DNA of 64,000 nt from Rhizobium brockwellii. GTDB lineage: Bacteria > Pseudomonadota > Alphaproteobacteria > Rhizobiales > Rhizobiaceae. A program made the position numbers and the translations under genes. Within the stretch, counting starts at the first letter, position 1; each line of letters begins with the position of its first letter. The notes beneath the pieces were generated by a model. The model saw only the letters and a program-made list of their open reading frames with translations, did no database searches and was not told the DNA's origin. This document shows positions 1 through 64,000 of this stretch, one piece after another. The DNA lies in contig NZ_CP053439.1 in the NCBI RefSeq assembly GCF_000769405.2, positions 1,240,001 to 1,304,000 of the forward strand, in the 5' to 3' direction.

Positions 1-1415
1 TGATCGAGAAGATCGCCGAGCTGCTGATCGCCCGCAAGCTGCCGCTGCTGGAAGATATCCGCGACGAATCGGCCGAAGACATCCGTGTCGTCCTGGTGCC
101 GAAGACCCGCAGCGTCGATCCGACGATCCTGATGGAATCGATGTTCAAGCTGACGGAGCTCGAAAGCCGATTCCCGCTCAACATGAACGTGCTCTCCATG
201 GGCCGCATCCCGCGGGTCATGGCGCTGAACGAGGTGTTGAAGGAGTGGCTGGACCACCGCCGCGAAGTTCTGCAGCGTCGCTCGCGCTTCCGTCTGGCGG
301 CAATCGACAGACGCCTTGAAATCCTCAGCGGCCTGCTGGTCGCCTACCTCAACATCGATGAGGTCATCCGCATCATCCGCGAGGAGGACGAGCCGAAGCC
401 GGTCATGATGGCGCGCTGGGATCTCACCGACAATCAGGTCGAGGCGATCCTCAATATGCGGTTGCGCGCCTTGCGCAAGCTGGAAGAGTTCGAGATCCGC
501 AAGGAATTCGACGAACTCACCAAGGAAAAGGGCGAGATCGAGACGCTGCTTTCCTCCGACGACAAGCAGTGGCAGACGGTCGCCTGGGAAATCGGCGAAG
601 TGAAGAAGAAATTTGCCAAGGCGACCGAGATCGGCCGCCGCCGCACCCAGTTTGCCGATGCGCCCGAGACCGACGAGGAAGCAATCCAGCAGGCGATGAT
701 CGAGAAGGAACCGATCACCGTCGTCATTTCCGAAAAGGGCTGGATCCGCGCGTTGAAGGGCCATATCGCCGATACGGCGACGCTGACCTTCAAGGAAGGC
801 GACGGCTTGAAGATCGCTTTCCCGGCGCAGACGACGGATAAGATCCTGATCCTCACGACAGGCGGCAAGGCCTTCACGCTCGGCGGCGACAAGCTGCCGG
901 GCGGCCGCGGCCACGGCGAGCCGCTGCGCATCATTGTCGATATGGATAACGACCAGGCGGTGCTGACCGCTTTCGTCCATGATCCCTCACGCAAGCAGCT
1001 GATCGTCTCGACCGCCGGCAACGGCTTCGTTGTTCCCGAAGCCGAGCTGGTCGCCAATACCCGTAAGGGCAAGCAGATCATGAACGTCGGGCTGCCCGAG
1101 GAAACGCAGCTGCTCGTGCCCGTCAGTGGCGACCATGTCGCCGTCGTCGGCGAAAACCGCAAACTGCTGGTCTTCCCGCTGGCGCAGGTGCCGGAAATGT
1201 CGCGCGGCAAAGGCGTACGTCTGCAGCGTTACAAGGATGGCGGCATTTCCGACGTCCGCTGCTTCGCGATATCGGACGGCCTCGTCTGGGAAGACAGCGC
1301 CGGCCGCACCTTCACGAAGAACAAGGACGAGCTTGCCGAATGGCTGGCCGATCGCGCCACCGCCGGCCGCACCGTGCCGAAGGGTTTTCCGCGCAGCGGC
1401 AAATTCGCTGGCTAG
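1..1415 (+). CDS. parC: DNA topoisomerase IV subunit A (3' part)
   Basis: Partial at the window edge; the frame is open from base 3 and ends at TAG 1413-1415. ParC is the DNA-breaking and rejoining subunit of topoisomerase IV, which decatenates daughter chromosomes with ParE. The visible part holds the end of the breakage-reunion domain, with the family-typical stretch [19 protein letters not shown] and an acidic coiled coil, followed by a beta-pinwheel C-terminal domain made of repeated blades (for example TTGGKAFTL and [14 protein letters not shown]). No canonical GyrA box is seen, which favours ParC over GyrA. The active-site tyrosine lies upstream of the window. The stop codon is also the first three bases of an intergenic palindromic repeat. 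Confidence 0.93.
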
Positions 1416-1464
1416 AACAGGATGATTTTAGGCCTGTTCGGCCTAAAATCTGAATCATGTTCTA
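1413..1464. repeat. RIME-like palindrome, module B
   Basis: An imperfect palindrome opens with TAGAACAGGATGATTTT and closes with the near-complement AATCATGTTCTA. Its inner arms, GATTTTAGGC at 1424-1433 and GCCTAAAATC at 1441-1450, are perfect. A second copy lies at 41268-41316. The parC stop codon is part of this element. It probably forms a transcript-end hairpin. Confidence 0.75.
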
Positions 1465-1476
1465 ATTTAAGTAATT

Positions 1477-1526
1477 AGAGCATGATGTCGTCCGAAAACC
1501 GCTCACACTTTTCGACATCATGCTCT
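1477..1526. repeat. RIME-like palindrome, module A
   Basis: Perfect 14-bp arms (AGAGCATGATGTCG at 1477-1490, complement at 1513-1526) flank a conserved core, CCGAAAACCGCTCACACTTTT. Relatives lie at 20241-20292, 41206-41255, 2907-3010 and 37551-37656. Here it sits next to module B, in the order inverse to that at 41206-41316. Confidence 0.8.
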
Positions 1527-1534
1527 AGGACACG

Positions 1535-1636
1535 ACAGCGCCGTGCGTCTTTTCAGACGTACAAAAGGCGCTGTAACCCGCTGAATTGCTGGATGATTTT
1601 ATCCTTCAATCGATTCTGATTGAAGGAATGATCCAG
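1535..1636. repeat. RIME-like composite, family C (reverse orientation)
   Basis: This is a diverged, reverse-complement copy of the composite repeats at 9600-9701 and 37794-37886. A C2 palindrome (ACAGCGCCGTGCGTC to GGCGCTGT, 1535-1574) is followed by a C1 palindrome with inner arms CCTTCAATC and GATTGAAGG (near 1603-1626). With modules A and B it fills the 371-bp gap between parC and the next gene. No ORF is credible here. Confidence 0.7.
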
Positions 1637-1786
1637 TATATTCCGCGCCCGACTCTTGGCGGGCGCGACAATTCCCCTATCTCAATCTTGTTAGCAAAAG
1701 TATGAGCAGGCCGGCTCCGGAGGCGGACGGAATGGCCGCAGGCCGCGCACGGGAGGAGTGTGCGCGCCGTTACCGGAGGAAAATAG

Positions 1787-2245
1787 ATGCCCGCCAGCAC
1801 CATCAAACTGCATGTTAGCCAGACCTATAGGGTGCCGCCCGCCGTCGTGTACGACGCCTGGCTCAACCCCGAAATCGCCCGCCGCTTCCTGTTTGCGACC
1901 GATAACGGTCACGTCATCCGCGCCGATATCGATCCGCATGTCGGCGGCCGTTTCTTCGTCGTCGACCGCCGCCCGACCGGCGACGCCTTTCACCAGGGCG
2001 TCTTCCTGGAACTGAAGCGCCCGCAGCGCATGGTCTTCAGCTTTTCCGTCGAGGAGCACGACCACAATTGCGACCGCGTCGAGATCAACATCGAGCCTCT
2101 CGGCGGCGGCAGCCGCCTGACGCTGACCCATGAAATGTGCGCCGAATGGGCCGAACACGAGGAAAAGACCCGGCAAGGCTGGGCGCATGTGGTCGAGGGG
2201 CTTGGCAGGGAACTGGAGCAGCAGCAGCTCAAGGCGACGGGCTGA
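1787..2245 (+). CDS. SRPBCC (AHSA1/START-like) domain protein
   Basis: A 152-residue protein of the SRPBCC ligand-binding fold, Aha1 C-terminal-like branch. Typical signs are the opening pattern VSQTYRVPPAVVYDAWLNPE, the central GGRFFVVDR strand and the LTLTHEM...EEKTRQGW ending. Such proteins bind hydrophobic ligands in a helix-grip cavity; the ligand here is unknown. Many family members are paired with an ArsR regulator, but none is adjacent. Start chosen at ATG 1787 after GGAGGAAA; a GTG-rich stretch upstream has no better site. The 3' end overlaps the convergent toxin gene by 17 bp. Confidence 0.85.
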   Translation: MPASTIKLHVSQTYRVPPAVVYDAWLNPEIARRFLFATDNGHVIRADIDPHVGGRFFVVDRRPTGDAFHQGVFLELKRPQRMVFSFSVEEHDHNCDRVEINIEPLGGGSRLTLTHEMCAEWAEHEEKTRQGWAHVVEGLGRELEQQQLKATG

Positions 2246-2625
2246 GCGGTAGGCTGAAATCCCGCAGGAAGCGGGTCGCGCCTTCTTCGTCGATCTCGCC
2301 GGCGGCTACGGCAAGAACGAAAGCGTAGAGATTGGCATCGGTCGTTTCGATCTCGTAACCGTTTTCGAGAAGGAATACACCGGCGGTTACGATCGCGATC
2401 CGCTTGTTGCCGTCGACGAACGCGTGGTTGCGGGCAAGACCGAAAAAGATAGCCGGCGGCGAGTTCAATGACGTTGTCGCCGCCGTAATTTGCCTTGTGC
2501 ATCGGCCGGCCGAGAGCAGATTCCAGCGCGCCTTCGTCACTCAGTCCTGCGAGACCGCCGAAGCGCTCGATCTGCATTTTCTGCAGGCTCTCGACCAATG
2601 GTCTCGTCAGAAATTTAAAGGCCAT
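2229..2625 (-). pseudogene. doc: Doc/Fic-type toxin gene with a +1 frameshift
   Basis: Two overlapping frames together give a complete Doc-family (death-on-curing, Fic fold) protein of about 131 residues. The first half runs from ATG 2625 to ...ELAAGYLF. The second half resumes as GLARNHAFVDGNKRIA, which is the HxFxDGNKR catalytic motif. Doc toxins phosphorylate EF-Tu using this Fic loop. The break falls exactly at five A on the + strand (2443-2447, T5 in the gene); removing one base restores a continuous protein. As written, the upstream frame runs into nonsense lacking the motif. It is either a real inactivating mutation, slippage, or an assembly error. The gene overlaps the antitoxin stop by one base (TAATG). 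Confidence 0.82.
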
Positions 2626-2846
2626 TATCCGGCCAGCTTTTTCAAAGCAACCTTATACTTGTCCATGAAATATCGCGCCGCCTCGAGCTGATGAGACAAA
2701 TCCTCATCGGCCGGCTTCAAAGTGATGCCGCCGTTTTCTATCTGCAATTCCAGTGAATCGCCGGTCTTCAATCCAAGACGGTCGAGGGTTTCCTTAGGGA
2801 TGATAATACCCTCGGAATTGCCGATCTTGCGGATCGTGACGTTCAT
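2625..2846 (-). CDS. AbrB/MazE-type antitoxin
   Basis: A 73-residue SpoVT-AbrB-fold DNA-binding protein. The swapped-hairpin motif is clear: VTIRKIGNSEGIIIPKETL followed by LGLKTGDSLELQ. The remaining C-terminal tail (about residues 50-73) is the expected toxin-binding part. It lies directly upstream of the Doc-type toxin gene with a TAATG overlap, the classical layout of a toxin-antitoxin operon in which the antitoxin is made first and represses its own promoter. Phd is the usual Doc partner, whereas this antitoxin has the AbrB fold. Start ATG 2846; a loose AGGACGAAGCG lies before it. Confidence 0.88.
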   Translation of the reverse strand: MNVTIRKIGNSEGIIIPKETLDRLGLKTGDSLELQIENGGITLKPADEDLSHQLEAARYFMDKYKVALKKLAG

Positions 2847-2906
2847 CGCTTCGTCCTCTGTGGGGTAACCGAGTTATAACATGAGGCCGAGTAGGCGACA
2901 ACGTCC

Positions 2907-3010
2907 TAAAGCGCGTCGCGATCTTTCAGATGCGCTCCTTGCGCTTTAGGTCTCTGTTTTCGCATGTCGTTGTCGCAAAACCGCTGCACACTTTTGCGCG
3001 ACATGCTTTA
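2907..3010. repeat. RIME-like composite A'+A
   Basis: About 104 bp with two palindromes: TAAAGCGCGTCGCGATC...GCGCTTTA (2907-2948) and GCATGTCGTTGTCGCAAAACC...GACATGCTTTA (2962-3010). The element at 37551-37656 is almost its exact reverse complement. Its right end supplies the stop codon (TAA, 3008-3010) of the DMT gene on the minus strand. Confidence 0.85.
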
Positions 3011-3895
3011 GCCTGCCATTTGAACGGTGCTTTTCCTCCGCACTATCCAGACGGAATGGGCTGCGATCGCCGCCACCAGGATGCCGCCGCCGACCAGCGT
3101 CATCGGCGCCGGCGTTTCCGCAAAGATCAGCCAGACCCAGATCGGTGCGAGCACGGTTTCGAGCAGGTAGAACATGCCCACCTCCGGCGCGGAGAGGTAA
3201 CGCGGCCCGGTCGCCAGACACCAGAAGGCGAGAGGCATCATCACCGCGCCGTTGAAGAGGATCCAGGCGGGATGCTCGATCGAAAAACCGCCTGCCGGCA
3301 TGACCGAGATCAGGCCGATCGCCGCCGGCAGCACCGTCGAAAGCAGCGAGACGAAGCCCATCTCCCGGCGAGAGGCGCGGCTGATGGTGATGGCGGCGGC
3401 AATGATGAAGGCGGTAAGCAGCGCCATGATATCGCCGAAGAGATGGCCGCCCGAAAGCCCGTCCCGCACGATCAGGCCGACGCCGAAGATCATCGCCGCC
3501 ATGGCGAGCAGTGTTGCCAGCGCCGGCCGCTCCTTGAGGAAAATCCAGGAAAGCAGGGCGGCGAACATCGGATTGAAGGCGACGATGAAAACGACATTGG
3601 CCGTCGAGGTGTTGAAAACGGCGAGAAGGAAGACCACCGTCGTCAGCCCGTAGAGCAGACCGGTGACGAGGCCCGGCCAGCCCGGCACGAGCACTGGCCA
3701 TCGCCCCTTGGCGATCCTGAGCGCGGTTGCCACCAGCAGCGTCACGCCAAGGGTCGCGATGCTTCTCGCCGCAAGAATCGACCACAGCTCGCCGTTGGCG
3801 AGCCTCATCAGCGGGATATCCATAGAAAGCGCCAGCCCGCCGATCGCCGTCAGCAGCAGGCCCTTCCGATGGTCGGAAAGAGCGGTGGGGAACAT
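3008..3895 (-). CDS. DMT-superfamily (EamA) transporter
   Basis: A 295-residue inner-membrane protein with about ten hydrophobic segments forming two EamA repeats (roughly residues 12-140 and 150-285). Family hallmarks include FIVAFNPMFAALLSWIFLKE in the first repeat and FYLLETVLAPIWVWLIFAE in the second. Such proteins usually export metabolites or amino acids by proton antiport; the substrate cannot be read from the sequence. It starts directly after the bpt stop codon (bpt ends at 3896, this ATG is at 3893-3895), so the two are probably co-transcribed. Its stop codon lies inside a palindromic repeat. Confidence 0.85.
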   Translation of the reverse strand: MFPTALSDHRKGLLLTAIGGLALSMDIPLMRLANGELWSILAARSIATLGVTLLVATALRIAKGRWPVLVPGWPGLVTGLLYGLTTVVFLLAVFNTSTANVVFIVAFNPMFAALLSWIFLKERPALATLLAMAAMIFGVGLIVRDGLSGGHLFGDIMALLTAFIIAAAITISRASRREMGFVSLLSTVLPAAIGLISVMPAGGFSIEHPAWILFNGAVMMPLAFWCLATGPRYLSAPEVGMFYLLETVLAPIWVWLIFAETPAPMTLVGGGILVAAIAAHSVWIVRRKSTVQMAG

Positions 3896-4672
3896 TCAGT
3901 CGTGGGTGCTCTCGGGCATGGACGAGGAATCGAAGCGTTCCCAGCCGCGCGGGGTCAGATGCTCCTGCGGCTGGAAGCGCGTCTTGTAGTCCATTTTCCG
4001 CGACCCTTGAACCCAGTAGCCGAGGTAGACATGCGGCAGCCCCAGCGCTTTCGTGCGTCTGACATGATCGAGAATCATGAAGGTGCCGAGTGAACGCCGC
4101 TCGAGTGCCGGATTGAAATAGGAATAGACCATCGACAGCCCGTCGCTCATCGTGTCGGTGAGGGCGGCGGCAAGCAGCTCGCCCTTTGGCCGCTGCTCCA
4201 GTCCGGAGCCTTCTTCGCGCCGGCGGTATTCGATGATTCTCGTATTCACATGCGTGTCTTCGACCATGATTGCATAGTCGAGCACGGTCATGTCGGACAT
4301 ACCGCCCTGCTGGTGGCGAAAATCGAGATAGCGTCGGAAGAGCGAATATTGCTCGCTGGAAGGCTGGGCCGCGAATTCGGTGGCGATGACGTCGGAATTC
4401 TCGGCAAGCACCCGCTTCATCGATTTCGTCGGCTCGAATTCCTGGGCGAGAATTCTCACGGAAACGCAGGCGCGACAGGATTCGCAGGCCGGGCGATAAG
4501 CGATGTTCTGCGAGCGGCGGAAACCGCCCTGCGTCAGGATGTCGTTCATCTCGGCGGCGCGCGGGCCGACCAGATGGGTGAACACCTTGCGCTCCATCTC
4601 ATGCGGCAGGTACGGACACGCAGCCGGAGCCGTCAGATAAAACTGCGGTGATGGCGTCGTCTGCGTATTCAT
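3896..4672 (-). CDS. bpt: Aspartate/glutamate leucyltransferase
   Basis: Bpt transfers leucine from Leu-tRNA to N-terminal Asp or Glu of proteins, creating a bacterial N-degron recognised by ClpS/ClpAP. The 258-residue product has the N-terminal cysteine cluster ([15 protein letters not shown], preceded by ACPYLPHE) and the C-terminal GNAT-like acyltransferase core ([36 protein letters not shown]). Start set at ATG 4672 (MNTQTTPSP), preceded by AAGGAAA; an in-frame ATG at 4720 would add 16 residues without family support. It heads a two-gene unit with the DMT transporter. Confidence 0.92.
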
Positions 4673-4820
4673 TTGTCGCGGAAATTTCCTTGTCGAGACC
4701 GTGCCGTTTCCTGACAGCATGACCTAAGAATAAAAAACGTCAACAGCGGGGCGCTTTTCGCCCTTCATATCAGTCTTCTAATTTTAAATATGGAGCGCCG
4801 GCGCCTGCCGGCAAAGGGAA

Positions 4821-4846
4821 GGCGGAGACTTTATTTCGTCTCCGCC
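4821..4846 (-). terminator. Hairpin after the RDD gene
   Basis: Perfect 9-bp stem GGCGGAGAC/GTCTCCGCC with an 8-nt loop. Read on the minus strand it is followed by TTCCCTTT, so it may end the RDD transcript. Confidence 0.5.
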
Positions 4847-4867
4847 CTGGGATCGCAGTTAGGGTTT

Positions 4868-4891
4868 CAGCCAAAGTCTCAGCCAAAGTCT
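4868..4891. repeat. Tandem 12-bp duplication
   Basis: CAGCCAAAGTCT occurs twice back to back. On the minus strand it places three in-frame TGA codons, 12 bp apart, at and after the end of the RDD gene. Confidence 0.8.
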
Positions 4892-5349
4892 CAGGCGGTG
4901 CGCACCGTCGCCGTGCCCACAAGCAGATCGTGGACGAGACGGCTGCGTTCGATGAACAGGCCGGCAAGCAGAATGAGTGGCGTCAGCACCGAGTTGAGGA
5001 TCCAGAACAGTGCCAGATGCACGATCGCCGTCATGAAATCCATCGGCCGTCCATCGACGCGCACGATTGCGATCCCCATGGCGCGCATGCCGAGCGAGGC
5101 CTGGCTCGGTCCGCCCACCGTCAGGCCGAAGTAAATGCCGGCGACGATGACGAAGAGGGCAGGGTAGAGCAGGAAGCCGAGCCCCAGCGTGACGATCGAC
5201 AGGAAGAACAGCACGATCGCCGCGGGAATGCAGAGCAGCGCCACGATGACGTAGTCTAGTATGAAGGCGAAGACCCGGCGGCTCAACACGCCGCTATAGG
5301 CGCGCCAGTCCTCCGGTGCGGCATAAAGCGGATTGGGGTTGTAGCTCAT
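4891..5349 (-). CDS. RDD-family membrane protein
   Basis: A 152-residue RDD-domain protein. Its first membrane segment follows RRVFAFILDYVIVALL, which carries the Arg and Asp residues that define the family. Further hydrophobic segments are at about residues 45-80 and 105-125, and it ends with SRLVHDLLVGTATV, the usual closing motif. Function is unknown; some members have been linked to ion or osmotic tolerance. Start at ATG 5349 after AGGAG; an in-frame ATG at 5400 would add 17 unsupported residues. It stands alone, with hemB about 100 bp upstream in the same direction. Confidence 0.85.
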   Translation of the reverse strand: MSYNPNPLYAAPEDWRAYSGVLSRRVFAFILDYVIVALLCIPAAIVLFFLSIVTLGLGFLLYPALFVIVAGIYFGLTVGGPSQASLGMRAMGIAIVRVDGRPMDFMTAIVHLALFWILNSVLTPLILLAGLFIERSRLVHDLLVGTATVRTA

Positions 5350-5413
5350 CTCAATCTCCTGCGGAAAAACGATGCCGCTGATATGGTATCGGCAGGGCAA
5401 AATGCAATATTTG

Positions 5414-5448
5414 CTCTAGATTCGGATGATTTTCGGCCGGTTCGGCCC
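5414..5448. repeat. Degenerate module-B-like palindrome
   Basis: CTCTAGATTCGGATGATTTTCGG...CGGTTCGGCC resembles half of the module B element seen at 1413-1464 and 41268-41316. It lies between hemB and the RDD gene. Confidence 0.4.
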
Positions 5449-5450
5449 AA

Positions 5451-6464
5451 TCACCGCTTTGCGAGAATTTTCGCCACTTCGACCGCGAAATAGGTGAGGA
5501 CACCGTCGCATCCCGCCCGCTTGAACGACAGCAGCGTTTCGAGCATCGCTCGCTCGCCATCGATCCAGCCATTCATCGCCGCCGCCTTGATCTGCGTATA
5601 TTCGCCGGAAACCTGGTAGGCGAAGGTCGGCAGGCCAAAGGCCTCCTTCATTCGCCAGCAGATATCGAGATAGGGCAGGCCGGGCTTGACCATCAGCATG
5701 TCGGCGCCTTCCTCGACGTCGAGGGCCGCGTCGCGGATCGCCTCGGTGCCGTTGGCGGGGTCGATATAATAGGTCTTCTTGTCGCCTTTCAGCAGCCCGC
5801 CCGTCGAGATCGCCTCGCGATAGGGACCGTAGAAGGCCGAGGCGAATTTCGTCGCATAGCTCATGATGCCGACGCTCTGGTGGCCGGCCGCATCGAGCGC
5901 CATGCGGATCGCGCCGATGCGTCCGTCCATCATTTCCGACGGCGCGATGATGTCGGCGCCGGCATCTGCCTGCATCACGGCGGCGCGCGCCACCTGGTCG
6001 ACCGTCTCGTCATTGACGATCTCGCCGCCTTTGAGAATGCCGTCATGGCCGTGGCTGGTGAAGGGATCGAGCGCGACATCTGTGATGACGCCGATATTAG
6101 GCACCGCCTTTTTGATCGCCGCCGTCGCCTGATTGATCAAGTTGTTGGCTTCGAGACTGTTCGAGCCGGTCTCGTCGCGCAGCTCCATCTCGATATTCGG
6201 AAAGGTGGCAAGGGCCGGAATGCCGAGGCCGGCCGCTTCGCGTGCGGCTTCGACGGCCTTGTCGATGCTCATCCGGTTGACGCCCGGCATGGCCGGGATC
6301 GGATCGATGATGCCGGAACCCGGCACGATGAAGATCGGCCAGATCAGGTCGTCGACCGTCAGCCGGTTTTCCTGTACCAGGCGGCGTGTCCAATCCGCCT
6401 TGCGGTTGCGCCGCATGCGGCGATGACCGGTGATGTCGTCGACGAGATGCGTCCTGTCCTGCAT
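5451..6464 (-). CDS. hemB: Delta-aminolevulinic acid dehydratase (porphobilinogen synthase)
   Basis: HemB condenses two molecules of 5-aminolevulinate to porphobilinogen in heme and cobalamin precursor synthesis. The product is 337 residues, normal for the family. Motifs are WPIFIVPG, FTSHGHDGIL, DIIAPSEMMDGRIGAIR, SYATKFASAFYGPYR with one active-site lysine, and MLMVKPGLPYLD with the Schiff-base lysine. The metal-binding loop lacks the cysteine-rich zinc motif, as in magnesium-type rhizobial enzymes. Start at ATG 6464 (MQDRTHLVDD) after AGGGACAG. The frame stays open far upstream, but that extension lies antisense to the next gene and is not credible. Confidence 0.95.
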   Translation of the reverse strand: MQDRTHLVDDITGHRRMRRNRKADWTRRLVQENRLTVDDLIWPIFIVPGSGIIDPIPAMPGVNRMSIDKAVEAAREAAGLGIPALATFPNIEMELRDETGSNSLEANNLINQATAAIKKAVPNIGVITDVALDPFTSHGHDGILKGGEIVNDETVDQVARAAVMQADAGADIIAPSEMMDGRIGAIRMALDAAGHQSVGIMSYATKFASAFYGPYREAISTGGLLKGDKKTYYIDPANGTEAIRDAALDVEEGADMLMVKPGLPYLDICWRMKEAFGLPTFAYQVSGEYTQIKAAAMNGWIDGERAMLETLLSFKRAGCDGVLTYFAVEVAKILAKR

Positions 6465-6560
6465 GATATCTGTCCCTGGCCCATTCCATTTATCGGAGCG
6501 CTCATTATCATGGCGCCTGGAAAATCCAAACCGGACGATTGGCCGCGGCGGAAAAACCTC

Positions 6561-6658
6561 TGGCGCATAACCGCGAAAATCGGAGTCGATTTTCGCGGTT
6601 ATGCGCCAACTCAATGTTATAGAGCGTCCCTGGCGCGTCTTGCCAGACGCTCGGACGC
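6561..6658. repeat. RIME-like composite, family D + C2'
   Basis: It begins with a perfect 22-bp inverted repeat (arms 6561-6582 and 6587-6608, loop GAGT; arm TGGCGCATAACCGCGAAAAT...). A second palindromic block, AGAGCGTCCCTGGCGCGTC...AGACGCTCGGACGC, spans 6621-6658. The reverse complement of 27832-27930 has the same two-part layout. It lies between the divergent hemB and DUF6163 genes and could affect either leader. Confidence 0.8.
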
Positions 6659-6668
6659 CCTTGTGAAG

Positions 6669-7133
6669 ATGCAACCCCAAACCGATGTCTGCGCTATGGA
6701 AACCGAATCCCCGACGATACCGAAACGCACATTGGCGGATATCCTCTTCATTCTCTTCCTGAGACTGGTTGCCGTATCCTGCTTCTGGTTCGGCCTGCAA
6801 TATTGGGCGATGCTCGTCGGCTATTCGCTGGTCGGCGCTGGCCGCTTCGATCTTTTGAGCCTGCCGTGGAAGGTGGCGAGCACCAGCCTCGCCGTGCTCT
6901 TCCCCGTCGCCTCCCTCGGCCTCTGGCTCACCGTCTCCTGGGGACCGGTCATCTGGGTGCTGGCCGCCGGCGGGCAGATCCTCATGTATGGCCTGCTGCC
7001 GGATATTTTCGGCCCCAACCAACTGATCATCCTGCTGCATGTCATCGTCGCCGTGGTCTACTTGATTTTCCGCCTGCTGCTCTGGCTGGAAAAGCGCCGG
7101 CATCGCCGCCAGGTAAGTGTTGATTTACCCTGA
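6669..7133 (+). CDS. DUF6163-like membrane protein
   Basis: A 154-residue protein with four hydrophobic segments (about residues 27-50, 64-80, 87-108 and 117-138) and a basic tail, LEKRRHRRQ, consistent with a small inner-membrane protein conserved in Rhizobiales. No catalytic motif is seen and the function is unknown. Start is uncertain: ATG 6669 (MQPQTDVC) and ATG 6696 (METESPT) are both in frame and neither has a strong ribosome-binding site. It is divergent from hemB and separated from it by the perfect inverted repeat at 6561-6608. Confidence 0.7.
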   Translation: MQPQTDVCAMETESPTIPKRTLADILFILFLRLVAVSCFWFGLQYWAMLVGYSLVGAGRFDLLSLPWKVASTSLAVLFPVASLGLWLTVSWGPVIWVLAAGGQILMYGLLPDIFGPNQLIILLHVIVAVVYLIFRLLLWLEKRRHRRQVSVDLP

Positions 7134-7261
7134 GACAACGTGGAGTTACCGGTAAGGCTCCGTTAAGCCTGCGGTTTAAGTCGAATTTTATATGTATTCG
7201 ATAGGGTCTCACTCAAGGCGGGAAGAAAACACACCGCCAAACAAACAGTGAGGCAGTTAAT

Positions 7262-7777
7262 ATGAACACGAAAATCAAGCCGCAGGCGGTATCGACCTTC
7301 CGTGACCAGCAGGACCACGACATCCGTGATCTTTACATGGAATCCCTTCATCTCGTTGAACGTCTGCACCGTCGTCTTCTCGATGTCATCAAGGACGAAT
7401 TCGACCGTCAGGGTCGCAGCGACGTCAACGCCATCCAGGCGCTGCTCCTTTTCAACATCGGCAATTCCGAGCTGACCGCAGGCGAGCTGCGCTCGCGTGG
7501 CTACTATCTCGGCTCCAACGTTTCCTACAACGTCAAGAAGCTGGTCGATCTCGGCTTCATCAACCACCAGCGCTCGCGCATCGACCGTCGCTCGGTCCGC
7601 ATCAGCCTGACCGAAACCGGCCAGGACATCGCCGAAACGGTGGCCAAGCTCTACGAACGCCACATCGCCTCGATCGACAAGGTCGGCGGCATCGGCACCG
7701 ACGAGTTCACCCAGATGAACAAGCTGCTCCAGCGTCTGGACCGTTTCTGGAACGACCAGATCCTGTATCGTCTCTAA
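7262..7777 (+). CDS. ldtR: MarR-family regulator LdtR
   Basis: A 171-residue winged-helix protein of the MarR superfamily. The recognition part is NSELTAGELRSRGYYLGSNVSYNVKKLVDLGFI and the wing is INHQRSRIDRRSVRISLTE. The sequence matches the LdtR group of Rhizobiaceae and Liberibacter, which controls an L,D-transpeptidase gene and osmotic tolerance. That target type lies just downstream (8222-9523) on the same strand, separated by a hairpin and a long leader. The N-terminus MNTKIKPQAVSTFRDQQDHD and ATG 7262 agree with the family; GTGAGGCAG lies upstream. Confidence 0.88.
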   Translation: MNTKIKPQAVSTFRDQQDHDIRDLYMESLHLVERLHRRLLDVIKDEFDRQGRSDVNAIQALLLFNIGNSELTAGELRSRGYYLGSNVSYNVKKLVDLGFINHQRSRIDRRSVRISLTETGQDIAETVAKLYERHIASIDKVGGIGTDEFTQMNKLLQRLDRFWNDQILYRL

Positions 7778-7806
7778 GACCCCTGACCTCCTTCCAGGGT
7801 TGCAGA

Positions 7807-7837
7807 AAATCGGACGTGTTCCCTGCACGTCCGATTT
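7807..7837 (+). terminator. Hairpin after ldtR
   Basis: Perfect 12-bp stem AAATCGGACGTG/CACGTCCGATTT with a 7-nt loop, 30 bp after the ldtR stop. Only a short T run follows, so termination may be partial. Confidence 0.6.
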
Positions 7838-8221
7838 GCCGTTTGATCCGCGTGGCATCTTTGCAACGCATGGCAGGCAAGCGCAAAGCCCGGTATTCAA
7901 GCCGTTTTTTAGCCGTTATTAACCCGCACGCTTTACCCGTCATATGGTTCGTTGCGTCCTGTTTCCGGCATTCGGCAAGTCCGTCTTCCGGCCCGGCAAC
8001 ACGAATTGGCCATATTGGTGTGGCAGCGGAAGGCTTAACAACCGGCGCTTTCAATAGACCGATCAGGAATGTTCAGGCTGCCGCATCGCAATCTTGTGAT
8101 GGGGCAAGCGGAATTTTTCGTTGCGCCGGGACAACGAATGGACTGGGATCTGCGTTAAAGCGCAGTGATATCGCAAAGAGCCCGCGGCATCTCTTTATCG
8201 CCGCAGTCAGTGGTTGGGACT
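7838..8221 (+). promoter_or_regulatory. Long leader between ldtR and ldtP
   Basis: A gap of 384 bp with no supported gene. It must hold the ldtP promoter and, by analogy with the described LdtR system, probably an LdtR site. I could not single out an operator by eye. It includes the somewhat AT-richer stretch TTTTTTAGCCGTTATTAACC (7904-7923). Confidence 0.45.
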
Positions 8222-9523
8222 ATGTCGAAGAAAAACGGAATTGAAGCACTCTCGCGCCGCGCCTTCCTTGCGTCTGCGGCAACGGTTGGCGCAAGCGCGC
8301 TTGCCGCGCCGGCATTCGCGCAATCGGCGCTCGATACGCTGATCAATGCGCCGCGCCGCGGCAACTGGGACGACCAGTTCGACGCCAAGGCGGCGTCGCG
8401 CACGGCGACCGCCATGGTTTCCAACACGCCGATCCTTGGCCCCCAATCGGTCGCGAGCGCCCAGCAGGCGATCATGCAGTATCAGCAGATCGCCGCAGCC
8501 GGTGGCTGGCCTGAGGTCAATCCCGGTGACCAGCGCCTGCAGCTCGGCGTCAGCTCTCCCGCCGTCCAGGCGCTGCGCCAGCGTCTCGCGATCACCGGCG
8601 ATCTGCCGCGCGAGGCCGGCCTGTCCAATGCCTTCGATTCCTATGTCGACGGCGCCGTCAAGCGCTTCCAGGCGCGTCACGGCCTGCCGGCAGATGGGGT
8701 TCTCGGCGAATTTACGCTGAAGGCGATGAACATCCCCGCCGATGTCCGCCTGCAGCAGCTGAACACCAATGTCGTCCGTTTGCAGACCTTCCCTGAAGAC
8801 TTGGGCCGCCGTCACCTGATGGTCAACATCCCGGCAGCCTATGTGGAGGCTGTCGAAGACGGCAGTGTCGCGACGCGCCACACAGCGGTTGTCGGCCGCT
8901 TGAGCCGCCCGACGCATCTCGTCAATTCGAAGATCTACGAGGTCATCCTCAATCCTTACTGGACGGCACCGCGCTCGATCGTCGAGAAAGACATCATGCC
9001 GCTGATGCGCAAGGATCCGACCTATCTCGAAAAGAATGCCATTCGTCTGCTCGACGGCAAGGGCAATGAAGTCGCCCCCGAAACCATCGACTGGAACGGC
9101 GAGGCGCCGAACCTGATGTTCCGTCAGGACCCCGGCAAGACCAACGCCATGGCGTCGACGAAGATCAACTTCTACAACAAAAACGGCGAGTACATGCACG
9201 ACACGCCGCAACAGGGCCTGTTCAACAAGCTGATGCGCTTTGAATCGTCGGGCTGCGTCCGCGTCCAGAACGTGCGCGACTTGTCGAACTGGCTGTTGCG
9301 CGAGACCCCCGGCTGGAACCGCCAGCAGATGGAGCAGGTGATTGCAACCGGCGTCAACACGCCGGTCAAGCTCGCCACGGAAGTTCCGGTCTATTTCGTC
9401 TATATCTCCGCCTGGGGTATGCCCGACGGCATCGTCCAGTTCCGCGACGACATCTATCAGATGGACGGCAATGCCGAGCTGGCGCTCGACACCACAGCGG
9501 GCATGGAACAGCCTGTCCAGTAA
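8222..9523 (+). CDS. ldtP: Periplasmic L,D-transpeptidase (YkuD) with peptidoglycan-binding domain
   Basis: A 433-residue enzyme making 3-3 cross-links in peptidoglycan, or anchoring proteins to it. An N-terminal twin-arginine-type signal (SRRAFLASAA...APAFA, residues 11-33) sends it to the periplasm. A PGBD_1 domain lies at about residues 110-175 (SPAVQALRQRLAITGDL, VKRFQARHGLPADGVL). The YkuD catalytic domain follows, with YMHDTPQQGLF and the active-site SSGCVRV, the nucleophile being Cys345. Start at ATG 8222 keeps the signal peptide compact. It lies downstream of ldtR, whose product is its likely activator. Confidence 0.88.
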   Translation: MSKKNGIEALSRRAFLASAATVGASALAAPAFAQSALDTLINAPRRGNWDDQFDAKAASRTATAMVSNTPILGPQSVASAQQAIMQYQQIAAAGGWPEVNPGDQRLQLGVSSPAVQALRQRLAITGDLPREAGLSNAFDSYVDGAVKRFQARHGLPADGVLGEFTLKAMNIPADVRLQQLNTNVVRLQTFPEDLGRRHLMVNIPAAYVEAVEDGSVATRHTAVVGRLSRPTHLVNSKIYEVILNPYWTAPRSIVEKDIMPLMRKDPTYLEKNAIRLLDGKGNEVAPETIDWNGEAPNLMFRQDPGKTNAMASTKINFYNKNGEYMHDTPQQGLFNKLMRFESSGCVRVQNVRDLSNWLLRETPGWNRQQMEQVIATGVNTPVKLATEVPVYFVYISAWGMPDGIVQFRDDIYQMDGNAELALDTTAGMEQPVQ

Positions 9524-9550
9524 GCGGCGACCTCCGCATCGCAATTTGAA

Positions 9551-9578
9551 AACCGCGCTTTTCCGGCGCGGTTTTTTT
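9551..9578 (+). terminator. Rho-independent terminator of ldtP
   Basis: Stem AACCGCGC/GCGCGGTT with a 7-nt loop, ending in seven T (9572-9578). Confidence 0.85.
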
Positions 9579-9599
9579 ATGTCCGGGGAGACGCTGCTA

Positions 9600-9701
9600 C
9601 TGCATAATTCTTTAAATCGGCATCGATTTAAGGACAAAATTATGCAGCACTTCAAAGTGCTACAGCGTCCTTTGCGCGTCTGAAAGACGCGCGGCGCTGT
9701 A
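9600..9701. repeat. RIME-like composite, family C (C1+C2)
   Basis: Module C1 pairs CTGCATAATTC with its near-complement AATTATGCAG around ATCGGCATCGAT. A short CACTTCAAAGTG palindrome follows, then C2 (ACAGCGTCC...GGCGCTGT). A close copy is at 37794-37886 and a reversed copy at 1535-1636. It fills the rest of the 318-bp gap before glyA. Confidence 0.85.
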
Positions 9702-9841
9702 GTATGGTCGCCAAGGATCGGCGCGGCGCGGCCGCAAAAGAGCGTGAGCGCGCGCTTTGCTCAGCAAATGTCGTTCTTCGTATTGCCCTCGCCAAAGCGG
9801 AAGGCTAATACCTCAACGCATTCCAGTTGAGGAGCCCGCCC

Positions 9842-11140
<1,299 letters not shown>

Positions 11141-11149
11141 GGAGCAGGG

Positions 11150-11626
11150 ATGCGCTGCCCCTATTGCGGTTCGGAAGATACCCAGGTCAAGGATTCGCGC
11201 CCGGCGGAGGACAACACGTCCATCCGCCGGCGGCGTATCTGTCCCGATTGCGGCGGCCGCTTCACCACGTTCGAGCGCGTGCAACTGCGCGAGTTGATGG
11301 TCATCAAGAAGACCGGCCGCAAGGTGCCCTTCGACCGCGACAAGCTGGTGCGCTCCTTCGAGGTGGCGCTGCGCAAACGCCCGGTCGAGCGGGACCGCAT
11401 CGAGCGCGCCGTCTCCGGCATCGTGCGGCGGCTTGAAAGCTCCGGCGAGACCGAAATCTCCTCCGAGCAGATCGGCCTGCAGGTGCTGGAAGCCATGAAA
11501 AGCCTCGATGATGTCGGCTTCGTGCGCTACGCCTCGGTCTATCGGGATTTCTCGCTTGCCGAGGATTTCGAGAAGGTCATTTCCGAAATCAACGCCAAGA
11601 TCGCCCGCGACCCGCTGGACAGGTGA
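11150..11626 (+). CDS. nrdR: Transcriptional repressor NrdR
   Basis: NrdR is a zinc-finger, ATP-cone repressor of ribonucleotide reductase genes. The 158-residue protein opens with [18 protein letters not shown] and [16 protein letters not shown], giving the four zinc-binding cysteines, and continues with an ATP-cone ([19 protein letters not shown] ... [13 protein letters not shown]). It follows glyA by 9 bp and precedes ribD by 3 bp, with an AAGGAGCAGGG ribosome-binding site. The glyA-nrdR-rib order is common in alphaproteobacteria. Confidence 0.96.
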
Positions 11627-11629
11627 GCC

Positions 11630-12751
11630 ATGAGCATCACGCCGCATGACGAACGTTTCATGGCGGCGGCGATCCGCCTGTCGCGCTGGCATCTTGGCCG
11701 CACCGCCACCAACCCCTCCGTCGGTTGTCTGATCGTCAAGGACGGCGTCATCGTCGGCCGTGCGGTTACGGCGCTCAGCGGCCGCCCGCATGCCGAGACG
11801 CAGGCGCTCGCTGAGGCCGGCGTGCTCGCCCGCGGCGCCACCGCTTATGTGACGCTCGAACCCTGCTCGCATCACGGCAGGACGCCGCCCTGCGCCGAGG
11901 CGCTGATCGCCTATGGCGTTGCCCGCGTCGTCATCAGCGTCACCGATCCCGATCCGCGGGTCTCCGGCCGCGGCATCGCCATGCTGCGCGAAGCCGGCAT
12001 AGAGGTGGATACCGGCGCGCTGGAGGCGGAGGGCCGGCAGTCGCTTGCCGCCTATCTCACCCGCCAGACGAAGAACCGGCCCTATGTGACTCTCAAACTT
12101 GCCGTTTCCGCCGATGGCATGATCGGCCGCCAGGGGGCAGGGCATGTGGCGATAACAGGCCCGGAGGCCCGAGCCCAGGTGCAGGCGCTACGCGCCGAAA
12201 CCGATGCGATCCTGGTCGGCATCGGCACCGCGATTGCTGATGATCCGCTGCTGACGGTGCGTTCGCCAGGTCTTGAATCGCAATCGCCGACCCGCATCGT
12301 CCTCGATCCTTCCCTGGCACTACCGCTGACCAGCAAGCTCGTCGCAACGGCGCGGGAGGTGCCGGTCATCGTGGTAGCGAGCGAGGAAGGATCATTGTCG
12401 CAGGCAGAGGGGGATATCGCATCCACAGAGATGGAATCTCGCCGCGCAGCCCTCGAAGCCGCCGGCGTCGAGGTCGTCCATTGCAATCCCTATCATCCGG
12501 AAGTCCTCTTGCCGGCACTCGCGACGCGCGGTATTTCCTCGCTTCTGGTCGAGGGCGGTGCAAAGACGGCGCGGCTTTTCCTCGAGGCTGGCCTGGTCGA
12601 CCGCATCCAGCTTTATCAGGCGCCTGTTGTCATCGGCGAGCGCGGTATTGAATCCCCGCTTGATGCTACCGACATACCATCGGGTTTTGCCCATACGGGC
12701 ACGCTGATGTTCGGCGGCGATCGCCTGGACGAATACGAAAGAGGGCTTTGA
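11630..12751 (+). CDS. ribD: Bifunctional riboflavin deaminase/reductase
   Basis: RibD carries out the deamination of the GTP-derived pyrimidine and the subsequent ribosyl side-chain reduction in riboflavin synthesis. The 373-residue protein has an N-terminal zinc-dependent deaminase (PHAETQAL and LEPCSHHGRTPPCAEAL, residues 50-85) and a C-terminal NADPH-dependent reductase (VTLKLAVSADGMI, TDAILVGIGTAIADDP, SSLLVEGGAKTA). The stop overlaps the ribE ATG by one base (TGATG), indicating translational coupling. Confidence 0.95.
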   Translation: MSITPHDERFMAAAIRLSRWHLGRTATNPSVGCLIVKDGVIVGRAVTALSGRPHAETQALAEAGVLARGATAYVTLEPCSHHGRTPPCAEALIAYGVARVVISVTDPDPRVSGRGIAMLREAGIEVDTGALEAEGRQSLAAYLTRQTKNRPYVTLKLAVSADGMIGRQGAGHVAITGPEARAQVQALRAETDAILVGIGTAIADDPLLTVRSPGLESQSPTRIVLDPSLALPLTSKLVATAREVPVIVVASEEGSLSQAEGDIASTEMESRRAALEAAGVEVVHCNPYHPEVLLPALATRGISSLLVEGGAKTARLFLEAGLVDRIQLYQAPVVIGERGIESPLDATDIPSGFAHTGTLMFGGDRLDEYERGL

Positions 12752-13362
12752 TGTTCACCGGAATAGTCACCGATATCGGCAAGATCGAATCCGTTTCGCC
12801 GTTGAAGGAGGGCATCAAGCTCCGCGTTGCGACGAGTTACGACCCGGCAACCATCGATATGGGCGCATCCATCTCTCATTCCGGCATTTGCCTCACCGTC
12901 ACCGGTCTGCCGCAGGAAGGCAGCAACGGCCGCTGGTTTGAGGTCGAGGCCTGGGAAGAGGCGCTGCGGCTGACGACGATCGGCGCCTGGCAGGAAGGTA
13001 GCCGCATCAACCTCGAACGGTCGCTGAAGATCGGCGATGAACTCGGCGGTCACATCGTTTCCGGCCATGTCGACGGTAAGGCGGAAATCCTTTCGGTGAC
13101 AGCAGAGGGCGACGCCACTCGCTACCGTCTGCGCGCGCCCGAACATCTGGCGAAATTCGTCGCACCCAAGGGTTCGATCGCACTCGACGGTACTTCGTTG
13201 ACGGTCAATGCCGTCGACGGCACGGATTTCGATGTGCTGCTCATCCGGCACACGCTTGAGGTGACTACCTGGGGTGAGCGCAAGGCGGGCGATTTCGTCA
13301 ATTTCGAAGTCGACACCATGGCGCGTTACGCCGCCCGGCTGGCTGAATTCCCTGCTGCATAA
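12751..13362 (+). CDS. ribE: Riboflavin synthase alpha chain
   Basis: RibE dismutates two lumazines into riboflavin. The 203-residue product has the duplicated lumazine-binding barrels: MFTGIVTDIGKIESV with SHSGICLTVTG, then GGHIVSGHVDGKAEI with SIALDGTSLTVN. Start ATG 12751 overlaps the ribD stop. Its last codons (AARLAEFPAA) have a near-copy at 26670-26689, on the far side of the polysaccharide island, which helps define the island ends. ribH, which supplies its substrate, now lies about 15 kb away. Confidence 0.95.
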   Translation: MFTGIVTDIGKIESVSPLKEGIKLRVATSYDPATIDMGASISHSGICLTVTGLPQEGSNGRWFEVEAWEEALRLTTIGAWQEGSRINLERSLKIGDELGGHIVSGHVDGKAEILSVTAEGDATRYRLRAPEHLAKFVAPKGSIALDGTSLTVNAVDGTDFDVLLIRHTLEVTTWGERKAGDFVNFEVDTMARYAARLAEFPAA

Positions 13363-13428
13363 CCCAAAAACCGGAATTGGACGCGGCGCTCTAACGCGAA
13401 AATTGAATGATCTCGCCGTTGTACTGCG
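13334..13428 (+). repeat. Left island junction: ribE tail plus acetyltransferase-gene tail
   Basis: Bases 13334-13353 (end of ribE) match 26670-26689 in 18 of 20 positions. Bases 13391-13428 match 26688-26725 in 34 of 38. The latter is the reverse-strand 3' end of the acetyltransferase gene; read on the minus strand it still codes QYNGEIIQFSR and a stop, but no gene is attached here. Left and right copies are in direct orientation. Confidence 0.75.
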
Positions 13429-13441
13429 CCGGCCGGATAGC

Positions 13442-14311
13442 TCACCAATCCGGGGACAGCTTGGTCAGATACTGGCCGTAGGCACTCTTGCCGAGCTTCT
13501 CCGCGAGCTTGGCGAGGTCGTCCTGCGAGATGTAACCCATGCGCCAGGCGACTTCTTCGGGACAGGCGATCTTGAAGCCCTGGCGTTTCTCCAGCGTGCT
13601 GACGAAACCTGCGGCATCGAGCAGGCTGTCCGGCGTGCCGGTATCGAGCCAGGCATAGCCCCGGCCCATCAGCTCCACGAAAAGCTGGCCGCGCTCGAGA
13701 TAGGTGCGGTTGACGTCGGTGATTTCCAGTTCGCCGCGCGGTGATGGCTTCAGGTTGGCGGCGATATCGACCACCTGCTGATCGTAGAAATAGAGGCCGG
13801 TCACCGCCCAGTTCGATTTTGGCTTCTTCGGCTTCTCCTCGATCGATAGCGCATTCATCTTTTCGTCAAAGCCGACAACGCCATAGCGTTCAGGATCGGT
13901 GACGTGATATGCGAACACCGTCGCGCCTTCCCGCCGGCTCGTGCCGGATTTCATGATTTCCGGCAGTCCGTGCCCGTAGAAGATGTTGTCGCCGAGAACG
14001 AGTGCCGAGCTGTCGCCGTGCACGAAGTCGGCGCCGATGATGAAGGCCTGGGCGAGGCCGTCCGGGCTCGGCTGTACGGCATAAGTCAGCGAAATTCCCC
14101 ATTGCGAGCCGTCGCCGAGAAGGCGCTTGAAGGCTTCGACGTCGTGAGGCGTGGTGATGATCAGCAACTCCCTGATGCCCGCGAGCATGAGCGTCGTCAG
14201 CGGATAGTAGATCATCGGCTTGTCGTAGACCGGCATCAACTGTTTCGAGACGGCCTGCGTGATCGGATGCAGACGCGTGCCCGTGCCGCCGGCGAGAATT
14301 ATTCCCTTCAT
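13442..14311 (-). CDS. rmlA: Glucose-1-phosphate thymidylyltransferase
   Basis: RmlA makes dTDP-glucose from dTTP and glucose 1-phosphate, the first step to dTDP-rhamnose and to other 6-deoxy and amino sugars. The 289-residue protein has the nucleotidyltransferase signature [20 protein letters not shown], the [15 protein letters not shown] segment and [21 protein letters not shown]. It is the last gene of the minus-strand unit GT-rmlC-rmlB-rmlD-rmlA. Its 3' end lies 14 bp from the left island junction repeat. Confidence 0.96.
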
Positions 14312-14321
14312 GCCCTTCTCC

Positions 14322-15209
14322 CTAAAGACCCTTATTCAAAAGGTCTTGCATGACAATTTTCATGGACTGCTTCCACTCCGGAAGCCGGATTCCATATGTT
14401 CTGGCGAGCTTGTCACCGTTGAGACGTGATTTGGCAGGACGCGTCGCCGGTGTCGGATAGTCCGCCGTCGGGATGCGCTCGACGCCGACGTTTCTGCCGC
14501 CGGATTTAGAAAGCTCCGTGAATATCTCTTCAGCGAAGTCCGCCCAGCTTGCTTCGCCGCTGCCGGTCAGGTGGAAAGTGCCGCGCAGCGATGGCTCAGG
14601 GTCCGCTACGATACGGGATGCGATCGCAAGAATCGCGTCGGCGATGTCGAGCGCCGAGGTCGGGCATCCAGTCTGATCGGCGACAACGCGAAGATGATCG
14701 CGCGTCTCGGAAAGTCGGAGCATCGTTTTCAGGAAATTGGTGCCAAAGGGCGAATAGACCCAGGCGGTGCGCAAGATGACGTAGTTCGGGCTCGCCGCCG
14801 CGACGGCCTTCTCGCCCGCGAGCTTCGAGCGTCCGTAGACGGAGATCGGCGCCGTCGCATCCTCTTCGGAATAGGCGGAGGCCTTGTCGCCGCTGAAGAC
14901 GTAGTCGCTCGAAATGTGGATGACCGGGGCCCCTATTCGCGCGGCAGCCTCGGCGACCGCCCCGGCGCCTGCCGCGTTGACGGAAAAAGCAAGCTCGGCT
15001 TCGCTCTCGGCCTTGTCGACCGCCGTATAGGCAGCCGCCGAGACGATCACATCCGGGCGCAAAGCCGAGAAAGCGGCTGCGATGCTCGCAGGATCCGCAA
15101 GGTCCATTTCCGGGCGCCCGACCGCGTTGATTTCGACGCCCGTTTCGGCGCCGCGTCTGAGCAGCGACTGAACGACCTGGCCCTGTTTGCCGGTGACGGC
15201 TATGCGCAT
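14322..15209 (-). CDS. rmlD: dTDP-4-dehydrorhamnose reductase
   Basis: RmlD performs the final NAD(P)H reduction to dTDP-L-rhamnose. It is an extended SDR of 295 residues with the Rossmann start [17 protein letters not shown], the ISSDYVFSG segment, the [10 protein letters not shown] catalytic motif and [19 protein letters not shown]. The glycine loop reads GKQGQVV, as usual for RmlD. It lies 3 bp after rmlB and 10 bp before rmlA, so it is within one operon. Confidence 0.95.
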
Positions 15210-15212
15210 CGC

Positions 15213-16268
15213 TTATCGTCCCTTGAAAACGCCGAGGCGTTCGCCGGAGTAGACGTTTTCGCGCAGCGGCCTCCACCACCATGCGTTTTCCAAGTACCAG
15301 TGCACGGTCTTCTCTATGCCGGTTTCGAAGGTTTCTTGCGCCTTCCAGCCGAGTTCGCTTTCGAGTTTCGAGGCGTCGATCGCATAGCGTGCGTCGTGTC
15401 CGGGACGGTCCGTGACGTTGGCAATCAGACGCGCATGCGGTCCCTTTTCACTGTAGACGCCGTCGAGAATAGCGCAGATGCGATGAACGACATCGATGTT
15501 CCTGCGCTCATTGCGGCCGCCCACATTGTATTTTTCTCCGGGGCGCCCTCTGGATGCGATCGTGAAGAGCGCGCGGGCGTGGTCTTCGACATAGAGCCAG
15601 TCGCGCACATTCACGCCATTGCCGTAAACGGGAAGAGGCTTGCCCTCCAGTGCGTTCAGGATCATCAGCGGAATGAGCTTTTCCGGGAAATGGAACGGGC
15701 CGTAGTTGTTGGAGCAATTCGAGACGACGACGGGCATGCCGTAGGTTCGGTGCCAGGCGATCGCCAGATGGTCGCTCGCGGCCTTGGAGGCGGAATAGGG
15801 CGAGGAGGGATCGTAAGGCGTCGTTTCCTCGAAGAGGCCCTCGTCGCCGAGCGAGCCGTAGACCTCATCGGTCGAGACATGCAGAAAGCGGAAGGCACTC
15901 TTGCGGCGAGAGTCAAGCCCATCCCAATAGTGCCGTGCGGCATCCAGCAGACTAAACGTGCCGACGATGTTGGTCTGAATGAAATCGTCCGCGCCCGAGA
16001 TCGAGCGGTCGACATGGCTCTCTGCCGCGAGATGCATGACGATATCAGGGCGGAAGGACGCGAATGCTTCCTGCATCCTGGCGCGGTCGCAGATGTCGGC
16101 GTGCAGGAATTGATAGTTCGGCGCCGATTCGACGGATTTCAGCGATGCCAGATTGCCGGCATAGGTCAGCGCGTCGACATTCAGCACCTCGGCGCCGATC
16201 TCGCTGACGAGATGGCGCACCAATGCCGATCCGATGAAGCCCGCTCCGCCCGTGACCAGAATGCGCAT
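15213..16268 (-). CDS. rmlB: dTDP-glucose 4,6-dehydratase
   Basis: RmlB forms dTDP-4-keto-6-deoxyglucose, the branch point toward rhamnose or toward 3- and 4-amino-6-deoxysugars. The 351-residue extended SDR begins [19 protein letters not shown] and carries [12 protein letters not shown], the dehydratase signature STDEVYGSL, the [10 protein letters not shown] catalytic motif and [10 protein letters not shown]. Its product could also feed the VioA-like aminotransferase encoded at 19051-20160 in the same island. Confidence 0.96.
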
Positions 16269-16285
16269 GGTGAATCAATCCCTGG

Positions 16286-16852
16286 TTACTGTGCTGAATA
16301 GGAAAAATGGCTTGGCAGATCGGCGAGCCCCGGCAGCGTCTTGTCCTTGTCGGACAACACCATGTCTCTCTCATCGAAGGGCCAGCGGATGCCGATCGCC
16401 GGATCGTTCCACGCGATGCCCCGATCATGCTGCGGGCTGTAGGGCGCGGTTACCTTGTAGCTGATGACGCTGTTCGGCTCGATCGTTGCGAATCCGTGTG
16501 CGAAACCGGCCGGTACCCAGAGCTGCATGCCGTTTTCCGACGAGAGCTCCTGAGAGAGCCATTTGCCGAAGCTCGGCGATCCCTCGCGAATATCGACGAC
16601 GACATCCATGATCCGGCCGGCAAGGCAGCGCACCAGCTTGCCCTGTGCGAAGGGCGGTATCTGGAAATGCAGTCCCCTGATGGTGCCGGCCTGCGCCGAA
16701 AGCGATTCATTGTCTTGGATGAACGTGACGTCGGCCACATTTTCCCGGAACCAGGCACCCTTGAATACCTCGCAGAAGTAGCCGCGGTGATCGCCGAAGC
16801 GTGGCGGTGTGATCGCAACTATGCCCTCGATGGCCGTGGTCTCAATACGCAT
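16286..16852 (-). CDS. rmlC: dTDP-4-dehydrorhamnose 3,5-epimerase
   Basis: RmlC epimerises C3 and C5 of dTDP-4-keto-6-deoxyglucose. The 188-residue cupin-fold protein shows FGDHRGYFCEVF, the catalytic-histidine segment IRGLHFQIPPFAQGKLVRC, DVVVDIREGSPSFGKW and WVPAGFAHGFATIE. It is preceded by a glycosyltransferase gene ending 24 bp upstream and followed by rmlB 17 bp downstream, consistent with one transcript. Confidence 0.95.
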   Translation of the reverse strand: MRIETTAIEGIVAITPPRFGDHRGYFCEVFKGAWFRENVADVTFIQDNESLSAQAGTIRGLHFQIPPFAQGKLVRCLAGRIMDVVVDIREGSPSFGKWLSQELSSENGMQLWVPAGFAHGFATIEPNSVISYKVTAPYSPQHDRGIAWNDPAIGIRWPFDERDMVLSDKDKTLPGLADLPSHFSYSAQ

Positions 16853-16876
16853 GACTTACCTTTTCTGCAGCCTTCA

Positions 16877-18904
16877 TCAAACGCCCGACCTCATGACGCT
16901 CATCAGCATGTCCGCCTGCGACCGGCTCTGCATAGCCGCAAGGCCCTGCGCGGCAATGGCATCGCGCTCGTCGGCATCTGCGATCAGCTTGTAGCAGCGC
17001 TCGATCATGTCGTCATAGGGCTCAATTGCCAAGCCGCCGATGAAGGGCTGAAGGTCCGCATCGCGGATGTCGCCTTCCGTCAGCACGCAAACGCGATTGG
17101 CAAGCAGATAGGAAATGCGGACGATCTCGAAGACGCCGCTCGCATAATGATGGATGTTTATGACGATCTTGGCGCGGGCAATCGCTGCGTCGCGTTCCGC
17201 ACCATAGATGTTGAAGAGGTGCGCGACCTTGAGCCCGCCGTCCTTCAGCGTCTTCAGGATATGGTGGCGGCGTTCGTTCATCGAGCCGTAGAAGAGCACG
17301 TCGATATCTTTGACGGCGGCGTGCTGTATCTGGCTGAGGCAGCGGCTATAGCCGATTTCGAGCACGCCGGCGTGATCAATGCCCTTGGCGGCGAGATTCT
17401 CCCGGTTGCGCGGGCTGTAGTCGAGAACCGGAAGCGACTTCAGGATCGAGGTGTAGCGCGAATTGATCCAGATGCTTTCTTCGGACACCTGCTCGAGATT
17501 GATGACGACGCTGTCCTTCGGCAGATGGCCGACGATTTCGGCGGGGAGAAGATTGCCGCCATAGATGATCGGCGCACGGCCGGCGAATGCGTTCATGTCC
17601 CGGGTAATCGGTGCCGAGCCGCCGAGTTCCTCGAAGGCGCCCTGTAGGCCAAGCGCGACTTCGTCGAAGGCGTGGCTGTGATTGTAGTTGTCTGGCGTCA
17701 CGATCCAGATGCAATGACGGTCTCTGTGTGCCTGCCATCCGCCGGCAAAGGGCTGCAACAGGTTGCGGAGCGGCTGCTCGATCTTCGGCGCGGCTGATAT
17801 AGCGGGCCTTTCCGTCCGCACCGGCTGCTGCGGTACCGCGGAAGCGCCTGACGCCTGCTGAGCATAGGCGCGCATCAATTGGCGGCCGCCGATAAATTGG
17901 CCGCGCGGCATCCAGCCGGGCGGATCATCAGCCCCCCAGACCAGGTGCGGCTGCTTGATGAGCGGCTGGCGGCCTTGCTGCCACGAGGTCAGGACAGCCT
18001 CGTCACGGCTCCGCAGAAAGGCTTCCTTGGCGGCGAAGAGGCCATGCAGCATCCGGCCAAGGCGGACACCGAACTTCCATTCGAAATCGGCAACGGTCGG
18101 TACGAAGGCGGCGATCTTCAGTCCGGAGGCGATAGCCTGCTGCACATAAAGTCCGAGCAGACGCTCGATCACGAAGGGGCGCATCTTGGCGTTGGCATCG
18201 CGTGAATAGTGAGCCGAGCCGACATAGGCGGCGCCCGCCGCCGTGCCGGCGCGCGCTTGGTTTTCCAGCGATTCGAGAATGCGTTCGCAAAAGGCGAAAT
18301 ACCCGGACCAGAATTTCCGGTTGCCGCAGAAATAGTTGCAGAACATGAAGGCAGTCTTGTCCTGCGGCGGCGCGATCGGATAGCCCAACTCCTGGATATG
18401 CAGAAAGATCGGCTCCATGCCAGGGTGACCGCCAAGCAGCGAATGTTCCCAGACGTTGCTGTAGATCGCCGCGTGGCCGATCAGCGGATTGTAAAGATAG
18501 GCGTCCGCGCCTTCTGCCCTGGCCTTTTCCGCCTCCGTGACAAAGGACGGAAAGCTCGTCACCGACTTCATCTCGAATTTGCTGGAGAGCAGCCCCCAAA
18601 ACACGTCGTCACCGAGGCCGATCGCCTCGTGGTGCTGATGCAGGGTGAGGAAGAGTTCATATTCGCGGGTCGTAGCCTGCGTATTGAACGAGATGTCGAG
18701 CGGCATGGCAGCCGCATCGAGCTGGCTGCGCTGCGAAGGATCGAGATAAGGCTGATAGATAATGACGGATCCAGTGCCCGCAGCTTTCTCCGTGAGAAGC
18801 GCCAGATCAGGAAGACCGGCCGGCAGAGCGGAAATAGGCTGGTTGATCGTCAAGGCATCGTCCTTCGTGCATGATCGCCGTCTTCGTGATTCACAAAACG
18901 GCAT
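16877..18904 (-). CDS. Two-domain glycosyltransferase-like protein
   Basis: A cytoplasmic-looking protein of up to 675 residues. The C-terminal third (about 395-670) resembles GT-B glycosyltransferases that lack a long N-terminal lobe: VLEIGYSR, DIDVLFYGSMNERR, VAHLFNIYGAERDAAIARAKIVINIHHY and FEIVRISYLLANRVCVL. The N-terminal half (about 25-330) begins IIYQPYLDPSQRSQLDAAAMPLDISFN and contains HAAIYSNVWEHSLLGGHPGME; I do not recognise this domain, but it could be a second sugar-related module. A proline/alanine-rich linker joins them. ATG 18904 is far from a good ribosome-binding site; TTG 18853, preceded by GAAGGACG, is an attractive alternative. It leads the rml operon, suggesting it uses dTDP-rhamnose. 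Confidence 0.72.
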   Translation of the reverse strand: MPFCESRRRRSCTKDDALTINQPISALPAGLPDLALLTEKAAGTGSVIIYQPYLDPSQRSQLDAAAMPLDISFNTQATTREYELFLTLHQHHEAIGLGDDVFWGLLSSKFEMKSVTSFPSFVTEAEKARAEGADAYLYNPLIGHAAIYSNVWEHSLLGGHPGMEPIFLHIQELGYPIAPPQDKTAFMFCNYFCGNRKFWSGYFAFCERILESLENQARAGTAAGAAYVGSAHYSRDANAKMRPFVIERLLGLYVQQAIASGLKIAAFVPTVADFEWKFGVRLGRMLHGLFAAKEAFLRSRDEAVLTSWQQGRQPLIKQPHLVWGADDPPGWMPRGQFIGGRQLMRAYAQQASGASAVPQQPVRTERPAISAAPKIEQPLRNLLQPFAGGWQAHRDRHCIWIVTPDNYNHSHAFDEVALGLQGAFEELGGSAPITRDMNAFAGRAPIIYGGNLLPAEIVGHLPKDSVVINLEQVSEESIWINSRYTSILKSLPVLDYSPRNRENLAAKGIDHAGVLEIGYSRCLSQIQHAAVKDIDVLFYGSMNERRHHILKTLKDGGLKVAHLFNIYGAERDAAIARAKIVINIHHYASGVFEIVRISYLLANRVCVLTEGDIRDADLQPFIGGLAIEPYDDMIERCYKLIADADERDAIAAQGLAAMQSRSQADMLMSVMRSGV

Positions 18905-19050
18905 TCGGGCTGGGTTGGGTGCCGACTATTGGATGTGAAGCTTGCGCCACACTGTTGGCGGGAATTTCGCTGGTCAGCCTGGGAACAGGTTAAGCCGTGA
19001 TGTTCGTACTTGGCCCAATTGCCCGATAGTGCCAACCTCTGGACGGCGTC

Positions 19051-20160
19051 ATGAAAAACGAAAAGATCTATGTAACGAAGCCCAGCCTGCCGCCGCTCGA
19101 AGAATTCATTCCTTCGCTGGAAGCGATCTGGAACAACCGAATCCTGACCAATGGCGGGCCATTCCACCAGCAGCTGGAGCAGGAGCTCTGCGACCATCTC
19201 GGCGTGAAGCACATCAGCCTCTTTTCCAACGCTACCGTCGCGCTGCTGACGGCGCTTCAGGCGCTCCGCGTGACGGGCGAAGTCATTACTACGCCTTATT
19301 CCTTCGTGGCCACTTCGCATTCGCTTCTCTGGAACGGCTTGAAGCCCGTCTTCGTCGACGTCGACCCGGTGACGCTCAATCTCGATCCAGCGAAGATCGA
19401 GGCGGCGATCACGCAGCAGACGACGGCGATCATGCCGGTGCATTGCTACGGCCACCCTTGCGACGTCGATGCGATCCAGAAAATCGCCGACCTCTACAAT
19501 CTGAAGGTCATCTACGACGCCGCCCATGCCTTCGGCGTGGAAGACGAACGGGGAAGCGTTCTCAATCACGGCGACCTTTCCATCCTGAGCTTCCATGCGA
19601 CGAAGGTTTTCAACACATTCGAAGGCGGGGCCATCATCTGCCCGGACGCCAAGACGAAGACCCGCATCGATCAGCTGAAGAACTTCGGTTACGTCGACGA
19701 AGTGACTGTGGTGGCGCCAGGCACGAATGGAAAAATGAGCGAGTTCAACGCTGCGCTCGGCCTGTTGCAGCTGAAATACATCAAGCTCGCGCTCGAAAGA
19801 CGTGGGTTCATCGACGGTGCATACCGTGAGCGGCTCCGCGGGGTTTCGGGCATAGAATGCCTGGACCGTTCCGGTGAGACCGTCTCCAACTTCTCTTATT
19901 TCCCGATCCTTGTACGCCCTGACTATCCCATTTTACGCGATGAGCTCTATGAACGGCTGAAGGAAAACAACATTCATCCGCGCCGCTATTTCTATCCGTT
20001 GATTTCAACCTTCTCGATGTACCGCAGCCTGCCTTCCTCGCAGCCCTCGAATCTGCCGGTCGCAACCGAAGCCGCACAACAGGTGCTCTGCCTTCCGATC
20101 TATCCGGACATGGAGATGGACATCGTCGACAAGGTCTGCGCGCTGATCGAGTCGGCTTAA
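19051..20160 (+). CDS. DegT/DnrJ/EryC1/StrS sugar aminotransferase (VioA-like)
   Basis: A 369-residue PLP-dependent sugar-nucleotide aminotransferase. Fold-type I signs are LTNGGPFHQQLE, TTPYSFVATSHSLLWNG, VIYDAAHAFGV and SFHATKVFNTFEGGA, the last carrying the PLP lysine. The pattern most resembles enzymes that aminate dTDP-4-keto-6-deoxyglucose, such as VioA, which gives dTDP-4-amino-4,6-dideoxyglucose; the C3-specific FdtB/QdtB group is the alternative. RmlA and RmlB encoded nearby could supply the substrate. It is the only + strand gene of the island, divergent from the GT-rml operon, with GGACGG before ATG 19051. Confidence 0.82.
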   Translation: MKNEKIYVTKPSLPPLEEFIPSLEAIWNNRILTNGGPFHQQLEQELCDHLGVKHISLFSNATVALLTALQALRVTGEVITTPYSFVATSHSLLWNGLKPVFVDVDPVTLNLDPAKIEAAITQQTTAIMPVHCYGHPCDVDAIQKIADLYNLKVIYDAAHAFGVEDERGSVLNHGDLSILSFHATKVFNTFEGGAIICPDAKTKTRIDQLKNFGYVDEVTVVAPGTNGKMSEFNAALGLLQLKYIKLALERRGFIDGAYRERLRGVSGIECLDRSGETVSNFSYFPILVRPDYPILRDELYERLKENNIHPRRYFYPLISTFSMYRSLPSSQPSNLPVATEAAQQVLCLPIYPDMEMDIVDKVCALIESA

Positions 20161-20181
20161 AAACACGGTATTCCGACTGTC

Positions 20182-20220
20182 ATCTCGCACCGCAGATCGA
20201 AAGTATCTGCGGTGCGAGAT
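20182..20220 (+). terminator. Strong hairpin after the aminotransferase gene
   Basis: Perfect 16-bp stem ATCTCGCACCGCAGAT and its complement with loop CGAAAGT, 21 bp after the stop codon. No T tract follows, so it may act as an RNA 3' end or a bidirectional block. Confidence 0.6.
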
Positions 20221-20240
20221 CGTGCACCATTTGGTCGGCC

Positions 20241-20292
20241 AGAGCATGATGCCGAAAAGTGTAAGCGGTTTTCGGGCGACATCCTGTTCTAG
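20241..20292. repeat. RIME-like palindrome, module A
   Basis: AGAGCATGATGCCGAAAAGTG...GACATCCTGTTCT is the same element as 41206-41255, with a diverged right arm that resembles the end of module B (CCTGTTCTAG). It lies between convergent genes inside the island. Confidence 0.75.
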
Positions 20293-20383
20293 CCGCCTCA
20301 CTTGTCAGCAAAGACTTGAAGCGCGAGCTCTGCCTGCCAGATAATAGATCGCGAGTCGGCGCATTGCAGATGGCTGCTCATAC

Positions 20384-20416
20384 GAAAGCGGCGTGACCAT
20401 CGATCACGCCACTTTC
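20384..20416 (-). terminator. Hairpin after the Gfo/Idh/MocA gene
   Basis: Arms GAAAGCGGCGTGA and TCACGCCACTTTC pair at 12 of 13 positions with a 7-nt loop, 21 bp beyond the stop of the minus-strand operon. No T tract was seen. Confidence 0.45.
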
Positions 20417-20436
20417 CTCATCTCATAGACGCCAGA

Positions 20437-21651
20437 TTAAAGCGCCAGTTGCGGAGGTCGGATTTCGATCCGCTCCGTCACCGGGCGCCGTACGCCTTGC
20501 GGCTCGATCTCGACCCAGCGGTTTTCAAGCCGCGAGCATTCGATCGCTTCCAGCAGCCGTAGTCCTTCCTCCGCCTCCTCAAGCCCAAGCACGTAGGGAT
20601 GGGGCAGGCATGCGGTATTGGTCTTGTGTTGCAGCAGGGCGTCGGCAAGGTCGGCATAATAATTCGCGAAGGCTTCGATGAAGCCCGACGGATGGCCTGC
20701 CTTGAACCGCTCGTAGCGGGTATTGTTAGCGATCATGATATCCGGGCTGGCGCGATCGAGAATCTGCTTGCGGCCGTTGCAATCGTAGAAATAGGCAAGC
20801 TCGGGGGTTTCCTGAAGCCATTCGATCGATGCCTTGGAGCCATAGAGCCGCACACGCAGGCCGTTGCGTTGCCCGAGCGCGGTCTTGCCGTACCACATGC
20901 TGCAATGCAGGCCGCCGGCGCAGCGCACGAGCGCCTGCACATTGTCGAGCACCTGCGGAAAGTGACCGAAACTCTGGCTGGTTGCGCAGACTTCTTCCGG
21001 CTCCCGCTGAGTGAGGAAATGAAGCAGCGAGTGCACATGAACGCCGAGATCGAGCGAAACCGTCGGCACGGCGCCGTCGTGCAGGCGCCAATCCTGCGGC
21101 GTCATCGGCGTCCCGTCGCGGCGGAAACGGAGGAAGGTCTCCTGCGGCATCTCAATATGGATCTGCTGCAATTCGCCAAAAACACCATGCTTGACCATGC
21201 TGCGGATTTCGCGGAGCATGGGATATCCCGTGTAGTTGTAGGTTACGGCCAAAAAGGCCCCGTTACTGCGCGCATTGCCGATCATGCGCGTCTCGACGCT
21301 CGAACCGGCAAGGGCCTTTTCCGAGATCACCGAAACACCGGCCTCGAGTGCGGCGACAACCTGCTTCGTATGCTGCTGCGTCGGCGTCAGTACGACGAGA
21401 GCGTCGATGTTGCCGGCCTCTTTCGAGAGCAAGGTATCGAAGTCGGCGTGGCAGTGCTCCGGCAAAATGCGGTACTGCCCCGCCGTTTCGCGATTGATGT
21501 CGTCATGGCGGCTGAAGCAGCCGGCGACAAGATCGAATTTCTGATCAAGCTCGATTGCATCGCGATGAGCGCGACCCACAGCGGAATTGACGGCACCGCC
21601 TAGAAAGGCGAGGCGCAGCTTCTCCGGTACTCCCTGACTTGAGCGGATCAT
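20437..21651 (-). CDS. Gfo/Idh/MocA-family oxidoreductase
   Basis: A 404-residue NAD(P)-dependent sugar oxidoreductase. The Rossmann start reads LRLAFLGGAVNSAVGRAHRDA. The usual EKP catalytic motif appears as SEKALAG (EKA), and the C-terminal sheet domain includes DLGVHVHSLLHFL with the conserved Asp and His. Family members oxidise or reduce a sugar carbon, often a UDP- or dTDP-sugar or inositol; the substrate is not deducible. Its ATG overlaps the stop of the ATP-grasp gene by 4 bp (ATGA), so the two are translationally coupled. It is the last gene of a four-gene minus-strand operon. Confidence 0.83.
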   Translation of the reverse strand: MIRSSQGVPEKLRLAFLGGAVNSAVGRAHRDAIELDQKFDLVAGCFSRHDDINRETAGQYRILPEHCHADFDTLLSKEAGNIDALVVLTPTQQHTKQVVAALEAGVSVISEKALAGSSVETRMIGNARSNGAFLAVTYNYTGYPMLREIRSMVKHGVFGELQQIHIEMPQETFLRFRRDGTPMTPQDWRLHDGAVPTVSLDLGVHVHSLLHFLTQREPEEVCATSQSFGHFPQVLDNVQALVRCAGGLHCSMWYGKTALGQRNGLRVRLYGSKASIEWLQETPELAYFYDCNGRKQILDRASPDIMIANNTRYERFKAGHPSGFIEAFANYYADLADALLQHKTNTACLPHPYVLGLEEAEEGLRLLEAIECSRLENRWVEIEPQGVRRPVTERIEIRPPQLAL

Positions 21652-22841
21652 GCGAGATCTCCTTGCATCGTTTGGAGCGAAATGAACGTTTTGAAATCCG
21701 GCACCACCTTCAGCATTTCGTCTCGTGTCTCGAAGCGGGCGTAGAGGATGGCGAGCTTGTCGAGCGGTGCCGAATTCATCGGCTTGCCAGTGGTCTTGAG
21801 CTGCGTGATGCGAACATCGGATGATGGAATGGAGTGCGAGAAGGAAAACGGCGTCGAGGTCGTGTCGGAGGTGATGGTGTGGCGCCCGAAGAACAGCGGC
21901 GGATCGAAGCGCGGTTCGACAGAAAATTCCTCACCCAGCAGTAGCGTTATGACGAGGTCTGCGTAATCGATGCCGAGAGACTGATCGACAAGCGAGCCGT
22001 AAAGATCGCCCGGGCAGCGTCGCATGCATTCGACGATCCAGACATCGTCTCCATTCGACAGGAACTGCGTGTGAATGAGGCCGTCCTGCAGTCCGAGCAG
22101 CTTGACGACGCGTGCCATAATGGTCCGCGTCTTCGAGCGGACAGTTTCGGACAGGCGCGAGGGATGGTTCGATGAATCGACCTGGTATGGATAGACCGTG
22201 CAATATTCGTCGACAAAGACGTCGAAGACGACCTCCTGGTCCTTGATGAAGGCGGAATGGCTGTGCAGGCTGCCTTCGATGAATTCCTCGATAACGATCT
22301 CCGCCGCGCGCGAGTTTCCCCGGGCATCGGCGATGGCGTCGGCAAGTTCCGTCCGGTCGAAAACCTTCGTGACGCCACGGCCGCTGAAACTGTCGCTTGG
22401 CTTCACCAGCAACGGATAGCGTAGCGAGCCAGTCTCGACCGGCGAGTCGCCATGCAGGCGCACCGAACGCGGGGCGGGGATATCGTATTGCTCGGTAAAG
22501 CTGCGGAACGCTTGCTTCGTGTGAATGATGGTCGCGGTTTCCATCGAATCGAAGCGCGGAAATCCGAGTTTTTCGGCAACGAAGGTGCTCGACATATAGG
22601 CAACGTCATTGCCCGTCGGCACGATGAAATCGAAATCGCCGTTCTCGACGAGGGCGAGCAGCGTGTTCGGATCGCTGTAGTCGATGAAATGCGACTGGTC
22701 CGCATGCGCGTGGCAGGGTTCATCCGGCCGGTTTCCGCAAACGGAAATATGGAGGCCGCGCCTTTTCAAAGCGAATAGAAGGGGAACTGCGCTGAAGTTA
22801 CTGCCGACGAGCAATGCTCTCTTGGTCATTCTCAAATCCAT
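21648..22841 (-). CDS. ATP-grasp ligase-like protein
   Basis: A 397-residue protein with an N-terminal pre-ATP-grasp Rossmann part (ALLVGSNFSAVPLLFALKRRG, VPTGNDVAYMSS) and an ATP-grasp core: YPLLVKPSDSFSGRGVTKV forms the flexible lysine/glycine loop, EIVIEEFIEGSLHS the hinge strand, and DDVWIVECMRRCPGD the metal-binding end. These enzymes join a carboxylate to an amine, thiol or hydroxyl using ATP. Next to a sugar aminotransferase it may attach an amino acid or other acid to an amino sugar, but this is inference. Start ATG 22841 or 22829 (MTKRALLVG), both possible. Confidence 0.8.
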   Translation of the reverse strand: MDLRMTKRALLVGSNFSAVPLLFALKRRGLHISVCGNRPDEPCHAHADQSHFIDYSDPNTLLALVENGDFDFIVPTGNDVAYMSSTFVAEKLGFPRFDSMETATIIHTKQAFRSFTEQYDIPAPRSVRLHGDSPVETGSLRYPLLVKPSDSFSGRGVTKVFDRTELADAIADARGNSRAAEIVIEEFIEGSLHSHSAFIKDQEVVFDVFVDEYCTVYPYQVDSSNHPSRLSETVRSKTRTIMARVVKLLGLQDGLIHTQFLSNGDDVWIVECMRRCPGDLYGSLVDQSLGIDYADLVITLLLGEEFSVEPRFDPPLFFGRHTITSDTTSTPFSFSHSIPSSDVRITQLKTTGKPMNSAPLDKLAILYARFETRDEMLKVVPDFKTFISLQTMQGDLA

Positions 22842-23035
22842 TCCACGTGCCCTGAGCAGTCAGGGGCGTTGCGCATCAAACTGCTGGACCTCAGATTGGC
22901 AGCGCTCCCCGGTCCGTTTCCAATGTTCGAAAGACTCAAACGGATGCGGTAACCAAAGTCATAAGCCGCGGGCGTTTCCCCAGGCTTGCCGCTCGAGGCG
23001 GTGGACTTTGCCATCGCCTCGATTGGGCTTAAGCG

Positions 23036-25408
23036 CTACAGGATGACTTTCTGCAGAATCCGTTGGGGACTTATGCCCAGCGCCTCGATCTGATCGTAGA
23101 TTTCCGGCGCGCTTTGAACGGCGCCTATCATGATCGGCAGATCATCCGACAGGGCCGAATGAGGAGAGCGCACTTCAATGCCGCCGAGCCTCTGGCCGAT
23201 CATTTCAGGGCGTGGATCGACGAAATAAGCGATCTTGCTCGTTTTGAAGAACTGCGACTTGCGGCGAATAATCTGAGCCTGTCCGCCGATCCCCCAAACC
23301 ACAACTCCTTCGGAATGGACCGGCTCGAATGCCGTCTCCAGCACCAACGGTTCCAGCCTGGATTTCAGCAATGCCAGGGTTTCTGGCGTAACCGTCAAGA
23401 TCCGCTGCCAGACGAGATCGTCGAGGAAAATAAGGCGCGCGCCGCGAATTCTAAGCAGATGGTGAAGTTCGACGATGGACACCAATTGGTCATCCGTCAC
23501 GCGATCTGTTTTGAAATCGCAGCTGATTTGGAAGTTGCAATCGGTCAGGCCATTCTCGGCGATCAGGTCTGCATATTGCCGGAGCTCGTCGGAGGAGCTG
23601 TTTTCCGGCAAGAGAATATATTTGATGACGACGTTGCGTGAAGAGCAAGCAGCGTAGCGGCGGAGATTTTCGAATACCCGCTCGAAATGTTTGTACTTGC
23701 GGATTTCATTGAAATTCTTACTGTTTCCGGCGTCAATGCTGGTAACGATATGAGCTTGATCCTTCCTGAGAAGGTCTGCAAGGGTCTCCGAATACATCGT
23801 CGCGTTGGTGATGACGCGCTGCTTAACATTGGAAATGCCCTCAGCCAGCTTGCTGAGAAGATCGTTGAAGCGCGGCTCGACTGTCGGTTCGCCGCCGCCC
23901 CAGACGATATATTCCATGTTCTCGAGCGCCTTCGCATCCTTCAATGTATCGATAAATGCGCCGGTATCATAGGCGGGCTTCTTGCCGCCAAAATACGTCT
24001 CGCTGCAATAGGTGCAGCGCATATTGCAAAGCGAGTGATGCTCGAAGGAAAGATACTTTACGCCCTGATTGAGCGGCCGGCCCCAATCCTCGAATTTCAA
24101 GAAGGGACAGCCGCGGCATTCATCCGAGTTGTCGCGGTTGATCTCGAGGAATAGTGTATCCTTTGCCTGCTTGATATCGCTGTAGGTAAACTCGAAATCC
24201 TTGCCGTTACCGCCGAAAAGAACCACATCGCCTTTCAGCTCGCCTTCATAGGTGAAGCGCTTGCAGCAGGTGCGCACTTCGCCGGGTCCGAGCAGAATGG
24301 AATGATGAAGGTCGTAGCAGCTCCAGAGCTTCGGCGCGATCTCCGCGAAGACTTTCAGCATATCCTCCGTCGAATCGCCTTTTTCCATGCCGTTCATGAA
24401 GGCATCGAAGGTGATCCGGTATTTGGTGCGGAAGCCCGATGGCGGAACCGGCAGGGGATAGGCGATTGCAGCGAGCTCCATTGAGCGCACGACACGGCCG
24501 TAAAGCGTGGAGAGGATCTTGCCGGCATCCTCGAGCTTGACCACCTTGCCGGGCAGCAGCCTGAGCAGGCGGGACGCGGTCACGTTGATGATGCCTGTCA
24601 GGAATGGATCTTTCAGATCAGGCCACATTGGCGTGTCCGTCACGAGCGCATGCATGGCATCGAGCGCGTCGAAGAAGCCATCGACATGACGGGTGCTGAG
24701 CGAGTTGACGATTGAGCCCTGTGTATCGAGCTTGCGGTAGATCTGCCTGTCGAGACTCTTGACCGAACGCGCGCGCATCAGCGCGTGAAACATATAATCG
24801 ACGTCCTCGTGAAGGCCTCCGCGGAACATGATGTTGTTGTCGAGGAGAAAACGGCGGCGGAACAGATGGAAGATGACCGATCGATCGACGCGATCCCGGA
24901 GATAGTCCGCCAGCCTGTCGGCGCCCTCGACTCTGGTGAGATCCTCGCGGATGCGGGCCTTCAGGCTATTGCCGGTTTCTGCATCATAAAGGCTGGAGTT
25001 GAATGCGAGGATATCTGGGGAATCATCAAGGGATGCCTGAAGCGTCTCCAGAAAGTTGCTCTCGACGATGTCGTCGGCATCGACGAAGCAAATCCATTCG
25101 CCCTTTGCGTTGAGCACCCCTTCATTCCTGGCGATGCCGGGTCCGCCGTTGCTGTCGAGGCGCATAACAGTAACGTTATTGTGCCCATGAGCTATCTCTT
25201 CGGCCTTAGCGATCGTGTCGTCCGCCGAGCAATCGTCGACGACAATAATTTCAAATGGCGTCTGCCCCTGCTGATTTAGGAGGCTCTGCAGGCATCGCCC
25301 GATGACGTTTGATGCATTGTAGGCGGGGATGATGACGGAAAACGATGCCTGCACGATCTGCTCGCGTCCCCCCAGACCCGTCATTGGAGCATCCATCAAC
25401 TGCATCAT
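23036..25408 (-). CDS. GT2 glycosyltransferase / radical SAM / Rossmann fusion
   Basis: A 790-residue fusion. Residues about 20-330 are a GT-A family 2 glycosyltransferase (FSVIIPAYNASNVIGRCLQSLL, IIVVDDCSADDT, WICFVDADDI as DxD). Residues about 360-690 are a radical SAM enzyme: Cys461, Cys465 and Cys468 form CNMRCTYC, the CX3CX2C site for the SAM-binding 4Fe-4S cluster, followed by VWGGGEPT. Four further cysteines precede it (Cys381-Cys382 in RTCCKRF, Cys431 and Cys434 in CRGCPFL), as in twitch-type proteins with an auxiliary Fe-S site. The last ~88 residues form a Rossmann-like domain (VVWGIGGQAQIIRR ... VDPRPEMIG). The radical reaction is unknown; it may modify a sugar that the GT domain transfers. 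Start at ATG 25408 is uncertain; ATG 25405, 25396 and 25384 are also in frame. Confidence 0.85.
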   Translation of the reverse strand: MMQLMDAPMTGLGGREQIVQASFSVIIPAYNASNVIGRCLQSLLNQQGQTPFEIIVVDDCSADDTIAKAEEIAHGHNNVTVMRLDSNGGPGIARNEGVLNAKGEWICFVDADDIVESNFLETLQASLDDSPDILAFNSSLYDAETGNSLKARIREDLTRVEGADRLADYLRDRVDRSVIFHLFRRRFLLDNNIMFRGGLHEDVDYMFHALMRARSVKSLDRQIYRKLDTQGSIVNSLSTRHVDGFFDALDAMHALVTDTPMWPDLKDPFLTGIINVTASRLLRLLPGKVVKLEDAGKILSTLYGRVVRSMELAAIAYPLPVPPSGFRTKYRITFDAFMNGMEKGDSTEDMLKVFAEIAPKLWSCYDLHHSILLGPGEVRTCCKRFTYEGELKGDVVLFGGNGKDFEFTYSDIKQAKDTLFLEINRDNSDECRGCPFLKFEDWGRPLNQGVKYLSFEHHSLCNMRCTYCSETYFGGKKPAYDTGAFIDTLKDAKALENMEYIVWGGGEPTVEPRFNDLLSKLAEGISNVKQRVITNATMYSETLADLLRKDQAHIVTSIDAGNSKNFNEIRKYKHFERVFENLRRYAACSSRNVVIKYILLPENSSSDELRQYADLIAENGLTDCNFQISCDFKTDRVTDDQLVSIVELHHLLRIRGARLIFLDDLVWQRILTVTPETLALLKSRLEPLVLETAFEPVHSEGVVVWGIGGQAQIIRRKSQFFKTSKIAYFVDPRPEMIGQRLGGIEVRSPHSALSDDLPIMIGAVQSAPEIYDQIEALGISPQRILQKVIL

Positions 25409-25516
25409 TTGAAACCCTCTGTCTGCATGATCGCGCCATGTCGACCATCAATTAAATCGTGAAAATTGCGCGAAACGTGCGGATATCGTGAAGCTTTTAC
25501 CTGGATCGGCGGTCGG

Positions 25517-26509
25517 CTACGCGCTCCATCGCCCGGCATCATCAAGCAGCGCGCTCAGGCGTGCGATCCTCGCATCGAGTTCCGGAAAGGCAGCGCGCCA
25601 GTATTGGTAGACATTTATCAGATTGCGATAGGAGACCGGCAGATCCTGGGGGCTGAGGACGCCGTTGGCGCGCGCATAATTCAGAATGTCTTCGTGAAAG
25701 ACGATGGCGTAGATGAAAATCGGGTTGGTGGTGTGGTTTGATTTGGAATTGGAATGCTGCCGGAAATAGGAAAGCGGGTGAGGATGGGCGACGAAGGCGC
25801 CTTCCTTGGCAAGTTCTATCCAGCCTGAAAGATCGAGAAGGCCACGGAAGATACCGTTTTCGGGCCTGAAAAGGCGGAACTCGCCATTCCCGTCAAAGCA
25901 GTCCGCCTTACGCATCATCACGGTCGAATATTCGCCGATAAGGTTGAGATGATGCATCGCCGTCAGGCGGATGAAATCCCGCCCTTCGATGAGCTTTAAA
26001 CCTTGATCGACTTGGAAATAGTTGATCAGATTGAGGAAATTGTTCCTCTCGTCGATCACATGCCGCGGCGAAAAGGCAAGTTTTGTCCCTCTGTCGCGCG
26101 TTGCCTCCAGCGCTTCGAGAAGAAACTGTACGCAGAAAGGGTTAAGCACGTCGTCATCGAACAGATATTTGATGTATTCGCCCTGAGCGAGACCGGCGAG
26201 CCTCATGATGTTCGTGTATTCGCCCGGATGAGGATTGCGGCTATAGCTAATGAGGCTGGAATAGCGCGAACAGATTGCCTCGATGGCATCCGTCGGACAA
26301 TCGTCCGAGACGATGATCTCGGCATCCGTATAGCTTTGCGCGATTGCGCTCTTCAGGGCGAGTTCAAAAAAATCGGGCTTGTAGGCCGGTATACAGATCG
26401 ACACGCGCGGCAAGTGTTTCTCCCCTTGAGACGCCTCTCTCCAGCCTCCGCCGGCGAGAGCGGTGATCGGCTCTCCGAAGGACCGAAGCAGACCGCTTGC
26501 CATGACCAT
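25517..26509 (-). CDS. Family 2 glycosyltransferase
   Basis: A 330-residue GT-A glycosyltransferase without membrane segments, probably acting at the cytoplasmic face. Evidence is PRVSICIPAYKPDFFELALKS, EIIVSDDCPTD and YIKYLFDDDVLNPFCV, which gives the DxD metal site, and DLSGWIELAKEG in the acceptor half. The true start may lie nearer residue 30, since the first 30 residues precede the fold and ATG 26509 has no good ribosome-binding site. It is the first gene of the minus-strand operon with the radical SAM fusion, the ATP-grasp ligase and the oxidoreductase. It lies about 180 bp inside the right island junction. Confidence 0.82.
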   Translation of the reverse strand: MVMASGLLRSFGEPITALAGGGWREASQGEKHLPRVSICIPAYKPDFFELALKSAIAQSYTDAEIIVSDDCPTDAIEAICSRYSSLISYSRNPHPGEYTNIMRLAGLAQGEYIKYLFDDDVLNPFCVQFLLEALEATRDRGTKLAFSPRHVIDERNNFLNLINYFQVDQGLKLIEGRDFIRLTAMHHLNLIGEYSTVMMRKADCFDGNGEFRLFRPENGIFRGLLDLSGWIELAKEGAFVAHPHPLSYFRQHSNSKSNHTTNPIFIYAIVFHEDILNYARANGVLSPQDLPVSYRNLINVYQYWRAAFPELDARIARLSALLDDAGRWSA

Positions 26510-26669
26510 AGAACGCGGGCGTTACGCGAGGCTTGCGCAGAGGAAGAGGCACAAGTGGCAAAAAAGGCCCAGATCTCGTCCGATAAACAGATAATTCTGG
26601 GAGAAACGTGGCACGCACTCGGGCATTCGCAAGTGCGTTCCACGAGCATCGAGCCGGTGCGGTGGATTG

Positions 26670-26725
26670 CCCGGTTGGCGGAATTCCCTAACGAGAAAAC
26701 TGAATGATCTCGCCATTATACTGCG
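26670..26725 (+). repeat. Right island junction: ribE-tail copy joined to acetyltransferase tail
   Basis: Bases 26670-26689 copy the end of ribE (18 of 20 identical; read as ARLAEFP) although no riboflavin synthase gene precedes them. They run straight into the genuine acetyltransferase 3' end (26688 onward). The matching left junction is at 13334-13428, where 37 extra bases separate the two halves. Confidence 0.75.
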
Positions 26726-27203
26726 TGCGCGCCGTCTCGCGGAAACCGAGCTTGGCTGCGACCCGCAACGAGGCCTGGTTCTCCGGGCTGATGATGCAGC
26801 TCATCGGCTTTCCCGGAAAATGCGCCTCCGCCCAGCCGATCAGGACGGTCAGCGCCTCCGTTGCATAACCGCGGCCGTGCGCCGAAGGCATCAGCGCCCA
26901 GCCGACCTCCATCGTTCCCTCGATCGAGGGGTCCATCTCGCGCCGGGCTTCCAGGAAGCCCGCTTCGCCTATGAACCGGCCGCTCTCCTTTTCCATGATC
27001 GCCAGAAAGCCGAAGCCCATATGGTGCCACATGCCGGCAACGCGCAGCATGCGGCTCCAGCTCTGCTCGCGCGTCGATGGCGCGCCGGTGATGAAGCGCA
27101 CGACATCCTCGTCCGCCCACAGCGCCGCATGCGCGTCGAAATCGTCGAGGCGGTGAGGGCGAAGCGTCAGCCGCGCCGTTTCGAGAGTCGGAATGTCGGT
27201 CAC
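26688..27203 (-). CDS. GNAT-family N-acetyltransferase (RimJ/RimL-like)
   Basis: A 171-residue acetyl-CoA-dependent acyltransferase. It opens with the RimJ/RimL-type pattern LETARLTLRPHRLDDFDAHA, includes WALMPSAHGRGYATEAL, the acetyl-CoA pyrophosphate-binding loop of motif A, and ENQASLRVAAKLGFRET as motif B. The substrate is unknown. The start is taken as GTG 27203 (VTDIPTLETARL), preceded by AAGGATCC; the long upstream open frame lies antisense to the cupin gene. The cupin stop is 10 bp upstream. Its 3' end is duplicated at the left border of the polysaccharide island. Confidence 0.82.
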   Translation of the reverse strand: MTDIPTLETARLTLRPHRLDDFDAHAALWADEDVVRFITGAPSTREQSWSRMLRVAGMWHHMGFGFLAIMEKESGRFIGEAGFLEARREMDPSIEGTMEVGWALMPSAHGRGYATEALTVLIGWAEAHFPGKPMSCIISPENQASLRVAAKLGFRETARTQYNGEIIQFSR

Positions 27204-27213
27204 ATCGGATCCT

Positions 27214-27717
27214 TCAGGCGCCGGGCTCGCCGTCCCAATAGTCGAGATCGCCTTCCGGCCGTCCGATATGACGGAAGCGCTTGTTTTCTGCACCGTCCCT
27301 ATTGGTCTTGGCAAGGAACTTTCCGGAATCGGGATATTCGACGATCTCGGTCTTCGCCATCGTCGAGATACCGAGATAGACGAGTGTGGCCGTGCCGGTG
27401 TTGATGATCTGATGCGCCGTTTCCGGTCCGCCCGCCGGCGCGCCGAGCACATCGCCGGCCTTGATCGCATGGCGCGCATCACCGAACCGGTATTCGCCGG
27501 CACCCGAGATCACATAAAAGAGCTCGTCTTCGACATGGTGGTTGTGGAAGGGGCAGCCCGATTTGCCGGGCGGTACCTCGTTGTAGCTGACGCCGAGGCC
27601 GGTCAGGCCAAGTAGCGCGCCGAAAGAGGTGTCGGTGCTTTCATAGAGCTCGCCCTGTTTCCAGTGCTCGAGCTTGAGATCGGCGGTGTTGATCACCGCC
27701 TTCTGTTCGGTTGCCAT
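27214..27717 (-). CDS. Cupin-domain protein
   Basis: A 167-residue single-domain cupin. The two cupin motifs are visible: G(X)5HXH-like PFHNHHVEDELFYVISGAGEYRFG and GDVLGAPAGGPETAHQIINTG, with His and Glu residues suited to binding a metal ion. No substrate can be named. Start ATG 27717 (MATEQKAVI) follows a perfect GGAGGA; a further in-frame ATG at 27735 lies upstream of that site and is rejected. It probably shares a transcript with the acetyltransferase gene 10 bp downstream. Confidence 0.85.
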   Translation of the reverse strand: MATEQKAVINTADLKLEHWKQGELYESTDTSFGALLGLTGLGVSYNEVPPGKSGCPFHNHHVEDELFYVISGAGEYRFGDARHAIKAGDVLGAPAGGPETAHQIINTGTATLVYLGISTMAKTEIVEYPDSGKFLAKTNRDGAENKRFRHIGRPEGDLDYWDGEPGA

Positions 27718-27796
27718 GACGTCCTCCTGTTTCAAGAAGAGAAGCCGTCATCCAGGGAAAATTCAACGATTATCTGGGCCTATCTCTGATATCCCC

Positions 27797-27829
27797 AGCA
27801 TGGGCGGAGAGGAGACCGCCGCCCATGCT
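27797..27829. other. Hairpin in the cupin upstream region
   Basis: Perfect 11-bp arms AGCATGGGCGG and CCGCCCATGCT with an 11-nt loop, between the cupin gene and the small periplasmic gene. It could end the transcript of the latter. Confidence 0.45.
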
Positions 27830-27831
27830 TT

Positions 27832-27930
27832 GAGCGCCGCGCGTCGAATAGCACGCGATAAGGACGCTCGATCACTTCAACCCACGCATACCCCCGAAGA
27901 TCGTTCCGATTTTCGGGGGTATGCGCTGGA
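27832..27930. repeat. RIME-like composite, family C2' + D (reverse orientation)
   Basis: GAGCGCCGCGCGTCG...GGACGCTC (27832-27869) is followed by a palindrome with perfect 13-bp arms GCATACCCCCGAA (27886-27898) and its complement (27912-27924). This is the reverse-complement layout of 6561-6658. It ends 4 bp before the stop codon of the small periplasmic gene. Confidence 0.75.
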
Positions 27931-27933
27931 GCG

Positions 27934-28293
27934 TCAGCGGACGTAGAAGGTCAAGCTTCCGTCTGCTGCCTGCTCGGCGTTGACGATGTTGCGGACGTCG
28001 ACGCCCTCATTGTTGAGCCGGTGGGCAAGCGATCTGTTGGCGTCGATCGAGGCCTGGATGCCGTGAACGGCCTGACCGGAACGTTCTGGCGCCGAGCGCG
28101 GACCGGTCGTCTCGTCGTCGAGATTGCGCCAGTTGTGGACCTGCTCGACATTGAAATCATTGCCGTGGAAGGTCCTGAGTGTCTGCTCGATGCCCTGGGC
28201 ACTGTTCATCCCAAGGCTTTCGGCCCGGCTGACGCCGGCAAAGGCGAGGGAGGAGAGGGCTGCAGCGATAGTGATGGTGACAACGCGGTTCAT
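27934..28293 (-). CDS. Small secreted protein of unknown function
   Basis: A 119-residue protein with a clear Sec signal peptide (MNRVVTITIAAALSSLAFAGVSRA, cleavage near residue 24-25). The mature part is hydrophilic, without cysteines, and includes FNVEQVHNWRNLDDE, ASIDANRSLAHRLNNEGVDVRNIVNAEQ and a terminal LTFYVR, probably a short strand-rich periplasmic domain. I do not recognise a family. ATG 28293 follows AAAGGATACAATC. It is a stand-alone gene divergent from ribH. Confidence 0.75.
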   Translation of the reverse strand: MNRVVTITIAAALSSLAFAGVSRAESLGMNSAQGIEQTLRTFHGNDFNVEQVHNWRNLDDETTGPRSAPERSGQAVHGIQASIDANRSLAHRLNNEGVDVRNIVNAEQAADGSLTFYVR

Positions 28294-28639
28294 GATTGTA
28301 TCCTTTCATCTGCTTAGACGGTCGGCTGTCGTTGCAGGGGATCGTCTGCGTCACGACATGGAATTGGCGTTCTCACATTCGCGATTCAATGGGTTAAGCC
28401 ACTGATAAATCATTAAGAATTGTTCATGAAAACTGCCTTCGAATTGCCGCTTTCGAGGCATCGCGGAAAGCCGGTTTTGGAAGCTTGCCCAGCGGTGTAT
28501 CTGTGGTGCTGCTATCCCCTTGCAGCTATTTCCTCTTTCCTATTGCGGCATCGGGCGAAATTGCTTGCCATTCGGACGAAGGCATGTTTTGACCGCGGGC
28601 TGCCGAGTGGGTAAATGTCCCGCCAACCGAAGGTGAACC
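28294..28639. promoter_or_regulatory. Divergent promoter region, ribH side
   Basis: 346 bp without a supported gene, containing the start regions of the small secreted protein and ribH. I searched it for the conserved FMN-riboswitch core and saw none. An AT-rich stretch (AATCATTAAGAATTGTTCATG, 28406-28426) is the likeliest promoter area. Confidence 0.4.
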
Positions 28640-29095
28640 ATGCCGAGAGAGACCGCTCCCCATATTTTGATCGTTGAGGCCCGCTTCTACGACGACATGG
28701 CCGACGCCCTGCTCGAAGGCGCGACCTTCGCATTGACAGAGGCCGGCGCCACCTTCGAGGTCGTCACCGTCCCCGGCGCACTGGAAATTCCAGCAGCGAT
28801 TGCCATGTCGCTCGATGGAGACGACAATGGCGGAACGCATTATGACGGCTATGTCGCCCTCGGCATGGTCATTCGCGGCGAGACCTATCACTTCGATATC
28901 GTGTCGAATGAATCCTCGCGCGCCTTGATGGATCTCGCGGTCAGCGAGTCGCTTGCCATCGGCAACGGCATCCTGACCGTCGAAAACGACGAACAGGCCT
29001 GGGCGCGCGCGCGCCGCTCGGATAAGGACAAGGGCGGATTTGCCGCTCGTGCAGCTCTGACCATGATCGAGCTGAAGCAGAAACTGGGTGCATAA
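28640..29095 (+). CDS. ribH: 6,7-dimethyl-8-ribityllumazine synthase
   Basis: RibH condenses the RibD pathway product with dihydroxybutanone phosphate to give lumazine, the substrate of RibE. The 151-residue protein shows [60 protein letters not shown] and [17 protein letters not shown], in which the usual LT.(D/E)...QA pattern is visible. The ribosome-binding site is GAAGGTGA. nusB follows 3 bp later, a common pairing. In related genomes ribH normally follows ribE closely; here about 15 kb intervenes. Confidence 0.96.
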
Positions 29096-29098
29096 CGA

Positions 29099-29581
29099 AT
29101 GAACGACGACAAGACGGAACGGCCGGTCAAGACTGCAAACCAGCGGGGCGCTGCCCGTCTTGCTGCCGTTCAGGCACTGTATCAGATGGATGTCGGCGGC
29201 ACCGGCGTTCTGGAAATCGTCGCCGAATACGAGGCGCACCGTCTTGGCCAGGAACTCGACGGCGCGACCTATCTGAAGGCCGATGTCGCCTGGTTCCGTT
29301 CCATCGTTTCCGGCGTCGTGCGCGATCAGGTTCGTCTCGATCCGTTGATTGCCGCAGCCCTTCAGGATGACTGGGCCTTGTCGCGCCTCGACAGCACCGT
29401 GCGCGCCATCCTGCGCGCCGGCGTCTTCGAGATCACCGACCGTAAGGACGTTCCGGTGGCGGTCATCGTCACCGAATATGTCGAGATCGCCCAGGCCTTC
29501 TTCGATGACGACGAGCCGAAGCTCGTCAACGCCGTGCTCGACCGCATCGCAAAGCAGGTGCGCGGCGAGGCGAAGAAGTAA
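29099..29581 (+). CDS. nusB: Transcription antitermination factor NusB
   Basis: NusB with NusE (S10) binds boxA RNA and supports antitermination of rRNA transcripts. The 160-residue all-helical protein begins [19 protein letters not shown] and ends [21 protein letters not shown], both conserved. It lies 3 bp after ribH and probably shares its transcript. A weak hairpin of ACCGCAA/TTGCGGT lies beyond the stop, at 29625-29651. Confidence 0.95.
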
Positions 29582-29779
29582 GTCTTTAGCCGCCAAACAA
29601 TCCCCCTACGTCTTTCTTCGTACCGCAATGGTTTTCGCCCGTTGCGGTCTTGACGCCACGTGATCGACCAAGCAATCTCCGCACCGCTTAGCTGTGGCAT
29701 TTCTGTGGAGAGGAAGGCGATTCGGCGGCGTATCTGCCGGAGAAGGAGTGAGCTCCGGCCTATGGGAGGAAAGAGCGAA

Positions 29780-31918
29780 ATGACGATTCTTTTATGCGTA
29801 ATCGCATGCGGTCTGCTCTCGGTGGTTTATGCCGCCTGGGCAACCCGGTCGGTGCTTGCCGCCGATCAGGGCAACAGCCGCATGCAGGAGATCGCGGGCT
29901 ATATCCGCGAAGGTGCGCAAGCCTATCTGACGCGCCAGTACAGAACCATTGCCATTGTCGGCGTTGTTGTTTTCATTTTAGCCTGGCTGCTTCTTTCCGC
30001 CGAGGCCGCGATCGGCTTCCTGATTGGCGCCGTGCTTTCCGGTGCTGCTGGTTTCATCGGCATGCACGTCTCCGTCCGCGCCAATGTGCGCACCGCTCAG
30101 GCTGCTTCCGTCAGCCTGTCCGCCGGCCTCGACATCGCCTTCAAGTCGGGTGCGATCACCGGCATGCTGGTGGCTGGCCTGGCGCTGCTCGGCGTCTCCA
30201 TCTATTATACGGTCTTGACCGTCGGGCTCGGCCATGAGAGCGGCTCGCGCGAAGTCATCGATGCGCTGGTGGCGCTCGGCTTCGGCGCGTCGTTGATCTC
30301 GATCTTCGCCCGTCTCGGCGGCGGCATCTTCACCAAGGGCGCCGATGTCGGCGGCGATCTGGTCGGCAAGGTGGAAGCCGGCATTCCCGAAGACGATCCG
30401 CGCAACCCGGCAACGATCGCCGATAACGTCGGCGACAATGTCGGCGACTGCGCCGGCATGGCCGCCGACCTTTTCGAGACCTATGCGGTCTCTGTCGTCG
30501 CCACCATGGTTCTCGCCGCGATCTTCTTTGCCGGCGCGCCGATCCTCCAGTCGGCGATGGTCTATCCGCTGGCGATCTGCGGTGCCTGCATCATCACCTC
30601 GATCATCGGCACTTTCTTCGTCAAGCTGGGCTCGAACGGCTCGATCATGGGCGCTCTCTATAAGGGCTTGATCGTCACCGGTCTGCTGTCGATTGTCGGC
30701 CTTGGTGCTGCCACCTCGCTCACCATCGGCTGGGGATCGATCGGCTCCGTCGGAGGCGCCGATATATCAGGCACGCACCTCTTCCTCTGCGGCATCGTCG
30801 GCCTTGTCGTCACTGCGCTAATCGTGGTGATCACCGAATACTACACCGGCACGGGCAAGCGTCCGGTCATTTCGATCGCTCAGGCCTCGGTCACCGGTCA
30901 CGGCACCAACGTCATCCAGGGCCTGGCCGTCTCGCTAGAATCGACGGCCTTGCCTGCCATCGTCATCGTTGGTGGCATTCTCGCCACCTATCAGCTCGGC
31001 GGCCTGTTCGGCACCGGTATCGCGGTCACGGCCATGCTCGGCATCGCCGGAATGATCGTCGCGCTCGACGCTTTCGGGCCGGTGACGGACAATGCTGGCG
31101 GTATCGCCGAAATGGCGCATCTGCCGCCGGAGGTGCGCAAATCTACTGATGCGCTCGATGCCGTCGGCAATACGACCAAGGCCGTCACCAAGGGCTATGC
31201 CATTGGTTCTGCCGGTCTCGGCGCCCTGGTTCTCTTCGCGGCCTACTCGTACGACCTCAAATATTTTGCGGCGAATGGCGACAAGTTCCCTTATTTCGCC
31301 GGCATCGGCGAAATTTCTTTCGATCTTTCCAACCCTTACGTGGTGGCGGGATTGATCTTTGGAGGTCTCATTCCCTACCTCTTTGGCGGCATCGCGATGA
31401 CCGCCGTCGGCCGTGCGGCCAGCGCGATCGTGGAGGAAGTGCGCCGTCAGTTCAAGGAAAAGCCCGGCATCATGCAGGGCACGGAAAAGCCGGATTACGG
31501 TAGGGCGGTCGACATTCTGACCAAGGCCGCCATCCGTGAGATGATCGTGCCGTCGCTGCTGCCGGTGCTGGCGCCGATCGTCGTCTATTTCGGCGTGCTT
31601 CTCATCTCCGGCTCCAAGGCCTCCGCCTTTGCCGCCCTCGGCGCATCGCTGCTCGGCGTCATCATCAACGGCCTCTTCGTCGCTATCTCGATGACATCGG
31701 GCGGCGGCGCTTGGGACAATGCCAAGAAGAGCTTCGAGGACGGTTTCGTCGACAAGGACGGCGTGCGTCACATGAAGGGTTCGGATGCGCACAAGGCCTC
31801 CGTCACCGGCGATACCGTCGGCGATCCCTACAAGGACACCGCCGGCCCCGCCGTCAACCCGGCGATCAAGATCACCAACATCGTCGCGCTGCTGTTGCTC
31901 GCCGTTCTCGCCGGATAA
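29780..31918 (+). CDS. hppA: Membrane-bound proton-translocating pyrophosphatase
   Basis: HppA hydrolyses pyrophosphate in the cytoplasm and pumps protons across the membrane. The 712-residue protein has about 15-16 hydrophobic segments. Catalytic motifs are [25 protein letters not shown] and [19 protein letters not shown], and near the end GGAWDNAKK and [24 protein letters not shown], with Lys rather than Ala at the diagnostic site, marks it as potassium-independent and H+-pumping. Start ATG 29780 after GGGAGGAAAG; the upstream in-frame ATGs at 29660 and 29762 are less likely. A bidirectional terminator follows. Confidence 0.94.
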
Positions 31919-31963
31919 ACAACGGCGCCGGCTTGGCACACTTCAAGCCGGTGCAGCGACCAT

Positions 31964-32002
31964 AAAAAAACCCGCCGGAGCGATTGCATCCGGCGGGTTT
32001 TC
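31964..32002. terminator. Bidirectional rho-independent terminator
   Basis: A 9-bp stem, CCCGCCGGA (31971-31979) with TCCGGCGGG (31989-31997), has seven A on its left and TTTTCTT on its right. It serves both hppA and the convergent bamE. Confidence 0.88.
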
Positions 32003-32019
32003 TTATGAGGCGTGTCCGA

Positions 32020-32553
32020 TCAGCGCAGGCTGCTTGGGTTCTGCGGTGTGCCGCCGGCACCACCGCCGAACAGGCTGCGGGCAGCACTCGCGGCGCTGCC
32101 GCCGGAAAGCATCTGTTGCAGGAAGGTGAGCTCCTTGCCGCCGGTCGGCGTGACACGTCCGATCGTGTCGAACACCTTGCCGTCCTGCAGCGCATAGTTG
32201 GCGCGGCGGCTGACGACGCCGTCCTTGTCGAAATAGATCGCTAGAACGCTCTGATCGACAACCTTCAGTTTCTGGAAGGCGACCGCACGCGTGCGCCGCT
32301 GCGAGATGTAGTAGAAGACTTCGCCGTCGAAGGTCGCCGTCGTCGACGGGGTGCCGAGCGAAAGCAGCACCTGCTCGCGGCTGGAGCCTTCCGGAACGAG
32401 GTTCAGCGACTGCTGGTCGGCGACGTAGCCGCCATTGAGCACGGTGCTGGTCTGGCAACCGGAAAGAGCGGTGGTGGAGGCGATTATGAAGGCAATGGCC
32501 GCACTGCTGAAGAATTTCACGTCAGACTTGAAATACCGTTTATTCAACGACAT
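32020..32553 (-). CDS. bamE: Outer membrane assembly lipoprotein BamE
   Basis: BamE (SmpA/OmlA) is a lipoprotein of the BAM complex that inserts beta-barrel proteins into the outer membrane. The 177-residue product has a lipoprotein signal with lipobox ALSGC (Cys33), then the BamE fold: VPEGSSREQVLLSLGTPS, VFYYISQRRTRAVAF and VLAIYFDKDGVVSR. The Gly/Ser-rich tail is typical of alphaproteobacterial members. It is divergent from the cytochrome chaperone-like gene, a neighbour pairing often seen in rhizobia. Confidence 0.9.
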   Translation of the reverse strand: MSLNKRYFKSDVKFFSSAAIAFIIASTTALSGCQTSTVLNGGYVADQQSLNLVPEGSSREQVLLSLGTPSTTATFDGEVFYYISQRRTRAVAFQKLKVVDQSVLAIYFDKDGVVSRRANYALQDGKVFDTIGRVTPTGGKELTFLQQMLSGGSAASAARSLFGGGAGGTPQNPSSLR

Positions 32554-32797
32554 CTACTCCCTTGAGTGTCGATAGCAGCCATTTGGGGCCTTGCACGCTT
32601 TCCTCCTGCAAAACCATTGTGGCCATTCCGGGTCGAATGTCCCGAATTCGCTTCGCTGACGCATCGAAGGCGTCGTCCCGAAACTGGCCATGATCGGCAT
32701 TGCAATTCGCGCCTGCTTCGGTAAACCAGCTTTCGAAATCATGCAACAAGGCCAGACGCCAGCCGGCATGAAGAATGAGGCATTTCCGGAAAAAACA

Positions 32798-33331
32798 ATG
32801 ATCTTCGGGCTCTTTCGCAAGAAAAACAACAATCAGGCGATCGTCGACAGGCAATATGCGGCGTTGGCGGCGGCCGCGCGCATGCCGGAGCTCTACGAGC
32901 GGCTCAATGTACCGGATACGGTCATGGGCCGTTTCGAGATGCTGTCGATCGCCATGATTCTGTTTTTTCGCCGCACCCGCGCTTCCGCCACCAGCGGCCA
33001 GGAGATCGCCCAGGAGATCGTCGACGCTTTCTTCCAGGATATCGATTATTCGATCCGCGAACTCGGCATCGGCGACAACAGCGTGCCGAAGCGCATGAAG
33101 AAGCTCGCCGGCATGTTTTACGGCCGGCTCGAAGCCTATTCGAAGGCGATGGACACAGGCGATGCCGAAGCCCTCGCTCTTGCCCTTCAGCGCAATATCT
33201 ACCCCGAAACCTCGGCGACGGCCGATATGTCCGGCCTTGCCGGATGGATGATGGCCGCAGAATCGCATCTGTCTGCCGTTGCCGAAGAGGTAATCGCCAC
33301 CGGTTCGGCAACGCTCCCGCCGGTCAGTTGA
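32798..33331 (+). CDS. Ubiquinol-cytochrome c chaperone-family protein (CBP3-like)
   Basis: A 177-residue protein of the Ubiq_cyt_C_chap family, related to mitochondrial Cbp3, which aids cytochrome b and bc1 complex assembly. It begins MIFGLFRKKNNNQAIVDRQYAALAAAAR and has the conserved core GRFEMLSIAMILFFRR, DAFFQDIDYSIRELGIGD and VPKRMKKLAGMFYGRLEAY. Start ATG 32798; an upstream open frame of 36 codons lacks family support. The DUF177 gene follows after 11 bp, so both are probably in one operon. A bacterial role in bc1 assembly is inferred from homology. Confidence 0.88.
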   Translation: MIFGLFRKKNNNQAIVDRQYAALAAAARMPELYERLNVPDTVMGRFEMLSIAMILFFRRTRASATSGQEIAQEIVDAFFQDIDYSIRELGIGDNSVPKRMKKLAGMFYGRLEAYSKAMDTGDAEALALALQRNIYPETSATADMSGLAGWMMAAESHLSAVAEEVIATGSATLPPVS

Positions 33332-33342
33332 AGGAGGAAACG

Positions 33343-33897
33343 ATGCAGAATGATCGGGACGATGTTCCCTTCTCCTATCACGTCAAGGTCGGCCACATCT
33401 CGGCCAACCCCGTCGAGGTCCACGTCGAGGCCGACGCCAGCGAACTGAAGGCGTTGGCCCGGACCTGGAACGTCGTTTCCGTCGACGATCTCAGCGCCGA
33501 TCTGCAGATTGCCCGCTGGAAGCGCGACGGCGTACGCATCAAAGGCCGCGTGCAGGCGAAAATCGTCCAGTCCTGCGTCGTGACGCTGGAACCGGTCGAA
33601 TCCGCCATCGATGAGAGCTTCGAGCAGATCTTCGTGCCGGAGGGCTCTAAGCTTGCCCGTCAGGCCGGCAACGACGCCGGCGAGATGCTGCTCGATCCCG
33701 ACGGTCCCGACCTGCCCGAAAACTTTGTCGGCGATACGATCGACGCCGGCGAGGTGGTTGCCGAATTCGCCGCGCTCGCGATCGATCCGTATCCGCGCAA
33801 GCAGGGTATCGAATTCTCCGGCCATGTCGAAGACAGCGGCGAGGACGACAAAAAGCCTTCCGCTTTCGCAGCCCTCAAGGACTGGAAAAAGGACTGA
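33343..33897 (+). CDS. DUF177 (YceD-like) protein
   Basis: A 184-residue cytoplasmic protein of the DUF177/YceD family, often linked to ribosomal large-subunit or fatty-acid gene neighbourhoods (in many bacteria next to rpmF and plsX). The hallmark is [20 protein letters not shown], containing the conserved Cys, followed by [25 protein letters not shown]. Start ATG 33343 with AAGGAGGAAACG directly before. It precedes plsX by 98 bp, matching the usual YceD-PlsX-FabH order, but rpmF is not here. Confidence 0.88.
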
Positions 33898-33995
33898 AGC
33901 CCCTCTGGCATTTGACACAATTCAGTTGTAAGCGACGCCAAAACCGGTATTTTGGCCGAAATTTCGCCCTCGGCGAAAAGAAGGATCAGGGACGC

Positions 33996-35042
33996 GTGAT
34001 CAGAATATCTCTCGACCTCATGGGTGGCGACTTTGGTCCCCAGGTTGTCATCCCCGGCGCCGCCAAGGCGTTGGATCGGCATCCGGATATGTCCTTCGTT
34101 CTCTACGGTCTCAAGGAACAGTGCGATCCGGTTCTCGCCAAATTTCCGAAGCTCAAGGAAAAATCGATCTTTCACGACTGCGAGCTTGCCGTCGCCATGG
34201 ATGAGAAGCCGAGCCAGGCGCTGCGCCGAGGCCGCTACATCTCCACCATGTGGCGCTCGATCGCGGCGGTGAAGACGGGGGAGGCCGATGTCGCGGTATC
34301 GGCCGGCAATACCGGCGCACTGATGGCGATGGCGAAATTCTGTCTGCGCACCATGGCCAATATCGAGCGTCCGGCGATTGCCGCGATCTGGCCGACGCTG
34401 AAGGGTGAGAGCATCGTGCTCGATGTCGGCGCGACGATCGGCGCCGATGCGCAGCAGCTGATGGATTTTGCCCTGATGGGCGGCGCCATGGCGCGCGCGC
34501 TTTTCGAAGTCGAACGTCCGACGGTTGGCCTTCTCAACGTTGGCGTCGAGGAGATGAAAGGCCAGGAGGAGGTCAAGGAGGCCGGCCGGCTGTTGCGTGA
34601 GGCAAACATCGACTCGCTCGAATATTCCGGCTTCGTCGAGGGCAACGACCTTGGCAAGGGCACGGTCGACGTCGTCGTCACCGAAGGATTCTCCGGCAAC
34701 ATCGCGCTCAAGACCGCCGAAGGCACTGCCAAGCAGATCGGCGAATATCTGCGGGCCGCCATGTCGCGCACGCTGCTGGCCCGCATCGGCTACCTCTTCG
34801 CCAAGAGCGCCTTCGACATGCTTCGCGAGAAGCTCGATCCGAGCAAGGTCAATGGCGGCGTGTTTCTCGGCCTGAACGGCATCGTCATCAAGAGCCATGG
34901 CGGGGCGAATGCCGAAGGCATCGCCGCTGCCATCGAAGTCGGCTACGACATGGCCAAGAACGGCCTCAATCAGAAAATAGAAAACGATCTTAAGAAATAT
35001 CATGCCAAACGGCTGCCCCCGATGGGCCCGGAAGCGGCATGA
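33996..35042 (+). CDS. plsX: Phosphate acyltransferase PlsX
   Basis: PlsX converts acyl-ACP and phosphate to acyl-phosphate, feeding PlsY in phospholipid synthesis. The 348-residue peripheral membrane enzyme shows [65 protein letters not shown] and [16 protein letters not shown]. Start is GTG 33996, giving the compact N-terminus [12 protein letters not shown]; an ATG at 33912 would add 28 atypical residues. The stop overlaps the ATG at 35039 (ATGA) at the head of the fabH frame. Confidence 0.95.
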
Positions 35043-35062
35043 GCGATGGGGTTCAATCAAAG

Positions 35063-36034
35063 ATGATCCGTTCAGTGGTTCGCGGGTTCGGAGCCGCACT
35101 TCCGAAGCGCGTGATGACCAATCGTGACATGGAGGCCATCGTCGACACATCCGACGAATGGATCGTCCAGCGCACCGGCATCCGCCAGCGCTATGTTGCC
35201 GGCGATGACGAAACGACGGCGTCGCTCGGCGAGGCCGCCGCACGCGCAGCGCTTGCCAATGGCGGCCTCACGCCTGCCGATATCGATCTCGTCATCTGTG
35301 CCACCTCGACGCCGGACAACACGTTTCCGGCCACGTCGGTCAATATCCAGAACCGGCTCGGCATGAGTCACGGCTTCGCCTTCGACGTCCAGGCCGTCTG
35401 CACCGGTTTCGTCTATGCGGTCACGACGGCGGATGCCTATATCCGCGGCGGGCTGGCAAAGCGCGTTCTCGTCATCGGCGCCGAAACTTTTTCGCGCATT
35501 CTCGACTGGAACGACCGCACCACCTGCGTGCTTTTCGGCGACGGCGCGGGCGCGATCATACTCGAAGCGACCGAAGGCGAGGGCACCGTTGCCGATCGCG
35601 GCGTGCTGACCGCACATCTGCGTTCCGACGGCTCGCACAAGGAAAAGCTCTATGTCGATGGCGGACCGTCGACGACGGGTACCGTCGGCAAGCTGCGCAT
35701 GGAAGGCCGTGAAGTCTTCAAATATGCTGTCGGCATGATCACTGACGTCATCCAGGCGGCGTTCGATTCGACCGGCACCACCGCCGATGACCTCGACTGG
35801 CTGGTGCCGCACCAGGCCAATCGCCGCATTATCGACGGTTCGGCGAAAAAGCTGAACATCGATGCCGCGAAGGTGGTCATCACCGTCGACCTGCACGGTA
35901 ATACGTCGGCCGCCTCGATCCCGTTGGCACTTGCGACTGCTGCCGGCGACGGCCGCATCAAGAAGGGTGATCTGGTGATGCTCGAAGCGATGGGCGGCGG
36001 CTTTACCTGGGGTGCGGTTCTGCTGCGCTGGTAG
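35063..36034 (+). CDS. fabH: 3-oxoacyl-ACP synthase III
   Basis: FabH starts fatty-acid elongation by condensing acetyl-CoA with malonyl-ACP. The catalytic triad is visible: Cys113 in DVQAVCTGF, His in PHQANRRI, and Asn in HGNTSAAS. The glycine-rich end is [16 protein letters not shown] 35063 ([10 protein letters not shown]) gives 323 residues and places the nucleophile near the position usual for the family. An earlier ATG at 35039 would overlap the plsX stop by 4 bp and add eight residues; it may allow coupling. ihfA follows downstream. Confidence 0.94.
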
Positions 36035-36138
36035 GCACGAATCCTAAAAAACTGGCGGCGAACAAGAGCTTGACCGTAAGGCGCAAGACAAATACTCTTC
36101 GTGCGATTTCACAAAATATTTGTATGGGCGGGGAAACC

Positions 36139-36477
36139 ATGACCGGAAAAACAGTGACGCGAGCAGACCTGGCGGAATCCGTTTTCCGAAAGGTTGGGCT
36201 TTCCCGGACCGAATCTGCCGAACTTGTGGAAACCGTCATCGACGAGATCTGCAACGCCATCGTGCGTGGCGAAACCGTTAAGCTTTCCTCCTTCGCCACC
36301 TTCCAGGTGCGCGACAAGAACGAGCGGATCGGCCGCAACCCAAAGACCGGCGAGGAGGTTCCGATTTCCCCCCGCCGGGTCATGACCTTCAAGGCGTCGA
36401 ACGTATTGAAGACACGCATCCTCAAGTCGCATGTCGCTCGTAAGATCAAGCTGAAGCCGCAGAATCCGGCTCCCTGA
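36139..36477 (+). CDS. ihfA: Integration host factor subunit alpha
   Basis: IHF-alpha pairs with IHF-beta to bind and sharply bend DNA in recombination and transcription. The 112-residue protein has [65 protein letters not shown] (the beta-arm with its intercalating proline in RNPKTGEE) and [16 protein letters not shown] 36139 follows GGCGGGGAAACC. The MerR-type gene downstream is a usual partner of ihfA in this group. Confidence 0.95.
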
Positions 36478-36627
36478 TAATCGGCTTCCCGTTTCGGAAA
36501 CAGCTTTTTTCTCCCTCGCACTCTCCATCCTTGTGCGCAACGTCAAGACATGACTTGAATTGTCGGCGCCAAACCGTTGAAATATGATGAGTCGCCGTAG
36601 GATCGAGCCGCGAGGTCGCGTAGCAGC

Positions 36628-37167
36628 ATGACGTTGGACAAGAGCCCCGATGCCTTTCGCACCATCAGCGAAGTCGCAGACGATCTTGATCTGCCGCAGC
36701 ATGTGCTGCGCTTCTGGGAGACGCGTTTTCCCCAGATAAAGCCGATGAAGCGCGGCGGCGGCCGTCGCTACTATCGGCCGGAAGATGTCGACCTCCTCAA
36801 GGGCATCCGGCATTTGCTCTATGATCATGGCTATACGATCAAGGGTGTGCAGAAGCTTCTGAAGACCAACGGCAACAAGTTCGTCATATCGGTCGGCCAT
36901 GGCGACCTCGCCAGCGTCGAGGCGCTAGCGTCGGGCGTGCAGGACACGGGTGCCGGGGAACCGCGCGTCGGCTTGGCCGACGAAGACCAGATCGTCGGCC
37001 GCGCCAAGCCGCCGATCACCCGCCGGTTCTTCAATTTCGTCGCCGGAGACGACGATCAGGAAGTCTCGATCGGTAAATCGAGCGTTGGCAAGGAAGACAG
37101 GGCGCTGCTGCAGGAGGCGCTCTATGACCTCCTGGAATGCAAGCGTCTGCTCGATCAGGTGCGCTGA
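36628..37167 (+). CDS. MerR-family transcriptional regulator
   Basis: A 179-residue protein with an N-terminal MerR winged helix: [28 protein letters not shown], then [37 protein letters not shown]. The rest (about 90-179) is acidic and variable, ending in a helix, [19 protein letters not shown]. No metal-binding cysteines like those of MerR or CueR are present, so an effector cannot be named. It sits 150 bp after ihfA on the same strand; this linkage is widespread in alphaproteobacteria. Confidence 0.9.
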
Positions 37168-37176
37168 CCAGGAACG

Positions 37177-37524
37177 TCAGGCTTCGGTAAGCTGCTTCAT
37201 CGCCTGTTCGAGTTCGCTGAGCTGGAAGGGTTTTTGCAGCACAGGCAGCGTGCTTGGGCTGCTGCCTTCAGGTGCGGTGCCGTATCCCGTCGCATAGAGG
37301 TAGGGTTTTCCGCGTTCATCGAGCAACTTTGCGACCGGCAGCGAACTCTGCCCGGCAAGCGAGACGTCGAGAATTGCAGCGTCGAACTCCGTATCCCTGG
37401 CGGCTGTCAGCGCCCGTTCCAGATCGGGCGCGCTGGCGCAGACCCGGTAGCCGAGATCTGCAAGCATATCCTCGAGCAGCATGGCAATCAGCGCGTCGTC
37501 TTCGACGATGAATATGTCTTTCAT
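37177..37524 (-). CDS. Single-domain response regulator
   Basis: A 115-residue stand-alone receiver (REC) domain: IFIVEDDALIAMLLEDMLADLGY with the acidic pair, AAILDVSLAG with the phospho-acceptor Asp, and PVLQKPFQLSELEQAM with the conserved Lys. It has no output domain, so it likely acts in a phosphorelay or by protein contact. Start ATG 37524; a GTG at 37536 with AAGGGG upstream is a good alternative adding four residues. It is convergent with the MerR gene (9 bp gap) and divergent from a hybrid histidine kinase. Confidence 0.85.
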   Translation of the reverse strand: MKDIFIVEDDALIAMLLEDMLADLGYRVCASAPDLERALTAARDTEFDAAILDVSLAGQSSLPVAKLLDERGKPYLYATGYGTAPEGSSPSTLPVLQKPFQLSELEQAMKQLTEA

Positions 37525-37550
37525 GATCCGGTTCACCCATTGCCCCTTGC

Positions 37551-37656
37551 TAAAGCATGTCGCGCAAAAGTGTGCCGCGGTTTTGCGATAACGACATGCG
37601 TAAAAACAAAGACCTAAAGCGCAAGGAGCGAATCTGAAAGATTGCGACACGCTTTA
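37551..37656. repeat. RIME-like composite A+A'
   Basis: Two palindromes, TAAAGCATGTCGCGC...GACATGCG and CTAAAGCGCAAGGAGC...GCTTTA, form a near-exact reverse complement of 2907-3010. Together with the repeat at 37794-37886 it occupies most of the 376-bp gap between the regulator and the kinase genes. Confidence 0.85.
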
Positions 37657-37793
37657 GGCATGGAGGTTTATGTGGACTGCTTGTACGGCTCGTCAAGACG
37701 TCCTGGCCGGCAATGCGAGAAACAGCATATTGCCGGTTGAAATTCGATGTGCAAAAGCTGGAATGCCGTCTTCGCAACGGCTCCTGCATAATT

Positions 37794-37886
37794 CCTTGAA
37801 TCGGAATCGATTTATGGACAAAATTATGCAGCAATTCAAAGTGTTGCAGCGTCTTTTGCCGCTCTCGAAAGACGCGCGGCGCTGTA
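37794..37886. repeat. RIME-like composite, family C (C1+C2)
   Basis: A close copy of 9600-9701: CTGCATAATTCCTTGAATCG, ATGGACAAAATTATGCAG, then C2 ending GACGCGCGGCGCTGTA. It ends 14 bp before the kinase start codon, so the kinase leader RNA would carry its hairpin. Confidence 0.85.
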
Positions 37887-37900
37887 AGAAGGGGTGTCGA

Positions 37901-39547
37901 ATGGATTTGCTGAGTGCCACGGATTGGCTGCGTCACAGGCCGGGTTATACATATCCGCTGGCCATTGCCTTCGTTGGCCTGACGTTTCTTCTGAGGCTTG
38001 CCGCCAGCGACACTCTCTCCGGGTTTCCCTTCCTGAGCTTCCTTCCGGCGATATTGCTCGCCAGTTTCATAGGCGGCGCCGGGCCGGGCTTTGTCGCGAC
38101 CTTGCTCGCCGGTTTCATTGTCCAGCAGTTTTTCGTCGAGCCGCACAATGTTTTCTGGCCGGCCAGCGCCGGCCAATGGGTCGGCCTTTCCACCTATCTC
38201 ATCAATGCCGTGATTATCGTCGGCCTGATGGAGATGATCATCATCGCCCATGGCAGGCAGAGCCGCCTTCGCAGCGAGCTCAACAGCTTCAACACGCGCC
38301 TCGAACAAACAGTTGTCCAGCGCACTGCCGAGCTCAGGCACGAGATGGAAGAGAACGCCGCTGCTCAGGCCCAGGTCCGCCAGTTGCAAAAGATGGAGAC
38401 GATCGGCCAGCTGACCGGCGGCGTCGCCCATGATTTCAACAATATGCTGGCAATCATCATCGGCAATCTCGATCTCGCCCAGCGGCGCCTGACCGGCAGC
38501 GAGGATCCCCGTCTGCTATATTCCATCCAGAACGCCAGAGATGGTGCGCAGAGAGCGGCGGTGCTGACCGCGCGTCTTCTTGCCTTCTCGCGCCAGCAGC
38601 CGCTCGCCCCGGAGGTGATCGACCTCAACAAGCTGGTCGGCGGCATGTCGGAGCTGCTACGGCGCACGCTCGGCGAGCACATCCGGATCGAGACTGTGCT
38701 TGCCGGCGGCCTCTGGCCGAGCTTTGCCGATTTGAGCCAGCTCGAGAACGCCATCCTGAACCTTGCCGTCAATGCCCGCGATGCCATGCCGGGCGGCGGA
38801 AATCTGACGATCGAGACCGCCAATACCGAACTCGACGAGCGATATTCGCGCATGCATTCTGAGGTCGAGGCAGGCCAATATGTGATGATCAGTATCACCG
38901 ACACCGGCACCGGCATGTCGCCGGAGGTAATCGAACGCGCCTTCGACCCGTTCTATACGACCAAGGGACCCGGCAAAGGCACCGGTCTCGGCCTCAGCCA
39001 AGTCTACGGCTACATCAAGCAGAGCGGCGGTCACATCAAGATCTATTCAGAGATCGACAGGGGCACGACGTTGAAGATCTATCTTCCCCGTCATGTCGGC
39101 GCGACGGACGCCCGGTTGAACGTCGCCGGCGCCCAGCCGCTTCCTCAAGGCAGCGTCAAAGATACGATCCTGGTGGTGGAGGACGATGAGAACGTCCGCA
39201 CGATGACCGCCGAAAGCCTGCATGAACTCGGTTACACCGTGTTGCAGGCGGCTAGCGGCATGGAGGCGCTTATGCTTCTGGAGCAGAATGCAGCAGTCGA
39301 CCTGATCTTTACCGATATCGTCATGCCGCAGATGAGCGGACGCCAGCTTGCCGATATCGTCCAGGAAAAATGGCCGGCGATCCGTATCCTCTATACGACG
39401 GGCTACACCCGCAACGCCATCGTCCATAATGGTGTGCTCGATCACGGCGTTTCCCTGCTCGCCAAGCCCTTTAGCCTGGAGCAGCTCGCCCACAAGATCC
39501 GCGAACTTCTGAACGTATCGGCCAGGATGGAAGATGAGAGGACGTGA
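37901..39547 (+). CDS. Hybrid sensor histidine kinase/response regulator
   Basis: A 548-residue inner-membrane hybrid kinase. Residues about 18-115 form several membrane segments resembling the DUF4118 (KdpD-type) sensor region (FLSFLPAILLASFIGGAGPGFVATLLAGF). A coiled coil follows, then the H box VAHDFNNMLAIIIGNL (His177), the N box NLAVNARDAMPGGG, G boxes DTGTGMSP and GKGTGLGLSQVYG, and a C-terminal receiver domain (DTILVVEDDENV, phospho-acceptor Asp472 in IFTDIVMPQ). ATG 37901 follows AAGAAGGGG; an upstream open frame crosses the palindromic repeat and is rejected. The divergent single-domain regulator is a plausible partner. Confidence 0.9.
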   Translation: MDLLSATDWLRHRPGYTYPLAIAFVGLTFLLRLAASDTLSGFPFLSFLPAILLASFIGGAGPGFVATLLAGFIVQQFFVEPHNVFWPASAGQWVGLSTYLINAVIIVGLMEMIIIAHGRQSRLRSELNSFNTRLEQTVVQRTAELRHEMEENAAAQAQVRQLQKMETIGQLTGGVAHDFNNMLAIIIGNLDLAQRRLTGSEDPRLLYSIQNARDGAQRAAVLTARLLAFSRQQPLAPEVIDLNKLVGGMSELLRRTLGEHIRIETVLAGGLWPSFADLSQLENAILNLAVNARDAMPGGGNLTIETANTELDERYSRMHSEVEAGQYVMISITDTGTGMSPEVIERAFDPFYTTKGPGKGTGLGLSQVYGYIKQSGGHIKIYSEIDRGTTLKIYLPRHVGATDARLNVAGAQPLPQGSVKDTILVVEDDENVRTMTAESLHELGYTVLQAASGMEALMLLEQNAAVDLIFTDIVMPQMSGRQLADIVQEKWPAIRILYTTGYTRNAIVHNGVLDHGVSLLAKPFSLEQLAHKIRELLNVSARMEDERT

Positions 39548-39586
39548 AGCCGAAATACGGCCGCACGTCCATAGTTCAAGATCGGG

Positions 39587-39901
39587 TTATTCCAGGACCT
39601 GGATTATGCGATGCGTCTTCGGCTCGACGATCACGCGTCGCTCATTGACGACGGTATAGCCGTAGCCGTCGATATCAGGCACGGTGTGCACTTCGACGGT
39701 ATCGGGCAGCGTTGCGCCGACCGCGATATCGCCGTCATAGACGACGGAAGGTGTGTTTTGCTCTATCACATAGGTACGCACCTCTCCGGGCAATACGACG
39801 GAGCCGGTCGGTGCGGGATCGGTGACGATGACGGTGCTCTGCGCGAAGGCGGCGGAGCTGATGGTCAGCGTGGCGGCCGCAGCCAGCACGGTCTTGCGCA
39901 T
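39587..39901 (-). CDS. DUF1236 periplasmic protein
   Basis: A 104-residue secreted protein with a Sec signal (MRKTVLAAAATLTISSAAFAQ). The mature region includes VVLPGEVRTYVIEQ and a C-terminal YTVVNERRVIVEPKTHRIIQVLE, the strand pattern of DUF1236 proteins common in rhizobia. Function is unknown. Start ATG 39901 is preceded by AAGGAGAAA; an upstream in-frame ATG at 39955 lies before that site. It converges on the hybrid kinase gene with a 39-bp gap. Confidence 0.82.
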   Translation of the reverse strand: MRKTVLAAAATLTISSAAFAQSTVIVTDPAPTGSVVLPGEVRTYVIEQNTPSVVYDGDIAVGATLPDTVEVHTVPDIDGYGYTVVNERRVIVEPKTHRIIQVLE

Positions 39902-40226
39902 GGGATTTCTCCTTTTCCTACCTGAGACATCAAGGCAACGCTGGCCATGCGGCATAGTTCCCCGTGGGCTTTCGCCACAGCAGAAGACAGGCGCAATGAG
40001 AGCAATTAAGTTGTTACTAAATTAATTTCTGCATCATACGGTTGAGCTCTCCGAATAACGTTCAGCGCGAGTTCGCCCGGTGACATCAGGGGCCGGTTCT
40101 TTACTCTTCGTTAACCATACTGGCGGTTTATGTCAGACAAACGGCCAGCTGGTCGTTGATTCGAAGGTCCGTCGCGTTTCGGTTTGCGAATGGATATCTG
40201 AAAAGACGATTGCGGCGGCTCGAAAT

Positions 40227-41207
40227 ATGCGCTTGCGGAAGACTATATCGCTGATGGCAGCAGTCGGCACGATGGCCGGCTGCACGTCGACAGGCGGTGT
40301 GCGCCAGCCTTCCGGGCCGGAAACCGTGGCGCCCGAAAAGGCGCTGGTCTTGCCGCCGCCCGGCGGCCCGTCGGTCGTCAGCGTTGTCGAGCGCAAACGT
40401 GGTAACGGCGTCGAACAGACGATCTCTCTGTTTACTTCGTCCTCCGTGCCCGGTCAGAATTTCCTGAAGGTCCAGTTCTTCGGCGCTTCCGGGGCCAATC
40501 CCGGCACCGGCAACGTGGGCTTCAGCATGATCAACCAGAGCGGCATTGCCCGCGAAGTGGCCCGTTCGGCCCCCGGCGTGCTGATGGCGACGTCGGCGAC
40601 CTTTCTGCAGAATGCCTATGGCCCCTTCGGTTATGCCTCTGGCCGCAGCCGTGCAGGCGACACCTGCGTCTATGCCTGGCAACAGATCCGCTCGAGCACT
40701 GCTGCCAATACCCAGGCGCGCAATTTCGGCATGATCCAGCTGCGCCTGCGCCTTTGCGATGCGGGTGCAAGCGAGCGCCAGCTGCTCGGCATCGTCTATG
40801 GCTATACCGTCACCGGCACCTTCGACGGCGAGGTCTGGAACCCTTACGGCAATCCGCCGCCCGCCGATGGCGCGCTCGGGCGCACCGGCGCACCGATCTA
40901 TCCCGACGAGGGCGGTTATCGCGCCAGCCCGATGCCGATTGGCTACGAGCCGGCGCCTGCCATTGTCAGCCGGCCGCGGGCCGCTGCCGTTCGCAGCGCC
41001 TCAACCGCGCAACCAGCTCAAGATGTGGCATCGGTGCCGGCGCCTATCGGCCCGCGCGTGCCGCTGCCGGGTGAGGCGCCCCAGACGAGCGCAAGGCCGG
41101 CTGCGGCCGCTGCGCCAATCGAACAATCGGTAAGGGCGATCGGCGTCACAGTGCCTTCGCCGGACTGCATAGGCGACGCGGCCATGACGGCCGCCTGCCG
41201 GAGATAG
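40227..41207 (+). CDS. bcsN: Cellulose biosynthesis lipoprotein BcsN
   Basis: BcsN is an accessory protein of the alphaproteobacterial cellulose systems. The 326-residue product has a lipoprotein signal with lipobox TMAGC (Cys19), a central conserved domain (NFLKVQFFGASGANPGTGN, DTCVYAWQQIRSS, QLRLRLCDAG, YGYTVTGTFDGEVWNPYG) and a Pro/Ala-rich tail ending in CIGDAAMTAACRR. It is expected in the envelope, possibly aiding export. It precedes bcsA by 168 bp on the same strand. The upstream frame extension to 40080 is rejected because it would bury the signal peptide. Its TAG stop overlaps a palindromic repeat. Confidence 0.88.
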   Translation: MRLRKTISLMAAVGTMAGCTSTGGVRQPSGPETVAPEKALVLPPPGGPSVVSVVERKRGNGVEQTISLFTSSSVPGQNFLKVQFFGASGANPGTGNVGFSMINQSGIAREVARSAPGVLMATSATFLQNAYGPFGYASGRSRAGDTCVYAWQQIRSSTAANTQARNFGMIQLRLRLCDAGASERQLLGIVYGYTVTGTFDGEVWNPYGNPPPADGALGRTGAPIYPDEGGYRASPMPIGYEPAPAIVSRPRAAAVRSASTAQPAQDVASVPAPIGPRVPLPGEAPQTSARPAAAAAPIEQSVRAIGVTVPSPDCIGDAAMTAACRR

Positions 41208-41255
41208 AGCATGATGCCGAAAAGTGTGAGCGGTTTTCGGACGACGTCATGCTCT
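41206..41255. repeat. RIME-like palindrome, module A
   Basis: AGAGCATGATGCCGAAAAGTG...GACGTCATGCTCT begins at the second base of the bcsN stop codon. Its relatives are at 1477-1526 and 20241-20292. Confidence 0.8.
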
Positions 41256-41267
41256 AACTCTTTAATT

Positions 41268-41316
41268 TAGAACAGGATGATTTTACGCCGACCCGGCCTA
41301 AAATCATCCTGTTCTA
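41268..41316. repeat. RIME-like palindrome, module B
   Basis: TAGAACAGGATGATTTTACG pairs with TAAAATCATCCTGTTCTA. Modules A and B here are in the reverse order to 1413-1526. The pair lies in the bcsA leader, 60 bp before its start codon. Confidence 0.8.
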
Positions 41317-41375
41317 GTGGGCATGCCCGCGGGCGCCAGATGGTGCCCCGGTTAGGCAATTTCGAAGGAACGTCG

Positions 41376-43568
41376 ATGCGCAAAGCCCGCAGTGTCGTCA
41401 TATGGGCCGTGGTTTCGCTCTGCATGATCGTGCTGATCACGCTGCCGGTCAACCTGCAGACCCAGCTCATCACCAGCATCACCGTCGTGACAGTCATGGC
41501 GCTGATCAAGGTGCTGAAGGGCGAGGGGACGTGGCGCCTAGTGGCGCTCGCCTTTGGCACGTCGATCGTGCTGCGCTATGTTTACTGGCGCACCACCAAT
41601 ACGCTGCCGCCTCTGAATCAGCTGGGAAATTTCATTCCCGGCCTGCTGCTCTATCTTGCCGAAATGTATAGCGTCGCGATGCTGGCGCTCAGCCTGTTCA
41701 TCGTTGCCACACCTTTGCCGTCGCGCCCCTCGCGTGCCGCCAAGAATGAGCGTTTCCCTCATGTCGACGTCTTCGTACCATCCTATAACGAGGATGCCGG
41801 ACTGTTGGGAAACACGCTGGCCGCCGCCAAGGCCATGGATTATCCGGCTGAGAAGTTGCATGTCTGGCTGCTCGACGACGGCGGCACCCTGCAAAAGCGC
41901 AATTCCGGCAAGCTGCTCGAAGCCCAGGCCGCCGCCGCCCGCCATATCGAGCTGAAGCAGCTCTGCGAGGATCTCGACGTCAGCTACCTCACGCGCGACC
42001 GCAACGAGCACGCCAAAGCCGGCAATCTCAACAACGGCATGAAACATTCGACCGGCGAACTCATCGCCGTCTTCGATGCGGACCACGCGCCGGCCCGCGA
42101 TTTCCTGCTGGAGACCGTCGGTTACTTCGAAGACGATCCGAAGCTCTTCCTCGTCCAGACTCCGCACTTCTTCATCAATCCCGATCCGCTGGAGCGCAAC
42201 CTGCGCACCTTCGACAAGATGCCGAGCGAGAACGAGATGTTCTACGGCATCATCCAGCGCGGCCTCGATAAATGGAACGCCGCGTTCTTCTGCGGCTCGG
42301 CCGCGGTTCTGAGCCGCAGGGCGCTCGAATCCCAGAACGGCTTTTCCGGCATCAGCATCACCGAGGATTGCGAGACGGCGCTGGCGCTGCATGGCAGCGG
42401 CTGGAACAGCATCTATGTCGACAAGCCGCTGATCGCCGGCCTGCAGCCAGCCACCTTCGCAAGCTTCATCGGTCAGCGCAGCCGCTGGGCCCAGGGCATG
42501 ATGCAGATCCTGCGCTTTCGCTTTCCGCTTCTGAAGCGCGGCCTGACGATCCCGCAGCGCTTCTGCTACATGTCCTCCACGCTTTTCTGGCTTTTCCCAT
42601 TCCCGCGCACGATCTTCCTGTTTGCGCCGCTCTTCTACCTGTTCTTCGATCTGGAAATCTTCACCGCTTCGGGCGGCGAGTTCCTTGCCTATACGCTGGC
42701 CTATATGCTGGTGAATCTGATGATGCAGAACTACCTCTACGGGTCGTTCCGCTGGCCCTGGATTTCCGAGCTCTACGAATATGTCCAGACTGTGCATCTG
42801 CTGCCGGCCGTCGTCTCCGTCATGCTCAATCCGAGGAAGCCGACCTTCAAGGTCACTGCCAAGGACGAATCGATCGCCGTCAGCCGTCTGTCGGAAATCA
42901 GCCGTCCGTTCTTCGTCATCTTTGCGGTGCAGATCGTCGCGCTCGTCATCACCATCTACAAGATCTATGCAGAGCCCTATAAGGCCGACGTCACGCTCGT
43001 CGTCGGCGGTTGGAATGTCATCAACCTGATCATGGCCGGCTGCGCGCTTGGCGTCGTGTCGGAGCGCGGCGAGCGAGCCTCGTCCCGTCGCGTCCGGGTC
43101 AACCGGCGCTGCGAATTCGGCGCCAACGGCAAGTGGTACACGGCTTCGATCGAGGACGTCTCCGTCCACGGCGCAAGGCTTCACATCTTCAACAAGCAGC
43201 TCGACGAGATGCTGGTCGGCGCCGTCGGCGAAATCCGCTTCCGGCCATATAGCGGCGCGGATCTGGAAACCCTGCCGCTCATCGTCCGCAATATCGAGCC
43301 GTCGGGCGACATCAGCAATGTCGGCTGTCAGTACGCGCCGAAAAGCGCGCTTGACCATCGCCTGATCGCAGACCTGATGTTTGCGAATTCCGACCAGTGG
43401 ACCCAGTTTCAGGCCTCGCGCCGCCGCAATCCGGGCCTGATCCGCGGCACCATCTGGTTTCTCGGCATGTCGTTCTACCAGACGAGCCGCGGCCTCGTTT
43501 ACTTCTTCCGCAGCATGCGGCCGGAGCGGGAGGCCCAGCAGCAGGCGGCAAAGGTCAACGCCGGATGA
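41376..43568 (+). CDS. bcsA: Cellulose synthase catalytic subunit (UDP-forming)
   Basis: BcsA polymerises UDP-glucose into beta-1,4-glucan and threads it through the inner membrane. The 730-residue protein has N-terminal membrane helices, a GT2 domain with WLLDDGG (about residue 166), VFDADHAP (about 232), ITEDCETAL (about 327) and QRSRWAQGM (about 366), more helices, then a PilZ domain (RRVRVNRRC and DVSVHGA, about 570-600) that senses cyclic di-GMP. Start ATG 41376 follows GAAGGAA. Its stop overlaps bcsB by 4 bp. The synthesis should therefore be switched on by c-di-GMP. Confidence 0.95.
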   Translation: MRKARSVVIWAVVSLCMIVLITLPVNLQTQLITSITVVTVMALIKVLKGEGTWRLVALAFGTSIVLRYVYWRTTNTLPPLNQLGNFIPGLLLYLAEMYSVAMLALSLFIVATPLPSRPSRAAKNERFPHVDVFVPSYNEDAGLLGNTLAAAKAMDYPAEKLHVWLLDDGGTLQKRNSGKLLEAQAAAARHIELKQLCEDLDVSYLTRDRNEHAKAGNLNNGMKHSTGELIAVFDADHAPARDFLLETVGYFEDDPKLFLVQTPHFFINPDPLERNLRTFDKMPSENEMFYGIIQRGLDKWNAAFFCGSAAVLSRRALESQNGFSGISITEDCETALALHGSGWNSIYVDKPLIAGLQPATFASFIGQRSRWAQGMMQILRFRFPLLKRGLTIPQRFCYMSSTLFWLFPFPRTIFLFAPLFYLFFDLEIFTASGGEFLAYTLAYMLVNLMMQNYLYGSFRWPWISELYEYVQTVHLLPAVVSVMLNPRKPTFKVTAKDESIAVSRLSEISRPFFVIFAVQIVALVITIYKIYAEPYKADVTLVVGGWNVINLIMAGCALGVVSERGERASSRRVRVNRRCEFGANGKWYTASIEDVSVHGARLHIFNKQLDEMLVGAVGEIRFRPYSGADLETLPLIVRNIEPSGDISNVGCQYAPKSALDHRLIADLMFANSDQWTQFQASRRRNPGLIRGTIWFLGMSFYQTSRGLVYFFRSMRPEREAQQQAAKVNAG

Positions 43569-46033
43569 AAAGGATCGTCGCCGCCTCGCTTCTCCTGCTG
43601 AATGCCTCCGCCTTCGCCCAGGCGCAGACGGCCCCCTTCGACATGTCCGGCGAGCGGCCGCCCGGTGCGTCCGTTACCCCGAGATTGACGTCGCCCACGC
43701 CACCCGCAGCAGCCACTGCGCCGGTTCCCGTCACGCCTCCGGTTTCCGTCATACCCGCACCTGCAAGCCCGGCTGCTCCTGCACCTGCTCCCGTTCCTCC
43801 GCCGATCGCCGCCCAGCCACCGCAGTCGCCGCCGCCCGCGCCCCAGCCTGCCGCCACGGCAAATAGCGTTGCGCCGCTGCGTGCCGGCGACGTCCGTCGC
43901 TTCGTCGTGCCCTTTTCGAAACTCGGCCTCGGCGGTGAATACGACCGTCGGTCATGGTCGGTCTATCTGACGCCGGAGCAGGCGGCGGCCAAGGCAAGCT
44001 TCACCTTCGCCTACCAGAATTCGATCGTCGTCGCGCCCGAGGCCTCCGCGCTGACCGTCTATCTCAACAACCGCCCGATCGGTCAGCAGCGCGTCGGCTC
44101 GCCGGATGGCTCTTCGGCCGTCACCTTCGAGGTTCCGCCCGGTCTGCTGCAGCCGGGCGCCAACCTCGTCACCTTCGAAGCCAATCAGCGCCACCGCACC
44201 GATTGCAGCATCCAGTCCACTTATGAACTCTGGTCGAACATCGATCCGGCCGGAACCTATCTGAGCTTTGCCGGCAGGGATGCCGCCCAGCTACCGAGCG
44301 CCGATGCGATCCGCGCCATCGGCGTCGACGGCGCCGGCAAGACGGAGTTCGACATCGTCGTCCCGGCGCTGGAGCAGCCGGGAACCACCAAGCCGCTGCT
44401 GCGGCTGGCGCAGGGCCTGTCGGTGCTGAGCAGCATGCCGAACCAGATCTTTGCCTTCAACACCGCTTCGCTTCCGGTCGGCGGGCCTGGCAAGCTCAGC
44501 GTGCTCGTCGGCACCGCGGCGGAGCTGCGGCCGCTCTTTCCCGACCTGCCGCCTGGCGCCGAAAGTGCAGCACTCGCCGCTTTTGTCACCGATCCGCGCA
44601 GCGGCTCGCCGGTGCTTCTGATCAGCGGCCCCTCCTGGCAGGCGGTCTCGTCGGCGATCGATACCATCGTCTCGCCGACAGACAGGTCCTCGGAGGTTCG
44701 TCGCGACGTGCTGACCACTGAGCGCTGGAGCGCGCCGAACGCGCCGCTGGTGTTTTCCGACACGAATATCGCCCTGTCTCAGCTCGGTGTGAAGACCACC
44801 GAATTCTCCGGCCGGCGGTTGCGGACCAGCTTCAATATCGCCGTGCCGGCCGATTTTTATGCCAATGCCTATGGCGAGGCGAAGGTGCTGCTCGACGCCG
44901 CCTATACCGATAACGTGATGCCCGGCAGCCACATCGATATCTACGTCAACGACAACATCGCCTCCACCGTGCCGATCACCACGACATCAGGCGGCATTCT
45001 CCGTCATCTGCCGATCCGCGTGACGATGCGGCACTTCAAGCCAGGTCTCAATTCGGTGGCGATCGAGGCGATCCTGATGACCAAGGACGATGCGGCTTGC
45101 GCGCCGGGCTCGACCGCCGGCGCCACCCCGCGCTTTGCCCTGTTCGATACCTCCGAGCTGCAGATTCCGGATTTCGCCCGCGTCGGTCAGCGTCCGAATC
45201 TGGCCGCAATGGCTGGCACCGCCTATCCCTATGGCCGGGCCACGGAGCCGACGCCGCTCTTCATCGATCGCATCGATGCCGATACGCTTTCGGCCGCCGC
45301 CACGCTGCTTGGCCAGATGGCGATCACCGCCGGCCATCCGATCGCCGTCGAAACCGTCGCCTCGCCGAATACGATCGGCGATCGTGACGCAATCTTCATC
45401 GGCTCCATCTCGCAGATGCCGGCAACCGCGCTGACGCAGACCAATATCTCTGCGGCGAGCCAGGCCTCATGGCGTCCCGTGCCGGATACGCAGGCGGGTG
45501 TCGTCGATACCGGTACGGCTTTCGAGGAGTGGAATTCCAAGGTCAGCGGCGGTGTCTTGCGCAGCCGGATCACTGCCTTCCGTGAGTGGCTTTCGCGCAA
45601 TTTCGATATCTCCCGCAGCTCGCTGCAATTCATCCCCGGCGCCGAGCAGATTTTCACGCCGGCCAACGCCGACACGCTCCTGGTCGCCCAAGGCTCCAGC
45701 CCCGCGGGAGCCGGCGCCTGGACCGTGGTGGCGGCGCCATCGGCAAAGGACCTGCGCGAAGGGCTCGAGGTTCTGACCGCGCAACTGAACTGGCCGCAGA
45801 TATCGGGCCACATCACCACCTATTCGAGCAAGACAGGCAAGATCGAAACCGTGCCCGTCACCCGTTTCGATTTCGTGCCGTCCACCCCCTGGTCGATCGC
45901 CAATTACCGGCTGATCGCCGCCAACTGGCTGTCGACCAATATCCTCTCCTATGCCTTCCTGCTGGTCGTCTTCGTGCTGCTGATCGGGATCACCACCTCG
46001 AGCATGCTCAAAAAGCTGGGCCGGTCGAAATGA
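43565..46033 (+). CDS. bcsB: Cellulose synthase regulatory subunit BcsB
   Basis: BcsB is the periplasmic, membrane-anchored partner that guides the emerging glucan and is needed for BcsA activity. The 822-residue product has a signal peptide (MKRIVAASLLLLNASAFAQAQ), a long Pro/Ala-rich stretch (about 35-105), carbohydrate-binding-like repeats (VYLNNRPIGQQRV; HRTDCSIQSTYELW; IDIYVNDNIAS) and a C-terminal membrane helix (NILSYAFLLVVFVLLIGITT). Both ends overlap neighbours by ATGA. The proline-rich linker is longer than I would expect for enteric BcsB. Confidence 0.93.
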   Translation: MKRIVAASLLLLNASAFAQAQTAPFDMSGERPPGASVTPRLTSPTPPAAATAPVPVTPPVSVIPAPASPAAPAPAPVPPPIAAQPPQSPPPAPQPAATANSVAPLRAGDVRRFVVPFSKLGLGGEYDRRSWSVYLTPEQAAAKASFTFAYQNSIVVAPEASALTVYLNNRPIGQQRVGSPDGSSAVTFEVPPGLLQPGANLVTFEANQRHRTDCSIQSTYELWSNIDPAGTYLSFAGRDAAQLPSADAIRAIGVDGAGKTEFDIVVPALEQPGTTKPLLRLAQGLSVLSSMPNQIFAFNTASLPVGGPGKLSVLVGTAAELRPLFPDLPPGAESAALAAFVTDPRSGSPVLLISGPSWQAVSSAIDTIVSPTDRSSEVRRDVLTTERWSAPNAPLVFSDTNIALSQLGVKTTEFSGRRLRTSFNIAVPADFYANAYGEAKVLLDAAYTDNVMPGSHIDIYVNDNIASTVPITTTSGGILRHLPIRVTMRHFKPGLNSVAIEAILMTKDDAACAPGSTAGATPRFALFDTSELQIPDFARVGQRPNLAAMAGTAYPYGRATEPTPLFIDRIDADTLSAAATLLGQMAITAGHPIAVETVASPNTIGDRDAIFIGSISQMPATALTQTNISAASQASWRPVPDTQAGVVDTGTAFEEWNSKVSGGVLRSRITAFREWLSRNFDISRSSLQFIPGAEQIFTPANADTLLVAQGSSPAGAGAWTVVAAPSAKDLREGLEVLTAQLNWPQISGHITTYSSKTGKIETVPVTRFDFVPSTPWSIANYRLIAANWLSTNILSYAFLLVVFVLLIGITTSSMLKKLGRSK

Positions 46034-47076
46034 GGCGGTGGCGCGCAATCCTGCTTGCGGCAACGGTCGCGCTCGCCGCGGCGAGCCCGCCCGCCGTCGC
46101 CCAGCAGGCGATGATCAATGCCGGTGCATGGTCGGCCTACAAGGCGAAGTTTCTCGATGCGACCGGCCGCATCATCGATAACGGCAACGGCAATATCAGC
46201 CACAGCGAAGGGCAGGGTTATGGCATGCTGCTCGCCTATCTCGCAGCCAGCCCTGCGGATTTCGAACAGATCTGGTATTTTACCCGCACCGAGCTGCTGC
46301 TGCGCGACGATGGCCTTGCCGTCTGGAAATGGGATCCGAGCGTCAAGCCGCACGTCACCGACACCAACAACGCCTCGGATGGCGACATGCTGATCGCCTA
46401 TGCGCTGGCGCTAGCCGGCACGGCGTGGAAACGTAACGACTATATCTTCGCCGCCTCCCGCATGGCGCAGGCGCTGCTTGCCGAAACCGTCGTGCACGCG
46501 TCCGGGCACACACTCCTGTTGCCAGGGAGTGAGGGTTTTGCCGCCACCGACCGCGAGGACGGTCCCGTCGTCAACCCGTCCTACTGGATTTACGAGGCGA
46601 TCCCGGTGATGGCGGCGCTCGCGCCGTCGGATGCCTGGCAAAAACTGTCGGACGATGGCCTAACGCTGTTGAAGACGATGCAGTTCGGCCCGCGCAAGCT
46701 TCCCGCCGAATGGGTGAGTCTCAGCGGCCAGCCGCAGCCGGCGCAGGGTTTCGACGCCGAGTTTGCCTATAACGCCATCCGCATCCCGCTCTATCTCGCT
46801 CGTGGCGGCGTGACCGACAAGGCGCTGCTGACCCGCTTGCAACAAGGGATGTTGCAAGACGGCGTTCCCGCTACCATCGATCTGACCACCGGCCGACCGA
46901 AGGCTGTGTTGTCGGATCCCGGTTATCGAATTGTTAACGATGTTGTGGCCTGTGTAGTCGATGGGACCAAGTTGCCGGTCTCGGCCCTGCAATTCGCGCC
47001 CGCACTCTATTATCCGTCCACGCTTCAGCTGTTGGGGCTGGCCTATATTGGGGAGAAGCATCCGGAGTGTCTGTGA
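46030..47076 (+). CDS. bcsZ: Endo-1,4-beta-glucanase, glycoside hydrolase family 8
   Basis: BcsZ (CelC in rhizobia) trims cellulose in the periplasm during export; in R. leguminosarum a CelC2 of this family is known to matter for biofilm and root-hair infection. The 348-residue enzyme has a signal peptide (MRRWRAILLAATVALAAASPPAVAQQ), the GH8 acid Glu60 in SHSEGQGYGML, Asp117 in NASDGDMLIAYAL, and VNPSYWIYEAIPVM. ATG 46030 overlaps the bcsB stop; its own stop is overlapped by the next gene. It is called by homology and position. Confidence 0.93.
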   Translation: MRRWRAILLAATVALAAASPPAVAQQAMINAGAWSAYKAKFLDATGRIIDNGNGNISHSEGQGYGMLLAYLAASPADFEQIWYFTRTELLLRDDGLAVWKWDPSVKPHVTDTNNASDGDMLIAYALALAGTAWKRNDYIFAASRMAQALLAETVVHASGHTLLLPGSEGFAATDREDGPVVNPSYWIYEAIPVMAALAPSDAWQKLSDDGLTLLKTMQFGPRKLPAEWVSLSGQPQPAQGFDAEFAYNAIRIPLYLARGGVTDKALLTRLQQGMLQDGVPATIDLTTGRPKAVLSDPGYRIVNDVVACVVDGTKLPVSALQFAPALYYPSTLQLLGLAYIGEKHPECL

Positions 47077-49448
47077 AGTCTTCTCTCGTGGCGGTTTCAG
47101 CGGCAGTCGTGGTGGCAACCCTCGTCACCGGGCTGAAAGATCGTGCCGCTCTGCAGGAAAAGTTCGGCCTCGGCTCTGCCGGCAAGCCGGCACCGGAGCT
47201 GATGATGATGGGCCGCATCAAGCCGGAGGTTCCTGCCGGCAATTCCGAATTCAATGTGCAGCTTGTCGCCGACAAGATCGAGGCGATTACTTCCCCGTCG
47301 CCGTCAGCCCCGGACACGTCGGATCCGGATGCCGTTGCACCGCAGCCGGCAGCATCGCAGCCTGCGGCACCTCAGACGGCTGCTCCGCCGGCTCAGACGG
47401 TCGCCCAGCCGGCACCAGTGACACCCCCAATCGTTTCCGCGCCGCCGGCTCCGCAACAGGCGGCCGCGCCGCCGCCGCCTGCCGTCGATGAAAGTGCGCT
47501 TCGTTATTTCGCCAGCCGCGGCGACAAGGTGCGTCTGCAGGCCGAGATCTCCCGCCTTCAGGCGCTCTACCCGAACTGGGTTCCTCCGGCCGATCCTCTC
47601 GCCGTGCCGCAGAATGGCGACAAGCAGCTCGAGGCCATGTGGCAGCTCTATTCCGATGGGCGCTATGCGGAGTTGCGCAAGGCCGTCGCCGACCGCCAGG
47701 CAGCCGATGCCGGATGGCAGCCGCCGGCCGATCTGCTCGACCGGCTTGATGTCGCCGAGGGCCGTGCCCGCCTCGTCAATGCGTCGGACCTCAAGCAATA
47801 TGCGACTGTGGTCGATATCGCTGCTGCAACACCGAGCCTGCTCACCTGCAGCGAGGTCGATGTCCTCTGGCGCCTCGCCGAAGCCTTCATCCAGACGGAG
47901 AGGGCGCAGCGCGGCCAGGACGCCTACGCTTATATCCTGAAGAACTGCACCAATCCGGCCGAGCGTCAGGCGACGGTCGAGAAGGCCTCGACGCTGCTTG
48001 CCTACCAGCCGATGCAGGCGCTGCTCGCGCTGGAGAGGCCTGCTGCCGACGGGAGCAAGGAATTCGACGCGATCCGCGACAACCTCGCCCGACGCTTCAT
48101 GGCCGAGGGCGATGACGATCCAAATCTCGCCATCGCGCCCGATTATATCGCCCGCCTCGAAAAGCTCGCCGAGACGGAGGGGCTTGCCTCAGATGCGCTG
48201 CTGCTCGGCTGGTACCAGCTTCGCCGCAACAATGATGCGGATGCCGAGAAATGGTTCCGTGCCGCTCGAGCCGAGCAAGATTCGCCGGCCGCTTCGCAGG
48301 GGCTGGCGCTGGCGCTGATCGCCCGCAAGGCGCCTGAGGAAGCCGAGGACGTGATGTTCCGCTGGCGCGCCGATTCCGATGATGCGACCGCTACCTATCT
48401 CGCCGCCACCGCCAACCTGATGGCGTTGCAGCCGCCGGCCGATCTGGCCGAAGATGTGCTGCACCGCATCGCTGCCGAGGTCATCGCCCGGAAATATGTG
48501 CCGACGGCGCAGCAGTTCGGCTGGTATGCCCGCTCCCTAAATCAGTTCCAGACCGCCACGCGCTGGTTCGAGACGGCGCTTGCCTGGAAACCCGATGACG
48601 AACCGTCCGCCTATGGCCTTGTCATCACTCGCGAGCAACTGAGCGACCGCAAGGGCGTGCTCGACCTCCAGCGCGCCTGGGCCGGCCGGTCGAGCCGGAT
48701 CACCAATCTCGAAGACACGTCCTCCCTGACGCCGAACGCCGTCACGCCGCCGCCGGCCAAGGGCGCGCTTGCCGCACAGCAACCGGCTCAACCGACGCAG
48801 CGTCCCCAGACCGAGCCGCTTCCGGCCGAGCGCCGCGTCATCCTGCAGCCGGGGTCGGAAGTGGTCGTTCGCGCGGCGAGGCCGGCGATGGAGACGGCGC
48901 CCGTCCCGCGCGGCCCGCGCCAGACGCGCGGCTGCTCGACGACAATCGATGCCGGGCAGCTTAAGCCGGCCGACGCGCTGTCGCGCGGCTGGTGCCTGAT
49001 GGATGTCAACCGGCCGATGGAGGCGATCTCGGCCTTCGAGGCGGCATTGCAGAGCCCGGCCCGCAAGGTCCGTGAAGATGCAGCCTATGGCCAGAGCCTT
49101 GCTTATCTCCGCGCCGGCCTTTCCGGCAATGCGGCTGTCGCGGCCACCAAGGCGCCGCAGAACCGCCAGCGCGCCGCCGAGCTTCAGGTGGCGATCCTCG
49201 CCGACCGTGCGCTTGCAGCCTTCGACGCCGGGCGTTACCGCGAAACCCTCATCTATCTCGATCAGCGTGCCCAGCTGCAGCAAGAACGCATCGACCTGAT
49301 GGTTCTGCGCGGCTACTGCTACCTCAATCTCAAAATGTACGGCGATGCGACCCGTATCTTCGAAGCCGCTGCCGCGACCGGCAGCCGCGACGCCGCCCGC
49401 GGTCTGGCCGACGTCCGTAACGTCACCCACCCAGACACCAACAACTGA
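47073..49448 (+). CDS. TPR protein of the cellulose operon (BcsK/BcsC-like)
   Basis: A 791-residue periplasmic or membrane-anchored protein with an N-terminal hydrophobic segment (SSLVAVSAAVVVATLVTGL), a Pro/Ala-rich region (about 70-140), and helical repeats over most of its length (FIQTERAQRGQDAYAYILKNC; YIARLEKLAETEGLASDALLLGWY; WFETALAWKPDDEPSAYGL; RLEDAAYG-like segments). It lacks the C-terminal beta-barrel of enteric BcsC, so it fits the TPR protein (BcsK) of Agrobacterium-type operons. GTG 47073 overlaps the bcsZ stop as GTGA with GGAG 5 bases upstream; GTG 47067 is an alternative. Last gene of the bcsA-B-Z unit. Confidence 0.8.
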   Translation: MKSSLVAVSAAVVVATLVTGLKDRAALQEKFGLGSAGKPAPELMMMGRIKPEVPAGNSEFNVQLVADKIEAITSPSPSAPDTSDPDAVAPQPAASQPAAPQTAAPPAQTVAQPAPVTPPIVSAPPAPQQAAAPPPPAVDESALRYFASRGDKVRLQAEISRLQALYPNWVPPADPLAVPQNGDKQLEAMWQLYSDGRYAELRKAVADRQAADAGWQPPADLLDRLDVAEGRARLVNASDLKQYATVVDIAAATPSLLTCSEVDVLWRLAEAFIQTERAQRGQDAYAYILKNCTNPAERQATVEKASTLLAYQPMQALLALERPAADGSKEFDAIRDNLARRFMAEGDDDPNLAIAPDYIARLEKLAETEGLASDALLLGWYQLRRNNDADAEKWFRAARAEQDSPAASQGLALALIARKAPEEAEDVMFRWRADSDDATATYLAATANLMALQPPADLAEDVLHRIAAEVIARKYVPTAQQFGWYARSLNQFQTATRWFETALAWKPDDEPSAYGLVITREQLSDRKGVLDLQRAWAGRSSRITNLEDTSSLTPNAVTPPPAKGALAAQQPAQPTQRPQTEPLPAERRVILQPGSEVVVRAARPAMETAPVPRGPRQTRGCSTTIDAGQLKPADALSRGWCLMDVNRPMEAISAFEAALQSPARKVREDAAYGQSLAYLRAGLSGNAAVAATKAPQNRQRAAELQVAILADRALAAFDAGRYRETLIYLDQRAQLQQERIDLMVLRGYCYLNLKMYGDATRIFEAAAATGSRDAARGLADVRNVTHPDTNN

Positions 49449-49500
49449 CGTTGACGCCGTTTCCGCTCTCCGCTAGTCGCTTGCGTAGCTTCTAAATACC

Positions 49501-49542
49501 ACAGCGTCCCTGTGCGCGTCTTTAAACACGCGCGGCGCTGTG
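49501..49542. repeat. RIME-like half element, module C2
   Basis: ACAGCGTCCCTGTGCGCGTC...ACGCGCGGCGCTGTG, the C2 half of family C, standing alone between the cellulose operon and the HAD gene. It can fold into one hairpin and may serve as the operon 3' end. Confidence 0.7.
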
Positions 49543-49561
49543 ACACGCAAGGAAACGCCCC

Positions 49562-50230
49562 GTGCCCGCTCTCCATGACCTCCTCGACAGATCCTATGAC
49601 GCCTTCCTTTTCGACATGGACGGAACGCTGCTGAATTCCATTGCGGTCGTCGAACGCGTCTGGAGTGAATGGGCAAGACGCCACGGCTTCGAGCCGGAGG
49701 TCTTCTTGAAGACGATCCACGGCATCCGCGCCTCCGATGTGATCCGCGGGCTCGGCCTGCCCGGCGTCGATCCTGCCCATGAGGCGGATCTGCTGCTCGC
49801 CGAGGAAATGGAGGATGTCTCCGGCATCGTTGAGATCCCCGGCGCCGTCCGCTTCCTCTCCGCCATCGCTGAGGGCCGATGGGCAATCGTCACTTCGGCG
49901 CCGATCGAGCTCGCAAGGCGCCGCATGGAAGCCGCCGGCATCCCGATGCCGAAGGTCATCGTCAGCGGTCAGGAGGTCAAATCCGGCAAGCCCAGCCCCG
50001 AAGGTTATCTGCTCGGCGCAAGCCGCCTCGGCGTCGAGCCGAAAAAATGCCTGGTCTTCGAAGATGCCGTCGCCGGCATTCTCGCCGGCGAAGCCGCCGG
50101 CGCCGACGTTACCGTCATCACCGAAACCCACGCCACACCCTTCGAAACACCGCATTTTTCGATCGCCAACTACCTGACATGGCAGCCCCGCCAGACCGCC
50201 GAAGGCCGGCTGAAGCTCGCGGCGATCTGA
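49562..50230 (+). CDS. HAD-superfamily sugar phosphatase
   Basis: A 222-residue HAD hydrolase with the C1 (beta-phosphoglucomutase-like) cap. Motif I is FLFDMDGTLLNS, motif II is IVTSAPIELARRR, motif III is SGKPSPEGYL, and motif IV is CLVFEDAVAGILAGEAAGA. This subgroup often acts on sugar phosphates, such as 2-deoxyglucose 6-phosphate or sorbitol 6-phosphate; the actual substrate is unknown. Start is GTG 49562 after AAGGAAA. It lies alone between the cellulose operon and tRNA-Pro. Confidence 0.87.
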   Translation: MPALHDLLDRSYDAFLFDMDGTLLNSIAVVERVWSEWARRHGFEPEVFLKTIHGIRASDVIRGLGLPGVDPAHEADLLLAEEMEDVSGIVEIPGAVRFLSAIAEGRWAIVTSAPIELARRRMEAAGIPMPKVIVSGQEVKSGKPSPEGYLLGASRLGVEPKKCLVFEDAVAGILAGEAAGADVTVITETHATPFETPHFSIANYLTWQPRQTAEGRLKLAAI

Positions 50231-50328
50231 CCATTCGCGCAAACCGCTCCCTTTTTGTTGGAGGCAAGGTTTTTCCGCTTGCATTGCACGCGCTGAAAAA
50301 CTAAACGAAGCAAGCCGTTTCGGCAGGT

Positions 50329-50405
<77 letters not shown>

Positions 50406-50547
50406 TTTATCCCCTTGAAATCTCAGTCAGCATGTCACCTTCTTCGTCCCGTTGGCGGCGGAAAACGGAACGACGCATCGGTGGCAATGCTGAAACGGCA
50501 GCCGAACGTCCCGAAAGAAAATGTCATTGGTAGGCCTTCGACCGCCT

Positions 50548-51180
50548 TCAGTGCGGTTTCTGAGCGATCGCGATCATCGATTTCGCCAGGAGCGGAATCC
50601 TCCCGACATATTCGAAGTCGACATCTTCGAAGCCTGTTTCGACGAGCAGCGTGCTGAGCGTTTCGGGAGACCAGAATTTGATATGACCATGGTCCTTCAG
50701 AGGCATAAAATGGTCGTCCATCTTTCCGCTCACGGCTAGGGCCAGATTTTTCCAGTAGCCGTGGAAGGGCGTCGATACGACCGCAATGCCACCAGGCTTC
50801 ACCAGGTCGTAAATGGTCGTTGAGAAGGCCTTGGGATCATAGACATGTTCCACCACTTCAAGACTTATCACCGCATCGAAGGTCCCATACCGGCTGGAAA
50901 GATCCTCGTAACCGGAGCCGATTTCCAGCGGAAGATCGGGGTGGGCCGTTCTCGCTTTCGCGATGCCGTCCTTCGAGGGATCGACACCGACAACGTCATA
51001 GCCTTTTTCCGCAAGCACGGCTGCAGCACCGCCGGTGCCGCAACCGAGGTCGAAGACTGCCGTTTCGTTTGCCTCCTGGAAACTGTTCTTGAGAACATCG
51101 ACAACGGCCGGCAAAATATAGGAATGGGCGGTCGCCGGCTTGGCGTGTACATAGGTAGTCGCGTCCAGTTCGATAGACAT
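50548..51180 (-). CDS. SAM-dependent methyltransferase, UbiG-like
   Basis: A 210-residue class I methyltransferase. SAM-binding motifs are AVFDLGCGTGGAAAVLAEKGYDVVGVDPS (motif I and the following acidic residue), FDAVISLEVVEHVYDP (motif II) and LVKPGGIAVVSTPFHGYWKN (motif III). The overall pattern resembles UbiG or small-molecule O-methyltransferases, but the substrate is unknown. Start ATG 51180 (MSIELDATTYV) follows a perfect AGGAGGT; the in-frame ATG at 51216 is upstream of that site and rejected. Confidence 0.88.
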   Translation of the reverse strand: MSIELDATTYVHAKPATAHSYILPAVVDVLKNSFQEANETAVFDLGCGTGGAAAVLAEKGYDVVGVDPSKDGIAKARTAHPDLPLEIGSGYEDLSSRYGTFDAVISLEVVEHVYDPKAFSTTIYDLVKPGGIAVVSTPFHGYWKNLALAVSGKMDDHFMPLKDHGHIKFWSPETLSTLLVETGFEDVDFEYVGRIPLLAKSMIAIAQKPH

Positions 51181-51745
51181 TTTACCTCCTGAAAATCTGA
51201 AGATGTGAGCCGCCACTGCAATGGTAGGGCGGACTTTGACGGGAGTGTGGTGTCGCTGTGGTATTAAGGTGATTAACGCCGAAGGCGTTTGCGGCCGCTA
51301 AGGTTTTAACGGCGGCTAAGGGAGCGCCCGCCGTTTGGCTGTACCGACTGCGCGCGACATCCTCCAGCCCGCCCGACGCTCGCCCCATTGCAGATCCCGA
51401 AGTTGATTGACAGGGTGCCCTGAAGATGTTGAAAACGGGCCGCGTTCAGGTTTGCCGCATTCTCGTGGTTCAAAGGGCCGCTGCATCGGCTCCAGCCGTT
51501 TCGACCATTTAAACTAAATAACGCGATGAAATACCCTTTGAAGGTGTATCGCAAATAAATCTTTTAGTTCTTTTTGGTACTCCCTCAGTTGGGAGAGGTG
51601 GTATTTGTTGCATTTTGTTAAGGTTATACCCAGTTTGGAAGTTAACAACCCAATTTTGAATTGAAAAAAACCTGAAGCCTCTTCGCATTCTCGCGAATAT
51701 GTGTAGATTAACACTGTCCCTGTCACAGATAGCCTAGTCGAGCGC
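51181..51745. other. Long gene-poor, AT-rich stretch
   Basis: 565 bp with no gene I can support. The right part (about 51530-51720) is visibly AT-richer than its surroundings (for example TTTTGAATTGAAAAAAACC). A small palindrome, AACGCCGAAGGCGTT, lies at 51273-51287. Likely contents are promoters for the methyltransferase gene and the small + strand gene; an unannotated small RNA is possible. Confidence 0.4.
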
Positions 51746-51964
51746 ATGACGGATATGAAGCACAATCTAACTTGCAGGCAGAGCCTCGCCAGCGCGTTCC
51801 AGTCTCTGTCGGACGAGGCCGTCAAAGCCGGCTGGTCGGAAGGCGATGTCGCCCTTGCGCTTGCTGAACTTGCCGAGGAGCGGGTAATCGAAATTACCGC
51901 CAGGGTGATCATGGAGGGCTCCATCCATCCCCAGTTGGTCGCCGCCGGCGGCCGTAGCGGCTAG
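51746..51964 (+). CDS. Small helical protein of unknown function
   Basis: A 72-residue ORF, MTDMKHNLTCRQSLASAFQS then LSDEAVKAGWSEGDVALALAELAEERVIEI, ending in RVIMEGSIHPQLV. The composition is protein-like, with amphipathic helices and coding-type third-position GC, unlike the AT-rich DNA before it. Start may be ATG 51746 or ATG 51755; GACGG lies just before the second. I do not recognise a family. It converges with the DUF982 gene, with only 5 bp between the stops. Confidence 0.6.
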   Translation: MTDMKHNLTCRQSLASAFQSLSDEAVKAGWSEGDVALALAELAEERVIEITARVIMEGSIHPQLVAAGGRSG

Positions 51965-51969
51965 CGGTC

Positions 51970-52215
51970 TTACACCAGCAATCCTGCCGTTTTCAATGCC
52001 GTGATGAAGGAAGCCTGTGCTGCGCGTGGGCTGCGCAGTCCGTCGAGCGCATCCAGGCAGTGCTGGCGCGCAACGCGATAATCGCGCCCACGCTTGCTCG
52101 GCCACCGCTTCAGATATTCGACGGCCTCCCAGACGGTGGAAACGATCAGGCTGCTGTTTGGAGAAACGACTCGGACGGGGGAGGGAAAGCGTTTTTCGCT
52201 CACGTCTGCACTCAC
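51970..52215 (-). CDS. DUF982 protein
   Basis: An 81-residue DUF982-type protein, a family found almost only in rhizobia and often in many copies. The core is VVSPNSSLIVSTVWEAVEYLKRWPSKRGRDYRVARQHCLDALDGL, in which VWEAVEYLKRWP and the closing helix A..CLDAL.G are typical. The role is unknown. Start ATG 52215 has a weak ribosome-binding site; a shorter start is possible. Confidence 0.8.
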   Translation of the reverse strand: MSADVSEKRFPSPVRVVSPNSSLIVSTVWEAVEYLKRWPSKRGRDYRVARQHCLDALDGLRSPRAAQASFITALKTAGLLV

Positions 52216-52382
52216 TGATTCCTGCTACCAAACGCGGCCAAAACGCGGGGGATAAAATTTTGTTCCACAAGAATTTGCGCAGTTGCTAAAGTTCAGGCCC
52301 TCGCGCATAATGACTTTATGACGGTTGCGGAGGGCGGCCGGCGATGCAAGCGTGGATGCGTTTGCCCTCGGAGGATTGCGGC

Positions 52383-52598
52383 ATGATGTTACGGTCATCA
52401 ATTCATCCGCATGATTTGCCGTTATTCTCGGAAGATCTCGATCTGCTTTCGCAAGTGCTCGGCAAGGTCTGCGACGAACGCGGCCTCGTCAAAACGACGC
52501 CGGAGGCCGAGCGGATCGGTGCGGTCATCATCCAGCTCTACAGGCAGGGCGTGAAGGACGGCGGCAAACTCGCCGATCTTGCAAAAACCTATCTCTGA
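52383..52598 (+). CDS. Small conserved-looking protein of unknown function
   Basis: A 71-residue ORF beginning MMLRSSIHPHDLPLFSEDLD, then LLSQVLGKVCDERGLVKTTPEAERIGAVIIQLYRQGVKDGGKLADLAKTYL. The predicted helices and the motif EAERIGAVIIQLYRQG occur in short rhizobial hypotheticals, but I cannot name a family. The start is fixed by GGAGG at 52370-52374, 8 bases before ATG 52383; an ATG at 52344 is less likely. It is followed by a convergent 49-codon gene, 3 bp away. Confidence 0.68.
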   Translation: MMLRSSIHPHDLPLFSEDLDLLSQVLGKVCDERGLVKTTPEAERIGAVIIQLYRQGVKDGGKLADLAKTYL

Positions 52599-52601
52599 AG
52601 A

Positions 52602-52751
52602 TCAGTTCTGCTCGATCGAGACGCCGTTCTTGCCGATGCTCATCTCGATGCCTTGCGGCTTGTTTTCCTCGTGGACGATGTAGGCGCCGAGGCCGATAAC
52701 GGCGACGACAAGAACACCGATGATGACGTAGAGACCATTGCTGCGGTTCAA
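52602..52751 (-). CDS. 49-residue single-pass membrane protein (TTG start)
   Basis: A short ORF that simple length filters miss. It starts with TTG 52751 and reads (M)NRSNGLYVIIGVLVVAVIGL, then GAYIVHEENKPQGIEMSIGK, then NGVSIEQN. Residues 7-25 form one hydrophobic membrane segment, followed by a short polar domain rich in Glu, Lys and Asn. Codon use is GC-rich in the third position, as expected of a real gene here. GGGGGCAAG lies before the start. Function unknown. Confidence 0.65.
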   Translation of the reverse strand: MNRSNGLYVIIGVLVVAVIGLGAYIVHEENKPQGIEMSIGKNGVSIEQN

Positions 52752-52810
52752 AAGACTTGCCCCCGATATGTTATGGGACAGCGAAACGCCCGGGCGACCG
52801 ATTGGTTCCG

Positions 52811-53104
52811 TCAGTCGTCGTTGGCGGCGTTGAGGTTTTCCGGCCGGATGCCGTCATCGCTGGAGGTGCGTGCCCGCAACCGGATGCCGGGGCCGCCTTC
52901 ATCCTGATTGCCGCTCGACAGGAAGATAATGCCGTTCGCCTCGAGCGTGCTGCGCACATCGAACAGGGCGTGCGGCTCACCCGCGAATTCACCGTTTTCC
53001 AGCGCCGTCACGGTCTCGACCGGCAGGCCGCTGGCGGCGGCGAGCTCTTCGATGCTCATTCCGATCATGGCGCGGGCGCCGCGTATCTGCGTTGCTGTTA
53101 TCAT
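52811..53104 (-). CDS. XRE-type helix-turn-helix protein
   Basis: A 97-residue Cro/CI-type DNA-binding protein. The helix-turn-helix is ITATQIRGARAMIGMSIEELAAASGLPVETVTALENGE (about residues 2-39), then a segment LFDVRSTLEANGIIFL typical of short rhizobial XRE regulators. The tail, rich in Asp and Asn, is disordered in appearance. No toxin gene is adjacent, so it need not be an antitoxin. The 49-residue membrane protein gene lies 59 bp beyond its stop on the same strand. Confidence 0.85.
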   Translation of the reverse strand: MITATQIRGARAMIGMSIEELAAASGLPVETVTALENGEFAGEPHALFDVRSTLEANGIIFLSSGNQDEGGPGIRLRARTSSDDGIRPENLNAANDD

Positions 53105-53188
53105 GGTGGAAAACCTAGCGCATTTCCAGCGCTTCTCAAGTGGCGGCGTTACACGTCGGGCGGTTTCGCTCCCTAAGGCACGCGCTCT

Positions 53189-54370
53189 TCAAACTTCCCT
53201 CAATTTTACACCAAATAGATCGTCATACATGCGCTCGACCGCGATCCCCATTCCTCCCATCAGGGCGGCCCGGTTCCCAAAGCGACTGATCTCGATGCGC
53301 GGCGGATAAGGCGTACAACGCGGCAAGAAACCGCGGATGGCGTTTACGAGTTCCGGTCTCGCGCCGATGCTGCCGCCGGTGATCACCAGTTCAGGATCGA
53401 GAGCCGCTCCGATTGCAGCAATAGCGACTGCGACGAGCCTTGCCGTCTCTTCGATAGCAGCCGCGGCGCTTGTTTCTCCTGCATTAAATGCGGCGAAGAG
53501 ATCGGCCACGGTGGAGGCGTTGCGCCCGCCGAAACCGACGTAGCGGCGCAACATCGCGACGCTGCCGACCGCACTCTCAAAGGTTCCAAGCGTAAATCCG
53601 CCAGGATCAAAAGCGTCTCCGCCGATCGGAAGATAGGCGATTTCGCCGGCCGCCCCACGCGCACCGCGCAACAGCGTTCCGTTGGCGATGATGCCCATGC
53701 CGACGCCGGTTCCGAGAGCAACGAAAGCAAAATTGCTGGTTTCGATACCGTGTCCCCGCCATCTCTCCCCTTGCGCGGCTAGGTTGACGTCATTTTCAAC
53801 GATCACCGGTATCCCCATTCTGTCGCTGAAGACTTGCCGCAGATTTATGGCATCGATGCCGGGGATGCTTGGCGCTACGTTGATATGTCCAGTGGCCGGA
53901 TCGAGCACACCGGGACTGCCCAGAACGACGAGGCGGAGTTTGTCGGCAGTCGTCCCCGCCGCAAACGCGAGTTCTACGATAAGATCGCTGAACTGATTGA
54001 CGAGATGCATTCCGCCGCGCGGGTCGGTGGGTATTTTGGTTTCAGCAACCACGTTCCCTAACAGATCGCAAATAGCCGCAGCAATCTTGGTGCTCCCTAG
54101 ATCGATAGAGACCGCCAGTCCTGCCCTGGCATTGATTTCATAGGTGATCGCATTCCGGCCCGGGCGACCATCAGTCTGCCCGACTGGTTTCAGCCATCCG
54201 TCATCCTCAAGGTCGCGCACGACATCGGAAATCGTCTGCTTCGACAAGCCGGTCAGCTTGGCAATATCGGCGCGAGAGATCGACCCGTTCGCGAACACGG
54301 TTCGGATGACGGCATTGGTTGAAATTTTTCGTGCGATCGGAGTCTGTGCGACAGAAGATGTCATTGCCAT
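53189..54370 (-). CDS. ROK-family transcriptional repressor
   Basis: A 393-residue NagC/XylR-type protein: an N-terminal winged helix (NGSISRADIAKLTGLSKQTISDVVRDLEDDGWL, residues 28-60) and a ROK sugar-binding/kinase fold (VSIDLGSTKIAAAICDLLGN, GSPGVLD, VIVENDVNLAAQGERWRG, FVALGTGVGMGIIANG). The usual cysteine-rich zinc motif (CxCGxxGCxE) is absent from the GGDAFDPGGFTLGT region, as in regulator-type ROK proteins with altered ligand sites. It probably controls the sugar ABC operon at 55.7 kb, from which it is separated by an acetyltransferase gene. Start ATG 54370 or 54364. Confidence 0.87.
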   Translation of the reverse strand: MAMTSSVAQTPIARKISTNAVIRTVFANGSISRADIAKLTGLSKQTISDVVRDLEDDGWLKPVGQTDGRPGRNAITYEINARAGLAVSIDLGSTKIAAAICDLLGNVVAETKIPTDPRGGMHLVNQFSDLIVELAFAAGTTADKLRLVVLGSPGVLDPATGHINVAPSIPGIDAINLRQVFSDRMGIPVIVENDVNLAAQGERWRGHGIETSNFAFVALGTGVGMGIIANGTLLRGARGAAGEIAYLPIGGDAFDPGGFTLGTFESAVGSVAMLRRYVGFGGRNASTVADLFAAFNAGETSAAAAIEETARLVAVAIAAIGAALDPELVITGGSIGARPELVNAIRGFLPRCTPYPPRIEISRFGNRAALMGGMGIAVERMYDDLFGVKLREV

Positions 54371-54914
54371 CCGGCTAGCTCAATTAGTTCGGAGCGCATA
54401 CTTAATGGGGCGATTTTGAGTTCACAACTACCGCGACTAACTGGAATTCAATACATCGAAGACGGCAGTTTGTCTATGTCCTTGACAAATAGGAGGCCAG
54501 CTGTAGGCTTGGGATCAACGTGCGTTAAAAATGCGCGATGAAATAAAGAGGGTCGAGTAGAAGTATGCGCCATACGTATCGTCTGGTTAGCCGTGCGCCC
54601 GTCAAGATCGCTCGAAGAAGAATGAGGCTGGGCTTATCTGGCTATTTCCTTTTTCGCGTGCCGCCGACTTCGTAAACCCGGCTTCCGAGGATTTTCTCAT
54701 GATGAAGCCCTCGACTGATGGACAGCTTTTCGCAGAGCAGCCTGTTTTACCGCCGATAGTATCACGCCTTCAGGCGGACGTTTATCCAGAGGGATACGCT
54801 GATCTCGCCAGGTGGGGAGCGGGTAGCTTCGGGCGTGTGAGATTTTCTCCAATCAAGGGTGCTTACACCCATGAGACAGGGCCTTTCCATGGCTCGGAGA
54901 AGCCAGGAAATGCT
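54371..54914. promoter_or_regulatory. Gene-free region upstream of the ROK gene
   Basis: 544 bp with no supported gene. It contains the ROK promoter region with ATTAGTT (54380-54386) and ACTAACT (54434-54440), which could form parts of an operator. A frame opening with ATGATGAAG at 54699, preceded by GAGG, runs antisense into the acetyltransferase gene and may be a gene remnant at most. Confidence 0.4.
54482..54509 (+). promoter_or_regulatory. Possible -35/-10 promoter
   Basis: TTGACA (54482-54487) and TAGGCT (54504-54509), 16 bp apart, within the region upstream of the ROK gene. It points away from the ROK gene and no gene start follows nearby, so it is only a candidate. Confidence 0.25.
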
Positions 54915-55529
54915 TCAACCCAATCCCTCATCGATCCGCATTGCGAATGCGACGGAGCCATCCTGCTCGAATTCGGAAAAGCCGAGGTGGCGGTAGAAAC
55001 CCCTGGCGCGTTCGTTGTTTGGGTCGACACCGAGATGCACGGCTCCGACCCCGTGATGTCGAAGCGCCTGAAGCTCCGTGCCGATCATCCTGCGCCCCCA
55101 ACCGCTGGCCTGGCGTCCGGGAAGGATGTTGATGTGAAGATGCGCCGGGTACTGGTCTTGAAGCCACGCGGTTCCGCTGCGCGGATTTTGAATTCGTTCC
55201 ATCACGTCGGCGTCGCGCGGATGGGTGGGTGCCCGTCCCGCAATCTGCTGGCGGACGAACGGCCACCAGTTCGCCTGCAAGTCTCTGTCGAACCTGCGGG
55301 TGTCCGGTACCCCTACGACATAGCCGACCGGCCGACTGTCCTGAACGAGAACAAAGGCAAAGTCCGTGGCGAATTTGAGGTAGGGTACCGACCAGATGTA
55401 GCCGGGCAGATGCGGGTCGCTATAAAGCGCGCTGGCATCCTCACCGCCGTTCGCGGTTTTCAGGCAGATGTCGAAAAAGGCATCGATATCCGCTTCAATC
55501 GCGGGGCGGATGAAGCAGCTGGTGTCCAT
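54915..55529 (-). CDS. GNAT-family N-acetyltransferase
   Basis: A 204-residue acetyltransferase: FIRPAIEADIDAFFDICLKTANGGEDA at the start, then HLHINILPGRQASGWGRRMIGTEL (motif A with the acetyl-CoA loop) and VHLGVDPNNERARGFYRHLGFSEFEQDG (motif B). This pattern resembles NAG-related or glucosaminide-type GNAT proteins of the OGA C-terminal kind, but the substrate is not certain. Start ATG 55529 after AGGAGGT; the frame upstream to 55589 is rejected. It is divergent from the sugar-binding protein gene and may share its promoter region. Confidence 0.84.
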   Translation of the reverse strand: MDTSCFIRPAIEADIDAFFDICLKTANGGEDASALYSDPHLPGYIWSVPYLKFATDFAFVLVQDSRPVGYVVGVPDTRRFDRDLQANWWPFVRQQIAGRAPTHPRDADVMERIQNPRSGTAWLQDQYPAHLHINILPGRQASGWGRRMIGTELQALRHHGVGAVHLGVDPNNERARGFYRHLGFSEFEQDGSVAFAMRIDEGLG

Positions 55530-55706
55530 CACTTTGCCACCTCCTGCGTGGCGCTTTGTCATTTTGGGTCGCGAGAGGAGCGGATGCATTGACGATTACC
55601 TCAGATTCGCCAGCCAGGCAAAGCTCTGGGGGAAGAAAACGTTCGGCCGCTGCTTGGCGCAAGGCCTGAACGGGGAGTGGAAAATAAACCAGATGAGGTG
55701 GAGCAG

Positions 55707-57044
55707 ATGAAAAGAACCGTGAAATCGATCAGCATACTGCCAGCATACGGATTGAGAGCAGCTGTCGCGCTTGCTGGCGCGGCGCTTTTGAGTTTTGGCC
55801 TTTCGACAGCCGCGCGCGCTGACGAGCTGGCTGTGTGGGATGACCAAACCTATGAAGGCCAGAGTGCTGTTATAGAGCAGCTCAACAAGGAGTTCGAAGC
55901 TGCCCATCCCGGCGTTACGATCAAACGCACCGCCCGCACCTTTGATGACATGAAGTTGACGCTGAAGCTTGCGGTTTCGGCAGGTGATGGCCCTGTCATC
56001 ACGAAGGTCAACCAAGGTGCCGGTGACATGGGGGCGATGGTCAAGGAAGGATTGCTCCTGCCGGTCGACGACTACATCAAACAATATGGTTGGGATAAGC
56101 TCCAGTCGGATTCCGTGCTCGCTCGAGACCGCTGGGAGGATGGAAAATTTGGGGTCGGTAAGACCTACGGCATATCCGGCCTCGGCGAGATCGTTGGCCT
56201 ATTCTACAATAAAAAGATCCTCGCCGATGCAGGAGTAGCGCTGCCGCAAACCTTCGAGGAGCTTCTCGCCGATCTCGACAAGCTGAAGGAAAAGGGCGTC
56301 CCGCCCTTCATGATGGGCTCGGCAAAACAGCATCTGGCCCTGCACATGATCGGCGCCATCGATCAAGCGCATATCGACGCCAGCAATCGTGCCGAGCTTG
56401 ACGATCTGATTTACGGCCGGGGCGGCTCCTGGAACACCAAGGGGAACATCGAATCCGCCAAACTCGTGCAGCAATGGGCACAGGGCGGTTATTTTTTCCC
56501 CGGTTACGAAGGTATCTCGGGTGACGACGCCGTCCAGCTTTTCATTTCCGGGCAGGGCGCGTTCCTTATCTCCGGGACCTGGTATTTCGGTGACATGCAA
56601 CACAATCCGGATATCGGCTTTATGGCCATTCCCGCCCCGAAGGGTGTTTCCAAACCCATGAGCGTCGGGGGTGTGGATCTTGCCTGGGCGATAACGAGCC
56701 TTGCCAAAACCAAGCCGACACAGGACCTGGCCGGCGCATATATCGATTATATGGTCTCGGAAAAGGCTGCTGAAACCTGGGCCAATGCTGGCTATCTTCC
56801 GGCAACTTCGCTCGCGGCTGACGCAAAGCCAAAGCTCACGCCGCTCCTCACTTCCGGCATCGAAATGTGGAAGACACTCAACGCCAACGACGCTCTCGGC
56901 CATTACCCCGATTGGTCGAGCCCAACGATGCTGAAGACAATAGACGACAACACGCCGCTTCTTCTGTCCGGCAATATCACGCCCGAAGCCTTTGTCGATG
57001 CTATGGACAAGGATTATCAGGCGTACCTGAAGGACAAGAAATAA
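55707..57044 (+). CDS. Sugar ABC transporter substrate-binding protein
   Basis: A 445-residue extracellular solute-binding protein of family 1 (maltose/multiple-sugar type). A signal peptide (to about residue 39; AALLSFGLSTAARADELAVWDD) precedes QSAVIEQLNKEFEAAHPGVTIKRT, GLFYNKKILADAGVALPQTFEELLADLDKLKEKG, GQGAFLISGTWY and AETWANAGYLPA. It should deliver a mono- or oligosaccharide to the two permeases that follow. ATG 55707 follows GAGGTGGAG. The sugar is not deducible and no catabolic enzyme gene is linked. Confidence 0.9.
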   Translation: MKRTVKSISILPAYGLRAAVALAGAALLSFGLSTAARADELAVWDDQTYEGQSAVIEQLNKEFEAAHPGVTIKRTARTFDDMKLTLKLAVSAGDGPVITKVNQGAGDMGAMVKEGLLLPVDDYIKQYGWDKLQSDSVLARDRWEDGKFGVGKTYGISGLGEIVGLFYNKKILADAGVALPQTFEELLADLDKLKEKGVPPFMMGSAKQHLALHMIGAIDQAHIDASNRAELDDLIYGRGGSWNTKGNIESAKLVQQWAQGGYFFPGYEGISGDDAVQLFISGQGAFLISGTWYFGDMQHNPDIGFMAIPAPKGVSKPMSVGGVDLAWAITSLAKTKPTQDLAGAYIDYMVSEKAAETWANAGYLPATSLAADAKPKLTPLLTSGIEMWKTLNANDALGHYPDWSSPTMLKTIDDNTPLLLSGNITPEAFVDAMDKDYQAYLKDKK

Positions 57045-57058
57045 AGACTGCCAGCGCA

Positions 57059-57087
57059 GGTCACGGCCGTCCCCGGCGGTCGTGGCC
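57059..57087 (+). other. Intercistronic hairpin
   Basis: GGTCACGGCCG and CGGTCGTGGCC pair at 9 of 11 positions with a 7-nt loop, just after the binding-protein stop. Such hairpins often stabilise upstream mRNA and lower permease expression. Confidence 0.5.
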
Positions 57088-57169
57088 TCAGTCTCGTCGA
57101 TCCAAATAAATGAGCACTGTGATCGGCTTGCTGCGCGATGACCACAGCTTTGGCTTTATGGAGTAATGG

Positions 57170-58063
57170 ATGAAACGCTCCGCACTTGACGGCTCGCAAC
57201 AGACCAATTTTATCTATTTATTGCCGGGATTGCTGTTCTACGCGGCTTTTGTCTTTGGACCGATCGTTGCGGCTTTGGGTTTGAGTCTGACCAGCTGGGA
57301 CGGCTTGAGCATGCCCAAGTGGGTTGGTTTGGGCAATTACGCCGATCTCTTTTCTGACAGTCGTTTTTATATTGCCTTGCGTAACAATGCCGAGCTTATG
57401 ATCTTCTACTGTGTCCTGCCGCTCGTGCTCGGCATAACTCTTGCTGCCTGCGTCTGGAATCTGAAGCAGCGCGAACAACTCGCCCTGCGCACCTTCTTGT
57501 TCCTGCCTTATATCATGCCGACCGCCGTGTTGGGCATCATCTGGGCATGGCTCTACAATCCCGCATTTGGCCCGTTCAATCAGTTTCTCAGAGCAGTGGG
57601 GCTGGGCGCCCTTGCGCTCCCATGGCTGGGAGATTTCAATTTCGTGCTTCCCGCGGTCGGGATCGTTGCCACTTGGTATTTCTTCGGTTTTTGCATGGTC
57701 ATCTTCCTGACCGGGATTCAACGCATCGACCCGTCTCTTTTCGACGCTGCCAAGGTCGATGGCGCTTCGGGGCGAAAAACCTTTTTCTGGATAACCCTGC
57801 CGCTTCTCTTGCCTGAAATAAGGGTGGTTTTGCTGCTGACGGTCATCGCGTCGATCAAAAGCTTCGACCTGATTTTTACGATGACCAGGGGCGGACCCGC
57901 CAACGCGACGCTCGTGCCGAACATCTACATGTATCAGCTCGGCTTCGAGCTTAATCGGTTCGGCGCTGCGGCGGCCATCGCCATTGTCGGCGCGATACTC
58001 ACATTCGTCATCAACTACGCAATTCACCGGCTGGTGGGCTCGCAGAATAAAGGACGGACTTAA
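57170..58063 (+). CDS. Sugar ABC transporter permease (MalF type)
   Basis: A 297-residue inner-membrane permease with six hydrophobic segments. The hallmark EAA loop, contacting the ATPase, reads RIDPSLFDAAKVDGASGRKTFFWITLPLL, and the amino end has LPGLLFYAAFVFGPIVAALGLSLTSWDG. It forms the channel with the second permease, whose ATG overlaps its TAA by one base. Start ATG 57170 follows TATGGAGTAATGG. No ATP-binding subunit gene is in the operon. Confidence 0.9.
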   Translation: MKRSALDGSQQTNFIYLLPGLLFYAAFVFGPIVAALGLSLTSWDGLSMPKWVGLGNYADLFSDSRFYIALRNNAELMIFYCVLPLVLGITLAACVWNLKQREQLALRTFLFLPYIMPTAVLGIIWAWLYNPAFGPFNQFLRAVGLGALALPWLGDFNFVLPAVGIVATWYFFGFCMVIFLTGIQRIDPSLFDAAKVDGASGRKTFFWITLPLLLPEIRVVLLLTVIASIKSFDLIFTMTRGGPANATLVPNIYMYQLGFELNRFGAAAAIAIVGAILTFVINYAIHRLVGSQNKGRT

Positions 58064-58896
58064 TGAGCCGTTGGTCTAATATCCCCGCCGGTACGCTATT
58101 CCTTCGCATTGTGCTCTGGCTTCTTGCTTTCGTAACGATCACGCCGTTCCTGCTCCTGCTTCTGACCTCAATAAAGAGCAAGGCTGACGTTCTGCAGGGT
58201 GCATTCGCGTTGCCAGCATATCCGCATTTCGAAAATTACGTCGATGCCTGGAATGCCGGACATTTCAATATCTACTTCTGGAATTCGATCATCGTTGTCA
58301 TACCCGTCGTTGCTGCAAGCGTCTTTTTAGGCCTGCTGACCGGTTTTGCCTTCGCCTACCTGTCTTTTCCGTTCCGGCGCACGCTGTTCGCTATCCTGAC
58401 GCTCGGCATGATGGTGCCGGCGGAAGCCTTCATCATCCCGCTTTATTATGAAATGCGGTATCTCGGACTGATCAATACCTATGCGGCTCTGATTGTGCCG
58501 CAGATCGCGATGTCGATACCATTCTCGACGATCTTCCTCGCCAGCGCGATGCAGCAACTGCCGGAAGAAGTTCTCGAAGCGGCGGTTCTCGATGGCGCCG
58601 GACGCTTCTATATCCTGCGCAAGATCGTTATCCCGCTCATGGTGCCGGCAATGTCGACTCTGGCGCTGTTTCTGTTCATATGGACCTGGAACGAGTTTCT
58701 CATTCCGTTCATTCTGGTCAATGACGACGCTTATCGGACGCTGCCCCTCGGCATGCTGTTTTTCCAAGGGCGTTATACCGTCAATACGCCGGTTCTGACC
58801 GCCGGCGCGGTGATCGTCATTTTCCCGCTCATCGTGACTTATCTGGTTTTCCAGCGGCGGTTCATTGCCGGCCTGACGGCAGGAGCGACGAAATAG
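58063..58896 (+). CDS. Sugar ABC transporter permease (MalG type)
   Basis: A 277-residue inner-membrane permease with six segments. The EAA loop is LPEEVLEAAVLDGAGRFYILRKIVIPLMVPA, and VFQRRFIAGLTAGATK is the normal carboxyl end. The ATG overlaps the preceding stop (TAATG). It ends 28 bp before the convergent polysaccharide operon, leaving no room for an ATPase or enzyme gene. The transporter must therefore borrow a shared ATPase, such as an MsmK/UgpC-type protein encoded elsewhere. Confidence 0.9.
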   Translation: MSRWSNIPAGTLFLRIVLWLLAFVTITPFLLLLLTSIKSKADVLQGAFALPAYPHFENYVDAWNAGHFNIYFWNSIIVVIPVVAASVFLGLLTGFAFAYLSFPFRRTLFAILTLGMMVPAEAFIIPLYYEMRYLGLINTYAALIVPQIAMSIPFSTIFLASAMQQLPEEVLEAAVLDGAGRFYILRKIVIPLMVPAMSTLALFLFIWTWNEFLIPFILVNDDAYRTLPLGMLFFQGRYTVNTPVLTAGAVIVIFPLIVTYLVFQRRFIAGLTAGATK

Positions 58897-58923
58897 ACAG
58901 CCGATGCGATCGGCGGCAAAGTC

Positions 58924-60168
58924 TCACGCGGCTCCCCTCACGCCTCGCTCACGCTTGTGGCGCACTTCCAGCGCCGCGCAGCCCCAGACCGTGCCAAGCA
59001 GCAGATAGACATGGCGCCAGTGGTCGATATCGATGACGTTGCCGATTGTCGCATGGCCGAGAACCGAGATCCAGGCGATCATCAGGAAGGGCTGCCACGG
59101 CCGGTCGAGCAGCAAGTTTCGGAAGCCGAGAGCCAGCGTCCAGACAAGCATGCCGACATAGCTGACGAAGCCGAGCCAGCCATAGGTGGTCAGCGATTTC
59201 AGCCAGATATTGTGCTCGTCCTCGGGAAACATCGTGCCGAACACCAGCGGACCGATGCCGAAGGGGCGCTCCATCATCATGGTGAAGCCGATCCGATGGC
59301 GCTCGAAACGGCCAAGATGTTCGCCGTCATATTGCTGCACCAGCTGGGCACGCGCCGAAAACAGTTCGGCGACCTTCGGGATCTGCAGTGCCACCAGCAG
59401 CGAGGCGATCAACATGATGATCGCCGCCAGCGACAGGACCAGGACTCGCAGGCGAAAGGCGCCGCTGCGCTCCTTTAGCAGCATGATGAAGATCAGCAGC
59501 GCCACGCCAAGCGCGAAGAGCCCCCAGGCGGCACGGGAGAAGGAGAGGAAGATGCCGAGCGCAAGCACGAGCAGGGCGGCGGCCTTCAGCGGAGATTTCT
59601 TCAGGTCGCCGGCCAGGATGCCGTGGATGAGATAGAGCGATGGCGGCACCAGGAAGGGGCCGAAGACGTTGGGGTCCTGGAAGGCGCCCTTGGCGCGGTC
59701 GTAGAGCGTGAAGATTTCCGCGCCTGGAAAGGCGTGGAAATAGCCGAGTATGCCGAGCGCGGAGGTCGCGACGGCGGCGAAGGTCCAGGCGTTGAAGATC
59801 AGCGGCAGTCGCTTGTGGCTGTCCTCGATGATCGCGGCGTAGAAGACCGCCGTCAGCGCCAGAAAGGTCGACACCGCGATATACATCGGTCCCGTCGCCA
59901 GGTCCTTCATCTGCGTGAGCGACAGCATGCCGCCGATATTGAAGGTAAGCAAAAGGGCGAGCAGCGGCGCCACGCCGCGCGAAATCCGGAGGCCCAGGAT
60001 GAACCAGAGGCCGATCAGCCCCGCCATCCAGAGTTCATAGGGTGCCGGCTCGTCGATCACGAAACCGGAGAGGAACACACCGAAGGCGACGAAGGCCGAG
60101 CCGATCAGGCGCAGCGTCATCCGCTGCGGTTGGGCGACACGGCGATATGTCGCCTCGATCGCGCTCAA
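58924..60168 (-). CDS. O-antigen ligase/polymerase-like membrane protein
   Basis: A 414-residue polytopic membrane protein with about ten to twelve hydrophobic segments and a large loop containing HLGRFERHRIGFTMMMERPFGIGP followed by DEHNIWLKSLTTYGWLGFVSY. These are the RX(n)G and H-containing features of the Wzy_C (O-antigen ligase/ExoQ) family. It should polymerise repeat units or ligate a glycan in the periplasm. Its start overlaps the stop of the upstream sugar transferase gene by ATGA, so the two are translationally coupled. Confidence 0.82.
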   Translation of the reverse strand: MSAIEATYRRVAQPQRMTLRLIGSAFVAFGVFLSGFVIDEPAPYELWMAGLIGLWFILGLRISRGVAPLLALLLTFNIGGMLSLTQMKDLATGPMYIAVSTFLALTAVFYAAIIEDSHKRLPLIFNAWTFAAVATSALGILGYFHAFPGAEIFTLYDRAKGAFQDPNVFGPFLVPPSLYLIHGILAGDLKKSPLKAAALLVLALGIFLSFSRAAWGLFALGVALLIFIMLLKERSGAFRLRVLVLSLAAIIMLIASLLVALQIPKVAELFSARAQLVQQYDGEHLGRFERHRIGFTMMMERPFGIGPLVFGTMFPEDEHNIWLKSLTTYGWLGFVSYVGMLVWTLALGFRNLLLDRPWQPFLMIAWISVLGHATIGNVIDIDHWRHVYLLLGTVWGCAALEVRHKRERGVRGAA

Positions 60169-61727
60169 TAGGCGTTTTCCGTGTTGAGCAGCCGGATCGG
60201 CGTCAGGAACAGGATCTTGAGATCGAACCAGAGCGACCAGTTCTCGATGTAATAGAGGTCGTAGGCGGTGCGGAACTTGATCTTCTCGTCATTGTCCACT
60301 TCGCCGCGCCAGCCGTTGATCTGCGCCCAGCCGGTGACGCCCGGCTTGACGCGATGGCGGGCGAAATAACCCTCGACGACATCGCCGAAGGCGCGGTCGC
60401 GTGCCTGAGCGAGAACGGCGTGCGGACGCGGGCCGACCAGCGAGAGATCGCCCCTCAGCACGTTGAAAAGCTGCGGCAGTTCATCGATCGAGGTCTTGCG
60501 GATGAAGCGGCCGACGCGGGTGACACGCGGATCGCCCTTGGTCACCGCTGCCTTGCCGGTGGGGTCGGCCATGTTGGTGTACATCGAGCGGAACTTGAAG
60601 ACGTTGATGATTTCATTGTTGAAGCCGTGGCGCTTCTGCATGAAGAAGACCGGACCTTCGGAGGTCGCCTTGATGGCGATCGCGGTCGCGACCATGATCG
60701 GCCAGAGCAGCGCAAGTGCGACGATCGTGAAGAAGATGTCGAAGCCGCGCTTGGCGACGGAATCCCAGTCGCGGATCGGCTTCTTGAAAATATCGAGCAT
60801 CGGCACCGAGCCGACATGCGAATAGGCGCGCGGCCGGAAGCGCAGCCGGTTGGCATGCGCGGCAAGGCGGATATCGACCGGCAGAACCCAGAGCTTCTTC
60901 AAAAGGTCGTAGATACGGGCCTCGGCTGACAGCGGCAGGGCGATGATCAGCATGTCGATGCGCGTCAGCCGCACGAATTCGACGAGTTCGGCGACGGTGC
61001 CGAGCTTCGGATAACCGGCGACCATGATCGGCGAGCGTTTCTCGCCGCGGTCGTCGAAGATACCGCAGATGCGGATGTCGTTATCGGCCTGCTGTTCGAG
61101 GACGCGGATCAGATCCTTGGCCGGCTCGCCGCCGCCGACGATGACGGCACGGCGTTCCATGATGCCGTTGCGCGCCCAGTTGCGGATGCCGTAGGCGACG
61201 AGGAAGCGCTCGGCCGCGAGGAAGAGAGCGCCCGCAGCGAACCAGACGATATAGGCATCGACCATCGCCGATGTCGTGCCGCGAAGAAGTGCGAACAGGC
61301 CGGTGATGAGGACAAACGCGATCGTCCAGGCAACGAGGATGCGCGGTATCAGCCGCACCTTGGAGCGAAGTGCCGGAATTGTGTAAGTATCGGCAAGCTG
61401 CAGGCTGATGACGGTCAAGGCCGAGGCAATCGCCGCCATGCCCGCCCGCATCAACGGTGAATCGCCGCCGTCGCCGGGGCTGAAATAATAGGTGATCAGA
61501 GCTATCGCAAAGAGCGCCAGGAATTCGAGCAGCCGCAATTGCCCGATGATGATCGTTGGCGAACGGGTTCCGTCACGGAACTGTTCGGCGATCTGCCGGG
61601 CATAGGGGTTGATCTCAGTCGGATCGGAAGGTTTCTGCTGACCCGCTTCGCCGCGCACCTCGACGTCGGAAACCTGCTTGCGCAGTGCGTCCACGTCGAA
61701 TTGATCGCCTTTTTCCAGCTTGTTCAT
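60165..61727 (-). CDS. Undecaprenyl-phosphate sugar-1-phosphate transferase (WcaJ/ExoY family)
   Basis: A 520-residue polyisoprenyl-phosphate hexose-1-phosphate transferase. It has membrane helices (about 60-185), a CoA_binding_3-type Rossmann domain (RRAVIVGGGEPAKDLIRVL) and the catalytic Bac_transf domain: KRGFDIFFTIVALALLWPI, GPVFFMQKRHGFNNEIINVFKFRSM, RVGRFIRKTSIDELPQLFNVL, and KPGVTGWAQINGWRGE. It probably primes the repeat unit by loading glucose-1-phosphate (or a related sugar) onto the lipid carrier; sugar identity is inferred. Confidence 0.9.
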   Translation of the reverse strand: MNKLEKGDQFDVDALRKQVSDVEVRGEAGQQKPSDPTEINPYARQIAEQFRDGTRSPTIIIGQLRLLEFLALFAIALITYYFSPGDGGDSPLMRAGMAAIASALTVISLQLADTYTIPALRSKVRLIPRILVAWTIAFVLITGLFALLRGTTSAMVDAYIVWFAAGALFLAAERFLVAYGIRNWARNGIMERRAVIVGGGEPAKDLIRVLEQQADNDIRICGIFDDRGEKRSPIMVAGYPKLGTVAELVEFVRLTRIDMLIIALPLSAEARIYDLLKKLWVLPVDIRLAAHANRLRFRPRAYSHVGSVPMLDIFKKPIRDWDSVAKRGFDIFFTIVALALLWPIMVATAIAIKATSEGPVFFMQKRHGFNNEIINVFKFRSMYTNMADPTGKAAVTKGDPRVTRVGRFIRKTSIDELPQLFNVLRGDLSLVGPRPHAVLAQARDRAFGDVVEGYFARHRVKPGVTGWAQINGWRGEVDNDEKIKFRTAYDLYYIENWSLWFDLKILFLTPIRLLNTENAY

Positions 61728-61784
61728 GGGGTTTCATCGCTCGTTGTTACCCAAGCGAAATAGCAGAAAGCCCCTAAGAAACAT

Positions 61785-62954
61785 TTACGAGGCGACGGGC
61801 AATACTTGGCCGGCAGCGGGATTGACGAGCTCTTGGTACAATTTCAGGACATCACGCGCCATGACGGCGGAGGAAAACACCGCCTTTACCGCCTCGGGCT
61901 TCGGCATCGTCCTGGCGTGCCAGTCGGGTGTGCTCAGCGTTTCTGCCATGACGCGGGCGAGATCGTCGGAATTACCGGGCTCCACCAGTGCTGCGCTTTC
62001 GGCGCCGAGCACCTCTGGAATGCCGCCGACACGGCTTGCGATGATCGTCTTGCCGGCGCCGAGCCCCTCGAGCACGATATAGGGCATGGCTTCGGCGCGC
62101 GAGGGAACGACGAGGTTCTGAGCCATGGAGAAGGCTTCATGGACCCGCATTGCCGGCAGCATGCCGATGCGTTTGCCAAGGCCGCGTTCGACCATCATCT
62201 CACGGTAGCGGTCGCGATCCGGCCCGTCGCCGATCATCAGCGCCGACAGTGGCCTGCCGAGCAGCCGTTCGGTCTTGGCGAAGGCATCGACAAACAGATC
62301 GGGACCCTTGAGGTCCCGCAGCATTCCCACATAGATGAAATGCACGGCATCCGAGCGGGTCGGGATCGGTTCGAAATCGCGCTCGCCAATGCCGTTGTAG
62401 ATCAGTCTCGTCTTCGTCCGCGGCTTACCCACCTTGCGCGCATAGATGTCGCGCTCATATTCGCAGATGAAGACCAGCGCATCGGTGAAATATTCCTGCA
62501 GGCGCTCCATCCGGAGGACGAACTGTCCACTGAGCGAGGAGCGCGAATAATGCAGGCTTCCGCCATGCGCGGTATAGAGGCGGGCTACGCGATACCTGTT
62601 CACCCGCAACGCTGAGCCGGCAAGTCGCGCGAGCACACCGCCCTTGGCGCCGTGTCCGTGCAGCACATCCGGCCGCAAACTTTTGATTTTCTTGTATGTA
62701 TCCCACATCGTCGCAATATCGGACGGGCTGATCGAGCGCCGGATCGGCACGCGCGTCAGGCCGAGCGAGAGATAGGGACGGATATCGTCGAACAGGCTGT
62801 CCTCGTAATCGCCGCCGGTCGAGCTGTCGCAGAGGATGCCGATTTCATGGCCGGCCTTGCTGTGCTCCTCGACGAGATCACGGACGTGGCGGAAAATTCC
62901 ACCGATCGGCGACCTGAAGCAATGGAGGATACGGAGCGGTTGCTGTTTTGCCAT
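61785..62954 (-). CDS. Family 4 glycosyltransferase
   Basis: A 389-residue GT-B retaining glycosyltransferase. N-terminal: LRILHCFRSPIGGIFRHVRDLVEEHSKAGHEIG. C-terminal: FIYVGMLRDLKGPDLFVDAFAKTERLLG, LMIGDGPDR, VVPSRAEAMPYIVLEGLGAGKTIIASRVGGIPEVLG, which carries the E(X7)E sugar-nucleotide site. It probably adds one residue to the repeat unit on the cytoplasmic side. It starts 3 bp after the Wza-like lipoprotein gene, and 57 bp separate it from the sugar transferase gene. Confidence 0.9.
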   Translation of the reverse strand: MAKQQPLRILHCFRSPIGGIFRHVRDLVEEHSKAGHEIGILCDSSTGGDYEDSLFDDIRPYLSLGLTRVPIRRSISPSDIATMWDTYKKIKSLRPDVLHGHGAKGGVLARLAGSALRVNRYRVARLYTAHGGSLHYSRSSLSGQFVLRMERLQEYFTDALVFICEYERDIYARKVGKPRTKTRLIYNGIGERDFEPIPTRSDAVHFIYVGMLRDLKGPDLFVDAFAKTERLLGRPLSALMIGDGPDRDRYREMMVERGLGKRIGMLPAMRVHEAFSMAQNLVVPSRAEAMPYIVLEGLGAGKTIIASRVGGIPEVLGAESAALVEPGNSDDLARVMAETLSTPDWHARTMPKPEAVKAVFSSAVMARDVLKLYQELVNPAAGQVLPVAS

Positions 62955-62957
62955 CGC

Positions 62958-63533
62958 TCAGAAAAGCCGTTCGCGAACGTAGATCGTGTCACCTGCGATG
63001 ATCGGCCCTGATATATTGATGCGGCCGGTCAGCACCTGTCCGTTGATCTTGCGGGTGACATCGACCATGCGCTGGTTGGCGCGGCTGGTGAAGCCGCCGG
63101 CAATCGCGATGGCATTCTGCACCGTCATGCCGGGAACATAGGCGTACTGGCCGGGCTGGCCGACTTCACCCATGATGAAGACCGAACGGTAGCGATCGAC
63201 ATCGATGGTGACGTCGGGATCGCGAAGATAGCCCTGCTGCAGTTTCTGGGCGATCTGGCCTGAGAGTTGCTGCAGGGTTCGGCCACGGGCGGGGACCTGG
63301 CCGATGAGCGGGAAGGCGACATAGCCGGCCTGGTCCACAGTATAGGTGTTGGTCAGGCTCTGCTGGTCGAAAACGGTGATGCGCAGTCGATCGCCGCTGT
63401 CCAGCGTATAAGGCTGAATGGTCGCCTCGTTGAAGGCCTTCGGCGCCGGCTTGTACGTCGTGCAGCCGCCCAATGCTGCCGTCATGGCTGCAAGGCTCAG
63501 GGCCAAAAGGATCTTGGGCTGGACGACAGACAT
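62958..63533 (-). CDS. Polysaccharide export lipoprotein (Wza/ExoF-like)
   Basis: A 191-residue outer-membrane polysaccharide export protein. It has a lipoprotein signal with lipobox ALGGC (Cys24), a Poly_export domain (YTLDSGDRLRITVFDQQSL, VDQAGYVAFPLIGQVPARGRTLQQL, LRDPDVTIDVDRYRSV) and a SLBB domain (FIMGEVGQPGQYAYVPGMTVQNAIAIAGGFT). It is shorter than E. coli Wza, matching the ExoF/short OPX type. It leads the minus-strand polysaccharide operon and is divergent from the Wzz-type gene; 190 bp between them hold both promoters. Confidence 0.9.
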   Translation of the reverse strand: MSVVQPKILLALSLAAMTAALGGCTTYKPAPKAFNEATIQPYTLDSGDRLRITVFDQQSLTNTYTVDQAGYVAFPLIGQVPARGRTLQQLSGQIAQKLQQGYLRDPDVTIDVDRYRSVFIMGEVGQPGQYAYVPGMTVQNAIAIAGGFTSRANQRMVDVTRKINGQVLTGRINISGPIIAGDTIYVRERLF

Positions 63534-63588
63534 CCGCTTGTGCTCACAAAAATGAACTCGATGCAGTCGTTATCAATCCGTTAGGGTT

Positions 63589-63608
63589 AATGCCCGGTAA
63601 AGGGCATT
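63589..63608. other. Small palindrome in the divergent promoter region
   Basis: AATGCCC and GGGCATT with a 6-nt spacer, between the Wza-like and Wzz-like genes. It is a possible operator or hairpin; no regulator site was recognised. Confidence 0.35.
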
Positions 63609-63723
63609 GGCAATTTCTGGGTTTCCTTCATCTGTCATCGCTTAATACTCGGCAAGCTCACCATTAACCGTTGAGTTACCATGGTCGTTTACGCTTGCGG
63701 CACCTTTGTTGTGGAGTAAGAGC

Positions 63724-64000
63724 ATGTCCGGCGTAGCTCGTGATCAGGATGTGGACATCGACCTCGGCCAGTTGGTCCGTGCGGTCTGGACGCGCCGTCT
63801 GCGGATTTTGACAATCACCCTCGTGGGGGCGGGCGTTGCCTTTGCCTGCGCCAAGATCATGTCGCCGCAATATCGCAGCGAAACACGCATCCTCATCGAA
63901 CCCCGTGCTCCGGCCTTCGCCAGCACACAGCAGATCAATGACGCCAGCGCCGGTCCGCTGATGGACGAACTGAACATCGCCAGCCAGGTGCAGCTTCTGC
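63724..64000 (+). CDS. Polysaccharide chain-length/ExoP-type protein (5' part)
   Basis: Partial at the right edge; 92 codons are visible. It starts with ATG 63724 after GGAGTAAG and reads MSGVARDQDVDIDLGQLVRA, then VWTRRLRILTITLVGAGVAFACAKIMSPQYRSETRILIEPRAP. This is the Wzz domain opening: a cytoplasmic tip, one membrane segment (about residues 27-45) and the start of the periplasmic part. Such proteins set chain length and often end in a tyrosine autokinase (as ExoP does), which lies outside the window. It pairs with the divergent Wza-like lipoprotein gene. Confidence 0.86.
   Translation, partial: MSGVARDQDVDIDLGQLVRAVWTRRLRILTITLVGAGVAFACAKIMSPQYRSETRILIEPRAPAFASTQQINDASAGPLMDELNIASQVQLL

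What the first reader, a model, noticed from the sequence alone, without database searches (positions are those of the whole stretch)
23036..25408. Glycosyltransferase, radical SAM and Rossmann domains fused in one 790-residue protein
The sequence shows a full GT2 domain with a DxD site, a CX3CX2C radical SAM core (Cys461/465/468) preceded by four cysteines that could hold an auxiliary cluster, and a Rossmann-like end. I know of no characterised enzyme with this order. A sugar-modifying radical reaction (epimerisation, deoxygenation, C-C bond formation) coupled to transfer is possible. This is the best candidate for an undescribed system in the window.
Basis: partly seen in the sequence, partly recalled or inferred. 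Interest (0 to 1): 0.82.

Follow-up and report, generated by a model that had tools for sequence, protein, structure and literature searches.

The report
Sugar transferase fused to radical enzyme
A soil bacterium carries a single protein that joins a sugar-attaching enzyme to a radical-chemistry enzyme; it belongs to a widespread but uncharacterised family that sits in gene clusters for unusual surface or flagellar sugars, so a radical step may be built directly into glycan assembly.

Summary
The protein lies on the minus strand: GT2 domain (about 20-345), a five-cysteine domain with twitch-like order placed before the barrel (361-441), a radical SAM barrel (452-690) and a small Rossmann-like end (698-790). 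It is no assembly artefact: a full-length relative (94% identity) lies in another Rhizobium genome, and 112 of 120 listed homologues carry both Pfam domains. In five loci GT2 and radical SAM are adjacent separate genes; trees put the fused forms in one clade with one later split.

Within about 10 kb the family co-occurs with a Gfo/Idh oxidoreductase (22 of 31 loci; 0 of 49 unmatched controls) and a carboxylate activator, ATP-grasp or AMP-ligase (27 of 31). C4 aminotransferases, mostly DesI-like, are frequent. The window also has rmlABCD. This resembles the Pseudomonas modified-viosamine island.

My reading: GT2 transfers an N-acylated 4-amino-4,6-dideoxyhexose and the radical part tailors that unit. 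The pathway is fairly well supported; the radical reaction is unknown (weak favourite: BtrN-like oxidation paired with Gfo/Idh). Nothing was shown biochemically.

The parts
23036..25408 (-). GT2 - twitch-like - radical SAM - Rossmann fusion protein, 790 aa (P0001)
24374..25408 (-). GT2 part, residues 1-345 (GT-A fold, DxDD 110-113, HEDVD 200-204)
24086..24328 (-). Twitch-like five-cysteine domain, residues about 361-441 (C364, C381, C382, C431, C434), before the barrel
   Evidence: cysteines invariant 95 of 95 and 15 of 15; Cys / beta hairpin / Cys / helix / CX2C order in the model
23339..24055 (-). Radical SAM barrel, residues about 452-690 (C461, C465, C468; GGGEP 504-508)
   Evidence: PF04055; Foldseek to SkfB 1.5e-7, BlsE 5.4e-7, DesII 8.6e-7
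23039..23317 (-). C-terminal small Rossmann-like domain, residues about 698-790
   Evidence: alternating strands and helices in the model; 3nkl UDP-D-quinovosamine 4-dehydrogenase 4e-4 by profile
21648..22841 (-). ATP-grasp carboxylate ligase type protein, 397 aa
   Evidence: PF13535 1e-10; cluster found in 14 of 31 family loci, 0 of 49 controls
20437..21651 (-). Gfo/Idh/MocA oxidoreductase, 404 aa, overlapping the ATP-grasp gene by 4 bases
   Evidence: PF22725/PF01408; cluster in 22 of 31 loci, 0 of 49 controls
19051..20160 (+). DegT aminotransferase, DesI-like (dTDP-4-keto-6-deoxyglucose 4-aminotransferase type)
   Evidence: TIGR04427 301 bits, below its cut-off of 650; PDB 2po3 4e-65
13442..16852 (-). 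rmlA, rmlD, rmlB, rmlC: dTDP-glucose to dTDP-4-keto-6-deoxyglucose and dTDP-rhamnose
   Evidence: TIGR01207, TIGR01214, TIGR01181, TIGR01221 all above cut-off
25517..26509 (-). Second GT2 glycosyltransferase, 330 aa, upstream on the same strand
   Evidence: PF00535 1.3e-14
16877..18904 (-). 675-aa protein with a weak Glyco_trans_1_2 match
   Evidence: PF13524 8.4e-5, 23 bits, below its cut-off of 25

Best explanation
A bifunctional glycan-assembly enzyme. Its GT-A (GT2) half transfers an activated sugar onto a surface or flagellar glycan. In the window the likely donor is a dTDP-4-amino-4,6-dideoxyhexose made by RmlA, RmlB and the DesI-like aminotransferase and N-acylated by the ATP-grasp protein. 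Its radical SAM half, with a twitch-like auxiliary-cluster domain placed before the barrel, carries out a radical tailoring step on that same glycosyl unit. Shown by sequence and models: domain architecture, clustering of the fused forms on the tree, recurrent cassette, two largely alternative carboxylate activators. Inferred: cluster binding, substrate, order of steps. My weak favourite for the chemistry (about 0.2) is a BtrN-type hydrogen abstraction with electron loss through the auxiliary cluster, giving a keto or inverted position that the partner Gfo/Idh enzyme reduces.
For: Both active-site signatures are conserved across the family. GT2 and radical SAM are adjacent separate genes in L023, L029, L032, L037 and L039. 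Trees give one fused clade with one later split, L023 (support 95/89 with 30 of 31 loci; 94/91 with 31 of 31). Within about 10 kb: Gfo/Idh 22 of 31 family loci vs 0 of 49 controls, AMP-ligase 16 vs 0, ATP-grasp 14 vs 0, DegT 20 vs 3; 27 of 31 have at least one activator. ATP-grasp only in 11, AMP-ligase only in 13, both in 3, neither in 4 (one-sided Fisher p 0.003); carrier protein in 11 of 16 AMP-ligase loci and 0 of 15 others. DesI is the best model for the aminotransferase in 11 of 19 scanned loci and for the window's own. The gene set resembles the modified-viosamine island (PMC3927599, passages). Foldseek's second and third different enzymes for the radical part are BlsE, a cytosylglucuronate decarboxylase, and DesII, which acts on a sugar nucleotide (the latter recalled).
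Against: No substrate or product is known. The top Foldseek match to the radical part is the peptide-modifying SkfB, and VIA ranks PFL-AE and SuiB highest, so sugar chemistry is not singled out. 9 of 31 loci have no Gfo/Idh hit and 4 have neither activator (L023, L029, L030, L037); some loci are truncated. The DesI matches are all below the model's cut-off (at best 529 of 650). Five of 19 aminotransferases fit PseC best and 9 of 31 loci carry PseI, so the donor is not the same everywhere. In the annotated stretch of the window I found no NeuD/VioB-type acyltransferase (there is a GNAT acetyltransferase at 26688-27503) and no flagellin. Controls were not matched loci, and the HMMs were built from the family loci.
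Confidence: 0.45

Rival explanations
1. The radical SAM half acts on the acyl (carboxylic or amino acid derived) group rather than on the sugar ring, for example forming a ring or C-C bond in an unusual N-acyl substituent; Gfo/Idh and the activator prepare that acyl group.
For: The most consistent partners are carboxylate activators (27 of 31 loci). In L015, L017, L018 and L019 the order AMP-ligase, Gfo/Idh, carrier protein, GT2-radical SAM places Gfo/Idh between ligase and carrier. B12-type radical SAM genes occur in 3 of 31 loci, though also in 3 of 49 controls.
Against: Fusion to a glycosyltransferase, not to the ligase or carrier protein. 15 of 31 loci have no AMP-ligase hit and none of these 15 a detected carrier protein.
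Confidence: 0.25
2. The radical SAM half modifies the protein acceptor (for example flagellin) or makes a carbon-linked glycan, like peptide-maturing SPASM/twitch enzymes, with the GT2 half glycosylating the same protein.
For: 7 of 31 loci carry flagellin, FliD, FlaG, Maf or FleQ genes (types by Pfam). Closest sequence and fold matches include SkfB, SuiB and anSME.
Against: 24 of 31 loci have no such marker. The family is in Prochlorococcus and Pelagibacteraceae, which are non-flagellated (recalled). The sugar-biosynthesis neighbours are unexplained by a protein-only role.
Confidence: 0.12
3. A DesII-like radical elimination of the 4-amino group of the dTDP-4-amino-4,6-dideoxyhexose, giving a dideoxy sugar that is then transferred.
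For: DesI-like aminotransferase beside it (relatives); DesII among the top Foldseek hits, 22% identity.
Against: A possible N-acylating enzyme in 27 of 31 loci points to the amine being kept (inference). The conserved five-cysteine domain has no evident role in a redox-neutral elimination, and DesII lacks one (recalled).
Confidence: 0.08
4. The fusion is an assembly artefact or a decayed gene.
For: None found. Some relatives keep the parts as two genes.
Against: Full-length relatives in other genomes, dN/dS 0.12, invariant active-site residues, one confident chain model.
Confidence: 0.01

Closest known systems
Modified-viosamine (vio) island of Pseudomonas syringae pv. tabaci flagellin (PMC3927599; passages seen)
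   Same: C4 aminotransferase on a dTDP-6-deoxyhexose, N-acylation, carrier protein and methyltransferase in some loci, a dedicated transferase, dTDP-rhamnose context; several family loci carry flagellin genes.
   Different: No radical SAM enzyme is among the seven ORFs named in the passages; here the acyl group would be activated by ATP-grasp or AMP-ligase instead of VioS/VioR, and a Gfo/Idh enzyme is frequent.
TarS, TarP and RmlT GT2 transferases (PDB 5tze, 6h4m, 8bz6)
   Different: No radical SAM domain (from the entries' descriptions and recall); low identity (17-23% in these rows); the acceptor cannot be inferred.
SPASM/twitch radical SAM enzymes (SkfB, BtrN, MoaA, anSME; PMC6231123 passages)
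   Same: CX3CX2C barrel; cysteines in the order Cys, beta hairpin, Cys, helix, cysteine pair.
   Different: The auxiliary-type domain comes before the barrel, not after it; five cysteines; only part of the seven-cysteine SPASM motif.
NCBIfam NF033640, N_Twi_rSAM (twitch domain-containing radical SAM protein)
   Same: A named model that, by its name, has an N-terminal twitch; 50.8 bits for the whole protein, 53.1 for the radical part.
   Different: Cut-off is 170 bits; the match starts at profile position 109 in both calls, so the presumed twitch part is not aligned. TIGR04317 scores higher (60 and 61.9 bits, cut-off 380).
DesI/DesII (dTDP-4-amino-4,6-dideoxyglucose deamination)
   Same: DesI-like aminotransferase neighbour; DesII among best Foldseek matches.
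   Different: A carboxylate activator as neighbour and a five-cysteine domain; no GT2 fusion in DesII (recalled).

Membership tests
Glycosyltransferase family 2 (GT-A) | GT2 profile match above the curated cut-off | tested here: met
   PF00535 120.7 bits against 23.3
Glycosyltransferase family 2 (GT-A) | DxD metal site and downstream acidic catalytic motif conserved | tested here: met
   D110, D112, D113 and H200, E201, D202 invariant in 24 of 24; which acidic residue would be the base is not settled
Glycosyltransferase family 2 (GT-A) | Transfer activity | not testable with these tools
   No biochemistry
Radical SAM superfamily | CX3CX2C motif in a radical SAM profile match | tested here: met
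   C461, C465, C468 invariant in 95 of 95; PF04055 67.9 bits against 29.5
Radical SAM superfamily | Partial TIM-barrel fold | tested here: met
Radical SAM superfamily | [4Fe-4S] cluster and SAM cleavage | not testable with these tools
   Needs anaerobic reconstitution
SPASM domain | Seven-cysteine motif CX9-15GX4C-gap-CX2CX5CX3C-gap-C (as given in PMC6231123) | tested here: not met
   C364-X11-G376-X4-C381 and C431-X2-C434 are present, the remaining cysteines of the motif are not; G376 is not conserved
Twitch domain | Cys before a beta hairpin, Cys after it, helix, then a cysteine pair | tested here: met
   C364; strands 370-373 and 377-380; C381/C382; helix 409-424; C431 and C434
Twitch domain | Location C-terminal to the radical SAM barrel, as in SkfB | tested here: not met
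   The cysteines precede the barrel in P0001 and the 14 other rows of A3
Twitch domain | Structural superposition on known twitch domains and cluster binding | tested here: inconclusive
NF033640 N_Twi_rSAM | Score above the curated cut-off of 170 bits | tested here: not met
   50.8 bits and 53.1 bits
Modified-viosamine island | dTDP-4-keto-6-deoxyglucose supply and a C4 aminotransferase | tested here: met
   rmlA and rmlB above cut-off; DesI-like DegT 301 bits, below its own cut-off
Modified-viosamine island | VioB-type acyltransferase, VioS, VioR and carrier protein | tested here: inconclusive
   None among the genes scanned at 13.4-26.5 kb of the window, but no dedicated search of the window was run. 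NeuD-like and carrier-protein genes occur in 6 and 11 of 31 related loci

The most novel reading that the evidence does not exclude
A new class of glycan-editing enzyme: one chain that both attaches a sugar and, with an auxiliary Fe-S domain permuted to the front of the barrel, remodels the attached unit (ring or N-acyl group) by radical chemistry, so that surface and flagellar glycans of unrelated phyla carry a residue not yet described.
Probability: 0.25. Interest if true: 0.85.

Novelty: new variant of a known kind. Interest (0 to 1): 0.62.

Why it matters
I know of no characterised enzyme (recall) in which a glycosyltransferase and a radical SAM enzyme are one chain, and the listings of ten searches of the held open-access papers showed none. 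The fusion, the adjacent unfused forms and the recurrent cassette make a testable case: radical chemistry as a step of glycan assembly, possibly on the same unit that is transferred. The stand-alone forms (about 440 aa) and the Rhizobium gene give two routes to biochemistry, and a single gene deletion with glycan analysis would show whether a new sugar or acyl modification exists.

Tried and rejected
Assembly artefact: rejected by full-length relatives in other genomes. Phage or plasmid carriage: tblastn gave 44 phage records, none covering 80% of the query; the 20 shown match only the GT2 part, up to residue 337 (24 not shown); no plasmid match at 1e-20. N_Twi_rSAM membership: score far below cut-off. 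Searching the whole model against PDB told only about the GT part, so the radical part was folded and searched alone. A broad phylum sample gave only 2 of 398 genomes, own included, adding one locus (L090) that I did not analyse. DesII-like deamination was considered and set low. A shared docking role of the C-terminal Rossmann domain: its profile gave only weak hits in other proteins of these loci (best E 2e-4); left open. A PHROGs scan of the radical part found six families, radical SAM or unnamed, none telling. Cluster geometry in the models could not be measured because coordinates are not in the Python box. Paper library: nothing on the fusion in the listings; most subscription journals are not held. 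PMC2147049 (passages) and PMC3765264 (passages; Shewanella sfm operon with NeuB, TPP enzyme, reductase, methyltransferase and ATP-grasp, no radical SAM in the passages seen) gave context only.

Several are close kin (L017/L019, L035/L036/L038) or truncated. The 49 controls are the remaining loci L040-L088, among them the distant kin L040-L046; they are shorter on average (15.5 vs 18.4 kb), not matched for gene content, and the HMMs came from the family loci themselves, so the Fisher values overstate independence. ORFs came from a simple greedy caller. The first tree had 37 rows: 30 of 31 family loci, the window, L040-L044 and L046. My script had dropped L024 and L045 because it took the wrong profile segment and then failed them on length. 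I repeated it with both (39 rows): same grouping, support of the fused group 94/91 instead of 95/89, long branch for L045; the L024 slice there also held part of its GT2 domain, in columns mostly trimmed.

Full report

THE CYSTEINES. C461, C465 and C468 form CX3CX2C. Before the barrel come C364, C381, C382, C431 and C434; all eight are invariant in 95 of 95 and in 15 of 15 rows of the radical part, distant stand-alone proteins included. The order in the model is Cys, beta hairpin 370-380, Cys, helix 409-424, CX2C. That is the order described for twitch domains in the SkfB paper (PMC6231123, passages), but there the domain follows the barrel. So it is twitch-like and permuted. That it binds a cluster is inference. 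The NCBIfam model N_Twi_rSAM is matched at 50.8-53.1 bits against a cut-off of 170, from profile position 109 on, so membership is not met.

A REAL AND WIDESPREAD FAMILY. A search of 5.8 billion proteins gave 351 hits; of the 120 listed, 112 have both PF00535 and PF04055 and 8 lack PF00535 (only proteins of 0.55-1.75 times the query length are candidates, and only the 7992 best candidates were scored). A second search with a stand-alone radical SAM protein gave 181 hits, many of 430-442 aa. A genome scan gave what I count as 31 family loci (L009-L039) from Rhizobium, Methylophaga, Helicobacter, Colwellia, Pseudoalteromonas, Verrucomicrobiota, Planctomycetes, Prochlorococcus, Pelagibacteraceae and others. 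It is patchy: 2 of 37 same-genus genomes including the own one, 2 of 398 in a phylum sample including the own one.

FUSED AND SPLIT. In L023, L029, L032, L037 and L039 the GT2 gene ends within about 10 bases of the radical SAM gene's start. The GT2 profile of the fused family ranks the unfused GT2s of L031, L039, L023, L037 and L034 highest among unfused GT2 ORFs of the 80 loci; those of L029, L036, L032, L035 and L038 overlap in score with other GT2s. In trees of the radical part the fused rows form one group with one split row, L023, inside it: support 95/89 with 30 of 31 family loci and 94/91 with all 31. Roots are midpoint roots. Host taxonomy is scrambled (the Rhizobium rows sit beside Methylophaga, Sulfurimonas and Prochlorococcus), which suggests transfer between lineages (inference). 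The gene is under purifying selection against L009 (dN/dS 0.12; GT 0.20, twitch plus radical part 0.09, C-terminal end 0.03 on two changes).

THE CASSETTE. Profiles of neighbour clusters, E <= 1e-10 (carrier protein 1e-3), within the fetched flanks: Gfo/Idh 22 of 31 family vs 0 of 49 control loci; AMP-ligase 16 vs 0; ATP-grasp 14 vs 0; carrier protein 11 vs 0; DegT 20 vs 3; PseI 9 vs 1; PseG 8 vs 1; NeuD 6 vs 1; methyltransferase 5 vs 0; B12-type radical SAM 3 vs 3. ATP-grasp alone 11, AMP-ligase alone 13, both 3, neither 4; carrier protein in 11 of 16 AMP-ligase loci and 0 of 15 others; Gfo/Idh in 11 of 11 ATP-grasp-only loci (one a fragment, L020). Gfo/Idh is within 3 kb of the radical gene in 21 of 22 loci, ATP-grasp in 14 of 14, AMP-ligase in 12 of 16. 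I read this as two largely alternative ways to activate a carboxylate, most simply for N-acylating an amino sugar; NeuD-type acyltransferases go with AMP-ligase in 5 of 6 loci (not significant, p 0.17).

THE SUGAR. The window has rmlA, rmlB, rmlC and rmlD above cut-off and a DesI-like aminotransferase (301 bits, cut-off 650). Of the 20 loci with DegT I scanned 19 (all but L009): DesI was the best model in 11 (none above cut-off), PseC in 5 (three above cut-off), a dTDP-4-amino-4,6-dideoxygalactose transaminase (WecE type) in 1 (above cut-off), RfbH in 1 and LegC in 1 (both below). So amination at C4 of a 6-deoxyhexose is the common theme, with more than one nucleotide sugar. Seven of 31 loci carry flagellin, FliD, FlaG, Maf or FleQ genes (FleQ-type hits also occur in 3 of 49 controls, flagellin, FliD, FlaG and Maf in none), so part of the family probably serves flagellin glycosylation. 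The nearest described system is the modified-viosamine island of Pseudomonas syringae (PMC3927599, passages).

MECHANISM. I favour: C4 amine made, N-acylated, unit transferred by the GT2 half and tailored by the radical half, before or after transfer. What the radical step is cannot be read from these data. A BtrN-like oxidation with Gfo/Idh as the reducing partner would explain the two frequent redox enzymes and the auxiliary-type domain, but the fold ranks put peptide or protein modifying enzymes first, and an action on the acyl group is nearly as likely.

SURROUNDINGS. The island lies between ribE (12748-13362) and ribH (28640-29095). In same-genus genomes with both genes on one contig (21 of 23, own included) the gap is 1.3-2.2 kb in 15, 8.7-8.9 kb in 3 and 15.2-15.5 kb in 3; the fusion is in two of the last three (distances worked out by hand from the listed positions). 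GC falls to 0.54-0.57 at 23-26 kb against 0.60-0.66 at 10-18 kb; 0.58 also occurs at 9 and 28 kb.

Noticed in passing
window 13362-28640: The ribE-ribH interval is a variable island site in this genus: about 1.3-2.2 kb in 15 of 21 measurable genomes, 8.7-8.9 kb in 3, 15.2-15.5 kb in 3 (one of these, G017, without the fusion gene).
   Followed up: partly
L034:10079-11377: The Roseibium radical SAM frame is interrupted by an in-frame stop in the fetched record; it may be a pseudogene or a sequence error. A GT2 relative lies about 4 kb away, at 5008-5787.
   Followed up: no
L015:13549-15795, L021:15495-17342: B12-type radical SAM neighbours end in a stretch weakly similar to the C-terminal Rossmann-like domain of the fusion (E 4e-3 and 2e-4).
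   Followed up: partly
L045:3660-4928: A distant radical SAM relative appears by eye to carry a Rossmann-like stretch at its N-terminus instead of its C-terminus.
   Followed up: no
P0057, P0116, P0117 and others: The precomputed Pfam table lists PF22674 for many relatives, but our scan of three of these proteins at E up to 1 shows no such hit; not explained.
   Followed up: no
window 16877-18904: A 675-aa protein with no NCBIfam match and only a sub-threshold Glyco_trans_1_2 match at its end; relatives in L009 and, partly, L017 and L026.
   Followed up: no
L011:16524-20645, L017:15272-19360, L019:13297-17199: Very large ORFs (1300-1373 aa) matching the GT2 profile lie 1-4 kb downstream of the fusion gene in three loci.
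   Followed up: no
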